From IMG/VR virus record IMGVR_UViG_3300030061_000230, positions 1 to 43,444 of that record: a stretch of 43,444 nt of DNA. One strand, written 5' to 3'. Origin of the DNA: a virus. Position numbers and translations under genes: made by a program. Every line of letters begins with the position of its first letter. Within the stretch, counting starts at the first letter, position 1. The notes below the pieces were generated by a model that worked only from the letters and a program-made list of their open reading frames with translations, searched no databases and had not been told where the DNA came from. Of this stretch, positions 1-43,444 are shown piece by piece.

Positions 1-332
1 TAGACCAATTGTATTTCCTGAAGATGGTATTGGTACAGGTAGAGCAGATTTACAAAATAAAGCTCCAAGAACTTGGGCTTATTTACAAAAAGAATTAAAT
101 AAATTAAAAGGAGATAATTTTGGTGCTAGTTTAGGTGCAGCTAAGTTAAACGACCCTAATGTATTTGATGAATTAGTAGAAGAATATACACCTGGTAGTA
201 AATTCCTTGATGATTTTAAAAGCAGTATTCCTGGATATATTCTTGTACCATTTGAACAAATGCTTGAAAGTGGATTAAAAGCATCTGGTTATAGTAATGC
301 AGCTAAAGTAGCTGGTAAGTTAGTTGCATATG
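1..332. repeat. Contig-end repeat, left copy (circularity signal)
   Basis: Bases 1-332 match 43113-43444. The match is exact for 330 bases, with one difference: T at 331 against C at 43443, which is synonymous (TAT/TAC, Tyr). Both copies lie inside one coding frame, so this is most simply the overlap of a circular or circularly permuted assembly, not a packaged terminal repeat. Joining the ends restores a 510-residue gene and a circle of about 43,112 bases. Confidence 0.9.
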
Positions 333-673
333 AATTATATACATTTGCAACATCTATAGGTGCTAATTTAATTGGTAGGGGAGAGGGTGCATTAACATCT
401 CCACGTTTAGCACAAGCATATTTGTTATTAGGTGACGAAGAAGAATTTAAAAAACGTGCAGAAAATGTAGAACAAGACATGATGGAAAATTCTGCAGCTG
501 TTGGTCAACCATTAATGAGTGCTATAATAAAAGCAATGCCTTCGTACTGGTTAGATGAATGGTTATTAAAACGTAATCCAGAGTTTGAAGGATGGAAAGA
601 AATGTTTCCACAGGTAGGTACGCTTAAAAAAGGTGCAGAAATAGGATTAAGAAAGTTATTCGGAAATGAGTAA
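2..673 (+). CDS. 3' part of the SLOG-domain virion-associated protein (continues from 42253)
   Basis: The frame is open from base 2 and is the same as the gene starting at 42253. Joined through the contig-end repeat, the protein has 510 residues, of which this part is about residues 288-510. It begins within a second conserved domain (PEDGIGTGRADLQNKAP), which resembles the ending of a phage domain of unknown function. The rest is an alpha-helical C-terminal part with no recognised motif. An ATG at 260 lies inside the frame and is not a real start. The gene overlaps the next one by 8 bases (ATG at 666 before the TAA at 671). Its place among internal-virion-type genes upstream of the capsid suggests a virion component. 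That is inference. Confidence 0.85.
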   Translation, partial: RPIVFPEDGIGTGRADLQNKAPRTWAYLQKELNKLKGDNFGASLGAAKLNDPNVFDELVEEYTPGSKFLDDFKSSIPGYILVPFEQMLESGLKASGYSNAAKVAGKLVAYELYTFATSIGANLIGRGEGALTSPRLAQAYLLLGDEEEFKKRAENVEQDMMENSAAVGQPLMSAIIKAMPSYWLDEWLLKRNPEFEGWKEMFPQVGTLKKGAEIGLRKLFGNE

Positions 674-1844
674 ATATAAATTAAATTACGGACCAGAAGG
701 TACAACATTAATTCAAGTAGGAGATGAGTATTATTTAGCATATACAGACCCTACATCAGGTGTAATACTGTATTGGACTATAGATAGTAAAAATATTAGC
801 AATATTTCTGATGCTCCTGACGGTACAGCTGCTAATCAAATTGAAGGATTCCAAACATATAGTGCTGAACAGTGGCAATCTTTTGAAGATAATGGACAGA
901 TATTTGCTGCTGGAGATATATTTGAAATAGTAGATAACGATTTTGTAATAGAAAATACTGTTAATGCTATAAAAGATGTTACTGCTAATGAACCTTGGTC
1001 ATCTAGTCAAGATTTTCAAAACTTAGTTACCTCATTAATTATTGAAGACCCTGCTAATTGGGTAACTAATCTTGCAATAAATGAAGATTTTAAAGGAATA
1101 CTTAACAATTATGGATATGACATAAACATGTACAATAGATACCGTGCATATAAAGGTGACGAATTAGGTAAACAAAAACTATTAGCTGAGTCTGTTAACA
1201 CAGTTAAAGGTATGTTACAAGGTTTACAAGCAGATTTAGATGAAGATACTATTAATTGGGTAGCAAATAAGTATGCAAGTGCTGCATGGAGTGATGATTA
1301 TACATTACAACAATTAACAGGTGCTACACAATATGGCTCTATATATACACTAGACAATGATTTTAAAGATGTTATTGAAAATGGTGTAGTATCTATGTCT
1401 AATTTAGGAGAAGATTCTATTAAAAAATTATTAGATACTTGGTTACCAGAAGAATTACATAAACCATATTTAGATAATATATCAGAATATGCAGGTAAAT
1501 TTATAAATGATGCTGATTATGCAGATGTATTTACAGAAAAATTAAAAGATGAAAGATTTGCATTTAACAGTAACTGGGATAAAGAAATACCTTGGCAAAA
1601 TATTTATAATAATGCAGTGACATTAGCTGAAGGTATATGGGGAGTAGTTCCTGAACGTGGTGATGCTACAATAGACGCTATATTAAACGAAAAAGATTTA
1701 GGAAAACGTAAAGAAATGCTTAGATTAGAAGGTTTAGATAGAGGTTATGTAGAAGTAACTGGAGATTTAGTTGAAAGTATGAGGCAATCATTAGGTTCAG
1801 GTATTATTAAAACACAAGATTATACAACTGGAAGGAGTAAGTAA
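666..1844 (+). CDS. Putative virion protein, 392 aa, unknown function
   Basis: This protein has no recognised domain, signal peptide or membrane segment. It is acidic, with many Asn, Asp and aromatic residues. The first 50 residues look beta-rich (YYLAYTDPTSGVILYWTID) and the rest looks helical. The start ATG overlaps the end of the preceding gene by 8 bases, and the stop TAA overlaps the next ATG (TAATG at 1842-1846), so it is translationally coupled on both sides. It lies in the block between the portal and the scaffold that also holds a 1973-residue protein, so an internal or ejection protein is plausible. The sequence itself does not prove this. Confidence 0.75.
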   Translation: MSKYKLNYGPEGTTLIQVGDEYYLAYTDPTSGVILYWTIDSKNISNISDAPDGTAANQIEGFQTYSAEQWQSFEDNGQIFAAGDIFEIVDNDFVIENTVNAIKDVTANEPWSSSQDFQNLVTSLIIEDPANWVTNLAINEDFKGILNNYGYDINMYNRYRAYKGDELGKQKLLAESVNTVKGMLQGLQADLDEDTINWVANKYASAAWSDDYTLQQLTGATQYGSIYTLDNDFKDVIENGVVSMSNLGEDSIKKLLDTWLPEELHKPYLDNISEYAGKFINDADYADVFTEKLKDERFAFNSNWDKEIPWQNIYNNAVTLAEGIWGVVPERGDATIDAILNEKDLGKRKEMLRLEGLDRGYVEVTGDLVESMRQSLGSGIIKTQDYTTGRSK

Positions 1845-2908
1845 TGGCTTTAGTACAAATGCGTACACCAAGTGGTTCATATTCTATGGTAGATGCTGAA
1901 TTAGTTGAAGATTACGAGGCTGTTAATTGGACACAAACAAGTGCATTACCTGAGTTTGAAGGATTAGGAGTAGTTCAATATAACGCTGATGGAACTGTTT
2001 TATTAGATACTGGAGAAACTGCAGCTTATACCCCTGGTGCAGGCAATGAAGGTTCTGGTTCTGGTGGCGGAGGTGGAGATACAGGTGGTGGTCAATCATC
2101 AGGTCCTGAATATTCTTTAGCTGAAGGATTAGCTACTGCACAAAGTTTATTTAGTTTTTTTGAAGATGATTTGTTAAATGAATATGCTAAAAACTGGGCT
2201 GTTTATGGTGATGCTAATATCGCAATAGGTTTAACTAGACAAAGTAAAGTTTGGGATAAATACTTTGGTTATTTAAAAAGAGAAGATGGAACTTTAATTA
2301 TGTCTGAAGTAGATGCTATGAGTAATATATATTCTTATAAAGCTACTTTAGGTGAGTATGGTATTGAAGATACATCTATGTTTAAGAAACAATTTGAAGA
2401 TTTAATTGTAAACTCTGTTGCTCCTATAGAATTTGAAGAAAGAGTTTCAACTATATATAACGAAGTTATTGATGATATACCAGAAGTACAAAGGTTATAT
2501 GCTGAACAATTTGGTATATCAGCAGATAGAACTGCTATATTTGGTTCGTTATTAAACAAAGATATAGAAGATGGATTACTTGCTAATCAAATAGATACAT
2601 TACAGTTACAAGCTGAAGGTACATCAAGAGGATTTAGTACATCATTTGAAAGAGCTAAAGAACTTAGACTTAGAGGATTAGATAGAAAAACAGCTAAATC
2701 ATTGTATTCAACTGCAGGACAAACAATAGCTGGTTTTGAATCTATAGGTAGAGATGTTACTGTATCTACATTAGAAGAGGCCGCATTAGGTGACGTAAGA
2801 ATGATTAATAGACTAAAACGTTACGAATCAGAATACCTATCCAAACAAGGTAGACAATTAGGTGCTGCAAAAAAAGATGACGAAATAGTTGGACTTATAG
2901 CAGACTAA
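1844..2908 (+). CDS. Putative virion protein with Gly-rich linker, 354 aa
   Basis: A short N-terminal beta-like module (about residues 1-65) is joined by a flexible Gly/Ser-rich linker (about 66-85, core GSGSGGGGGDTGGG) to a helical, charged C-terminal region. I recognise no family. It is the last gene before the capsid promoter and leader at 2889-3114. Because its 3' end overlaps that promoter, the capsid genes may be transcribed both by read-through and separately. The linker suggests a protein that tethers two assemblies, for example at the portal or capsid interior. That role is inference. Confidence 0.75.
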   Translation: MALVQMRTPSGSYSMVDAELVEDYEAVNWTQTSALPEFEGLGVVQYNADGTVLLDTGETAAYTPGAGNEGSGSGGGGGDTGGGQSSGPEYSLAEGLATAQSLFSFFEDDLLNEYAKNWAVYGDANIAIGLTRQSKVWDKYFGYLKREDGTLIMSEVDAMSNIYSYKATLGEYGIEDTSMFKKQFEDLIVNSVAPIEFEERVSTIYNEVIDDIPEVQRLYAEQFGISADRTAIFGSLLNKDIEDGLLANQIDTLQLQAEGTSRGFSTSFERAKELRLRGLDRKTAKSLYSTAGQTIAGFESIGRDVTVSTLEEAALGDVRMINRLKRYESEYLSKQGRQLGAAKKDDEIVGLIAD

Positions 2909-2916
2909 GGTATAAT
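2889..2916 (+). promoter_or_regulatory. Candidate sigma70-type promoter for scaffold and capsid
   Basis: A perfect TATAAT at 2911-2916 lies 16 bases downstream of TTGGAC (2889-2894), which keeps the TTG of the consensus -35. It overlaps the end of the upstream gene and would start transcription near 2923, just ahead of a structured 190-base leader. A separate promoter fits the large amounts of capsid protein required. Confidence 0.55.
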
Positions 2917-2922
2917 ATACAT

Positions 2923-3108
2923 ATGCGTTGCGTGGTCCGCTATATAGACCTGCAAATCAGCTTTCGAAGCCTACGTTGAAAGCTCGTATTAAAACCGTAG
3001 AGTAATGGACTTATAGCTTGAAGCTACCAGAGAGATAAGTCAAGTGTTTAGGTAGCACCACGGCAAGATGCCTATGGTCTTGTCTGATAGGTTAACACAT
3101 AGTGGAGG
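2923..3108 (+). promoter_or_regulatory. Structured 5' leader of the scaffold/capsid genes with two candidate pseudoknots
   Basis: This gene-free stretch is richer in GC than its surroundings and folds locally by eye. There is a hairpin GGTC/GACC at 2934-2950. The first H-type pseudoknot pairs AGCTTTC (2959-2965) with GAAAGCT (2978-2984), while loop bases CTACG (2971-2975) pair with CGTAG (2996-3000). The second pairs GACTTAT (3008-3014) with ATAAGTC (3035-3041), while GCTACC (3023-3028) pairs with GGTAGC (3051-3056). A final hairpin joins ACCA plus GGCA (3057-3065) to TGCC plus TGGT (3069-3078). The ribosome site GGAGG (3103-3107) follows. It could control capsid translation or stabilise the message. 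I do not recognise it as a known riboswitch or ribozyme. Confidence 0.6.
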
Positions 3109-3114
3109 TACAAA

Positions 3115-3573
3115 ATGGAAGAATTTGATGCACCGCAAGAACATGGTGTAAAACAAATGAGAGAAACAATTGATAGAAAAGATGAAGCTATCAAAAAACT
3201 TGAGGCAGAATTAGCTTCTTTTAAAGATAAAGAAATTAACAATGTCTTTGGTAAGTTAGGTTTATCTACTGACAAGGGTTTCGGAAAAGCGTTAAAACAA
3301 GTGTATGATGGTCCTGTTGATACAGAATCTATCGCACAGTTTGCTAAAGACGAGTATGGTTATGAACCAACTGGTCAAGTACAGGAGATAACACAACCTG
3401 AACCTGAACAGATGGTACAAGATGATGCTAGAGCTAGAGTAGCTGCACTTGATGCAAATTCTACTTCAGACGTACCTTTAAGTGCCAATGAGGAATTAGT
3501 TGCAGCTCTTAAGAATGCTTCAGTAAAGGATTCACTTAGAGCTAAATTAAACCTTATGGAACAAGATAAATAA
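3115..3573 (+). CDS. Capsid scaffolding-like protein, 152 aa
   Basis: This is a short, highly charged protein directly upstream of the major capsid gene, the usual site of a scaffold. Residues about 13-45 form a heptad-like coiled coil (MRETIDRKDEAIKKLEAEL). The middle is Gln/Glu/Pro-rich and probably disordered, and the end is helical with basic residues (SVKDSLRAKLNLMEQDK), as in scaffolds whose C-terminus binds coat protein. The start ATG follows a strong GGAGG ribosome site. No protease domain is visible. The call rests on position and composition, because scaffolds are poorly conserved. Confidence 0.65.
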   Translation: MEEFDAPQEHGVKQMRETIDRKDEAIKKLEAELASFKDKEINNVFGKLGLSTDKGFGKALKQVYDGPVDTESIAQFAKDEYGYEPTGQVQEITQPEPEQMVQDDARARVAALDANSTSDVPLSANEELVAALKNASVKDSLRAKLNLMEQDK

Positions 3574-3609
3574 GTAATAGTTTAATACGACACAATACGG
3601 AGGTGTACA

Positions 3610-4731
3610 ATGGGCGCAATTTCGCTCACAGGTGGCGCAATTTACTCCCAGAATATTAATAACTTTTCTGGGGAGCTATTCCGTGTAGGTGGTCAAAGAA
3701 CTCCTTTCTTATCTGCAACTGGCGGATTAAATGGAGGTAAGGTTTTACAATCTACCTTCTGGCAAATCCAAGCCGCTGACAACGCTGTAGTATCTTCAAA
3801 GCCTAGCAAAGGTCAAGAAGGTAACACACCAACTGAATATCTTGGAAGAGATAGAGTTGCTTATACAGGTGTCACACAGATATTTCATAAAGGTGTAAAG
3901 ATGACTTACACAGCTATGGCAACATATCAGCACCAAAATCCTTTTGATTTAAGTGCTAACATTGCAGCTTCATCCGATGGTGACGGAACAACAACAGCAG
4001 CTGACAAACTCGGTTTAGCTGGTTCTAACCCAATCGTTGATGAATTTGCAGAACAAATGTCTTTGGCTCTTGAAAAAGTAGCTAGAGAAGTAGAATACTT
4101 CGCATTCAACGGTACATTTGCTGATGGAGCTAACGCTACACCAGGCGCAGGTACAAGAGAAATGCGTGGAATTTCTGAGTATACATCATTAAATGCTAAC
4201 GCTGACAACTCTGTTGCTCCTGACTTTATAGGTGGAAACATCTATTGGAACGGTACAACAGGTAACGGTGCTACAGGTTCAAACCAAGTATTATCTTGGG
4301 ATGCTATCGCTAACTCTCTTAAGAGATTGTATGATGCACATGCTCCAATGGTACAACCAGTACTTTGTGTAACTCCAAAACAACTTTTGGACCTAAACAA
4401 AGAATTACTAGCTGGTTCTGTTGGAATTACAGGTGCTATCTTACCTAGAGATAGAAACCTTGCTGGTATTGATATTGATGTAATTGTTACTCCATTCGGA
4501 CAGATTGGAATGATGGTTATTGACCCTAATATCATGCCTGACAATAATGCATTTATCTTAGACTTCGCTTTCATACAGCCAGTCTTTACAAATATCCCTG
4601 GATACGGAACAGTATTCGTAAGAGATATTGACCAAGATGCAAATGCTCAAGTTGCAAAAGCAATTTACATGGAAATGGGATACGACTTCGGTCCTCCTTC
4701 ATACCATCTAAAGATAGCTAAAGTAGCTTAG
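3610..4731 (+). CDS. Major capsid protein, HK97 fold, SU10-like
   Basis: This 373-residue protein resembles the SU10-like family of major head proteins. Its N-terminal region has a capsid-like GGAIYSQNINNFSGE, then RVAYTGVTQIFHKGVKMTY in the part that would form the extended E-loop. A long helix follows (about 140-170, EFAEQMSLALEKVAREVEYFAFNG). The end (GYGTVFVRDIDQDANAQVAK onward) looks like the axial domain's beta strands. Codon choice shifts here towards C-ending codons such as TTC, AAC and GAC compared with the neighbours, as expected for a highly expressed gene. A strong ribosome site (ACGGAGG) precedes the ATG, and a hairpin follows the stop. Confidence 0.82.
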   Translation: MGAISLTGGAIYSQNINNFSGELFRVGGQRTPFLSATGGLNGGKVLQSTFWQIQAADNAVVSSKPSKGQEGNTPTEYLGRDRVAYTGVTQIFHKGVKMTYTAMATYQHQNPFDLSANIAASSDGDGTTTAADKLGLAGSNPIVDEFAEQMSLALEKVAREVEYFAFNGTFADGANATPGAGTREMRGISEYTSLNANADNSVAPDFIGGNIYWNGTTGNGATGSNQVLSWDAIANSLKRLYDAHAPMVQPVLCVTPKQLLDLNKELLAGSVGITGAILPRDRNLAGIDIDVIVTPFGQIGMMVIDPNIMPDNNAFILDFAFIQPVFTNIPGYGTVFVRDIDQDANAQVAKAIYMEMGYDFGPPSYHLKIAKVA

Positions 4732-4748
4732 TTTAATTTGAAGATTAG

Positions 4749-4777
4749 GGTGGGAATCCACCTCCTGCCCTTTTCTT
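4749..4777 (+). terminator. Hairpin after the capsid gene, possible terminator
   Basis: GGTGG (4749-4753), loop GAAT, CCACC (4758-4762), then a pyrimidine stretch ending TTTTCTT (4771-4777). The T run is 8 bases from the stem, so termination may be partial. An alternative is a 3' hairpin that stabilises the capsid message. Confidence 0.45.
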
Positions 4778-4796
4778 CTGCTATAGTAAGGACAAT

Positions 4797-5129
4797 ATGC
4801 AATTACAAAAAGAAGTTTTAATAGACATTTCAGATAACGCAACTACATCATCTGCAGCACAATGTGATGGTTTATTACTATCTGGTATTGTATTTCCAGC
4901 AGCAATGACTGGTGCTACAGTAACATTTGATTTTTCATTTGATGGTACAAACTTTGTAGATGTAGTAGAAACTGACGGTACTGAAGTTACTTATACAGTA
5001 ACTGCAGGAGATGTAGTAAGAGTAGACCCTAGTGGTTGGGCTTTTGCTTCTACAGGGTTTTTACGTGTAGTATCTAGTAACTCTGAAGCTGCTGATAGAA
5101 CAATAAATTTAATATTTAAACAAAGTTAG
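4797..5129 (+). CDS. Small beta-rich protein, possible capsid decoration or head-fibre protein
   Basis: The 110 residues alternate hydrophobic and polar positions in a pattern typical of a small beta sandwich (TVTFDFSFDGTNFVDV, then TVTAGDVVRVDPSGW). It has no Cys until one early residue, no signal peptide and no coiled coil. It lies between the major capsid and the connector, where many phages place a decoration or head-fibre protein. Its pattern resembles the fibre-like proteins further downstream (8837-9172), so it could also be a tail ornament. The start is an ATG preceded by AAGGACAAT. Confidence 0.6.
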   Translation: MQLQKEVLIDISDNATTSSAAQCDGLLLSGIVFPAAMTGATVTFDFSFDGTNFVDVVETDGTEVTYTVTAGDVVRVDPSGWAFASTGFLRVVSSNSEAADRTINLIFKQS

Positions 5130-5137
5130 GAGTCATT

Positions 5138-6145
5138 GTGAGTAGCACAATAGGCGACCTAGTCGACAGGATATATAGAGAGTATCTTGAACCAACAGAT
5201 AGTGTTGAATCTTATTCATATTTAACTGGAGGTATAAACGATTCTGTAACAACAATAGGTTATGCAGGAGATATGTTTTCAGTTGAAGAAGAAGACGCAT
5301 TAGATGCTGGTGCAATAATAGAAATAGGACAAGAGCTAATGTTTTCTACAGCTCTTAACACTGTATCTAACGAAATAACAGTACAAAGAGGTGCTAGAGG
5401 TACAACAGCTGCAGCACACAGTGCTAATGATTTAATTAAAATTACACCTGCTTTTCCTCGTAAAAATGTTTATGAAGCAGTATCAGACCAAATTAAAAAT
5501 CTTTACCCTACATTATTTGCTGTTGAAACATTAGAACTTACAGCTAGTACTGGTTATAAATTATTAGGAACACATGGAACAGATGGTGATACTTATAATT
5601 ATTTTGTTGCACCATTAAAAGCTATATCACAATATACAGATTGGCAATCAGGTTCTGACCAAACAGGACTTAAATATAATGGTGTAGCTATAGAAATGAT
5701 TGACCTTCCTAATCCATTTGTATATACAGATGATACAAGTACACAAAGAACTAAAACATATACAACAGGACCTGATGTTGTACACGCAGTACAATTTGTA
5801 GGTATATCAGCAGGTCATACTGTTTATGTAACATTTAAAAAGAAATTTGTAGCGCCTACAGCAGAAACTACAACATTAAATAGCGTAGGTTTAGAAACTG
5901 AATACGAACCAATTGTAATGGCTGGAGCTGCTGCTCAAATGCTTGTAGGTAAGGATATTAAACAAATAGATGCTAAGTATATAACAGAACAAATGGCTGT
6001 TGCTAATGCTCCTATTGGTAGTTCAAATACAATAAGTCAAAGTTTGTTAAGGTATCAACAGTTACTTATACAACAAGCTAGAAGCAATTTAAGGTCTAAA
6101 TACCCAGAACCAGTACAACTTAATAGCATACTTTATCCTACATAA
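5138..6145 (+). CDS. Head-to-tail connector or adaptor-like protein, 335 aa
   Basis: The gene starts with GTG at 5138 behind TTAGGAG. The N-terminal helix (about 1-17, GDLVDRIYREYLEP) and the helical segment near 115-130 (AVSDQIKNLYPTLF) flank a beta insertion with QRGARGTTAAAHS. The C-terminal third is helical (QMLVGKDIKQIDAKYI, then SLLRYQQLLIQQARSNL). This helix-beta-helix layout, and the position between capsid and nozzle-like genes, suit a ring protein under the portal such as a podovirus tail adaptor. The stop overlaps the next ATG. The family assignment is by architecture, not by a diagnostic motif. Confidence 0.55.
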   Translation: MSSTIGDLVDRIYREYLEPTDSVESYSYLTGGINDSVTTIGYAGDMFSVEEEDALDAGAIIEIGQELMFSTALNTVSNEITVQRGARGTTAAAHSANDLIKITPAFPRKNVYEAVSDQIKNLYPTLFAVETLELTASTGYKLLGTHGTDGDTYNYFVAPLKAISQYTDWQSGSDQTGLKYNGVAIEMIDLPNPFVYTDDTSTQRTKTYTTGPDVVHAVQFVGISAGHTVYVTFKKKFVAPTAETTTLNSVGLETEYEPIVMAGAAAQMLVGKDIKQIDAKYITEQMAVANAPIGSSNTISQSLLRYQQLLIQQARSNLRSKYPEPVQLNSILYPT

Positions 6146-8109
6146 TGCCTAGAGTAGCTACAAAAAACAATATTAAAAATCCTAAAAGATTTGGATATGA
6201 TTGTTCAATTGACAATGTTTATTTAAGAACAGCTATAGGTCCTGGTAGAGAAATGACTATACAATCATCTGATGTGCAAGCAGGACAAAATGTAAATGTT
6301 AAACAAAATCCTGAAGATTTTACATCTAACTTAGGTCGTATATATTCAAGAAACAGATTTGATGCAGGACAAGGTTTAGATACAGCACATAGAGCAGATG
6401 GTAAACCAGATGATGTAAATAGATTTTGGGATAGTAAAGGTGTTGATGTATTTCATGGTGATGATGAAACATCTTATAATATACATTTGTTATACACAAC
6501 TGCTGCACAAAGTCTATCTTTTACTGCTGATAATAATTACATGACACAAACAACTAACGGTAATATTTATGTAACTGACGGACAAACTATACGTTTATAC
6601 AATGGTAGTAGTTGGTCAACAATAGCATCTGGTACAACAGGAGCAACACATAATTTTACTGGTATTGCTGCATTTGGTAATAATTTGTATGCAACTACTG
6701 CAAATGGTACAAGTGGTTCACAATTACTTTATTACAATGGTTCTTCTTGGTCTGCATTAACTACTGCACAAACTAGCTCAGGTGGACTTACAGGTGTTTG
6801 GTATGTTAAAAATAGATTATGGATAACAGGTAATGATGGTACTGCAGAATACATTTGGGAAGTAAACCCATTTGATGCATGGGATAATACAGCATTAGCA
6901 GATAATGACAGTATTGTAGAAGTAGAACCTACACATGAAATAACAAATGTAATTGATGGTGGTGCTGTTGTATTAGCTTCTAGTACAGATGGAACTATAT
7001 ATTCTTTTAAATTAACATCTAGTACATATGTAAATCAAGGACAAACAAAGATACCATTTGAAGAAGTACATAGTATTGCATCTGCAGAAGGCATTGTATT
7101 TATTGGTACAAAAGAAGTAGCTAGGGATGTAGGACGTTTGTATAGATTAGAACTTGTTAATGCTGATGATTTGTATGTATTAGCTAATAGACAATTAATT
7201 AAAGAATGGGTAACAGCTGTAGATACAACACCTAAGTCAATGTTTGTGTCAAGAGATAGTGTATATTTAGGAATTAAAGAAGCAACTAATGAAGTAAATT
7301 TGTGGCGATATTATTTACCAACAGGTGGTTTGGCTAGAGATTTACAAACAGCTGGTAATGGTTTTGTTAAAGGTATAACACAAACTAATGGTAAATTTAT
7401 GGTTGTTGTATCAGGTTCTGATGTATATAAAGAATCATCTACATATGAATCTACAGGTTATTTAGTGTTATCTGCAGCAGATTTTTTTACAGCAGAATCT
7501 AAACAATTTGTAGGTGCAGAAATATCTACTAAAAATATGGCATCTGATACTGAAGTAGAGTTGCAATATAGTACTAAATTTGAAGATTTAGATACACCTG
7601 AAGCTGCAACTTTTACATCTGCATTAACACAAATAGCTGGTACAGGCGATACAGAAAAACAAATTGCAGAAGTATCAAGATATATTGTTGGTAAAGTTAT
7701 TTTAAAATCTTCTACAGGAGTTAATACACCATTTGTTAAATCTGTACAGTTTCGTGCATTAGCTAGACCAGAACTTGTAGTTGTACAAATACCTGTAAAC
7801 ATATCAGATAGAGTAGAAAGACCTGGTAGAAAACCATTAAAGGTAAAAGGTTTAGGAGATACTCTTTATAAATCACTTAGAGATAAAGAAGGTGATTCTG
7901 TTACATTAGAAATATTTGAACCACAAGAAATTATTCGTGGTGTTATTGAGCAGATAAGTTACCCAGTACAATCTAACGAAGTTGTTGGAAGTGATACACA
8001 TTATGCTATTATTACAGTGCGTGGTACTAGACAACCATCCCTTGAAGATGTAACATCTATACACACAACAGGTATATCAGCATACGGTATAATGAGATTT
8101 GGAGCGTAA
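6145..8109 (+). CDS. Tail nozzle or tail-hub protein with beta-propeller-like repeats, 654 aa
   Basis: Residues about 100-430 contain recurrent blades, for example IRLYNGSSWSTIASG and LLYYNGSSWSALTTAQ. Each is followed by segments such as GIAAFGNNLYAT and GVWYVKNRLWITG, the pattern of a WD/kelch-like propeller. Podovirus nozzle proteins such as P22 gp10 and T7 gp12 also have propellers, which fits the place after the connector. The C-terminal part (about 530-640, VNISDRVERPGRKPLKV, then VTLEIFEPQEIIRGVIEQI) resembles distal tail or minor tail proteins that could anchor fibres. It overlaps the connector stop as TAATG. Siphovirus minor tail protein is the main alternative. Confidence 0.6.
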   Translation: MPRVATKNNIKNPKRFGYDCSIDNVYLRTAIGPGREMTIQSSDVQAGQNVNVKQNPEDFTSNLGRIYSRNRFDAGQGLDTAHRADGKPDDVNRFWDSKGVDVFHGDDETSYNIHLLYTTAAQSLSFTADNNYMTQTTNGNIYVTDGQTIRLYNGSSWSTIASGTTGATHNFTGIAAFGNNLYATTANGTSGSQLLYYNGSSWSALTTAQTSSGGLTGVWYVKNRLWITGNDGTAEYIWEVNPFDAWDNTALADNDSIVEVEPTHEITNVIDGGAVVLASSTDGTIYSFKLTSSTYVNQGQTKIPFEEVHSIASAEGIVFIGTKEVARDVGRLYRLELVNADDLYVLANRQLIKEWVTAVDTTPKSMFVSRDSVYLGIKEATNEVNLWRYYLPTGGLARDLQTAGNGFVKGITQTNGKFMVVVSGSDVYKESSTYESTGYLVLSAADFFTAESKQFVGAEISTKNMASDTEVELQYSTKFEDLDTPEAATFTSALTQIAGTGDTEKQIAEVSRYIVGKVILKSSTGVNTPFVKSVQFRALARPELVVVQIPVNISDRVERPGRKPLKVKGLGDTLYKSLRDKEGDSVTLEIFEPQEIIRGVIEQISYPVQSNEVVGSDTHYAIITVRGTRQPSLEDVTSIHTTGISAYGIMRFGA

Positions 8110-8622
8110 ATGGCAAACATAGAAAGTCAAATAGTAAACTTTTATGAAAGTACATTAGCAAGTTTATTAGCTAGTGGTTCTACATCATGTACTGTAGCTA
8201 CAGCACCTACAACTAATGGTACAAGTGTAATTAATGCAAGTGGCGGTAGTCCAATATATTTAGTTATAGACCCTGATAACTCTAGTAATAGAGAAGTTGT
8301 TTCTGTTACTACATCATCTGGAACTACATTATCTGCTATAACAAGAGATTTAGAAAGCAGACATGGTGGTACTCCACCTGACCATCAAATTGGTACAACT
8401 GTACGTTTAGCTGTATTAGCAGAACATATGGCTGATATTAATGATAGAGTAGATACACATGCTGCTTTGGCTACACACTTAACACTTATAGACGAAGATA
8501 ACATGGCAAGTAATAGTGCTACTCAACCTCCCTCTCAACAATCAGTTAAAGCATATGTTGATACACAAAATGCAGCACAATCTACAGGTGTAAGTCTTGG
8601 ACTTGTAATAGCGTTGTCATAA
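8110..8622 (+). CDS. Fibre-like structural protein, 170 aa
   Basis: The protein is Ser/Thr/Ala-rich. A beta-rich N-terminal half contains a ring-protein-like segment (SSNREVVSVTTSSGTTLSAI, then RDLESRHGG). A helical segment follows (AVLAEHMADINDRVDTHAAL), and a C-terminal QPPSQQSVKAYVDTQ motif is seen in many phage fibre proteins just before a trimerising helix. This suggests a short fibre or an adaptor that attaches fibres to the nozzle. The TAA overlaps the next ATG (TAATG). No receptor-binding domain is identifiable. Confidence 0.6.
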   Translation: MANIESQIVNFYESTLASLLASGSTSCTVATAPTTNGTSVINASGGSPIYLVIDPDNSSNREVVSVTTSSGTTLSAITRDLESRHGGTPPDHQIGTTVRLAVLAEHMADINDRVDTHAALATHLTLIDEDNMASNSATQPPSQQSVKAYVDTQNAAQSTGVSLGLVIALS

Positions 8623-8819
8623 TGGGTATATTATTAATGTTAAAAGAAGGTGGAAGTTTACTTATAGATAGTATAGGTAAACCTATAGATGAAGATATAG
8701 ATTTACTTCCTGATGCAGGTGGTGCTAGTTTATCACTTGCATTTAGGGTAATAAATGAAGCAGTTTCTGTTACGAATAGTACAAGCAGTCAAGCTCGTGC
8801 TATAGTAATAGGAGCATAA
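8622..8819 (+). CDS. Small structural-region protein, 65 aa
   Basis: This short protein has no recognised family. It begins with a hydrophobic beta-hairpin-like stretch (MGILLMLKEGGSLLIDSIGK), followed by an acidic turn and a Ser/Val-rich tail. It is coupled to the gene before it by a TAATG overlap. The composition matches the flanking fibre proteins, so it is probably a minor tail component. It might also be the detached C-terminal module of the preceding protein. Confidence 0.5.
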   Translation: MGILLMLKEGGSLLIDSIGKPIDEDIDLLPDAGGASLSLAFRVINEAVSVTNSTSSQARAIVIGA

Positions 8820-8836
8820 CAATAATGGAGATATAA

Positions 8837-9172
8837 ATGGCAGAAGTATTTAAAAATGCATATGAAGATGGTACAACATCTTTAGCTGACTTAATACCTG
8901 CATTAGATTCAGGACACTCTGCAATCGTATTATCACTTAGAGCAACAAATGTAGATGGTACAAATGATGCAACAGTTGATGTAAGAGTTGTAGATAGTGA
9001 TGGGTCTAATGATGCATATATAGCTTATGAAATGTCTGTACCTGCAGATACCTCTTTGGAATTAGCAGGTTCATCTAAGATTGTTTTAGATGCAGGAGAT
9101 AAGATACAAGCTAAAGCATCAGCGACAGGTGATATAGAATTTTTAGCTAGTTATTTAGAGATTACAGACTAG
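8837..9172 (+). CDS. Beta-sandwich tail-associated protein, 111 aa
   Basis: Alternating strands (AIVLSLRATNVDGT, DATVDVRVVDSDGS, AYIAYEMSVPADTSLEL, KIVLDAGDKIQAKA) describe a compact beta sandwich of a kind often seen in marine phage tail regions. A central DGT/DGS turn is repeated. It starts with ATG after GGAGATATAA and has its own ribosome site, unlike its overlapping neighbours. Position suggests a tail or fibre-base component. The exact role is unknown. Confidence 0.6.
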   Translation: MAEVFKNAYEDGTTSLADLIPALDSGHSAIVLSLRATNVDGTNDATVDVRVVDSDGSNDAYIAYEMSVPADTSLELAGSSKIVLDAGDKIQAKASATGDIEFLASYLEITD

Positions 9173-9181
9173 GAGTAAGCC

Positions 9182-9805
9182 ATGTCGTATGGATATTTAG
9201 GCGATACTTCTACAAGTATTAAACAACAAGTTAAAAATGCAGGTGTTCTTACGCCTAATGATATTTTAGAATTAACAGCAGCAAAACAAATTAGTGGTAG
9301 TTTAGAATTTATTGCTGAACAAAGTATAAGTGGTTCAAGCACTGCTATATTAACTACAATAAAAGAAGATGTATATGATGTACATTACTTTGAATTAGTG
9401 CTTACTGGTTCTCATCAAGACCATACAATATTTCTTGATATGTCAACTAATGGTGGTAGTAGTTATGTTAATGCTGACTTTTCACATTCAAAACAATATG
9501 GACAAAGTAATGGAACTTTTAATCAAACAACAAGTGCTAGTACAGCTAATTTACAAGTTGCAGCAAGTGTAGATAGTAATAATGGTTGTAATATATATGG
9601 TTATTTATATAGGCTTGGAGATGCAAATAGTAGAAGTCATGTAAACACTTATGCTATGTATGAAAGAAGTGGAGATGCAGGAGTTAGTAGATTTGAATGG
9701 GGTGGTGCATTATATAGAAATGATGGAACAATAAATGCAATTAAATTTTATCCTAATGTTGGAACAATGACTGGTACATTAAAATTATATGGAATTAAAC
9801 AATGA
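9182..9805 (+). CDS. Fibre-module protein A1, 207 aa, with virion-anchor-like N-terminus
   Basis: The first 35 residues (MSYGYLGDTS, then QQVKNAGVLTPNDILEL) match the N-terminus of the gene at 10826 (MSKYGYVGKES, QQ, AGVLSVNDHLAL), so they probably attach the protein to the virion. The remainder is a beta-rich lectin-like or jelly-roll-like region ending in GTLKLYGIKQ. That ending is shared in degenerate form by five following genes. The gene opens a three-gene unit (A1-B1-C1) that is repeated at 10826-12506. Receptor binding is inferred from architecture and position. Confidence 0.65.
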   Translation: MSYGYLGDTSTSIKQQVKNAGVLTPNDILELTAAKQISGSLEFIAEQSISGSSTAILTTIKEDVYDVHYFELVLTGSHQDHTIFLDMSTNGGSSYVNADFSHSKQYGQSNGTFNQTTSASTANLQVAASVDSNNGCNIYGYLYRLGDANSRSHVNTYAMYERSGDAGVSRFEWGGALYRNDGTINAIKFYPNVGTMTGTLKLYGIKQ

Positions 9806-10308
9806 GTAGCTTAAGATTATTAAATGAAACAAGTGGTAGTTCAGTATCATCTATACAGGTACCTAATGTTTTTTCAGAAGATTTTGATGTATATAAAATA
9901 ACAATGGAACATGATGGAAGTACTAATAGCAATGGTAATTTAAGATACATGGGTGTAGACAATTCTATTTACAGACTTGGTAAATATACTTTTGCTTCTT
10001 TATATGGATATGTACATACTACTCATAATGAAAGTAAACTTGAAAGTACTACTAATATTCAAGATGCTTTTGCAAACTGGAGTGAAGGTGGAAGTGTAAC
10101 TTGGATATTTAATCCTTACTCAACAAGTAGTTATACATATAATATTACACAGTCTATTGGATACGGAGGAAGTACTACACCAGCAACACCAATGAGATGT
10201 ATAGGTGTAGTTAACGAACAATCAAGATTTACAGGTTTTGAATGTGCAATAGGTAGTGGTACTTATGGAACAATAACAATTAGAACTTATGGATTGAGAG
10301 TAGATTAA
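9802..10308 (+). CDS. Fibre-module protein B1, 168 aa
   Basis: This paralogue of the flanking fibre proteins lacks the N-terminal anchor seen in A1 and A2. It begins directly with the globular region (FDVYKITMEHDGSTNSNGN) and ends TITIRTYGLRVD, the shared terminal strand. The central WIFNPYSTSSYTYN aligns with IFNPYDSDKFTSW in the gene at 11464, pairing it with B2. Its ATG overlaps the TGA of A1 (ATGA). Without an anchor, B1 probably assembles with A1. Confidence 0.62.
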   Translation: MSSLRLLNETSGSSVSSIQVPNVFSEDFDVYKITMEHDGSTNSNGNLRYMGVDNSIYRLGKYTFASLYGYVHTTHNESKLESTTNIQDAFANWSEGGSVTWIFNPYSTSSYTYNITQSIGYGGSTTPATPMRCIGVVNEQSRFTGFECAIGSGTYGTITIRTYGLRVD

Positions 10309-10823
10309 TGCCAGAGATATCAAAATTAATTCAAGTAAATAGTGCAACTGCTGATGGAAGTAGTACTACATTAAAAGTTACTGGTATAGATAGTGATAAT
10401 GTTTATCTACTTACATTATCTGGATTTAAAGTATCTACTGACCAGGATATATTTTTAAGAGTTACTAAAAGCGGTACTGCACAATCAGATTCAAATTATG
10501 ATAGAACTGACAAAACATTTAGAGAAGATAGTTCTTACAATACAAATACACATACAGGTCAACAAGCTATAACATGGGAATATTTAGGAGATGCTAATAA
10601 TGAAATGGGTAATGCAATTATTCATTTGTTTCAATTTAACAGTGCATCTGAGTATAGTTGGTTTACATTAGAAAGTGTTGCAACAGATGATGGTAACCCA
10701 CACATAAAAGGTAAACAAGGTGGTGCAGTACATAGGGTAGCAAGTGCTAGTGACGGAGTACAATTGCATGTTGCAAGTGGTAATATATCTGCTGGCACAA
10801 TGACATTATATAAGATGGTTTAA
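10308..10823 (+). CDS. Fibre-module protein C1, 171 aa
   Basis: C1 is clearly homologous to the gene at 11985. Shared segments include FKVSTDQDIFLRVTKSGTAQ against VKVSADDALALRVTKGGTAQ, and HRVASASDGVQL against HRVASASDGILL. Both proteins end with the strand GTMTLY or GTFTLY. No anchor, signal peptide or catalytic motif is visible. The start overlaps the stop of B1 (TAATG). It is probably the third subunit of a fibre or receptor-binding complex. Confidence 0.65.
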   Translation: MPEISKLIQVNSATADGSSTTLKVTGIDSDNVYLLTLSGFKVSTDQDIFLRVTKSGTAQSDSNYDRTDKTFREDSSYNTNTHTGQQAITWEYLGDANNEMGNAIIHLFQFNSASEYSWFTLESVATDDGNPHIKGKQGGAVHRVASASDGVQLHVASGNISAGTMTLYKMV

Positions 10824-10825
10824 TT

Positions 10826-11464
10826 ATGAGTAAATATGGATATGTAGGAAAAGAAAGCGATATACCGCAACAGGCATTTGGAGCTAATGCAGGTGTATTA
10901 AGTGTTAATGACCACCTTGCATTAAGCCAGGAGGATAAACTATCACAGTTTGGACAATTAGAATTAATTGAAACTCAAACTGTTTCTAGTGTTAGTGCAA
11001 TTACATTTAGTAATTTGCAAGATTACAATATACATTTATTTACTTTTAATGACATTCATCATAATCAAGACAATACTGATTTATTTTCAAGAGCATTAGT
11101 TAATGGTCAAGAAGACAGTGGTTCAAGTAATTATGGTAGAGCGCATCAAGCTATGGCACCTAGTTATTTTTATCAAGACCGTGACCCTGATTTACATTCA
11201 TTAAGACATATACCTGAAATTGGTAATGCAACTAACGAAACTTTAAATGGTTGGTTATACATGTATGGTGCTAATGATGGTGGTAGTTATACATTTTTTA
11301 ATCAAATGTTTACAGGTATTAAATACGATGGCAAAACATTAAGTAATTATGGTTATGGTGTATATGAAATGAAAAATATATTAAGTGGTATTAAATTTTA
11401 TACTAGTGGTACTTCTAATTTTCCTTCAGGTACTGTATCTTTATATGGAATTAAGGAATATTAA
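10826..11464 (+). CDS. Fibre-module protein A2, 212 aa, with virion-anchor-like N-terminus
   Basis: This is the second copy of the A-type protein. Its N-terminus (YGYVG, QQAFGANAGVLSVNDHLAL) is conserved with A1, while the middle has diverged strongly, including a His/Asp-rich stretch (IHHNQDNTDLFSRALVNGQE) that might bind metal. It ends GTVSLYGIKEY. A conserved attachment region with a diverged body is typical of receptor-binding proteins under selection. It follows C1 after a 2-base gap. Confidence 0.65.
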   Translation: MSKYGYVGKESDIPQQAFGANAGVLSVNDHLALSQEDKLSQFGQLELIETQTVSSVSAITFSNLQDYNIHLFTFNDIHHNQDNTDLFSRALVNGQEDSGSSNYGRAHQAMAPSYFYQDRDPDLHSLRHIPEIGNATNETLNGWLYMYGANDGGSYTFFNQMFTGIKYDGKTLSNYGYGVYEMKNILSGIKFYTSGTSNFPSGTVSLYGIKEY

Positions 11465-11985
11465 TGGCTACTAATTTAGAATTTATAAATAAATATTCAG
11501 TAAAAGGTCGTGTAGAAAATTTTGATTTTTCACCTTTTAGTGCAGAATATGATATATACACAATTCATTATAGATTTGTTGCAAATTCATCTACAGGTTA
11601 CATTGGTACTAGATTGTTAGACAGTAGTGATGCAGCAATTGCTGCCGGTAGTGAATATCATAAAGCCTCTCATGCTATGAGGTCTTATGATACTTTCTTT
11701 GATAACTATTCAAAGACAGCTACAAGTGGTTCAGAAGTAGCGTATAACCAAGATTATGGTGCAGGAGGAGAAATAACAATATTTAATCCATATGACAGTG
11801 ATAAATTTACTTCTTGGTTAACACGTAGTGCAGGTGGTACAACTACAACTGGACAATTATTTGGATATCAAGGTCTTACTATGCATGTTAACGCTGAACA
11901 AATTAATGGTATGCGTTTTTATGCAGGTGGTGGTGGAAGTAATGGTTTTGAATGGGGTGAAGTAAGAGTATATGGAGTTAAATAA
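11464..11985 (+). CDS. Fibre-module protein B2, 173 aa
   Basis: B2 is the counterpart of B1. It opens with a short lead-in (MATNLEFINKYS), then AEYDIYTIHYRFVAN, which parallels FDVYKITMEHDG in B1. The shared IFNPY motif lies at about residue 108, and the protein ends EWGEVRVYGVK. Gly-rich loops near the end (AGGGGSNG) probably form exposed turns. It is coupled to A2 and C2 by TAATG overlaps. The B1-B2 relationship is weaker than C1-C2 and rests on the common ends and the FNPY motif. Confidence 0.6.
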   Translation: MATNLEFINKYSVKGRVENFDFSPFSAEYDIYTIHYRFVANSSTGYIGTRLLDSSDAAIAAGSEYHKASHAMRSYDTFFDNYSKTATSGSEVAYNQDYGAGGEITIFNPYDSDKFTSWLTRSAGGTTTTGQLFGYQGLTMHVNAEQINGMRFYAGGGGSNGFEWGEVRVYGVK

Positions 11986-12506
11986 TGGCAGGTAGTTTAA
12001 TAAGATTAGTACAAACAACAGTAAGTTCACCTACAGCAACTGTAAGTTTAACTGGTATTGATAGCACTTATGATGTTTATAAATTTACATTTAATAATGT
12101 AAAAGTTAGTGCTGATGATGCTTTAGCTCTTAGAGTAACAAAAGGTGGCACTGCACAAGATGATGCTAATTATGATTGGGCAAATAAATATTTAAAATCT
12201 AGTGGGGCATCTGCAGAAAGTTCAAATACAGGAGTAACACAAAAAGATATTACTGCAACTATTGATAGTGGACATTCACAATCTAATGCTAATGGTGCTT
12301 GTTGGTTGTATAGTTTTAACGCTAGTGAATTTAGTTATGTAACAGTTGAAAGTATACATTATCAATACAATGATAATGAAGCTAGAGGATTAGTTGTTGG
12401 AATAGTACATAGAGTAGCAAGTGCAAGTGATGGAATTTTGCTTAGAACTAATGGCGGCAATAACATTACTGCAGGAACTTTTACTTTATATGGACTAAAA
12501 AAATAA
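11985..12506 (+). CDS. Fibre-module protein C2, 173 aa
   Basis: C2 is the best conserved member of the duplicated module. The RVTKGGTAQDDANYD and HRVASASDG segments are nearly the same as in C1. It ends AGTFTLYGLKK. Divergence lies in the middle (about residues 65-110), where exposed loops would be expected. The gene closes the second A-B-C unit, and a short spacer with its own ribosome site precedes the next gene. Confidence 0.65.
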   Translation: MAGSLIRLVQTTVSSPTATVSLTGIDSTYDVYKFTFNNVKVSADDALALRVTKGGTAQDDANYDWANKYLKSSGASAESSNTGVTQKDITATIDSGHSQSNANGACWLYSFNASEFSYVTVESIHYQYNDNEARGLVVGIVHRVASASDGILLRTNGGNNITAGTFTLYGLKK

Positions 12507-12530
12507 AAGTATGTTAATATAGGAGATATT

Positions 12531-12833
12531 ATGGCAACAAAAGAAGAACTACAAACGCAAGCTGATGCTGAAATAGAGGCCGCAAAGCCTTTATATGCAC
12601 AGGTCAACAACGAGCGTAGAGAGTTTACTGCTGAAGAGTATGCTCAAGCTAAAGTCGATTTAGGCAATAGCAAATGGGATGCACAACAATTTGGTTATAT
12701 ACAAGCTAGGCAAGAAGCCTATGGTTCTATAGGCGACCAACTTGATATGCAATACAAAGATGCAGTCAATAGTACTACAACTTGGAAAGACCACGTAGCT
12801 CAAGTTAAATCAGACAATCCAAAACCTGAATAA
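12531..12833 (+). CDS. XkdW-like tail-region protein, 100 aa
   Basis: The segment ARQEAYGSIGDQLDMQYKDA, followed by TTTWKDHVAQVKSDNPKPE, matches the pattern common to many phage proteins at the end of tail operons (R-x-AYPSIGDQLD, then W-x-x-x-I-x-x-VK-x-x-x-PKP; XkdW-like). It is highly charged and helical with no signal peptide. In other phages these genes follow fibre genes and may act in tail fibre assembly, though this is not settled. A strong AGGAG site precedes the ATG. Confidence 0.65.
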   Translation: MATKEELQTQADAEIEAAKPLYAQVNNERREFTAEEYAQAKVDLGNSKWDAQQFGYIQARQEAYGSIGDQLDMQYKDAVNSTTTWKDHVAQVKSDNPKPE

Positions 12834-12856
12834 AATTTTGTGATATAATCCTAGCT

Positions 12857-12991
12857 ATGGATTTTTTATCAGGATTTTTATTAGGTTATTTTGTAAAAGA
12901 AATATTCGCATATCTTAAAAGATTATCTACACCTACACCAAAAGACTGGGATAAAGAATGGGATTGGTTATCACACGAGGACTTACCATAA
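12857..12991 (+). CDS. Small membrane-anchored protein, 44 aa
   Basis: The reading frame begins MDFLSGFLLGYFVKEIFAYL, a likely single membrane helix. A basic stretch (KRLSTPTPK) and a Trp/Asp-rich tail (DWDKEWDWLSHEDLP) follow. Its TAA is directly followed by the ATG of the next small gene. It opens the lysis/membrane cassette. I know no family. It could regulate the holin or be a small membrane accessory. No clear ribosome site is seen. Confidence 0.5.
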   Translation: MDFLSGFLLGYFVKEIFAYLKRLSTPTPKDWDKEWDWLSHEDLP

Positions 12992-13156
12992 ATGACAAAC
13001 AATGGCTATACACAAAAGGAACTTCTTAATATGGTCATTGAAAGACTAGACAGACTAGAAGAAAAGCTAGATGCTAAGTTAGATAAAGCAGAGTTTTATA
13101 AAGTATTAACGCTACTTGTAGCATTAGGTGGAGTTGTTGCAGCGATTGTAATGTAA
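12992..13156 (+). CDS. XhlA-like holin accessory, 54 aa
   Basis: An amphipathic coiled coil (ELLNMVIERLDRLEEKLDAK, then LDKAEF) is followed by one C-terminal membrane helix (VLTLLVALGGVVAAIVM). This layout is that of XhlA/haemolysin-like holin accessory proteins, in which a cytoplasmic coiled coil precedes a single membrane segment. Its stop overlaps the next ATG (TAATG). Neighbouring membrane proteins and the endolysin candidate support a role in lysis timing. Confidence 0.6.
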   Translation: MTNNGYTQKELLNMVIERLDRLEEKLDAKLDKAEFYKVLTLLVALGGVVAAIVM

Positions 13157-14847
13157 TGCTAAGAATACTCTTAGCTATCTTTTTATTAATACCTTTACCT
13201 GTATTAGCTTATCACACAGAAACACAAACACCTTATGATATTAGTGCTTCATATAACGCTAATGATGGAAGTATTACTGTTAGTTGGCAAGAAAGTGATG
13301 GATATGAAGACAACCCACCAGAATATTACATAGTTTATTTAGGTTTATCAGAAACTGCTGATGATGTATCATTACAAACTTCATTTGGTTTTACAGAAGC
13401 ATTAGCTTGGCGTAGTCAAACGTTTACAGCAGAGTATTTATATAATAATTTATCTGTAGATAATCAAAAAATATATGCAAAAGTAAAAGCATTTCACGAT
13501 ACTAATGGTACAACTAGCGATTTTACACCAGTAGAAAGTGTAATGTATGACTTTGAATATGTACCACCATCTACTACTACATCTAGTACTACTTCTTCAA
13601 CTACTACTACATCTAGTACTACAACTACAACAACAGTTCCGCCTCCTCCTCCACCACCACCTGAACCAGAAGAACCTTATGTAGACCCATATGTAAAAGA
13701 AGATAAAGAAGTTATTATGGATGATGGTTCTGTAGGAACATATAGTCAATCAGATATAGATGATGGTACTGTAGAACGTGATAATCAAAGGAAAAAAAAT
13801 GAAGAGCTTTATGGTTGTTATATTACTGACGCTGCTTTGGAACGTGGTGATTGCGATATACCTGAAGAAATTATAGAAGAAGATATAATTATAGAAGATG
13901 AAGAATATGATACCGAAACAGAGCTTCCTGATGATGATATTGTGGTACTTGAAGTGGAGTCTGATGATGAAATTAAAGATATCGAAGATGAATTTGATGC
14001 CGATATTATTATCGAAGAAGATATTATTAAAGAGGAAATTGAAATTAATATTGAGGAACTTGAAGAAGAATTTAAATTTGAAGAAGAAGAGATTATATTT
14101 GAAGACATCCCAGAAGATATAGTTATAATTATTGAAGATGATATTGTTGAAGAAACTCCAGAGATTACAGAGGAAGTTTTGGTTGAGCCAATACAGGAAG
14201 ATGTTAAGGAAGAACCAGCTGAAGTTATAGTACCTGACACTATACCTGATAAAGAACCTGAAGAATTAACTGAAGAAGAAATTGATATAGCTGTTGAAGA
14301 AGTTGAAAATATTGTTGAAGATATTATTATTGAAGAAGTTACAACTGAAGAAGTTATAGAGGTTCTTGAGGAAGTTAATGATGTTGGTATACAAAATCTT
14401 GACCAAGCTACAGAAGAAGTACAGGAAGTTATACAAGCAGTTGTTGAGGAAGCCATAGAAGATGTTGAAGACCTTACACCAGAACAAGTTGAAGTTGTTG
14501 CTGAGGTATTACAAGTTGAAACTGAAGATGTTGAAATTATTGCAGAGGCTGTACAATCAGACGTATTAGTTGCAGAAGCTGTAGAAGAATACGTAGAGCG
14601 AGCTGTAGAAAATGCAGACGTAGAAGACTATACACTAGCTGATGTTGTTACAGAAGTACAATATGAAGCATTTATAGAAAACCCAATAGAAGTATTAATA
14701 GACTTAGACAATATAACTGACATAACTTTTACAAATATATCTGACGATATGACACAAGACCAAAAAGAAAAAGCACAAGAAGTTGTAGTGCCAGTTATTC
14801 TGACTAGAATAGCTAGTATGGCAGCTTTTGTATTTAGGAGAAGCTAA
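13156..14847 (+). CDS. Secreted, acidic, mucin-like surface protein with an FnIII-like domain, 563 aa
   Basis: A clear signal peptide (LRILLAIFLLIPLPVLA, cleavage probably after Ala18) leads into a fibronectin-III-like domain (about 20-135; GSITVSWQESDG, then YYIVYLGLSE). A Thr/Ser-rich linker (about 138-160), eight prolines, and about 350 residues of very acidic Glu/Asp/Ile/Val sequence follow. The C-terminus (VPVILTRIASMAAFVFRRS) looks like a membrane anchor with a basic stop. Thr-rich/poly-Pro linkers and acidic regions like this are common in secreted proteins of small aquatic Actinobacteria, so the gene may be host-derived. Possible roles are surface masking, superinfection exclusion or lysis. 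None is shown by sequence. Confidence 0.7.
   Translation: MLRILLAIFLLIPLPVLAYHTETQTPYDISASYNANDGSITVSWQESDGYEDNPPEYYIVYLGLSETADDVSLQTSFGFTEALAWRSQTFTAEYLYNNLSVDNQKIYAKVKAFHDTNGTTSDFTPVESVMYDFEYVPPSTTTSSTTSSTTTTSSTTTTTTVPPPPPPPPEPEEPYVDPYVKEDKEVIMDDGSVGTYSQSDIDDGTVERDNQRKKNEELYGCYITDAALERGDCDIPEEIIEEDIIIEDEEYDTETELPDDDIVVLEVESDDEIKDIEDEFDADIIIEEDIIKEEIEINIEELEEEFKFEEEEIIFEDIPEDIVIIIEDDIVEETPEITEEVLVEPIQEDVKEEPAEVIVPDTIPDKEPEELTEEEIDIAVEEVENIVEDIIIEEVTTEEVIEVLEEVNDVGIQNLDQATEEVQEVIQAVVEEAIEDVEDLTPEQVEVVAEVLQVETEDVEIIAEAVQSDVLVAEAVEEYVERAVENADVEDYTLADVVTEVQYEAFIENPIEVLIDLDNITDITFTNISDDMTQDQKEKAQEVVVPVILTRIASMAAFVFRRS
13571..13622 (+). repeat. In-frame 22-bp direct repeat in the Thr/Ser linker
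   Basis: The unit CTACTACTACATCTAGTACT plus AC occurs at 13571-13592 and again at 13601-13622. The period is 30 bases, so gain or loss of a unit would keep the reading frame and change the linker by 10 residues. It encodes Thr/Ser repeats and is not a CRISPR. Confidence 0.7.
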
Positions 14848-15068
14848 TGATAAAAAAATTATGGTGGTGGTTTGTAGAAGCAATTAAAGAAACATTAAAC
14901 CTTAGTTGGACTTTGGTTGGTTTAGTTATTGCTACTCTTACATTGACTGGTTCTGCGCAACAAATAACAGGATTAGCTACTATAATTACATTATGTATAT
15001 GGTTACTTACCATAGGATTTAGAAAAGAAAAACCAAAAGGTAATTCTAATAACAAAGTGAGTAGATAA
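14847..15068 (+). CDS. Two-helix membrane protein, holin candidate, 73 aa
   Basis: An amphipathic Trp-rich start (MIKKLWWWFVEAIKETL) precedes two hydrophobic segments (WTLVGLVIATLTLTG and GLATIITLCIWLLTIGF) and a basic tail (RKEKPKGNSNNKVSR). Two membrane segments with a charged C-terminus are typical of class II holins. It overlaps the secreted protein's TAA (TAATG). A second holin-like gene is at 18025, so one may be an antiholin or have another membrane role. Confidence 0.6.
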   Translation: MIKKLWWWFVEAIKETLNLSWTLVGLVIATLTLTGSAQQITGLATIITLCIWLLTIGFRKEKPKGNSNNKVSR

Positions 15069-15154
15069 TGTGTATGGTAGACGTTAAAGAAGACGGTTCT
15101 TTTACACAGATATGTAACTGTAAACATGGAAGCAATAATTGTAAGGAGAACTAA
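15068..15154 (+). CDS. Cys-rich micropeptide, 28 aa
   Basis: This tiny frame is coupled on both sides by TAATG overlaps, which supports real translation. It has four cysteines and a histidine in a compact arrangement (MCMVDVKEDG, then CNCKHGSNNC), suggesting metal binding or disulfides. The pattern is too short to assign. The end of the gene supplies the ribosome site (AAGGAGAA) for the next one, so it could also be mainly a translational coupler. Confidence 0.5.
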   Translation: MCMVDVKEDGSFTQICNCKHGSNNCKEN

Positions 15155-15447
15155 TGGCTGTTCCAGAACGTGTTAAAACACAAATGAGAAAACATGGACT
15201 TAAAGGTGTAAATAAACCTAAACGTACACCTAGTCATAAAACAAAATCACATGTTGTTATGGCAAAAGAAGGTAATACGTACAAATTAGTTAGATTTGGA
15301 CAACAAGGCGTTAAAGGTGCTGGTAAAAATCCTAAATCTAAAAAAGATAAAGCTCGTAAGAAATCTTATTACGCAAGACATAATGCACAAGGTAAACCTA
15401 CATCTAAATTGTCTGCAAAGTATTGGTCACATAAGGTTAAGTGGTAA
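15154..15447 (+). CDS. Basic protein resembling a conserved phage family of unknown function, 97 aa
   Basis: The protein is strongly basic (Lys/Arg/His-rich). Its middle and end (YKLVRFGQQGVKGAGKNPKS, then KKSYYARHNAQGKPTSKLS, YWSHKVKW) resemble a family widespread in marine phages that I recall as DUF5872-like, though the name should be checked. It has no membrane segment. Charge suggests nucleic-acid contact, perhaps in the virion. It sits in a run of overlapping small genes between holin and endolysin candidates, with a good AAGGAG site. Confidence 0.6.
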   Translation: MAVPERVKTQMRKHGLKGVNKPKRTPSHKTKSHVVMAKEGNTYKLVRFGQQGVKGAGKNPKSKKDKARKKSYYARHNAQGKPTSKLSAKYWSHKVKW

Positions 15448-15449
15448 AC

Positions 15450-15575
15450 ATGGCTAGAAGAGTATCGTGGAAATGGGGAAATAAAACATATAGTGGTACA
15501 GTTATACGTACTACTAAAACACATATCTATGCACGTACACACAATGGTAAAGTTAAAAAGATTAAGAAGAAGTAA
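15450..15575 (+). CDS. Very basic small protein, 41 aa
   Basis: It encodes MARRVSWKWGNKTYSGTVIR and ends GKVKKIKKK. Beta-strand-like spacing and a high Lys/Arg content suggest a small SH3-like nucleic-acid binder, but no family is recognised. The start lies two bases after the preceding stop, and its own stop overlaps the next ATG (TAATG), which supports it as a genuine gene. Confidence 0.5.
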   Translation: MARRVSWKWGNKTYSGTVIRTTKTHIYARTHNGKVKKIKKK

Positions 15576-15733
15576 TGGCGTTACCAGGAGCATACGTTGT
15601 CAATAGCCCTAAACCTGGACAGTACTGCAATAATTGTATGCACTACAGTAATAATTATTGTATTAAGTTTAATAAAGAAGTAGCACCATATGGTTGGTGT
15701 GCAGTATGGCAAGGAGTAAATCTTGAAGTATGA
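15575..15733 (+). CDS. HiPIP-like small cysteine protein, 52 aa
   Basis: The four cysteines are spaced as in high-potential iron-sulfur proteins. CNNC (18-21) is followed by an aromatic, then a third Cys at 29 followed by I-K-F, then V-A-P-Y-G-W-C-A-V-W with the fourth Cys at 42. The family pattern is CxxC-x-[FY], C-x-[LI]-F, and GWC-xx-W, and this gene keeps its aromatic and Gly-Trp-Cys features in a shortened scaffold. A [4Fe-4S] cluster is therefore plausible. There is no signal peptide, unlike periplasmic HiPIPs. It overlaps the endolysin-like gene by 11 bases. Confidence 0.6.
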   Translation: MALPGAYVVNSPKPGQYCNNCMHYSNNYCIKFNKEVAPYGWCAVWQGVNLEV

Positions 15734-16307
15734 AGTATTAAGAATTAGTAGTGGTAAAGACTCTACATCAGGTATGTTATTTGAAATCAACAGAAGTAAA
15801 CGTACATTTTTAGCATACACATTAGAAGACGAACAAAGAGATGTAAAAGTATATGGTGAAACACGTATACCTGCTGGTACATATAAATTAAAACTACGTA
15901 CTGTAGGTGGTTTTCATACTAGATATAGTGGTAAATACGGTGCTATGCACAAGGGTATGATACATGTGCAGGATGTACCAGGCTTTGAATATATCTTATG
16001 GCATACAGGTAATACTGATGAACATACAGCTGGTTGTCTAATACTGGGTAACACACAAACTAACAACCGTATAGCTAAAGATGGGTTTATCGGCAGTAGC
16101 GTTGATGCGTATAAATTTGTATATCCACGTGTTGCTGCAGCTATAGAATCAGGACAAGATGTAGAAGTAACATACATTGACTATGATGGCGACATAAAAG
16201 AATCTACACAAGAACCTGTCAAAGATGATGTAATGGATAAATTGCAAGAGATAAGTGGTGAAATTCAAATCTTATCTGCTAAACTAGACGGCAGGAGAAT
16301 TACATAA
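15723..16307 (+). CDS. DUF5675/L,D-transpeptidase-like protein, probable endolysin or wall enzyme, 194 aa
   Basis: Residues 1-155 match the DUF5675 pattern: a short beta start, GETRIPAGTYKLKLRT, then FEYILWHTGN and DEHTAGCLILG. His94, His101 and Cys105 form an HxG...H...GC arrangement like the catalytic centre of YkuD-type L,D-transpeptidases. The family is common in phages and probably acts on peptidoglycan. The last 40 residues form a charged coiled coil. The start is TTG at 15723, 6 bases after GGAG, inside the end of the HiPIP-like gene. Location next to holin candidates supports a lysis role. Confidence 0.7.
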   Translation: MKYEVLRISSGKDSTSGMLFEINRSKRTFLAYTLEDEQRDVKVYGETRIPAGTYKLKLRTVGGFHTRYSGKYGAMHKGMIHVQDVPGFEYILWHTGNTDEHTAGCLILGNTQTNNRIAKDGFIGSSVDAYKFVYPRVAAAIESGQDVEVTYIDYDGDIKESTQEPVKDDVMDKLQEISGEIQILSAKLDGRRIT

Positions 16308-18025
16308 TGCCAAGAAATATACCATTTAAAGGTTCTAAAAAACTAGGAGAAGAGTTTGACCCAGATATAACTGGTGATGGTGACTATGATATAGGTGATT
16401 ATCAAGCAGAAATGGATATAGATTACCAAGGTCAAGATAAAGTAGAAGGTTCTGGTTACGATAAAGTTGCTAATCAAGCACAAGTAGACGAATTTGGTAC
16501 ACAAACAACAGGTAGGTTGCAAGGTAAAGAAGGTACTAGCTACTCTGATTTTATACGTAGAGCTAGCGTTGGTAAATTAGAATCTATGAAAGGTATGTTT
16601 AAAGGTGACAAAGAAGTATTAAATATTATTGACGAAGAAATAAGCAATAGAGCTGCAAGTAAAACTAAAGTACCTGGTTCACCGCAAGGTATGGGTGGTT
16701 CAAATATAAAAGAATCAGCTGGTTCTAAGTATTATACTGAATCAGAAATTAAAAAAGGTACAGCATTTTATAAAGAAGAACTAGCTACTATTGATAAATA
16801 CTTGACAGATGTAGAAGACATTGACCCTAAAGTACGTACAGCATTAGCTGCTGAAGCAGCTGAGTTAGATACACAACTTGAATTAGAAAAAGCTATGTTT
16901 GGTCAATCAGTAGAAGAAGCTGAAGCTGTCGCTAGTACTGTTCGTGCTTATACTGGTAAAGAAGGTTTAGGAGATTTAGATAAACCTGTAGGTAAATCTG
17001 GTAAAACTGTATTAGAAGGTATGACTGAAGATGTAGGTAAAAAAACAGCTGAAGGTTTTGTAGATTATACTAAAACACAAACAAGTTCTGGACTTACTAC
17101 TGGTAGAGCTAAATCATATGTAAGAAATATGGAAGGTCTATTTGGAGAAACAACAGGTTTTATGGGTGGTGTAGATGATGTACCAGTAGAGCAAAGGATA
17201 GTTAAAAAAGGTGACACTCTTAGCACTGGTGGTAAAGCTAAAAAAACTGGAATGGAAAATGTTAAAGCTAAGATGCCATTTACTGACCAACAAGCATTAA
17301 AAGGTCAAGAAATGGTACGTGAAGTTACTCGTTTAGAAAAAAGAGTTAAATTTTTAGAACAACTTAGTACAAAAATGCATATGCGTGGAGTTAGTACACC
17401 AGAATCTGCTGCTGAAATTAAAGGCTTAAAAGCAGATATTAAAAATAAAAAAAGTTCGCTTACTAAAATGCGTAAAAATTTTGAAACAGTTGCTAAAGAT
17501 GTTAAAGGTCAAACATATTTAGGTGAAATAGATAAAGGTAAAGCCTTTCAAGTTACTACACCAGTCGGTAAAGGTGGTCAATCTGCAGGATTTGGTGATG
17601 AAGGTAAGCCAAAAGATGTACAAAAAAAACCTACTGTAAGTTTTACTGCAGAGTTTGAACAACAAAACCCTAGAGCTGCTGCATCAATGAGAGGCGCACC
17701 TGACCCAGGTTCACCGCTAGGAGTTAATAAACCAGCTTCTAATGTAAAAGCTACTAACTTAGGAGATGTAACTAAATCAAAGGCTTATATTAAAGAATAC
17801 GAAAAAAGATTACCACAAATTGCTAAAGAACTATCTGCTGCTGCAGGTAATGTAGTAGATGATATATCAAAGGTAGACCCTGCAATATTAAAGAAAGCTG
17901 CTGCATCAGCTGCAGTAATTGCTGCTAACTTTGCAAAAAGAAATCCTACAATCTCAGCAGGACTAATGCTATACTCAGGATTAAGTAAGTTTAACAAAAC
18001 TGAAGAAGAAGATTACTTTAAGTAA
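16307..18025 (+). CDS. Unknown 572-aa protein with coiled coil and hydrophobic C-terminus
   Basis: I recognise no family. The N-terminal 60 residues are acidic and probably disordered. Helical charged segments follow (about 155-220), then a coiled coil near 345-400 (VREVTRLEKRVKFLEQLS), a low-complexity Gly/Pro region, and an Ala-rich hydrophobic stretch (KAAASAAVIAANFAKRNP) that could be a membrane-seeking helix. It overlaps genes on both sides as TAATG. Its place after the endolysin candidate, and its size, would suit a virion or membrane-targeted late protein. This is inference. Confidence 0.65.
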   Translation: MPRNIPFKGSKKLGEEFDPDITGDGDYDIGDYQAEMDIDYQGQDKVEGSGYDKVANQAQVDEFGTQTTGRLQGKEGTSYSDFIRRASVGKLESMKGMFKGDKEVLNIIDEEISNRAASKTKVPGSPQGMGGSNIKESAGSKYYTESEIKKGTAFYKEELATIDKYLTDVEDIDPKVRTALAAEAAELDTQLELEKAMFGQSVEEAEAVASTVRAYTGKEGLGDLDKPVGKSGKTVLEGMTEDVGKKTAEGFVDYTKTQTSSGLTTGRAKSYVRNMEGLFGETTGFMGGVDDVPVEQRIVKKGDTLSTGGKAKKTGMENVKAKMPFTDQQALKGQEMVREVTRLEKRVKFLEQLSTKMHMRGVSTPESAAEIKGLKADIKNKKSSLTKMRKNFETVAKDVKGQTYLGEIDKGKAFQVTTPVGKGGQSAGFGDEGKPKDVQKKPTVSFTAEFEQQNPRAAASMRGAPDPGSPLGVNKPASNVKATNLGDVTKSKAYIKEYEKRLPQIAKELSAAAGNVVDDISKVDPAILKKAAASAAVIAANFAKRNPTISAGLMLYSGLSKFNKTEEEDYFK

Positions 18026-18306
18026 TGTTTGTTAAAAACAAAAGAAAACGTAATCAAGATGGTACATTCAAAAAGGATGTAGCGTGGACACCTTGGTCAG
18101 AATCATGGAGTTATAAAATGAGTGAAGAACTTAAAGATATGTTAAGTAAAACTCTTTGGACATTTGTTGAAGCATTTATTGGTGCATTAACAGTTGCTCC
18201 ACTTGTAGGTGTAGACGCTAGTGCAGTACAATTAGCAGCTATGTCCGGTGCAGGTGCAGCTTTAGTTGTCGTTAAAGAGTTCGCTAAAAAACAAGTGAGC
18301 AAATAA
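18025..18306 (+). CDS. Holin, r1t-like, 93 aa
   Basis: A basic N-terminus and an amphipathic segment precede two Ala/Val-rich hydrophobic stretches (LWTFVEAFIGALTVAPLVGV and LAAMSGAGAALVVVKEFAKK). The layout, with VDASAVQLAA between the segments and a basic tail, closely follows r1t-type holins frequent in actinobacteriophages. It is coupled to its neighbours by TAATG. Internal Met30 (MSEELKD) could be a second start, giving a dual-start holin. That is speculative. Confidence 0.7.
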   Translation: MFVKNKRKRNQDGTFKKDVAWTPWSESWSYKMSEELKDMLSKTLWTFVEAFIGALTVAPLVGVDASAVQLAAMSGAGAALVVVKEFAKKQVSK

Positions 18307-18602
18307 TGCCTAGAGCAAAAGTAAAACCACCAGGAAAAAAACCTTTGCCTAAAGATGGATTAGATTTTGCAACAGCATCAAAATTAATGCGTGAAAAACT
18401 TAATAATCCTGACCGTAAAGATTATCAAAGAACTATTGCAGGTAGAGGTGATACTCATGCACTAGATGGTGGACGTATTCCTGCATCTAAAACTAAACGT
18501 GGTAAAGAATTTAAAAAATCCATGCCTAGTAAACCAAGACAACCTTTACCTGTATGGGAAGATAGAAATCTCAGTATTCGTGGAAGTAAGTTGGGTGGAT
18601 AA
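18306..18602 (+). CDS. Basic unknown protein, 98 aa
   Basis: This Lys/Arg/Pro-rich, probably partly disordered protein (MPRAKVKPPGKKPLPKDG, then KLMREKLNNPDRKDYQRTIA) has no recognised domain. It is coupled to the holin gene and to the next basic protein by TAATG overlaps. Together with the genes at 15154, 15450 and 18602 it forms a set of small, very basic late proteins that could bind phage DNA in the virion. Confidence 0.55.
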   Translation: MPRAKVKPPGKKPLPKDGLDFATASKLMREKLNNPDRKDYQRTIAGRGDTHALDGGRIPASKTKRGKEFKKSMPSKPRQPLPVWEDRNLSIRGSKLGG

Positions 18603-18862
18603 TGCCTGGTCATTACGATAAAGTAGGTAAAGGTTACGCTGGACTTGGTAAGCAAGAGCTAAAGCGTAGACAATATCAAGCTAAAGTATTAACTAAAAAA
18701 GCTGGTGCTAAAGCTGACAAACTAGAATTTATGGCTGATAGTCTAGCTAGTAGTGGTTATCCTGATTTGTTTGGTGATGAAAAATGGTTAAGAAAACAAG
18801 CTAAAGGTTATCGTAAAACACAAGCTCAGTTTGATAAACAATACAATAAACTCGGTCGCTAG
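18602..18862 (+). CDS. Basic unknown protein, 86 aa, last gene of the late unit
   Basis: The protein is helical and basic (GLGKQELKRRQYQAKVLTKK, and a C-terminal YRKTQAQFDKQYNKLGR) and contains a short acidic stretch. No family is recognised. It is the last rightward gene before the convergent terminator at 18890-18937. The start overlaps the preceding TAA. Confidence 0.55.
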   Translation: MPGHYDKVGKGYAGLGKQELKRRQYQAKVLTKKAGAKADKLEFMADSLASSGYPDLFGDEKWLRKQAKGYRKTQAQFDKQYNKLGR

Positions 18863-18889
18863 TAGTACTCAGCTAATAAAGATATAAAT

Positions 18890-18937
18890 AAAAAAAAACT
18901 AACACACCCTAATCTTTCCATTAAGGTGCTTTAGTTT
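18890..18937 (-). terminator. Rho-independent terminator of the minus-strand unit
   Basis: AAACTAA (18896-18902) pairs with TTAGTTT (18931-18937), and CACC (18905-18908) pairs with GGTG (18925-18928) across a 2x2 internal loop. Read on the minus strand, the stem is followed by eight T residues (the A run at 18891-18898), an ideal terminator for the leftward genes. On the plus strand the T run is weak. Confidence 0.75.
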
Positions 18938-19508
18938 ATCCGTATACTGTCAAATAACTACCCTTTGGCATATCCCAAGTAGCCATTACATCTGACCATC
19001 TGAATTTATTAACCTCTGATGACCCCTCATATAACAAATTAGATACAATCATAAACAAAGAAGTTGTACACTTACCTTTCTCTTTACCTACTGTACCTGA
19101 TGCTGTCATATCCATAACTTTATCTAAGTACTTAAGAGTGTTCTGTGTTACTTCACCATGTGTCTTCTTTGCTGGTGGACGCATAGCGTTGTCTAAACTG
19201 TGCAAGGCTTCACCGTTAGCTAAAGTTACTCTGTTAGGACAAAGTTTTGAACGCTTTATAGTGTCCATATCGTGAGATAACTTTATAGATATTTGTAAAG
19301 TATCTCTGTCAATAGTAAATGATGCCCATATAGGTCTATTCTTGTCGGTTATACCTAGTAATCTACGACCACCATAGGACTGTGCTGCGGCTGCAAGTTC
19401 TTCCTTCTCTTTAAGCCACGTCCTGTACTTAAGTTTAGATGGTTCAGGGGTAGAATGGTATAGCTGTTCTTTAGTAGCAAACTTAGTATTTTGTGTGTTA
19501 TATACCAT
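18936..19508 (-). CDS. Unknown protein, 190 aa, end of the minus-strand unit
   Basis: I recognise no family. The protein is mixed alpha/beta and fairly basic. Noticeable segments are a helical lead (LKYRTWLKEKEELAAAAQSY), a beta region (PIWASFTIDRDTLQISIKLS) and a hydrophobic end (TSLFMIVSNLLYEGSSEVNK). The stop lies within the terminator stem. The start ATG overlaps the end of a 50-residue gene by 11 bases. As the most distal gene of the early unit it is probably expressed at a low level. Confidence 0.65.
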   Translation of the reverse strand: MVYNTQNTKFATKEQLYHSTPEPSKLKYRTWLKEKEELAAAAQSYGGRRLLGITDKNRPIWASFTIDRDTLQISIKLSHDMDTIKRSKLCPNRVTLANGEALHSLDNAMRPPAKKTHGEVTQNTLKYLDKVMDMTASGTVGKEKGKCTTSLFMIVSNLLYEGSSEVNKFRWSDVMATWDMPKGSYLTVYG

Positions 19509-19650
19509 TGTCCCTACTTACTGCAGATATATCTATGTTAAAATTTTCTGGTATAACTGATAGATGTTGTTCTGCCATTGCTATTGCAGTCTGCTCATCA
19601 GCTGCTGCATATGTTCTTTCTCCTATAAAATATATTTTATAATAATTCAT
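19498..19650 (-). CDS. Small unknown protein, 50 aa
   Basis: It encodes MNYYKIYFIGERTYAAADEQ and ends SAVSRDNGI. The beta start followed by an Ala-rich helix (EQTAIAMAEQHL) resembles a small ferredoxin-like or phage accessory fold, but no family is assigned. Its ATG overlaps the TAA of the upstream 55-residue gene (TAATG), which supports coupled translation. Confidence 0.5.
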   Translation of the reverse strand: MNYYKIYFIGERTYAAADEQTAIAMAEQHLSVIPENFNIDISAVSRDNGI

Positions 19651-19817
19651 TACTCTTCCTCTCTGTTAAGCATATCTTCACGCATACTTTGTATATCTAT
19701 ACCAGCTACAGTTGCAATTAATGTAGTGTTTTGTGTTATTCTTGTGTCAAGTAATTGTAAAGTATCTGTTATAGTTTTTAATGCACGTGTAATTTCATCT
19801 AATTGTTCTTGGTTCAT
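19650..19817 (-). CDS. Small coiled-coil protein, 55 aa
   Basis: A nearly continuous helix with heptad spacing (ITRALKTITDTLQLLDTRIT) and an acidic end (MREDMLNREEE). Length and shape suit a small dimeric protein. It overlaps the next gene by TAATG and the preceding one by 4 bases (ATGA). The function is unknown. Confidence 0.55.
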   Translation of the reverse strand: MNQEQLDEITRALKTITDTLQLLDTRITQNTTLIATVAGIDIQSMREDMLNREEE

Positions 19818-20017
19818 TCTTCCTCCTCTAGTAATGACAAGTGATAGTTATAATCTATAACAAACTTGTCCATTAAATATCTTAATTTAGCCATGTCAGG
19901 TGGTACATTGAATGTATCACTACCGCATGCTTTATCAAATTGTTTGGCCCATACTTTCATATACTTAGGATTAGTAAATATATTTAATTTATCTATATTA
20001 ATCTTCTGGGATGCCAT
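19814..20017 (-). CDS. Small helical protein, 67 aa
   Basis: Helical and charged (INIDKLNIFTNPKYMKVWAK, ending YHLSLLEEEE) with one central Cys. The EEEE end is encoded by GAGGAGGAA, which also serves as the ribosome site of the next gene, a device used repeatedly in this unit. No family is recognised. Confidence 0.6.
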   Translation of the reverse strand: MASQKINIDKLNIFTNPKYMKVWAKQFDKACGSDTFNVPPDMAKLRYLMDKFVIDYNYHLSLLEEEE

Positions 20018-20162
20018 TTCTCATTTCCTCCTCTAGTTCTTCTATACAATCATCACAATACAATATACGTTCAAAGTTAGTAAAATATGCTTTACCACAT
20101 AAATCGCATTGTAAATTTAATGTATCATTTAACATTTGTCTGTAACGTCTAAACAAATTCAT
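19998..20162 (-). CDS. Zinc-ribbon microprotein, 54 aa
   Basis: Two CxxC knuckles (CDLCGKAYF, and after 13 residues CDDC) form a canonical zinc ribbon flanked by a basic N-terminus (MNLFRRYRQ) and an acidic tail (IEELEEEMRNG). Such small phage ribbons often bind nucleic acid or a host protein such as RNA polymerase, but the target is unknown. The end overlaps the start of the 67-residue gene by 20 bases. Confidence 0.65.
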   Translation of the reverse strand: MNLFRRYRQMLNDTLNLQCDLCGKAYFTNFERILYCDDCIEELEEEMRNGIPED

Positions 20163-20253
20163 CTACGTGACCCCATACTTTCTCACAATAATCACAGTAT
20201 ACTTGGTCAGTTACTACGCAAACTCTGTTTAATTCGTAGCCACAACATTTCAT
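20149..20253 (-). CDS. Zinc-ribbon micropeptide, 34 aa
   Basis: It encodes MKCCGYELNRVCVV, then YCDYCEKVWGHVDEF. The six cysteines and one histidine suggest a minimal zinc-binding fold. The ATG follows GGAAGGG at a suitable distance. The gene overlaps the end of the upstream lysozyme-like gene by 47 bases in another frame and overlaps the next zinc-ribbon gene by 14 bases. The long overlap lowers confidence. Confidence 0.5.
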   Translation of the reverse strand: MKCCGYELNRVCVVTDQVYCDYCEKVWGHVDEFV

Positions 20254-20659
20254 TGTTAGTTCCCTTCCAGCAGTTCTTACTACTGTTCCAATGATGCCAT
20301 CCGTCATTGTACACTAACCAAGAAGCGACTGCTGTAGATACTTCTGGATTAGTTCTATCACTCATTATACCTAACTTAGGTGTTAACCAAGCCCAGGTAT
20401 TATCATTAAACTGCCAGAGTCCAACATCTTGTGTACCGTTTGTGTTTATACCTACTGCTCCAGCTTTACCTGAGCTTTCGCAGTATATAATACCTAAAGC
20501 ACGCAAGATGTCTTCCTCCTTAAAGTACCTGTATACTAGGTCACTATGACGTAGCACATACTCTACTTTTACTTTGGTGTCATAGCATTCTTTGTAAACA
20601 GGTAATTCGCTAGGTGTAAGCAACATTGGAAACATACACCCAACAATTACTTCTATCAT
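20207..20659 (-). CDS. Lysozyme/SLT-like protein with signal-like N-terminus, 150 aa
   Basis: The segment ALGIIYCESSG (Glu61 as candidate catalytic acid), followed by INTNGTQDVGLWQFNDNTW, is the signature of transglycosylase SLT or goose-lysozyme-like folds. The hydrophobic start (IEVIVGCMFPMLL) looks like a short signal sequence or membrane anchor. It includes IVGC, which resembles a lipobox but sits very near the N-terminus. Peptidoglycan cleavage is the natural role, yet the gene lies in the presumed early strand, away from the lysis cassette. It might remodel the host wall or act in superinfection exclusion. Confidence 0.7.
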   Translation of the reverse strand: MIEVIVGCMFPMLLTPSELPVYKECYDTKVKVEYVLRHSDLVYRYFKEEDILRALGIIYCESSGKAGAVGINTNGTQDVGLWQFNDNTWAWLTPKLGIMSDRTNPEVSTAVASWLVYNDGWHHWNSSKNCWKGTNNEMLWLRIKQSLRSN

Positions 20660-20928
20660 TAGCTAATGGCAGCAGTTGTTGCAGGTAACTTAGTACAAAA
20701 GTAATGTACTAACCCACGTTTCTTACTAGGTAATGTAGTAATTTCATAACCTTCCTGCCTAAGATTATGTATAATTCCACCAAATCTATGACAATGTAGC
20801 TCTGCTACAAACTCCCAATTACTAATTGGTTCATCATTCATAAACTCAGTTAATACCCACGCTACTAATTGCGTTTTAGATTTAATGTATGCAGGTATTT
20901 TTCTACCTCTAAAATTATAAGGTATCAT
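20659..20928 (-). CDS. Winged-helix/HTH DNA-binding protein, 89 aa
   Basis: The core (VAELHCHRFGGIIHNLRQEGYEI) has the pattern of a phage helix-turn-helix family in which I-x-x-LRxxGYxI ends the recognition helix (HTH_39-like). A basic N-terminus (YNFRGRKIPAYIKSKTQ) precedes it. I chose the ATG at 20928 because it forms an ATGA overlap with the preceding gene and sits just after GGGGGA. A start 12 bases earlier is possible. It probably helps regulate early genes or replication. Confidence 0.6.
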   Translation of the reverse strand: MIPYNFRGRKIPAYIKSKTQLVAWVLTEFMNDEPISNWEFVAELHCHRFGGIIHNLRQEGYEITTLPSKKRGLVHYFCTKLPATTAAIS

Positions 20929-21467
20929 TTTATCCCCCATTCTTCTGGTATATCACTGTTGTCCAGCCACCATGACTTACGCCACTTACCTGTATGACCA
21001 CCGCATACTACAGGGTCATTAGTACTACAAGTAAAGTCTGGACTTTTATCTGACTTTTTACTGTTACGATTGTCGTATACCATCTGCTGACAATACGGAC
21101 ACTTTAAGTCATCTCTGTATTTATTCTGTTGTTCCATGTTTTGAACTACCTCTCCGACAATACCATCCGGTGTCTGTAATCCGTCTGTTATGTCTGTGCT
21201 TTCTATGCCTGCTGCAGAAAGTTTCTCCTGTATTGACATAGTATCGAACTTGTCTTGAGTATATTCTACTGGCATATCAACAAGTTTCTCTATCATGTTT
21301 AAGTACTTGTCTAACTGTTTGTCAGACCACTGAGTCTTATCCATAGGAAACTTCATAGTCTTAGCATACTCATTGGCTGTGCCAATTATTTTATGCAAAG
21401 TTTCTTTATTAGCTACTTTTTGTGTCATAGCTGATATTGTTTCACCAATAAATTGCAAGTCCTGCAT
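20925..21467 (-). CDS. Zinc-ribbon-containing protein downstream of the annealing protein, 180 aa
   Basis: The N-terminal two thirds is helical (SAMTQKVANKETLHKIIGTA, then DKQLDKYLNMIEKLVDM). The C-terminal part has CPYCQQMVYDNR followed by two further cysteines (DFTCSTND, VVCGGHTG), a zinc-ribbon pattern. The gene is coupled to the Rad52-like gene (TAATG), and actinophages and others often place a zinc-ribbon partner beside their recombinase. It may load or regulate the annealing protein on single-stranded DNA. That role is inferred from context. Confidence 0.6.
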   Translation of the reverse strand: MQDLQFIGETISAMTQKVANKETLHKIIGTANEYAKTMKFPMDKTQWSDKQLDKYLNMIEKLVDMPVEYTQDKFDTMSIQEKLSAAGIESTDITDGLQTPDGIVGEVVQNMEQQNKYRDDLKCPYCQQMVYDNRNSKKSDKSPDFTCSTNDPVVCGGHTGKWRKSWWLDNSDIPEEWGIK

Positions 21468-22060
21468 TAGAAAGGTGCCTCTGTTGCGTCCTCTTCTGGT
21501 TCATCTACAACAACACCATCACCTACAATACTGTCCATGATGTCGTTCATACGTTGTATATCTTCTTTTGTAGGTTTGTTTTCTTTCCTACGCATATCTA
21601 CCTTAGTAACTTCTACCTTGGCATCTTTATCGGCCATCTCTTGTGTATAACCATCAGGTGCTACTGATGTAGCCTCTTCTTCTGATTGCTTAGAACCAGA
21701 CCATAGTTCTACACCTAAGCCAAACCGCATACATGCACGTTTGAATGCATCAGACTCTGCATCCTTTAGGTTAGTACCATCATTAAACTTGGCATTGCCT
21801 AGCTTAAACGTATCAACGTCACCGAAACCGTCATAGCTGCCCATACCTTCTATAGTAATAGTACCTTTAGCACCTACTATTCGTTTCTCTCCGTTGAATG
21901 TACCATATACAGCTTCACACTGCCATGTATAATTAACTCCACTGTCCCTTAAACGCTCAACGTAGTGTGCGTGTGGAACATAATCACCAAACTTACCAGC
22001 TGGTGCTTTTCTAACTATCTCCTGTGGAAATGGGGATAGCAAGTCAACGTTACTTGTCAT
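21467..22060 (-). CDS. Rad52/DdrA-like single-strand annealing protein, 197 aa
   Basis: The segment around residues 20-115 carries the family's hallmarks: HAHYVERLRDSGVNYTWQ, then GTITIEGMGSYDGFGD, and NLKDAESDAFKRACMRFGLG with the conserved KxAxSDAxKRAxxxFG helix of Rad52/Rad22-type proteins. The acidic, disordered C-terminus (VDEPEEDATEAPF) resembles tails that bind single-strand binding proteins. It would anneal single strands in recombination-dependent replication or repair. No matching exonuclease is recognised nearby. GAAAGGAATG lies just before the start, and a hairpin at 22081-22122 lies upstream. Confidence 0.8.
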   Translation of the reverse strand: MTSNVDLLSPFPQEIVRKAPAGKFGDYVPHAHYVERLRDSGVNYTWQCEAVYGTFNGEKRIVGAKGTITIEGMGSYDGFGDVDTFKLGNAKFNDGTNLKDAESDAFKRACMRFGLGVELWSGSKQSEEEATSVAPDGYTQEMADKDAKVEVTKVDMRRKENKPTKEDIQRMNDIMDSIVGDGVVVDEPEEDATEAPF

Positions 22061-22080
22061 AACATTCCTTTCTTATATTG

Positions 22081-22122
22081 TTTTGTCTTGAGCTTAGCGC
22101 GTAGTCGAAGCGAAAGACAAAA
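22081..22122 (-). promoter_or_regulatory. Intercistronic hairpin upstream of the annealing-protein gene
   Basis: TTTTGTCTT (22081-22089) pairs with AAGACAAAA (22114-22122), and an inner GCTT/AAGC helix narrows the loop. It ends just upstream of the ribosome site. It could set the 5' end of a processed message, protect it, or partly terminate transcription. Confidence 0.6.
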
Positions 22123-22123
22123 G

Positions 22124-22294
22124 TTATTCTTCTTCTAAGTCTAATAGACTACGAAGATTAGTTACACCTCTTTCTAAAGGCATTAACTTTATATCATCAT
22201 CTTCATTACGTAGTATAAAGTATGGTTTATCACCTAAACCACTATACTCAATACCAAGTAATGTCCATTTAGACTTGACAATACTATCTGTCAT
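22124..22294 (-). CDS. Small acidic protein, 56 aa
   Basis: It encodes a beta-rich start (SIVKSKWTLLGIEYSG), then DKPYFILRNEDDDIKLMPLE and an acidic helix (LRSLLDLEEE). The frame continues upstream to a TTG at 22330 that overlaps the phosphoesterase gene. The ATG at 22294 lies in the intergenic gap and is preferred, but neither has a strong ribosome site. No family is recognised. Confidence 0.5.
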   Translation of the reverse strand: MTDSIVKSKWTLLGIEYSGLGDKPYFILRNEDDDIKLMPLERGVTNLRSLLDLEEE

Positions 22295-22316
22295 AATTCT
22301 ATTATATATATTATCT

Positions 22317-23381
22317 TTATTGATTACCAAGTTTTACCAAATATTCTGCAGTAACTCCGTGTTCTGGTTTAGCAAACAATAACCACTGACATGGTCTACC
22401 CATTGACGCTAACTGTTCAAGTGCATAGGTATTATAGCTTTCTGTGCTACCATTTACCCACAATCTTACGTCATTAACGTACATAGTTGTAGGTGTATGA
22501 AAATGTCCTGCAATTGCATAGTCAAAGTCTGGCATAAGACCTCTGCTGGCTAGTGCTTTCCATCCTAATAACTTCTTACCAAAGCCGTACCATGGAAATC
22601 CTGAGTGTCCCCTGACGTTATCGCCATGCCATACAAAGAACTTACAACCTTCACCTACATCTGCAATGTCGAACCAATGGTTATCACCTGTACTATCAGG
22701 TATTGTCCATGTAATACGATTTTCTTTTTCATATGTCATAGACATTATCTTTCCAAGCATTCTATCTGCATTAGAATCTGGATGATAGTCTTTCCTTGCA
22801 CGTCCACCAAGGCTGCCGTGATTACCTATAACCCAATGTACATCTACTTCATTAAAGTTAGCTAGTAATATGTCAAAGAACTTTGTCAGTATTCTAGGTC
22901 CATCTATTGTGACTTGGTTATATAATGATGCATCAATAAGATGTGTTTGACCAGGGAATATAAGTTCTCCTTCTACGATATCACCAGCCGCTAACACTAC
23001 GCATTTATTAACTGGATGTGCAGAACGTTGTACATTTGTCAACTCAACTATTTTATTTGCGTATTCAATTACACGTTCTTCTGCTACTTGTGTGTTATAA
23101 TCAGGCGTTACTTTTGCTAATTGTACATCAGACAATATCGCTACCGCTACCTCTTCATTTTTATTGCGCTTATGCAACTTAGGTTTAGGTATCTTAGGTT
23201 TGTCCCATGTTCTTAGATTTGTAGCAACTGCCTCATATACAGCATCTATCATGTCAGCTTTTTTATTTTTAGCTTTTTCTAATTGACGCAGTAATCTAAG
23301 GTTATCTGCTTTGAGTTCACGGATTTTAGTTGATTCAGCCTCTGCTAATAATTTTTCTATTTCTTTATTATTCTGTGGCAT
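22317..23381 (-). CDS. Calcineurin-like metallophosphoesterase, 354 aa
   Basis: Metal-binding motifs appear in the expected order: ILSDVQ (Asp85, with Gln87 where many members have His), AAGDIVEG (Asp134), IGNHGS (Asn187, His188), VWHGD (His252) and AGHFH (His293, His295). An N-terminal coiled coil (about 4-50) precedes the catalytic domain. The closest analogues are phage phosphoesterases related to the Mre11/SbcD nuclease group, and nearby recombination genes fit a DNA-processing role. I use the ATG at 23381 (14-base overlap with the HTH gene). A GTG at 23423 would add 14 residues. Confidence 0.8.
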   Translation of the reverse strand: MPQNNKEIEKLLAEAESTKIRELKADNLRLLRQLEKAKNKKADMIDAVYEAVATNLRTWDKPKIPKPKLHKRNKNEEVAVAILSDVQLAKVTPDYNTQVAEERVIEYANKIVELTNVQRSAHPVNKCVVLAAGDIVEGELIFPGQTHLIDASLYNQVTIDGPRILTKFFDILLANFNEVDVHWVIGNHGSLGGRARKDYHPDSNADRMLGKIMSMTYEKENRITWTIPDSTGDNHWFDIADVGEGCKFFVWHGDNVRGHSGFPWYGFGKKLLGWKALASRGLMPDFDYAIAGHFHTPTTMYVNDVRLWVNGSTESYNTYALEQLASMGRPCQWLLFAKPEHGVTAEYLVKLGNQ

Positions 23382-23616
23382 TGTCAACCAAATTTGTAAA
23401 GTGATTACGTATAGCTGTTTCACTTATTTTGATACCATAATGTTCTTTGAGTAATCTACAAACAACAAATGGTTTTATAGGACGACCAGCAAGAACTCTT
23501 TCTTCTATACCATTCCAAAATGGTTTAGCTTCATCAGTAATTCTTTCTGATACACGATTAACTTTTCCTGTTTCTGCTTCAGTCAACAGGCTTTCAATAT
23601 CTTTCATAGGTTTCAT
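23368..23616 (-). CDS. HTH-like DNA-binding protein, 82 aa
   Basis: The C-terminal half (VVCRLLKEHYGIKISETAIR) reads as a helix-turn-helix in which a short turn (GIKIS) precedes the recognition helix ETAIRNHFTNL. The preceding GRPIKPF resembles segments in phage HTH proteins that sit next to a metallophosphoesterase. The gene overlaps that enzyme's start and is the first gene after the 570-base structured region, so it could regulate or be regulated by it. The ATG at 23616 is preferred, and Met4 is an alternative. Confidence 0.6.
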   Translation of the reverse strand: MKPMKDIESLLTEAETGKVNRVSERITDEAKPFWNGIEERVLAGRPIKPFVVCRLLKEHYGIKISETAIRNHFTNLVDNATE

Positions 23617-23619
23617 TAT

Positions 23620-24186
23620 AACTCACATGTTCTAATATACAAGCATCTAATCGTACAGTCTGATAGGAAGTATTCTACTTACCGCTTCCACGGTCACATA
23701 ATCAGGTGCAAACAATTGGCCCTATTGGCTCGTAACCTCGTGTATGATTGACTACGCAAGTTATCCCTCAATTAGAAGCGTTGTTCTTTATCACTGTTAT
23801 GTCAGGTCTGATACTTAGTTGCATTAGCTTATTACTAATTTTAAATCGCTACCAGTACAAACGATTCCTCGGTATCAGACTGTAGTTATAGATTTTTAAT
23901 TAATATTACATATTATCCTTTCGATTATTCTTCCTTGGCAGCTCCACGCAAGCCGTTCCTCGTAGCGTCCAACCTGTGGTAGGTTGTTCCTCACTTCGTC
24001 ACTATTGCGTTAACGCTTGCCAAGTCATCATGGTATGTGTAGCAGTGTTCACTATAGGTTGATTGTTGACATTAATGAGGTTTACCTGTTCGTAGTTCTC
24101 CTACGACTCTATTCTGCTACTAAACACAGCTTTGATTAGTGGAAAGGAACACCAACACTTTTGCAAGTTTACTGTATTCCATACCA
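23620..24186 (-). ncRNA. Candidate large structured RNA or structured leader, about 570 bases
   Basis: No credible gene occurs here on either strand. On the minus strand at least three closed domains can be traced. In the first, 24114-24120 pairs with 24039-24045 (7 bp), enclosing hairpin TCGTAG/CTACGA. In the second, 24018-24024 pairs with 23934-23940 (7 bp), enclosing AACCT/AGGTT. In the third, 23872-23880 pairs with 23806-23814 (9 bp), enclosing two hairpins, a three-way junction. Further short hairpins lie nearer 23660. The second domain holds two GAGGAAC copies in similar settings (CGAAGTGAGGAAC and CGCTACGAGGAAC). It may be a noncoding RNA or a leader. An origin is another possibility. 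I recognise no tRNA, tmRNA or RNase P. Confidence 0.6.
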
Positions 24187-25677
24187 CTATAGCACTTGAT
24201 TTAATTTAAGTGCATATTCCTTTACTTCCTCAATATCTTTGAGGTTAATAATTTTGTGTTTAGTACATAAGTCGTAGCATTCTTTAAGCAAGTTAAATCC
24301 ATTTGAATTTGGACCTGCACCGAATACATACATGTCACTAACCCATATCCTTCTAGCAGGCATAGTTGATAACCATTCTAATGCAGGGCCATCAACAACA
24401 TTACCACCACCAGACCATGAACTAAGTTGTTCTTGTGTTACACGCATACCATTCCTAGCTATAACATGTAAATCACCTGTAGTTGAACGACCATTGTACA
24501 TGGCAATGTTTACTGCAGGTAACATTTGCATTATTTCTAGTATGTCTTGTCCACTAAATGACATAGAACCTGATGCGTCAATAAGTATTGTGCCACCTTT
24601 GACATTTAGTTTTTGTTTAAATATCTTTTTATCTACACAATATCTATTTATATATTTAGGATTGTAACCAAAATCAGCAGGTCTATAATCACGTTGGTTT
24701 TTAAGTCTACCTTTGAGATTAACAGTCAATGCTGGTGTATGTACAGTCATTTCGCCCCAACGACCTACACCAAGTCCTGATGTATAGTTCATTTTCTCTA
24801 TAAGTTCTTTACGCATACGTTTTTCTAAGTCACCTACAGTATCAGGACCAATACTTGCACCACTTTCTTGTTCAGCTTTATCAACACATTCTTGACATAG
24901 TTCATCTTCTGAACATGGTTCACCTGATGCTGTATTGTTACTGCATTCACCTTCACCTTGTCCTTGACTAGGTTGGTTACGAACTTCATCTGGATTTGGT
25001 TTATCAATAAATTCGTTAACAATAGCTGATAATTTTTCTGCATGTTTTTGTACTTTACGATAACTAGGTATTTGATTCCATTTATGTTTAACTAAATTAG
25101 CTATAAAACTACGTGCAGTATCAATAGCAAATGATATTTCTGCTTTACGTAAATCAGATAATTCGTTACCTTCTTTAGCCATACGAAATAAATTTATGAC
25201 TAAATCAAATTGTTTTGAATTTGTCAAACCATTATATTTATCTCTATCAATAGCATTAGAATAACTTGCTAATGTATACAATATCATTTCAGCAACTGAA
25301 CCTGTATATATAAGTTTGAATACTTTTGCTTTAAGTTCTTCTTCACACATAACAAATTCATCTATAGGAAGTTCTGCTTTCTTACCTAATAAGTAATTAA
25401 TACGAACTTCTTCTAGTGCTTCTACACAATCTCTACGTGTACCACGCATAAGTTTGCCCATAGTTTTAGGTGACCATTTAGCATGACCTAACTCGTGCCT
25501 ACGAATCATACGACCATGATTGACACCACACATTTCACATTCTCTGTCCATAGGAACAGTCATGTGTTTGTTTAGATTATCTGTTGATGGTAGCTTGTCA
25601 TTCGTAGTTTCCATAACATGCCATTGTTCACCTGTAACAATTTCTGGATATGGATAGGCTTTCTTATTACTATACAT
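24187..25677 (-). CDS. Metallopeptidase-like/VWA-domain protein (CobT-like partner of the AAA+ ATPase), 496 aa
   Basis: Near the N-terminus CEMCGVNHGR is followed by HELGH (His61, Glu62, His65) and then ALEEVRINYL, an HExxH...E arrangement like a zinc peptidase. A disordered, Cys-containing middle (about 225-275) joins a C-terminal VWA domain with the MIDAS motif DASGS (Asp367). The gene is 3 bases after an AAA+ ATPase of the MoxR/CobS type, a pairing in which the ATPase and the VWA protein form a remodelling machine. CobS/CobT-like pairs occur in several marine phages. The target is unknown. The HExxH could be active or structural. Confidence 0.75.
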   Translation of the reverse strand: MYSNKKAYPYPEIVTGEQWHVMETTNDKLPSTDNLNKHMTVPMDRECEMCGVNHGRMIRRHELGHAKWSPKTMGKLMRGTRRDCVEALEEVRINYLLGKKAELPIDEFVMCEEELKAKVFKLIYTGSVAEMILYTLASYSNAIDRDKYNGLTNSKQFDLVINLFRMAKEGNELSDLRKAEISFAIDTARSFIANLVKHKWNQIPSYRKVQKHAEKLSAIVNEFIDKPNPDEVRNQPSQGQGEGECSNNTASGEPCSEDELCQECVDKAEQESGASIGPDTVGDLEKRMRKELIEKMNYTSGLGVGRWGEMTVHTPALTVNLKGRLKNQRDYRPADFGYNPKYINRYCVDKKIFKQKLNVKGGTILIDASGSMSFSGQDILEIMQMLPAVNIAMYNGRSTTGDLHVIARNGMRVTQEQLSSWSGGGNVVDGPALEWLSTMPARRIWVSDMYVFGAGPNSNGFNLLKECYDLCTKHKIINLKDIEEVKEYALKLNQVL

Positions 25678-25680
25678 TTA

Positions 25681-26397
25681 TTACACCTGACTTAGTTGTA
25701 TAGCATCTACTAATTCTGCAGACTTTTCACCAAATACTAACCTACCGGCAGTTTCTACTGTAAAGCCTTTGTCTTGTAAGTCAAAGAATTCTTTCCATGC
25801 ACGTACTGATATACGTTCTTCAGGGTCTTCAACTAATGTTGTATCGTTAATAACGTTATGCCATTCATCTGGAAATTGTTCCATTGCTTTTGGATGTATA
25901 CTATCGACATAGATTTTTACAGGAAATCTATCCTTCAACGCAAGTGGCAATGATTCAGGTGGACTGTTAGTAGTAGCAACTACTTGAAAACCTTCTGCAG
26001 GTCTTACAGTTTCCTTACTATCATTGTTTAATGTCAACATTGCTATGTCTTGGTCATCCAATATAGCATGTAAAAATGTCATAGCATCTGGTGATGCATG
26101 GTCAATTTCGTTAATAACTAACCTACCACCTTTACGCCATGCTTGTATAGCTATACCGTCATGCCATTCGAAACCACCATCTGCACTTGGTTTATAGAAA
26201 CCTTCTAAGTTTGCAGATGCAGTATCTTCTGTCATTGTTATTTGATATACGTTTGCTTTACCATCCATATCCAATGGTGTGCCTTGTTTAACAGCACTAT
26301 ATGTTTTACCTGTACCTGGGGGACCAAAGAGTAGTACTCTTCGTGACCTTCCTAGTACTTGGGAAATTAAATCCCAACAATCATTTTTAGTTGTCAT
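25681..26397 (-). CDS. AAA+ ATPase, MoxR/CobS (AAA_5) type, 238 aa
   Basis: Walker A is GPPGTGKT (residues 25-32). Walker B is RLVINEID, followed by HASPDAMTFLHAILDD, which is typical of dynein-related AAA_5 ATPases. Sensor 1 is VVATTNSP. The protein is short and lacks extra domains, so it probably acts as a hexameric motor for the VWA protein encoded immediately after it. GAAAGGATAGTT just before the ATG is the ribosome site. The pair may insert metal into, or remodel, a host or phage complex. Replication-helicase loading is less likely. Confidence 0.85.
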   Translation of the reverse strand: MTTKNDCWDLISQVLGRSRRVLLFGPPGTGKTYSAVKQGTPLDMDGKANVYQITMTEDTASANLEGFYKPSADGGFEWHDGIAIQAWRKGGRLVINEIDHASPDAMTFLHAILDDQDIAMLTLNNDSKETVRPAEGFQVVATTNSPPESLPLALKDRFPVKIYVDSIHPKAMEQFPDEWHNVINDTTLVEDPEERISVRAWKEFFDLQDKGFTVETAGRLVFGEKSAELVDAIQLSQV

Positions 26398-26408
26398 AAC
26401 TATCCTTT

Positions 26409-26714
26409 CTATTCTTCCTCATTATTAGTTACAAATTGACAATAAATGTCAATCATATCTGTTTCTTTATTCTTTCTTTGTAAAACATCAAATCTACCTA
26501 CATCAGATAAATGTTGTATATTTCTCTGTTGCATACTTTCGATATTATGTTTTACACCGCTAATCCATTTAGGTCTTGAACCTATTACATACCATGTATT
26601 AGGATTAGCTAACAGTACTTTCACTACTTCATCAGTAAGTAATGTCGGTCTTTTACCTCTATCACCTGTACTAATTGGTGGTGGTACCTTTGGATACATA
26701 CTGCTAGGTATCAT
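26409..26714 (-). CDS. Unknown small protein, 101 aa
   Basis: The fold looks alpha/beta: helix (LLTDEVVKVLLANPNTWYVI), a basic turn (GSRPKWISGVKHN) and strand-like RFDVLQRKN, DMIDIYCQFV, with an acidic end. The pattern of a small DNA-mimic or DNA-interacting accessory cannot be told from sequence. The ATG lies inside the end of the preceding gene (11-base overlap). Confidence 0.6.
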   Translation of the reverse strand: MIPSSMYPKVPPPISTGDRGKRPTLLTDEVVKVLLANPNTWYVIGSRPKWISGVKHNIESMQQRNIQHLSDVGRFDVLQRKNKETDMIDIYCQFVTNNEEE

Positions 26715-27174
26715 TTTTATCTACCTCCTTAAGGTATTCTTCTGCTTCGTTACCTACATTTTCAACTGCACCTTGTAGATTTACAATTGTCATGTCTTTA
26801 AGTTTGTCAATGTCATCCATTAATGCACATTGTATAGATGTAGGTTCCATATCAAGCCACGCTTTGAATATACCGTTATCTTCTGCAGCCTGTCTAATAG
26901 CTTCTATCTCATCAATAGTAAACGTGACATTATCTGCATCTTCTAGTATTTCTTTAGGTGGCATGAAACTTGTCATTGTTTCTGCTTTGGTTATTTGTAC
27001 TACATGCATTGCTGTTTGAATAGCAGTTAGTGAACTTGTAGCAGGCACATGAATAATCCATACATCTGGTTCTACAAACGTAGGCTTATCATCATGGCTA
27101 TCTTGATTCCAATAACCTAATTGTACTTCGTATATTTTATTATCTCTTTCTAGTATTTCTATATGATTTGGCAC
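26704..27174 (-). CDS. Unknown protein, 156 aa, first gene after a structured leader
   Basis: The chosen start is GTG at 27174, with AAAGGATATATT just before it. The longer frame to 27246 runs through the hairpin at 27187-27225 and is unlikely to be translated. The first half is beta-rich (IEILERDNKIYEVQLGYW, VWIIHVPATSSL), and the second half is helical (FTIDEIEAIRQAAEDNGIF, LMDDIDKLKDMTIVNL). No family is recognised. It begins the block that includes the ATPase/VWA pair. Confidence 0.6.
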   Translation of the reverse strand: MPNHIEILERDNKIYEVQLGYWNQDSHDDKPTFVEPDVWIIHVPATSSLTAIQTAMHVVQITKAETMTSFMPPKEILEDADNVTFTIDEIEAIRQAAEDNGIFKAWLDMEPTSIQCALMDDIDKLKDMTIVNLQGAVENVGNEAEEYLKEVDKNDT

Positions 27175-27186
27175 AATATATCCTTT

Positions 27187-27466
27187 CTTCTGTCGGTTGT
27201 GTGCATGTTCGGCAACCGACAGAAGGAAGTAAGGGCATGAATACACGTACGTATATGAATACTTCCTCTGTCAATTGCACGCTATTTATACGTTCAATTA
27301 CAACAGGGACTTGTTTTACTAATATAAATAGCTTGATAGATACTTCCACCTATTTACAGCACGCTGTAACGTACAGTTCATAATACCTATCAAGCTATCT
27401 ACATTATGGTTATCCTTCGCAGGATAGCTAGCAATTATTGGGACTAGCAATGTAAATAGCTTTGCG
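27187..27466 (-). promoter_or_regulatory. Structured leader with competing helices
   Basis: This 280-base gap contains a 13-bp hairpin (27187-27199 with 27213-27225), GGAAGTA/TACTTCC (27225-27231 with 27260-27266), and two helices that share bases. GCTATTTATA (27281-27290) pairs with 27323-27332. ATAGCTTGATAG (27328-27339) pairs with 27387-27398 over 12 bp. A hairpin TATCCT/AGGATA (27411-27426) has a GCGA (GNRA-type) loop on the minus strand. The first hairpin ends just upstream of the ribosome site of the next gene. Helices that exclude each other suggest a switch or attenuator. Confidence 0.6.
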
Positions 27467-27472
27467 TTTCAG

Positions 27473-27682
27473 TTACACATCTTCTGATACAAATGGTGAC
27501 TTAGTAAAAATAGCTGGTCTATGGCTTAATAATTCTGGATAATCTTTTACATTACTCATTATATTATCTACCAACGCTACCGCTTCTTCTTTATTGACAT
27601 CACTTGTAAAATAAAAATCAACTGTTAAACAATTTTCATCAACTTTTAAATTATCATCAACATATTCATATACTTCACTCAC
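27473..27682 (-). CDS. Unknown acidic protein, 69 aa
   Basis: Acidic, with a strand-helix pattern (CLTVDFYFTSDVNKEEAVAL, then LVDNIMSNVKDYPELLSH). This resembles half of a small ferredoxin-like fold, and the neighbouring gene at 27675 also has a ferredoxin-like pattern. It overlaps that gene by 8 bases. The function is unknown. Confidence 0.6.
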   Translation of the reverse strand: MSEVYEYVDDNLKVDENCLTVDFYFTSDVNKEEAVALVDNIMSNVKDYPELLSHRPAIFTKSPFVSEDV

Positions 27683-28271
27683 GATTAAACCTTACTGATT
27701 CTCGCATTGCTTCTAATGCAGTTTCATGTTCATTGTATATACGTTCAGTATCTTCTGGTGTCCATGGATATTCTGATACACCATCACCATTACCTAATTC
27801 TATATCCCATGTATTTTTAATAGTTAAATTAAATTTAATAGCTATATCATTAAGTAATCTAAATGGTTCTCCCCATGCTGATTCAAATCTAAAATGTAGT
27901 TCTCTACCAGATTCATCTATAGTATCACTAACTAATTCAGTTTGGCAGTCGCCCCATTTAGTTCCCCAATTATTATATTGCCAATCAATTGGTTGATATG
28001 TTCCATATTCTTTCATAAGTTTATCTTTAACCATATCCATCATTGGTCTAACACCATCTGCATCTTCATACCATGCATCATATCTAACGTCATCAATAGT
28101 TCTTGAACCTTGATGCAAGTTATTAAATTCTGTAGGCATTGGATTACATTTAGTAAAATCATACCAATCTTCTTCTTGTTCTTTATCATATTGTTTTATA
28201 GTTGCTAGAAATTCTGCAATATTATCATCACTACCGCTAATTTCACAACTGTTATATGTCCAATTAGGCAT
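27675..28271 (-). CDS. Api92/YubB-like ferredoxin-fold protein, 198 aa
   Basis: MPNWTYNSCEISGSDDNIAE at the start, CNPMPTEF near residue 43, WQYNNWGTKWGDCQ, and FRFESAWGEPFRLLND match the pattern of the YubB/Api92 family (DUF1281-like; MPNWCxN, PMP, NWGTKW, TAWSPP). The family is found on plasmids and phages, and its molecular role is not established. GAGGAGGAATAAT before the ATG is a strong ribosome site, embedded in the end of a 19-residue gene. Confidence 0.75.
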   Translation of the reverse strand: MPNWTYNSCEISGSDDNIAEFLATIKQYDKEQEEDWYDFTKCNPMPTEFNNLHQGSRTIDDVRYDAWYEDADGVRPMMDMVKDKLMKEYGTYQPIDWQYNNWGTKWGDCQTELVSDTIDESGRELHFRFESAWGEPFRLLNDIAIKFNLTIKNTWDIELGNGDGVSEYPWTPEDTERIYNEHETALEAMRESVRFNRE

Positions 28272-28272
28272 A

Positions 28273-28332
28273 TTATTCCTCCTCTAGTATTTCTAGTTCG
28301 CCATCAATAATAGATACTTGTTTACGAGTCAT
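28273..28332 (-). CDS. Possible micropeptide, 19 aa
   Basis: The frame MTRKQVSIIDGELEILEEE lies between two genes, with GGAGG six bases upstream of its ATG and an overlap with the end of the preceding gene. Its last codons form the ribosome site of the next gene. It may be a coupling peptide rather than a functional protein. Confidence 0.35.
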   Translation of the reverse strand: MTRKQVSIIDGELEILEEE

Positions 28333-28600
28333 CATCATCCTCCAATTTCTTTTTAAATGCTTCAATGTTTTCGTTAATGTCCATCATAAATGTTTTAACT
28401 CTGTCATTACCTTCTTCATTGATAAAATCAGTAAAATCATTTCTAAAATCATCAACTGAAAACACACTTGCCATAATTTTACGCATTAAATCTTTATCTT
28501 TATCCGTTAAATGAGTAACTATTGTCATTTGTATTGTGGATAACATAAACATTCTTTGTTCTATATTATCTAATATATCTTTAAGATTATTATCTGTCAT
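28322..28600 (-). CDS. Unknown helical protein, 92 aa
   Basis: Almost wholly helical and acidic (NLKDILDNIEQRMFMLSTIQ, then MDINENIEAFKKKLEDDDDS). No cysteines, no signal peptide and no recognised family. It overlaps the upstream gene by 4 bases (ATGA), so it is translated together with it. Confidence 0.6.
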   Translation of the reverse strand: MTDNNLKDILDNIEQRMFMLSTIQMTIVTHLTDKDKDLMRKIMASVFSVDDFRNDFTDFINEEGNDRVKTFMMDINENIEAFKKKLEDDDDS

Positions 28601-28797
28601 TCTTCCTCCTTTACTAAAGTTCTATACGCTTTTATTACTTGATACTCAACAGCTTCATGTAGCATACGACACCAACCACGAACAAAACTGTTAAGATTTC
28701 TATTTTGTCCTGCATTACGCAAGTCATTTCTTGTCCAATTTATTACTTGAATTAACTGTTGTTTAGATAACTCTTGTAATTTTTCATCTATATCCAT
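28597..28797 (-). CDS. Unknown small helical protein, 66 aa
   Basis: The start (MDIDEKLQELSKQQLIQVIN) looks like an amphipathic helix, followed by a basic segment (WTRNDLRNAGQNRN) and ending KEEE, which supplies the ribosome site of the next gene. GAAAGGAATAT precedes the ATG. A small DNA-binding or adaptor role is conceivable, but no motif proves it. Confidence 0.6.
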   Translation of the reverse strand: MDIDEKLQELSKQQLIQVINWTRNDLRNAGQNRNLNSFVRGWCRMLHEAVEYQVIKAYRTLVKEEE

Positions 28798-28858
28798 ATA
28801 TTCCTTTCGCTACCTATTCATTAGGATTAGCTTTATTTTTAAAAAAACACAAGTGCAA

Positions 28859-28889
28859 CGCACTCTGTGTGCATATTGGACAGAGTGCG
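28859..28889 (-). promoter_or_regulatory. Intercistronic hairpin with shared loop sequence
   Basis: CGCACTCTGT (28859-28868) pairs with ACAGAGTGCG (28880-28889). On the minus strand the loop region reads CCAATATGCAC, close to CCGAACATGCACA in the hairpin at 27187-27225, while the stems differ. The two may be one family of processing or stability elements. Confidence 0.6.
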
Positions 28890-28902
28890 ATGCGCGATTA
28901 TA

Positions 28903-28992
28903 TTATTTGTGGTATTGCAAATATATATAATCAGCATTGTGTTCTACTCCACATTGGTGGCAGTAGTTATTGTTTATAGTTGTATTTTGCAC
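28903..28992 (-). CDS. Possible zinc-binding micropeptide, 29 aa
   Basis: A GTG start after GGAAAGG encodes MQNTTINNNYCHQCGVEHNA and ends YLQYHK. C-x2-C and two later histidines suggest a minimal zinc site. The stretch 28797-29056 is otherwise empty apart from the hairpin at 28859. The small size and GTG start limit confidence. Confidence 0.4.
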   Translation of the reverse strand: MQNTTINNNYCHQCGVEHNADYIYLQYHK

Positions 28993-29055
28993 GATTACCT
29001 TTCCACTCGTTCATATCTAAGATATGCATCTAGGTAATAGGTGCCAACTATAAAA

Positions 29056-29268
29056 TTAAAATGGTGGGTCTGTAAAATCAGCCTCATTTATGTCTAGTTT
29101 CATGTCGATATTAAGCACAAGTAAATCATCACGATATCTTACTTCTGCTTTATCTTCTTGAAACCTAATGACAGCGTTACCAACATTTCTTTTTAATTGT
29201 TCCATGTCATTGTCATTAAGTAATTTTTCTAGCGTATCTAACGCTTCTTTTACTTTAACTATATCCAT
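29056..29268 (-). CDS. Unknown small protein, 70 aa
   Basis: The ATG at 29268 is chosen because AAAGGATATAGC lies directly upstream. A longer frame to 29316 would run into the structured RNA at 29288. A helical start (MDIVKVKEALDTLEKLLNDN) is followed by beta strands (AVIRFQEDKAEVRYRDDLLV). No family is recognised. Confidence 0.6.
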   Translation of the reverse strand: MDIVKVKEALDTLEKLLNDNDMEQLKRNVGNAVIRFQEDKAEVRYRDDLLVLNIDMKLDINEADFTDPPF

Positions 29269-29287
29269 TGCTATATCCTTTCTATAG

Positions 29288-29408
29288 ATAGCTAGTAACC
29301 TACCATATACGAACACTGTTTGTGCTACCGCTAACTATTGCTAGTTAATTTCAACCGCACTCATATTTCTCAGTGCTACTTTACCAAGTATGATAGGTTA
29401 CAAGCTAT
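29288..29408 (-). promoter_or_regulatory. Branched structured leader, about 120 bases
   Basis: ATAGCT (29288-29293) plus TAACCTA (29296-29302) pair with TAGGTTA (29394-29400) plus AGCTAT (29403-29408), a 13-bp closing helix with one 2x2 internal loop. Inside are hairpins AACTA/TAGTT (29333-29346) and GCACT/AGTGC (29357-29376), so the element is a multibranch junction. It ends just upstream of the ribosome site of the 70-residue gene. Confidence 0.65.
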
Positions 29409-29411
29409 GTA

Positions 29412-29642
29412 TTAAAATAGACTTTGTTGCTTAAGATTTATATTATTTAAAGATTGACGCGATACTTTCCATTCGTTTTCGCCACTAATAATTACTTTAA
29501 CACGACAGTCCATGTCATGTATATTTAGTGGATACCACTTGTCGTTACTATTAGATAGTCGCCACCAAGCGTCATCTTTATATATAATAGGCAACAAACA
29601 TACTCTACATACTTTCTTGCCTTTGAATTTATCTTTATCCAT
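29412..29642 (-). CDS. Zinc-binding-like small protein, 76 aa
   Basis: CRVC (residues 12-15) and a later H-D-M-D-C (NIHDMDCRVKV) form a plausible CCHC zinc site around a Trp-rich strand region (DAWWRLSNSNDKWYPL), a treble-clef-like layout. The basic N-terminus (DKDKFKGKK) suggests nucleic-acid or protein binding. GAAAGGAAATACT precedes the ATG. Confidence 0.6.
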   Translation of the reverse strand: MDKDKFKGKKVCRVCLLPIIYKDDAWWRLSNSNDKWYPLNIHDMDCRVKVIISGENEWKVSRQSLNNINLKQQSLF

Positions 29643-29669
29643 AGTATTTCCTTTCTTTAATAAATTCTA

Positions 29670-29699
29670 TAGTGCCTACCATAGGGATGATAGACACTA
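29670..29699 (-). promoter_or_regulatory. Intercistronic hairpin
   Basis: TAGTG (29670-29674) pairs with CACTA (29695-29699), and CTA (29676-29678) pairs with TAG (29691-29693) after one mismatched position. It lies between the 107-residue gene and the ribosome site at about 29651, as in other gaps of this unit. Confidence 0.5.
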
Positions 29700-29707
29700 A
29701 CAACTTA

Positions 29708-30031
29708 TTAAGAAGGATTAGACATTTCTAACACCTCTTGATTAGCTTTTTCGACTGCATTATCTTCTGAGATATCCTCAGCTATACTTGCACGATAAGC
29801 CTTGACTTGTGGACTTTCTGCATGCATGTCGAATAAAGCACTGATAGCATTACTTATGATATCAGTTTGTGCTTTAACTTCCGGTGCTTGGTTATCCAAG
29901 TTGAGAAACTTAGTAACAACCTTACCTTGTTTCTTGGAATACCAATTAACAGCGGTAAGCTCGCCATAAGTTTTTAATTCCTTACCTGTAGCACCGCAAT
30001 TTACTGCACCATACTTTAGTTCTTTTGACAT
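29708..30031 (-). CDS. Unknown early protein, 107 aa
   Basis: A beta-rich first half (LKYGAVNCGATGKELKTYGE, VNWYSKKQGKVVTKFLN) and helical second half. The ATG at 30031 is preferred since GAGG lies just upstream. The frame extends four codons to a GTG. It is the second gene of the minus-strand unit and so probably strongly expressed. No family is recognised. Confidence 0.6.
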   Translation of the reverse strand: MSKELKYGAVNCGATGKELKTYGELTAVNWYSKKQGKVVTKFLNLDNQAPEVKAQTDIISNAISALFDMHAESPQVKAYRASIAEDISEDNAVEKANQEVLEMSNPS

Positions 30032-30101
30032 AATTAACCTCACTTTCTTTTATTAATTTATAGTTTATATGTCGTGATATATACAGTATATATATATCAA
30101 A

Positions 30102-30136
30102 CAGCACTTCGACTGTCATAGTCGGAAGAAGTGCTG
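30102..30136 (-). promoter_or_regulatory. Core-conserved hairpin, copy 3
   Basis: On the minus strand CAGCACTT pairs with AAGTGCTG (8 bp). A 4-base 5' bulge (CTTC) then leads to CGAC, a 7-base loop TATGACA, and GTCG. The bulge, inner stem and loop match the copies at 30313 and 30442, while the outer stem differs. It lies between the 45- and 107-residue genes. Confidence 0.7.
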
Positions 30137-30157
30137 TATGATACACACAAGGTGGGA

Positions 30158-30295
30158 TTATTCGCCTGCGTAATCTGCGAAATATTCAGAAACAACACAA
30201 AATTCATCATCTGCTATTTCTTGATAGTCTTCGATTAACTTGGCTTTTAATCCAAATAGTCTTAATTTAAGCAATAGTTTAATAGTTTTTAACAT
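30158..30295 (-). CDS. First gene of the minus-strand unit, 45 aa
   Basis: It encodes a basic amphipathic start (MLKTIKLLLKLRLFGLKAKL) and an acidic end (DYQEIADDEFCVVSEYFADY). GAAAGGATACT upstream of the ATG is a strong ribosome site, and a core-conserved hairpin lies directly before that site. The helix could interact with membranes or a host protein. As the first early gene it is a candidate host-takeover peptide. The function is unknown. Confidence 0.55.
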   Translation of the reverse strand: MLKTIKLLLKLRLFGLKAKLIEDYQEIADDEFCVVSEYFADYAGE

Positions 30296-30312
30296 AGTAT
30301 CCTTTCAGAGTT

Positions 30313-30343
30313 GCTTGCCGACTTTCGTTGTCGGAAGGCAAGC
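30313..30343 (-). promoter_or_regulatory. Core-conserved hairpin, copy 2
   Basis: On the minus strand GCTTG pairs with CAAGC. A CCTT bulge then leads to inner stem CCGAC/GTCGG and loop AACGAAA. It ends about 7 bases upstream of the ribosome site of the 45-residue gene. Confidence 0.7.
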
Positions 30344-30382
30344 TACTCAGTTAATTTATTGTTTATATTATATAGATTTCAT

Positions 30383-30423
30383 TAAAGTCATAAGGCATAT
30401 TAAATGTCTAGTATATGACTTTA
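30383..30423 (-). promoter_or_regulatory. Leader hairpin, 10 bp
   Basis: TAAAGTCATA (30383-30392) pairs with TATGACTTTA (30414-30423). The 21-base loop contains a weak CAT/ATG pair. It is one of several structures in the 500-base gene-free leader (30296-30790) of the minus-strand unit. Confidence 0.5.
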
Positions 30424-30441
30424 AATTAATGTATATAGTCT

Positions 30442-30478
30442 GTATGTGTCCGACTTTCATAGTCGGAAGGACACATAC
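30442..30478 (-). promoter_or_regulatory. Core-conserved hairpin, copy 1
   Basis: On the minus strand GTATGTGT pairs with ACACATAC (8 bp). A CCTT bulge then leads to inner stem CCGAC/GTCGG and loop TATGAAA. The core is nearly identical to copies 2 and 3, while the outer stem has a different sequence that still pairs fully. Confidence 0.7.
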
Positions 30479-30596
30479 TGCACTATCTACTATTAATATC
30501 TACACTATCTGTAAATATTTAGTATGTATAGTATGTATGACTACCATATGTTAATCTAGCCTTTCACTATATATAATGTATGTATAAAAATATATG

Positions 30597-30720
30597 CTGG
30601 TAATTCCGTAAGACCCAGTGTTTATGGGCAGGAGCGGGCATAGCCGTTTTTGAAGCTAACTAAACCTTTTCAAGTGTTCTTGGGTACTGCCTTTGTCTTT
30701 CTAGTGTACTGTATTACCAG
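30597..30720 (-). promoter_or_regulatory. Structured element in the divergent intergenic region
   Basis: CTGGTAAT (30597-30604) pairs with ATTACCAG (30713-30720), closing about 120 bases. Inside, ACCCA (30613-30617) can pair with TGGGT (30681-30685), and GGCAG (30627-30631) with CTGCC (30687-30691), which would cross as a pseudoknot. A small GGC/GCC hairpin followed by TTTTT lies near 30635-30652. The strand is uncertain. It falls in the leader of the minus-strand unit if that starts near 30790. Otherwise 30296-30840 holds no gene that I can support. Confidence 0.5.
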
Positions 30721-30781
30721 TCAGCAGCTTTTGATGTCCCGGTCACCGCTTTACCTGTTACAAATTACTTGTGTTTAGTGT

Positions 30782-30810
30782 TTGTAATTAACATGACTAT
30801 AGCATATAAT
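30782..30810 (+). promoter_or_regulatory. Late promoter for the terminase unit, with a possible divergent promoter
   Basis: TTGTAA (30782-30787), a 17-base spacer and a perfect TATAAT (30805-30810) form a good sigma70-type promoter 38 bases upstream of the terminase start. On the opposite strand TATAGT (30801-30796) could be the -10 of the minus-strand unit, with a poor -35 near 30824-30819. The two units would then start back to back. Confidence 0.6.
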
Positions 30811-30848
30811 TCTGTCTATACAAACATCTAAAGAAAGTTAGACAATTA

Positions 30849-32771
30849 ATGGTAGATACGGTTAACAATGTCATCTGTATTGCGGAGGGTTGCAGAAAAA
30901 AATTAAAGGGCAGACAGGCAAAATTTTGTTCTGACCAGTGCAGAAAACGACAGTTCGCAAGAGATAAAGCACATAACAAGACAGTTGACACAAAACCTAT
31001 TAATATAGAACGTAAGTCTGACGAGGGCGACTACGCAAGCGTTAGACGAGGGCAGTATTACCGAGCTTTCGTAAGTGAAGGTATAGCTGAACAAGTTGCA
31101 ACTGGCGATATGGCAGTAGCACACGCGGCTTCCCTCCTTGGTTGCACTTCTGCTACTGTCAGTCGCATGCTTGCTGCATTTAAGATTGACACTAGAAACG
31201 AAGTAGCTGCAGAAGATTGGGAACTATCCGAAGATGCCAAAGCCTCATTAGAAAATTTTTCTAACTTCCGACAAAGATACTTTAGAACAGAGCTTGGAAA
31301 GAAGTATGACACCGCGCCTTTTCATACTAACTGGATAAATAACATTATAGATAGCATAGATAACGGTAAAGAGTTATTAATACTGTCACCCCCACGACAT
31401 GGAAAGACTGAATTGTTAATACACTTTGCTGTGTATCAGATATGTAAAAACCCTAACGTACGTATTATGTGGGTAGGTGGTAACGAAGACATTGCTAAGA
31501 ACGCATTATCTGCTGTACTTGACGTATTAGATACTAACGAAGAGTTACAAGAAGATTTTTGTTTACCAGGTACTAGCTTTAAACCAGATAACAGGTCAGG
31601 TAAAAACTGGTCACAAAATCAATTTACTGTAGGCACAAGAACAGTAGCAGGTATTAAGTCACCTACTATGGTTGCTGTAGGTAAAGGTGGAAAGATTTTA
31701 TCTAGGGACTGTGACATAATAATTGCAGACGACATTGAAGACCACCAAACTACTATGCAACCTGGTGCAAGAGAAAGTACAAGACAATGGTGGACAACAA
31801 CATTATCAAGTCGTAAAGAGGAACATACAGCTGTAATTGTAATTGGGTCAAGACAGCACCCTGATGATTTATATAACCATTTACTTGAATCAGATAACTT
31901 TACAAGCATAGTAGAAACAGCACATGAATTAGATTGTCAAATACCAGAGCATTTAGAAGATGAACATGTTGATTGTATGTTGTGGTCAAACAAACGTAGT
32001 TTTAAATGGTTAATGTCTAGGTTACATTCTGCAGAATCTACAGGTGGTAGACAAACATTCGAAATGGTTTATTTCAATCAAGCATATGTAGAAGGTACGC
32101 AAATATTTACAATGAACATAATTGACCAATGTATGCGACCTGACTTAGTACTAGGACAAGTATATAAAAATTTACATTTAGTTGCTGGACTAGACCCTGC
32201 ATCAAGTGGCTACCAAGCAAGTGTATTGTGGGGTATAGACCAGTACAGAGGTGAGCTTTATTTAGTTGACCTAGAAAATAGACGTGGTGGTGGTATTAGA
32301 GCTGCACTAGACCAAATGGCACAATGGTTACATGATTATGATTGTAGACATTGGATAGTAGAAGAAAATGGTTTTCAATCTGCTATTAGACAAGATGCAG
32401 CTATAAAAGAATTTACATTACGTACAGGCATTAGTGTACAAGGACACTTAACAGGAAAAAATAAACATGACCCTCTTTATGGTGTAGGTGCAATGGCTGA
32501 TTTGTTTGAAGACAAAAGAATACACCTACCTACTGGTGATGGTGAATCTAATGCAAAAGTACAGAAATATAGGCAACAACTGTTATACTTTGATGGAAAA
32601 CCTGTTTCTAAAAGGAACAAGGAAAAAACAGACATAGTTATGGCTAGTTGGTTTCCTATGAAAGTTTTTAGGCGTATGCAAAAAGAGCATGCTGCTGACA
32701 TAGGGTTAGATTATAACCCTAGTTATGGAGATTATAAGATGACAGATATGAACGAAGCACCATGGGCATAG
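30849..32771 (+). CDS. terL: Terminase large subunit with N-terminal zinc-finger and HTH region, 640 aa
   Basis: The ATPase has Walker A SPPRHGKTE (180-188) and Walker B DIIIADDIED (289-298). The nuclease half follows, starting with GLDPASSG and including WIVEENGFQ. Unusually, the first 115 residues hold a four-Cys knuckle (C10, C15, C27, C31; AKFCSDQCRKRQF) and a helix-turn-helix (HAASLLGCTSATVSRMLAAF). No separate small terminase gene is seen, so the fused region may recognise the packaging site. The start ATG at 30849 is the first in frame after the promoter. The portal start overlaps its end by 10 bases. Confidence 0.9.
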   Translation: MVDTVNNVICIAEGCRKKLKGRQAKFCSDQCRKRQFARDKAHNKTVDTKPINIERKSDEGDYASVRRGQYYRAFVSEGIAEQVATGDMAVAHAASLLGCTSATVSRMLAAFKIDTRNEVAAEDWELSEDAKASLENFSNFRQRYFRTELGKKYDTAPFHTNWINNIIDSIDNGKELLILSPPRHGKTELLIHFAVYQICKNPNVRIMWVGGNEDIAKNALSAVLDVLDTNEELQEDFCLPGTSFKPDNRSGKNWSQNQFTVGTRTVAGIKSPTMVAVGKGGKILSRDCDIIIADDIEDHQTTMQPGARESTRQWWTTTLSSRKEEHTAVIVIGSRQHPDDLYNHLLESDNFTSIVETAHELDCQIPEHLEDEHVDCMLWSNKRSFKWLMSRLHSAESTGGRQTFEMVYFNQAYVEGTQIFTMNIIDQCMRPDLVLGQVYKNLHLVAGLDPASSGYQASVLWGIDQYRGELYLVDLENRRGGGIRAALDQMAQWLHDYDCRHWIVEENGFQSAIRQDAAIKEFTLRTGISVQGHLTGKNKHDPLYGVGAMADLFEDKRIHLPTGDGESNAKVQKYRQQLLYFDGKPVSKRNKEKTDIVMASWFPMKVFRRMQKEHAADIGLDYNPSYGDYKMTDMNEAPWA

Positions 32772-34555
32772 AAAATTTAGATATTAAAACATATAAAGAA
32801 ATTGTCCATAATGCTGCAGAACTTACATCAGGTAAGTTAGTTCAAGAAAGACAAGTACAGAAAGCTAGAATAAAAGCTATTCTTAATGGTGGTGCAGATG
32901 GTATAAAAGCATTACTAGGTAATACAATGGAAACCTCTGATGCTGATTTATTACCAGCTCCTAACATGTTGCAATCTGGTATTGACCGACTTGCACAAAA
33001 AGTTGCAGGCATACCTCAAGTACGAGTAGACGTACCTAATGATAATGATTCAACTAGAAGTAAACAACGTGCAGAAAAACTAGAACGTATTGTTACTAAC
33101 TATGATGACAAACAAAATTTAATGAGCCAGTTGCAACAAGCTGCTAGGTGGTTACCTGGTTATGGTTATTGTGCTTGGGTAATAACAACAAAACGCGATA
33201 CAAATGGTTTTGTTTATCCAAGTGCAGAACTACGTGACCCTTACGATACATTTCCAGGAAACTTTGGTCCAGACCAACAACCTAGAGAAATGGCTGTTAT
33301 AAGACGTATACCTAGATATAAACTTGCACAGATATATCCAGAGTTTGCAGAACAAATATTAAAACAAGATGATGATGAGGGTGATGAGCTTAATGGTGAT
33401 TTAGCTGCACCTTTTATGTCATATGAAAATAACAGAGAACAAAACTGGGAAGACAATACTTACTCAGGTGTAAGAATTATTGAGTATTACGACATGGGTG
33501 GTACTTACGTAGTATTCCCAGAACGTAATATGATTTTAGATTTTATACCTAACGTTTTATCTACACCACCTTTTGTGTTTATGAAACGTACATCCTTTGA
33601 CCAACTTAAAGGACAGTATGACCACGTAATAGGTTTGATGGCAATGATGGCAAAGATAAACATTATGTCAGCAATAGCAATGGAAGATTCTGTATTTACA
33701 GAAACTAACATATCAGGAGAGATAGAATCCGGACAATATAGAAAAGGCAGATTTGCAGTAAACTATCTTGCTCCTGGTACACAAGTTTCCAAACCAATGA
33801 ACAATATGCCGTATCAGTTGTTCCAACAAATAGATAGATTGGAAAGACAATTGCGTATGGTAGGAGGTTATCCAGTTACTGATGATAGCCAATCACCTAA
33901 CTCATTTGTTACTGGTGCAGGACTGTCAGAACTTAATAGCACTATGTCATTAATGATTAGTGAGTATAGAGATATTATAAAACATGCAATTACACAAATG
34001 GACTCTAAGAGATTAGAAATGGATGTTATATTATCTTACTCACAAGGCATAAGTAAAAAACCTATGGCAGGTTATTTAAATGGTTCTGCGTTTTCAGAAA
34101 ACTATAAACCACTAGCTGATATTGGTGGTGATTACAAAACTAGACGTATCTATGGTGTTATGGCTGGTTTTGATGAACCACAAAAAATTGTAACTGGATT
34201 GCAATTATTACAAGCAGGTGTTATAGACGTAGAAACATTACAAGATAATATTGATGGTTTAGAAAACATAGCAAAAGTACAAGAACGAATAAGAAAAAGC
34301 AAAGCTGAACAAGTATTGTTTGACAGTATACTAGCAAGGTCTGCACAAGGTGACCCATCTGCAACTATGGCTGCAATAGCTATATACGAGTATCCATCTG
34401 CTATCACAGATATTATGAAGCAGTTTTATACTCCACAAGAACCACAGATGACTCCTGAGCAAGAAGCTATGATACAACAACAAATGATGCAACAACAAGC
34501 TATGCAGGGTGGAGGACAAAATGCACCAACGATGGCACAAGCATTTGGAATATAA
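32762..34555 (+). CDS. Portal protein, 597 aa
   Basis: It lies directly after the terminase. Its layout is that of a portal: an N-terminal helical lead, LLPAPNMLQSGIDRLAQKVA, a mixed wing region (YGYCAWVITTKRDTNGFVYP, DPYDTFPGN), a stem with membrane-like helices (HVIGLMAMMAKINIMSAIAM), GGYPVTDDSQSPNSFVTGAG, and a Gln/Met-rich crown tail. I identify it by context and pattern, since portals have few invariant residues. The ring forms the vertex through which DNA is packaged. Confidence 0.8.
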   Translation: MGIENLDIKTYKEIVHNAAELTSGKLVQERQVQKARIKAILNGGADGIKALLGNTMETSDADLLPAPNMLQSGIDRLAQKVAGIPQVRVDVPNDNDSTRSKQRAEKLERIVTNYDDKQNLMSQLQQAARWLPGYGYCAWVITTKRDTNGFVYPSAELRDPYDTFPGNFGPDQQPREMAVIRRIPRYKLAQIYPEFAEQILKQDDDEGDELNGDLAAPFMSYENNREQNWEDNTYSGVRIIEYYDMGGTYVVFPERNMILDFIPNVLSTPPFVFMKRTSFDQLKGQYDHVIGLMAMMAKINIMSAIAMEDSVFTETNISGEIESGQYRKGRFAVNYLAPGTQVSKPMNNMPYQLFQQIDRLERQLRMVGGYPVTDDSQSPNSFVTGAGLSELNSTMSLMISEYRDIIKHAITQMDSKRLEMDVILSYSQGISKKPMAGYLNGSAFSENYKPLADIGGDYKTRRIYGVMAGFDEPQKIVTGLQLLQAGVIDVETLQDNIDGLENIAKVQERIRKSKAEQVLFDSILARSAQGDPSATMAAIAIYEYPSAITDIMKQFYTPQEPQMTPEQEAMIQQQMMQQQAMQGGGQNAPTMAQAFGI

Positions 34556-34559
34556 GAAA

Positions 34560-34715
34560 ATGCAAGATTACTTTGATTCAGAGTTCTGGGATGTTGTATA
34601 TAACGAATATGGCGTAACTGACGAATTAGATATATTATCAGAAAATGTTACACAAATATTTACACCAGTTCCTGGAATTATTATTTTAATTACAGGAGAG
34701 TTCTACAGTGAGTAA
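34560..34715 (+). CDS. Small acidic protein, 51 aa
   Basis: It encodes MQDYFDSEFWDVVYNEYGVT and a hydrophobic segment (PVPGIIILITGEFYSE). The ATG comes just after the portal stop. The frame also runs upstream into the portal gene from a GTG at 34509, which is less likely. The end overlaps the next GTG by 8 bases. No family is recognised. It could be a small virion or portal-associated factor. Confidence 0.5.
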   Translation: MQDYFDSEFWDVVYNEYGVTDELDILSENVTQIFTPVPGIIILITGEFYSE

Positions 34716-35136
34716 AAAACGTTCTAATAGAGGTGGATATAGACAACCTGCTAATCCTGCACCTGTAGCTACACCAAATAGAAACAGAACGGACGGAGGA
34801 CCAGGAAATAAGAAACAACCTCTTAGAAGGCTTCCTGATGCCGCTTATGGTGAAAATAAAGCATTTATGAGTGGACAACGTGCAGTTGATGGATTACCTA
34901 AAGTAGAACCTATACCAGTACCAGGACAACAATTATCACAAACATTGTATGGTCCATCAGAAAAACAGTATCAAAAAGCTACTTCTGGAAACATTATAGA
35001 CATAAACAATGATGGTATAGCAGATGAAACACTGCAAAATGATGTAGATTTATTATTAGAAGAAATGTCAGCAAGAAATCCAGGAAATGTATTACTTACA
35101 CAGTTAATTAGCACAAGACAGTCACAGAGGTTTTAG
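34708..35136 (+). CDS. Basic, partly disordered virion-region protein, 142 aa
   Basis: GTG start at 34708 behind ACAGGAGAG. The first 45 residues are Arg/Asn/Pro/Gly-rich and probably disordered (SKKRSNRGGYRQPANP), the middle is a Pro-rich linker, and the last 50 are acidic then helical (NDVDLLLEEMSARNPGNVLL). No recognised domain. The basic tail could contact DNA. Its stop overlaps the GTG of the giant gene (TAGTG), so the two are translationally coupled. Confidence 0.6.
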   Translation: MSKKRSNRGGYRQPANPAPVATPNRNRTDGGPGNKKQPLRRLPDAAYGENKAFMSGQRAVDGLPKVEPIPVPGQQLSQTLYGPSEKQYQKATSGNIIDINNDGIADETLQNDVDLLLEEMSARNPGNVLLTQLISTRQSQRF

Positions 35137-38100
35137 TGTTAAACTTTCTTGAGGAAAAAGCATATGCACAACAAGGCATAAGAGAAACTAATAGACGAGA
35201 ACAGGCACGTCAATTCTTAGATAAAAACCCACAATTTGAAACTAGGTTTACTGCTTTAACTGATAGATACCCAATGTTGCCAGCTGAGATATTGCAACCT
35301 ATGGCATTAGAAACAAATATACCTGTAGACTCTCAAGCATTTGGTGAATTAAATGACCAATATGCAAAAGAAATGATGGCTCAACAAGCTAATACTTGGT
35401 ATAACAATAAGTACGGTGGATACAAAACAGGTAATGCAGATGATTTAATTGCAAACTATATGAATGTTGCTGGTTATAAAGATTATGAATCTGATATACA
35501 AGCTAAGTTTAAAGAACGTAGAAAAAGTGATAGAACAATATTTACCCCAATTAGAACTGGTACTTTATGGTTAGTTGCATTAGGTGAAGGATTAAGTGAA
35601 TTATTAATCAAATATAATCCTGCTGTAACTGGTAGGTTAGAAAAACCTAAGATGAAACTTAACAAAGAAACTGGTGAATTTGAAGTTGATACTGGAAATG
35701 TAGATGATTTAAATATATTACAAAAAGCAGTTTCATCAGTACCTGGTGGACAGTTTTTAGCTTTACCAAACAATAGACCACAGTTTGTAGGCAGAGTTTT
35801 TGCATATGCACAACAAATGAATGCTTTAGATAGGTTCATGGAAGAAGGTAAAACATTAAATGATGCACAACAATATTTACCTATTGACTTTTCTAAATCA
35901 AAATATCTTGATGATTTAGGTACAAAAGAGGGTTGGTTAGAAGAAACTAAAGGTTGGATGAAATTTGCAGGTGAAGCTGCGAAGGTAGGTGGTTCACCAT
36001 ACGTATGGGAAATGATGAATCAACTACGTCAAGGTAATCCTGTAAACATAAATACTAAGAAATGGTTAAGCGTAGAGTCAGTTATGGCAAAAGACGACCC
36101 ATTAGTACAAGACTTGATGGATATGGGATTTTCTGAATTAGAAGCAACTAAAAGATTTTATGAAGAAAAGGGTGTTCCAATTGTTAGACCTAATGAAGGT
36201 AGTGATATTAACTGGACATCTATACAAAAACCTAATCAAATAGAAATATTTTCTGGACGTAGAGCAGTATTGTCACCATTGTTAGCAGACCAACAAGCTG
36301 TTAATAATGACATGAATAGCAACAAAATTGCTGGTATTAAAGAACCATACTCATACGGTAGATATCAAGCTGGTTTAAAGTATCGTGTTGGTTCAGAACA
36401 ATACAATGTTTTGTCAGGTTGGATAGATGGGTCATTACGTGCAGTATCTGAACTAGGTTTTTATAAAGGTGTTAAAACAATAAAGAAACTACAAATGTTA
36501 TCTAAGACTGTTAATCCTTTAACAGAAATAGGTAAAGAAGGTTTATTTAGTCCTCTTAAGAAAAAAGAAATGATTAATGGTTGGATTAAAACCAATAAGA
36601 AAAATCCTACTAATGGACAAGCTATAGATAACGTAGATGAGTTTATACAAAACTTTGATGGTTATGCTGGTAGGTTAGTACCTGAATTAACAAAAGAATT
36701 AAAATTAGCACGTAAAAAAACACGCAAATTACAAAAACAATGGGGTTTAGTTGGTGGCAAACTACGTAGAACATTTGGTAAGACTGGTGATGACTTAGTA
36801 GATACACTAAGAGATTCCGGTAAACTATCAGCATACACTGCAAACAAATCAGGAATGGTATTAGAAATGGACCCATTTACTAGATTCTTTCCTCCTGAAA
36901 TTAAAAAAATAATGTTAGATATCAAAGATGAAGCATCTATGGAAGCAGTATTTCGCAGAATGTATGGTAATGGTATAAGAATGCCAGGTATGGACCAAGT
37001 GTTTATGCTTGACTCTTTACCTAAAGGTTCATCAGCTTTAGCTTCTAATATTGCAAGTAAGGTTAAAGGCAAGGCTGTTACTGTTCCTTCTATAGGTTCT
37101 TTAGCTGGTAGAGCTATAAATAGAACTATTAAAACAGTTGATGAGTCATTACTTAAATCAAAAGAAATGTATAAGTCAAATAGTCTTACAGCACGTAAAA
37201 CACAATATGCAGATGATACACAAGTAGTATCAAGAGCTGATTTTAACAAGTGGCAAGAAACAGGTGTAATGTCTACATCAAGAAATATGGGTTTTTATTC
37301 TGAGTTAACAGCTGGTATGAGTCCAAGATTTAGAAAATTATTTGCTATACAACCAGGTACAAGGCTTGTATATAACAATAAAGCTGAAGCATACAGAACT
37401 ATGGTTAATCACATGATGTCAACTGGATATGATACATATGCTGCAGATAGATTTATAGATGCTTTTTTAGGTATGAAGTACACAATTAACAATGTTAATG
37501 ACATAGCTAAAAAATTAGGTGTATATGATGCAGGAATGGTTGGTAGACGTAAAGGTGAAGAAGCTGCAAAAATGATGCGTAAATATATTAATAGTAAGTT
37601 TGACAATGAAACTAGAGTTGAAAACTATATAAACGACCCTACAGGAAAAATGATGCCTGATATGTGGTCACCTAGATATTACAATCCTGAAACTGGTGAA
37701 ACATCTTTTATTGCATCTGCTACAAAAATAGTAGAAATGAACCAACAAGGTGCGCCTTTAACTAACAATAGAGCTTTAAATAAAATGTTATCTAACTTTT
37801 TTGAAATAGACCCTAATTTTGATGCTAATGATTTTTTTGCTACAACAAAAAATTATGCTAAAAATTTAAAGAAAAAAGGACAACCAGTAAGAATACCTAC
37901 AAAAGATATTGAAGATGGAACTATTAATCAGTCATTAGATGTTTTATTAAATACAGTTATAAAACCTAACTTAATAGCTAAACCAGCATTAACACAAAGG
38001 GTTGTGGCAGAGGAACAAGTTGCATTTGCTGTATTTCCACAATTATTTGGTATGTTGTCATTTCAACCACAAAAGTATTTTTCTTGGATGTTTAGTTATG

Positions 38101-41057
38101 GATATACTCCAAAAGCTAGATTAAATCCTTTTTCAAGATTAGCTAAAAACATTGTAGATTCTGGTAAAGATGTTAATGAAGTAACAATGTCACATTACTT
38201 TCACGAAGCTATAAATGCACAGTTTTCTATATCTAATTTAAATTTAGGAAACATAAACAAAAGATTAATTGATTATGTACCAGTTTCTCCTGAAAATACA
38301 TTAGCTATGGATGGATATGTATTTCAATATGTAAAAGCATGGCAAGACCCTATTATGAGTAGATTAGCTGCAATACCTAATGGTAATCCTGAAGAAATAA
38401 TTAAATGGTCTAAAACAGCAGAAGCATTAAAACTCAAAGAAAGATTAATTAGTTTAAGTGGTAATAAATATATTGGTGATTATGAAACTACTATACGTAG
38501 ACAAGAAAACTGGTTAAGGTATTTATTTCAAAAAGAAGGTGAAATAAGAATGCGTACTGGTATGCCTATGAAAGAAGGTAAAGATTATTTTTATTTTCCA
38601 CAAGGTTCAGCTAGAGCAGGCGAGGCTTCATTTGATATATCGCATTCGTTTACTGGTTCTGCTGAATTAAGAAGAGGTATTGCTGAAGGTAAATTTATAG
38701 ATGATTTAGGTAATGAAGTTAAACTTGCACCTAGATGGTGGGCTGAAAACCCATATGAAACATTTAAACTTAAAGATGCTAAAAAATTAAAAGAAGGTTT
38801 ACAAAGCTATATAGATAAAGTAGATGATATAACAAATGATAAAATATATGATTTTGGTAGAGTAGTTGTACCTAAACCAGAGTTATTAAACAAGTATTCA
38901 CAATTAGGTGGTAAGTTAGATAGATTATACGGTGGTTGGTTTGAAACATTATTACAATCTCCTACTGCAAGATTAAACAGAGCGCCTATATTTAAACAAT
39001 ATAGATGGTTAAAGATAAGTGCAAACTTTCACAAGTTTAGTCCTCAGTTACAAAAGAAATTTATTAAAGAAGCTGAAGCTGCAAAGATACCTAAGTACAT
39101 GCTAGATGATATTAAAGGTGTTACTACATCTGGTTCTATAAATGATTATGAAGGTATTAGTAATTTTGCTAATTCATTTGCTGTACAAAATATGAAATCA
39201 ATATTGTATGACACAAAGAATAAACATAGAGTATCTGAAATACTTAGAAATTTCTATTACTTTCCAGAAGTATTTATTGAAATAGGTAAAAGATGGAGTA
39301 AAGCAGTAGCTGCTAATCCATATAGTCTTAAAGCTGCAAGTAACGCATCAATGGGCGCACAAAGTGTTGGAGGTACAATAAGTTACTTTGGACAGGGTGC
39401 ATGGCAAGAAGACCCATTAACAGGTGAAATGGTATTTGTTTATCCATGGCAACCAATGCACAGTAATTTAGCTTTTGGACAAGATGTAAGATTTAGAGCA
39501 ACATCAGTAGGTTATGGTAGTGGTGTAAACATGGTTAGTACACAAGGATGGCCGTCTGCTCAGCCAATGGTTCAATATGCACAGAATATGTTATTTGATA
39601 GTAAAGCTGGACAAATGTTAGGTTTTGACCAAGAATTTCAAGATGAGTTTTTTGGAAGTTTTCCACCTCCAGAATCATTAATGGAGGCTTTTAATTTAGG
39701 AGATTTACCTTTCGTACAAAAATTTAGAACATCTGGTAATCCTGTTGATGTTATAAAAGAAAGATTTAGTGATACTTATGTAGACCCTGATAACTATATG
39801 TGGAACTGGGATATGAGTAATAAATTTAATTCTATGCGAGCAGAAACAACTATTGAATTTTGGGAAGATATAAAAGTATCTGATTCTGATTTAATACTTT
39901 TAGAAAGTGGAAAAATAGATAAGTACATACATGAGTTAATGGGTAAAGATGATAATGGTAAAAAAATGTGGGATGGCAATAGAAAACTACCTACAGTTGA
40001 TGAAATGTCTGAATGGTTTGCTACAAATGACAATAGACCTTATGAATACAAAAAAGGTGAATTATCTTGGGAAATATTAGATAGAGCATTAATGATGTAT
40101 TCTGCACATCAAGCTAGATGGTTTGCATTAACAAGAGGAATAACACAATTTGGAACTCTTACTGGTATGCATTTGAGAAGTGCAGCACAAGATAAAACAG
40201 GTAAATGGTGGGCAACAACTGTACTTGCAAAAGAGTATGATGATTTAGTACAACAATATGGTGACCATAGATTAGCTGCTGAAGCATTTTCTATTAAGTT
40301 TGGATTAGACCATGGTTATATTTTAACTAGCTCTAAAGATAAAAGTCCTATGGCTACAGTATGGGATGTTGAAATAAAATCATGGAAAGATAAACACAAA
40401 ACAGAAATAAATGCTTTACCTTTAACATATCATTATTTAAATCCATCTAATCCTGAAAATGAAAGAACATACTCAGATATTATTGCACAGTCTACAGTAA
40501 ACCCTGAATCATTTATATTATCAGCTAATGACACAGTTGCTTGGTTTAAGTATGACAGATTTAAAGAACAAACAGCACGTGCAGTAAAAAATGGTGATAT
40601 TAATCCTGCTGAAAAAGAATATATGGATAAGTCATTTAGATTAGCATTAATAGAAACACACCCAGGTTTTCAAGCATCTTATGGACAAACAGAACCTGCA
40701 ACAGTTAAAGATAGATTTAAAGAACTTAGAACTAAATGGACAACATCTGAGTTTGCTAACAATTATGAAGCAGGTAAAGGTTTTAATGAATATTATAAAT
40801 ATTGGCTAGATGCTGAAGAACTATCAAGAGAATATAGTAATAGTAATTCAAGTACTTGGTGGTTAACATCTAATGACCCACAAGCACATGCATTAAGAAG
40901 GCAAATGTCTGATATAGCATACTCTGTTATAGCTGAGTATCCAGATTTTATGCCTGTGTATCAAAACGTAATTATACGTTTATGGTCTAGTGATAGAGAT
41001 GTTTTAGAGTATAATAGTTATCGATATAACGAAAGAAGAATGATGGGGGATAAATAA
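35136..41057 (+). CDS. Giant virion (internal or ejection) protein, 1973 aa
   Basis: GTG start at 35136, overlapping the preceding TAG. The protein is almost one seventh of the genome. It is mainly helical and Trp/Tyr/Asn-rich, with no signal peptide, tape-measure-like periodicity, lysozyme motif or phage RNA polymerase motif that I can see. Basic segments (ELKLARKKTRKLQKQWG) suggest DNA contact. A moderately hydrophobic middle (VAFAVFPQLFGMLSFQPQKY) may meet membranes. Its position between portal and scaffold and its size recall large podovirus proteins ejected ahead of DNA. The functional claim is inferred from context. Confidence 0.75.
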   Translation: MLNFLEEKAYAQQGIRETNRREQARQFLDKNPQFETRFTALTDRYPMLPAEILQPMALETNIPVDSQAFGELNDQYAKEMMAQQANTWYNNKYGGYKTGNADDLIANYMNVAGYKDYESDIQAKFKERRKSDRTIFTPIRTGTLWLVALGEGLSELLIKYNPAVTGRLEKPKMKLNKETGEFEVDTGNVDDLNILQKAVSSVPGGQFLALPNNRPQFVGRVFAYAQQMNALDRFMEEGKTLNDAQQYLPIDFSKSKYLDDLGTKEGWLEETKGWMKFAGEAAKVGGSPYVWEMMNQLRQGNPVNINTKKWLSVESVMAKDDPLVQDLMDMGFSELEATKRFYEEKGVPIVRPNEGSDINWTSIQKPNQIEIFSGRRAVLSPLLADQQAVNNDMNSNKIAGIKEPYSYGRYQAGLKYRVGSEQYNVLSGWIDGSLRAVSELGFYKGVKTIKKLQMLSKTVNPLTEIGKEGLFSPLKKKEMINGWIKTNKKNPTNGQAIDNVDEFIQNFDGYAGRLVPELTKELKLARKKTRKLQKQWGLVGGKLRRTFGKTGDDLVDTLRDSGKLSAYTANKSGMVLEMDPFTRFFPPEIKKIMLDIKDEASMEAVFRRMYGNGIRMPGMDQVFMLDSLPKGSSALASNIASKVKGKAVTVPSIGSLAGRAINRTIKTVDESLLKSKEMYKSNSLTARKTQYADDTQVVSRADFNKWQETGVMSTSRNMGFYSELTAGMSPRFRKLFAIQPGTRLVYNNKAEAYRTMVNHMMSTGYDTYAADRFIDAFLGMKYTINNVNDIAKKLGVYDAGMVGRRKGEEAAKMMRKYINSKFDNETRVENYINDPTGKMMPDMWSPRYYNPETGETSFIASATKIVEMNQQGAPLTNNRALNKMLSNFFEIDPNFDANDFFATTKNYAKNLKKKGQPVRIPTKDIEDGTINQSLDVLLNTVIKPNLIAKPALTQRVVAEEQVAFAVFPQLFGMLSFQPQKYFSWMFSYGYTPKARLNPFSRLAKNIVDSGKDVNEVTMSHYFHEAINAQFSISNLNLGNINKRLIDYVPVSPENTLAMDGYVFQYVKAWQDPIMSRLAAIPNGNPEEIIKWSKTAEALKLKERLISLSGNKYIGDYETTIRRQENWLRYLFQKEGEIRMRTGMPMKEGKDYFYFPQGSARAGEASFDISHSFTGSAELRRGIAEGKFIDDLGNEVKLAPRWWAENPYETFKLKDAKKLKEGLQSYIDKVDDITNDKIYDFGRVVVPKPELLNKYSQLGGKLDRLYGGWFETLLQSPTARLNRAPIFKQYRWLKISANFHKFSPQLQKKFIKEAEAAKIPKYMLDDIKGVTTSGSINDYEGISNFANSFAVQNMKSILYDTKNKHRVSEILRNFYYFPEVFIEIGKRWSKAVAANPYSLKAASNASMGAQSVGGTISYFGQGAWQEDPLTGEMVFVYPWQPMHSNLAFGQDVRFRATSVGYGSGVNMVSTQGWPSAQPMVQYAQNMLFDSKAGQMLGFDQEFQDEFFGSFPPPESLMEAFNLGDLPFVQKFRTSGNPVDVIKERFSDTYVDPDNYMWNWDMSNKFNSMRAETTIEFWEDIKVSDSDLILLESGKIDKYIHELMGKDDNGKKMWDGNRKLPTVDEMSEWFATNDNRPYEYKKGELSWEILDRALMMYSAHQARWFALTRGITQFGTLTGMHLRSAAQDKTGKWWATTVLAKEYDDLVQQYGDHRLAAEAFSIKFGLDHGYILTSSKDKSPMATVWDVEIKSWKDKHKTEINALPLTYHYLNPSNPENERTYSDIIAQSTVNPESFILSANDTVAWFKYDRFKEQTARAVKNGDINPAEKEYMDKSFRLALIETHPGFQASYGQTEPATVKDRFKELRTKWTTSEFANNYEAGKGFNEYYKYWLDAEELSREYSNSNSSTWWLTSNDPQAHALRRQMSDIAYSVIAEYPDFMPVYQNVIIRLWSSDRDVLEYNSYRYNERRMMGDK

Positions 41058-42253
41058 TGCCATTATCAGAACAAGATGTAGCTTTAGTAGAAGAACAATT
41101 AGATTTTAGTTTAGAAGATTTAATTAAAAATCCTAGTGAATATGGTATATCTGATGAAGCGTTAAATACTTTAGAAGATTTATTAGTTACCTTACCTGAA
41201 GGTAGTTATACAACATTTGTTAATTCATATAACTCAATGAAATTAAAAAGTGATGAACAGAATTTACCACCAGTTCCATCAGATTTAGGTAGTTCATCAG
41301 ATGAAAGAACCTTTGTTAAAAAAGATAAAGCAGGAAATGTTATATTTGAAAACGGAGAACCTTTAACAGAAACTATAAAGTTAGATGATTTTTTTCCATC
41401 AGCTAATTTTTATGATACATTTTATGACACATTAACTAGAACTGAAGTACAAGCTATACAAGATAAAGCTATTAATGCAGGGATAATTGATGAAGAAGAT
41501 TTAGGTGATGAAATTAATGGTATTAAAGGTACTGTAACAGAAGGTTTAGTAATAGATATATTAAATTATGCTATTAACGAAATGGAAACTTTTACTCCTG
41601 GTTCTCAAGAACGTAATGCTTTTCTTGAAAGAGTAGAAGCAGGAAAGAGTAAAGGTGCAGCATTTGACATAAATGCTTTATTTGGTGGTGTAAATTTTGC
41701 TGAAAATAAATTAAGTGATAACCAAATACTTAGTAGGCAAATATTTCAAATGGCATTTAATGAATATGAATTTAATTTTAAATCAGGTAAAAAAGCATTT
41801 GATGCACAAAGAGCTAGAGAAATAGTTGCAGAAAATATATTACCTAGCAATAAAGACATACTACAAGATTTAGAAGATACATATTTTGCATTATATGGTG
41901 AAGAAATGAGTGACCGTAGAAAACAAGAATTTATAGATGATATAGGTCAACAATGGTCACCTTATGTACAGGCTTTAATAGCACAAGATAAGTACATACG
42001 TGCAGGAGAAATATATAAAACATTTATTGAAAAACCTACTGTCGACCCTATAACAGAAATGCCGTCAACTAAATATGTAAAGTTAGATACACCAGTATTA
42101 CAAGATGCTTTTAATGTAGAAAATCCATTAGCAGCTGCACAACAACAATTAAGAGATGAAGCAGAAAGTGATGCTCAATTTCAACAACAAGGTGCAACTG
42201 TAAGAGATGCACAAAAAGCATACATGACTTACATAATGGGTGGCCGTGGATAA
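41057..42253 (+). CDS. Putative virion protein, 398 aa, acidic
   Basis: Helical and acidic, with a start rich in Glu and Leu (EQDVALVEEQLDFSLEDLIK), a central FFPSANFYDTFYDTLTRTEV and a Gln/Ala-rich coiled tail (NPLAAAQQQLRDEAESDAQF). No family is recognised. It is joined to the giant gene and to the SLOG-domain gene by TAATG overlaps. Together with these and the genes at 666 and 1844 it forms a set of five large proteins expected in or around the capsid. Confidence 0.7.
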   Translation: MPLSEQDVALVEEQLDFSLEDLIKNPSEYGISDEALNTLEDLLVTLPEGSYTTFVNSYNSMKLKSDEQNLPPVPSDLGSSSDERTFVKKDKAGNVIFENGEPLTETIKLDDFFPSANFYDTFYDTLTRTEVQAIQDKAINAGIIDEEDLGDEINGIKGTVTEGLVIDILNYAINEMETFTPGSQERNAFLERVEAGKSKGAAFDINALFGGVNFAENKLSDNQILSRQIFQMAFNEYEFNFKSGKKAFDAQRAREIVAENILPSNKDILQDLEDTYFALYGEEMSDRRKQEFIDDIGQQWSPYVQALIAQDKYIRAGEIYKTFIEKPTVDPITEMPSTKYVKLDTPVLQDAFNVENPLAAAQQQLRDEAESDAQFQQQGATVRDAQKAYMTYIMGGRG

Positions 42254-43444
42254 TGCTGAAAGAGTTTACAGCATCAATACAAAAGCAGAATTTCGTACCA
42301 GAACAAAGCGGAGATGTATACGACCCTGATACACGTTTAAAGAAAGAAGCTATGAAAAAACGTGTTCAAGCACGTATGGCTGCTAAAAAAATGGTATCTC
42401 AAGATTTACAATTAAAAAAAATAATATCTGGTATGCAAAAAAATGTAGACCAATATGGTATTGAAGCTGCAAAAGAATTAGGTTTAGATTATGGTGGTTC
42501 AGTTAATAAAGGTTTTAAAGTAGTTCCTGCAGGTAGTAATAGTCCTAATTTTCAAGAATTTGTAGATAGTGGTAAGTGGGAAGAAATAGAGTCACAAGAC
42601 TATAGAGATAGAACTAAACTTAATGCACAAAATGCAGATGGTACTGTATGGTTTGGTAAAACTGGTACAGATAGTGCAGGTCATAATGCAACTAAAAGAT
42701 ATTCTGGTAATAAACCTTGGATAGAAAATCCAACTGACAAAGAACTTAGAAAATGGTTAATTGACAATAAGATAGAAACATTAAATGTTGCTGGTAATAG
42801 GTCTTATGGTACAGAAGAATTAGGACAACAAGCACAAGAAACTATTGTAAAAGCTGTACAAGGAGATACACCTACATTTGAAACAGTTAAAAGATATTCA
42901 GTAGAAGATTTACGTAATAATACAGATAAAATATATATTTTTGGAGATAATACAGAAGGTTGGGGTAAAGGTGGTCAAGCAATTGTACGTGATGAACCTA
43001 ATGCATTTGGTATTTCTACTAAAGATAGTCCTACACAATTTATGTCTGATGATAATTTTAAAGCTAACAAAGCAAAAATAGATGCAGATATAGCAGCTAT
43101 TAAAGCAGATGGTAGACCAATTGTATTTCCTGAAGATGGTATTGGTACAGGTAGAGCAGATTTACAAAATAAAGCTCCAAGAACTTGGGCTTATTTACAA
43201 AAAGAATTAAATAAATTAAAAGGAGATAATTTTGGTGCTAGTTTAGGTGCAGCTAAGTTAAACGACCCTAATGTATTTGATGAATTAGTAGAAGAATATA
43301 CACCTGGTAGTAAATTCCTTGATGATTTTAAAAGCAGTATTCCTGGATATATTCTTGTACCATTTGAACAAATGCTTGAAAGTGGATTAAAAGCATCTGG
43401 TTATAGTAATGCAGCTAAAGTAGCTGGTAAGTTAGTTGCATACG
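42253..43444 (+). CDS. SLOG (cpYpsA-like) plus second conserved domain in a virion-region protein, 5' part
   Basis: The frame opens at ATG 42253 and runs off the window. With bases 2-673 it makes 510 residues. Residues about 57-203 match cpYpsA/molybdenum-carrier-like SLOG proteins: IISGMQKNVDQ for the usual IISGGQTGVDR, KELGLDYGGSVNKG, YRDRTKLNAQNADGTVWFG and ETLNVAGNRSYG. The first glycine loop is altered (GMQKN for GGQTG). Residues about 214-317 hold a domain with KIYIFGDNTEGWGKGGQAIV, EPNAFGISTK and FPEDGIGTG, known in many phages (I believe DUF7831) without known function. SLOG folds bind nucleotide-derived ligands. Here the ligand is unknown. Confidence 0.8.
   Translation, partial: MLKEFTASIQKQNFVPEQSGDVYDPDTRLKKEAMKKRVQARMAAKKMVSQDLQLKKIISGMQKNVDQYGIEAAKELGLDYGGSVNKGFKVVPAGSNSPNFQEFVDSGKWEEIESQDYRDRTKLNAQNADGTVWFGKTGTDSAGHNATKRYSGNKPWIENPTDKELRKWLIDNKIETLNVAGNRSYGTEELGQQAQETIVKAVQGDTPTFETVKRYSVEDLRNNTDKIYIFGDNTEGWGKGGQAIVRDEPNAFGISTKDSPTQFMSDDNFKANKAKIDADIAAIKADGRPIVFPEDGIGTGRADLQNKAPRTWAYLQKELNKLKGDNFGASLGAAKLNDPNVFDELVEEYTPGSKFLDDFKSSIPGYILVPFEQMLESGLKASGYSNAAKVAGKLVAY
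43113..43444. repeat. Contig-end repeat, right copy
   Basis: Equivalent to bases 1-332, with the single difference at 43443. See the left copy for interpretation. Confidence 0.9.

Follow-up and report, generated by a model that had tools for sequence, protein, structure and literature searches.

Phages and conjugative elements encode multidomain polyvalent proteins that are predicted to be packaged and delivered together with the DNA (Iyer et al. 2017, PMC5512222), in a study whose main text leaves the SLOG domain unnamed. Viruses also encode members of a NAD-ADP-ribose (NAD-ADPr) network, which comprises SLOG domains of the YpsA clade, NADAR, NUDIX, and DUF4326, includes SLOG-NADAR-Macro fusions, and has been predicted to act in counter-signalling (Iyer et al. 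2022, PMC9503650). A third described system is that of the internal proteins of phage T4 (IPI, IPII, IPIII, and Alt), which possess capsid targeting sequences and are mostly non-essential. In T4, a shared address carries poorly conserved bodies into the head, from which they are ejected into the host, and IPI has an anti-defence, anti-restriction function (PMC9026906).

The protein described here shares features with each of these systems. It is encoded by IMGVR_UViG_3300030061_000230, a virus record of 43,444 nt with 34% GC, the whole of which was analysed and is referred to as the window. The first 332 nucleotides (positions 1-332) are repeated at 43113-43444 with one mismatch, and the most plausible interpretation is a circular or terminally redundant record. 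An open reading frame at 42253-43444 (plus strand, residues 1-397) runs open through the end of the record and resumes at 2-673 (plus strand), where it overlaps the next gene (666-1844). The end repeat implies that these two pieces join into a single protein of 510 amino acids, as proposed in an earlier note on this DNA. The join is supported by the related locus L001, where the N- and C-terminal parts, 83-85% identical to the window protein, lie within one open reading frame. The protein comprises a SLOG domain (residues 57-199), a DUF7831 domain (residues 213-317), and a C-terminal tail (residues 365-479), whose hydrophobicity is too low for a membrane span. Rfam and tRNA searches gave no matches.

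The earlier note also placed the gene in a capsid/ejection block, and it does lie between the portal gene and the SU10-type major capsid gene. The block, entirely on the plus strand, consists of the large terminase gene (30849-32771; GpA-type ATPase, score just below the Pfam cut-off), the portal gene (32762-34555; tblastn to annotated actinophage portals), a 142-aa gene, the gene of a 1973-aa giant protein without Pfam family (35136-41057), proposed to be an internal or ejection protein, and a fast-diverging 398-aa gene (41057-42253), a proposed member of an ejection cassette. These are followed by the gene under study, which we call the slot gene, by the 392-aa gene B (666-1844), the 354-aa gene C (1844-2908), a conserved 152-aa gene that is scaffold-like by position only (3115-3573), and the major capsid gene (3610-4731; Pfam PF17236, E=2.5e-40). 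The slot gene overlaps the stop codon of the upstream gene and the start codon of the downstream gene. Given these overlaps and the one-strand arrangement, it would be expected to be expressed late, together with the capsid genes. The portal and capsid proteins are 23-28% identical to their closest relatives in isolated phages, most of which infect Actinobacteria (Mycobacterium, Propionibacterium, Streptomyces). The giant protein has no match in isolated phages, and its profile retrieved nothing useful from the PDB. No member of this group was found in the collection of isolated phages searched with portal, capsid, and giant protein. Elsewhere in the window, the minus-strand genes within 20207-30043 include those of a calcineurin-like phosphoesterase (22317-23423) and a MoxR-like AAA+ ATPase (25681-26397), as well as a weak Rad52 match (21467-22060, minus strand), and a gene of the DUF5675 family is found at 15723-16307 (E=1.8e-23).

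The 152-aa gene was used as an anchor to collect 80 viral loci from IMG/VR; a search with the slot protein itself gave five loci, and the contigs of three of these were reached by the anchor as well. Across the 80 anchored loci, the order of giant gene, ~400-aa gene, slot gene, B, C, scaffold-like gene, and capsid gene is near-invariant, and in most of them the slot gene shortly overlaps both neighbours. The slot protein is far more variable in length (135-1518 aa, mean 540, coefficient of variation 0.59) than its neighbours (coefficient of variation 0.03-0.10). Six loci have no slot gene, consistent with an accessory role. A hidden Markov model (HMM) of the C-terminal tail, grown from five proteins including the window protein, describes a shared region of ~115 aa (residues 365-479; 233-577, plus strand in the window). 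It was detected near the C-terminus of 43 of 60 distinct slot proteins; in the other 17, the tail is absent or too divergent. Among the 1,061 open reading frames of the loci, the HMM matched slot genes only, with duplicates and one copy truncated at the end of a contig counted in. The shortest slot proteins contain little beyond the tail. The correlation between tail identity and neighbour identity is weak (rho 0.23-0.25), since most pairs are at background identity, and we therefore make no claim that the tail tracks its neighbours. The slot is thus one gene at a fixed position, with a shared tail and many different N-terminal parts.

Like polyvalent proteins, slot proteins can be multidomain, exhibit variable domain combinations, and occur in portal-terminase phages: they can unite at least two functionally distinct domains, as in the window protein, and are encoded together with the portal-terminase virion genes. 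Unlike polyvalent proteins, they correspond to one syntenic gene with one tail family, and their recognised cargo is limited to domains linked to NAD and ADP-ribose; the metallopeptidase, methylase, helicase, and ART domains typical of polyvalent proteins were not found in them. With regard to the T4 internal proteins, the working logic is alike, without any sequence relation being claimed. In T4, the address is a short propeptide at the N-terminus, which is cleaved off by proteolysis, whereas the shared part of the slot proteins, our proposed address, is a C-terminal domain of ~115 aa.

The N-terminal domain of the window protein (42421-42849, plus strand) is a cpYpsA-like SLOG domain, in agreement with the initial reading of the sequence. 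It matches Pfam PF12694 (E=3.9e-15) over profile positions 1-142 of 145 with 56.3 bits, well over the gathering cut-off of 26.2. Its AF2 model (pLDDT 87) matches 3IMK, a cpYpsA-family protein (Foldseek, TM 0.78, E=1.2e-9), which is also the sole PDB match of the sequence profile (E=1.2e-24). The window SLOG shares its sequence profile, fold, and conserved loop motifs with the cpYpsA proteins, from which it differs by its fusion to DUF7831 and the tail and by its glycine-rich loop. The alteration of this loop, also noticed beforehand, is real: residues 60-66 (42430-42450, plus strand) read GMQKNVD, where the other phage cpYpsA domains of the alignment exhibit GMQxG[AV]D (GMQIGGD in one). Compared to the GGQTG-type loop of the family, the first glycine, the glutamine, and the aspartate are kept, and the second and third glycines are replaced. 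The loop is the same in the three closest relatives and is therefore not a sequencing error. The ligands of SLOG domains generally bind in the loops that follow strands 1, 4, and 6, and the invariant residues of the phage SLOG alignment cluster in these same loops. The replacement of a loop glycine by asparagine in the window protein counts against the role proposed below.

The second domain (residues 213-317; 42889-43203, plus strand) is DUF7831 (Pfam PF25176, E=3.6e-32, 111.1 bits for a cut-off of 27). It contains a DGIGTG motif as well as the FGDN and GKGGQA motifs that the earlier note gives for its second domain. Its AF2 model (pLDDT 92) has no match in the PDB at E<=0.001; the best fold matches there are DUSP phosphatases, at a TM of about 0.32. 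The FGDN and GKGGQA motifs raised the idea of a macro domain, which we rejected, no macro fold being present among the top 50 PDB matches. A relationship to SLOG was rejected as well (hhalign probability 0.2). SLOG and DUF7831 were folded separately; a joint alignment misplaced fragments. In a library of viral structures, the best matches of the DUF7831 model are other DUF7831 proteins, from Caulobacter and Rhizobium phages, from giant viruses, and among very large proteins of crAss-like phages. The giant viruses of this library that carry DUF7831 infect protists (Tupanvirus, Hyperionvirus, Yasminevirus). The DUF7831 profile is also linked to phrog_2072 proteins, which exhibit FVFGSN motifs (probability 89, E 2.5e-6). 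In other phage contigs (L102-L136), DUF7831 is found in reading frames of ~1,500-2,800 aa (e.g., L104:2-8374 and L131:653-8137), in which few other Pfam domains are recognised; such long frames of other viral contigs sometimes also carry SLOG, NADAR, or phrog_9995. Bacterial genomes scanned with one DUF7831 sequence and strict patterns yielded no relative, and the domain was not found in the literature searched.

Scanned against Pfam and PHROG, 59 slot proteins yielded cpYpsA SLOG, DUF7831, NADAR, and NUDIX as cargo, along with two families without known function, phrog_2072 and phrog_9995. The only Pfam families above their cut-offs are SLOG, NUDIX, and DUF7831, and all lie within the NAD-ADPr set or are fused to it. 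Strict local profiles, with strict seeds for SLOG, were used for counting; an iterated HMM of SLOG had extended into adjacent sequence. By these profiles, 24 of 60 slot proteins have a cargo domain, and the non-slot genes of the loci have none. In the slot genes of related phages, SLOG is found in two circularly permuted forms: the glycine loop is either first, as in the window (residues 57-199), or last, with the sequence GGQSG[FY]D (L004, residues 418-594; L005, L012, L035, and L079). The slot NUDIX domains keep REALEETGL or a close variant. The slot NADAR domains are below the Pfam cut-off (E=8e-6), but their profile retrieves YbiA and the structure of a NADAR from the PDB, and they have preserved EHAYQ together with a histidine where one is reported for phage NADARs (PMC11125620). 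phrog_9995 is possibly a divergent form of NADAR: the two families are found in 11 and 6 slot proteins, respectively, and never together, the profile comparison gives a hhalign probability of 18 (E 0.0014), and there is a weak match to Pfam NADAR-DarT1 (E=0.11). phrog_9995 exhibits TIEDVWQ where NADAR exhibits SVEHAYQ, and an aspartate at the catalytic position of the last strand. Examples are L079:5586-5975 and L001:10985-11368, and the family also occurs in Pseudomonas and Delftia phages. A relationship of phrog_9995 to SLOG was considered and rejected (hhalign 0.4). An additional slot module weakly resembles DUF4326 (E=0.05-0.06).

Of the domain set of the viral NAD-ADPr network, the window protein has SLOG and the slot proteins of its relatives have NADAR and NUDIX, the DUF4326 likeness being only weak (E=0.05). 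The viral versions of that network are typically stand-alone and enriched in myoviruses (PMC9503650), whereas those of the slot are fused and occupy a fixed place in the virion block of phages of roughly 40 kb. The explanation that we favour, tentatively and at somewhat less than even confidence, is that the slot protein is delivered by the virion and binds or breaks NAD- or ADP-ribose-derived molecules of the host early in infection. The constant C-terminal tail would bring the protein into the particle and then, along with the DNA, into the cell. The N-terminal part, i.e., SLOG and DUF7831 in the window, would be an exchangeable cargo that binds or breaks small molecules derived from NAD, such as cyclic or linear ADP-ribose derivatives. 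These molecules would be alarm signals or toxins made by the host, on which the cargo would act before the phage genes are expressed.

The main rival explanation, which we consider unlikely, is that the cargo reverses the ADP-ribosylation of nucleic acids and thereby shields the incoming phage DNA or the early RNA from ADP-ribosyltransferases of the host (e.g., DarT). The six slot proteins with NADAR and the 11 with a NADAR-like domain are consistent with such an activity, as phage NADARs hydrolyse ADP-ribosyl-guanine in vitro; however, a tested phage NADAR gave cells no protection from DarT1 (PMC11125620). Moreover, NUDIX cargo is better suited to free nucleotides, and the window protein possesses neither NADAR nor a NADAR-like domain, so this explanation suits the NADAR cargo better than that of the window.

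The cargo modules are exchanged between phages, as near-identical modules are found on divergent backbones: modules that are 70-96% identical occur on backbones with less than 40% identity, and in 18 of the 30 pairs of cargo domains with at least 70% identity, the ~400-aa backbone gene is less than 40% identical. For instance, the DUF7831 domains of the window and of L004 are separated by a dS of 0.11, and the giant, 400-aa, and B proteins of the two are 25-29% identical (26% for the 398-aa neighbour). L001, whose portal is 96% identical to that of the window, has kept SLOG and the tail, with 256 aa in place of DUF7831. This replacement consists of the DUF4326-like module followed by phrog_9995, and the module (L001:10631-10972) is 92% identical to that of L004 (L004:9638-9979). 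It sits at different places in these two proteins, the other parts of which are unlike. The dN/dS of the cargo domains is 0.2-0.47, which indicates that the modules are maintained by purifying selection.

The genes around the slot diverge as well. In loci with 70-100% identical portal and capsid proteins, the identity of the giant, 400-aa, and B proteins can be as low as 20-35%. For the giant, 398-aa, B, and C genes (35136-42253 and 666-2908 in the window), it is 20-60% where portal and capsid are 78-100% identical (loci L001-L005, L012, and L057-L063), and L058 and L060 have 100% identical capsid proteins and 26% identical homologues of the 398-aa gene. The pattern resembles that of an ejection cassette that is either swapped between phages or subject to very rapid evolution.

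These exchanges also bear on a second alternative, in which the slot protein would be a component of the particle or of the ejection machinery, SLOG and DUF7831 binding a nucleotide or DNA in the head and aiding assembly or ejection, without acting on any host signal. The location among structural genes, the persistence of the tail in slot genes nearly devoid of cargo, and the binding of single-stranded DNA by some SLOG proteins (DprA/Smf; cited in PMC7272460) are in line with this role. We nevertheless consider it improbable, as the cargo is freely exchanged, the gene is missing from six loci, and NUDIX and NADAR enzymes have no evident structural use. Slightly less probable still is that the cargo adjusts the NAD metabolism of the host, or senses NAD derivatives and switches the behaviour of the infection, outside any counter-defence. 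In jumbo phages, fusions of SLOG to processing domains have been interpreted as a signal toggle (PMC7824862), but the Pfam and PHROG scans revealed no NAD-synthesis domain in any slot protein. Finally, a specific antagonist of Thoeris, sequestering the cyclic ADP-ribose isomer to which ThsA responds, is very improbable: it would agree with the membership of the SLOG superfamily and with the action on cyclic ADP-ribose predicted for viral SLOGs of the YpsA clade (PMC9503650), but fold and sequence both point to cpYpsA 3IMK, ThsA is absent from the 50 best fold matches of the SLOG model and from the sequence-profile matches, and the SLOG of ThsA belongs to the STALD family (PMC7272460). The parallel with ThsA drawn in the earlier note is thus unsupported, and of its broader proposal, a virion-delivered protein acting on a host nucleotide signal, what stands is the cargo gene in the virion block and the NAD/ADP-ribose theme of the relatives' cargo, without the ThsA specificity.

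Delivery by the virion of a cargo directed at NAD-derived molecules is, accordingly, the reading that we retain among those considered. Several observations count against it or its parts: besides the altered SLOG loop and the low hydrophobicity of the window protein's tail, DUF7831 has no confident fold match in the PDB, and among the 60 slot proteins, 36 are without recognised cargo and 17 without a match to the tail HMM. A cargo slot is the most economical account of the sequences, and the constant tail probably loads the protein. A broader version, possible but doubtful, is that these phages possess a dedicated cargo gene at a fixed place, that the C-terminal tail is a general address for loading into the particle, that pre-made enzymes against NAD signalling are traded between phages, as modules, through this gene, and that DUF7831 is a new fold that binds or processes ADP-ribose derivatives. 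The exchangeable one-gene cargo slot is new, and the general idea extends published predictions (PMC5512222, PMC9503650).

A little-known group of uncultured phages carries cargo related to NAD and ADP-ribose, which suggests that the particle may bring ready-made countermeasures to the NAD alarms of the host. If this is true, counter-defence would act ahead of any phage gene expression. The prediction that NAD-based immunity is disarmed at the entry stage has so far been based on scattered domain finds. One slot gene, one tail family, and many cargos would turn it into a testable system, in which the tail predicts loading and the list of cargos predicts which host molecules are relevant, with DUF7831 and phrog_9995 as candidate ADP-ribose enzymes.
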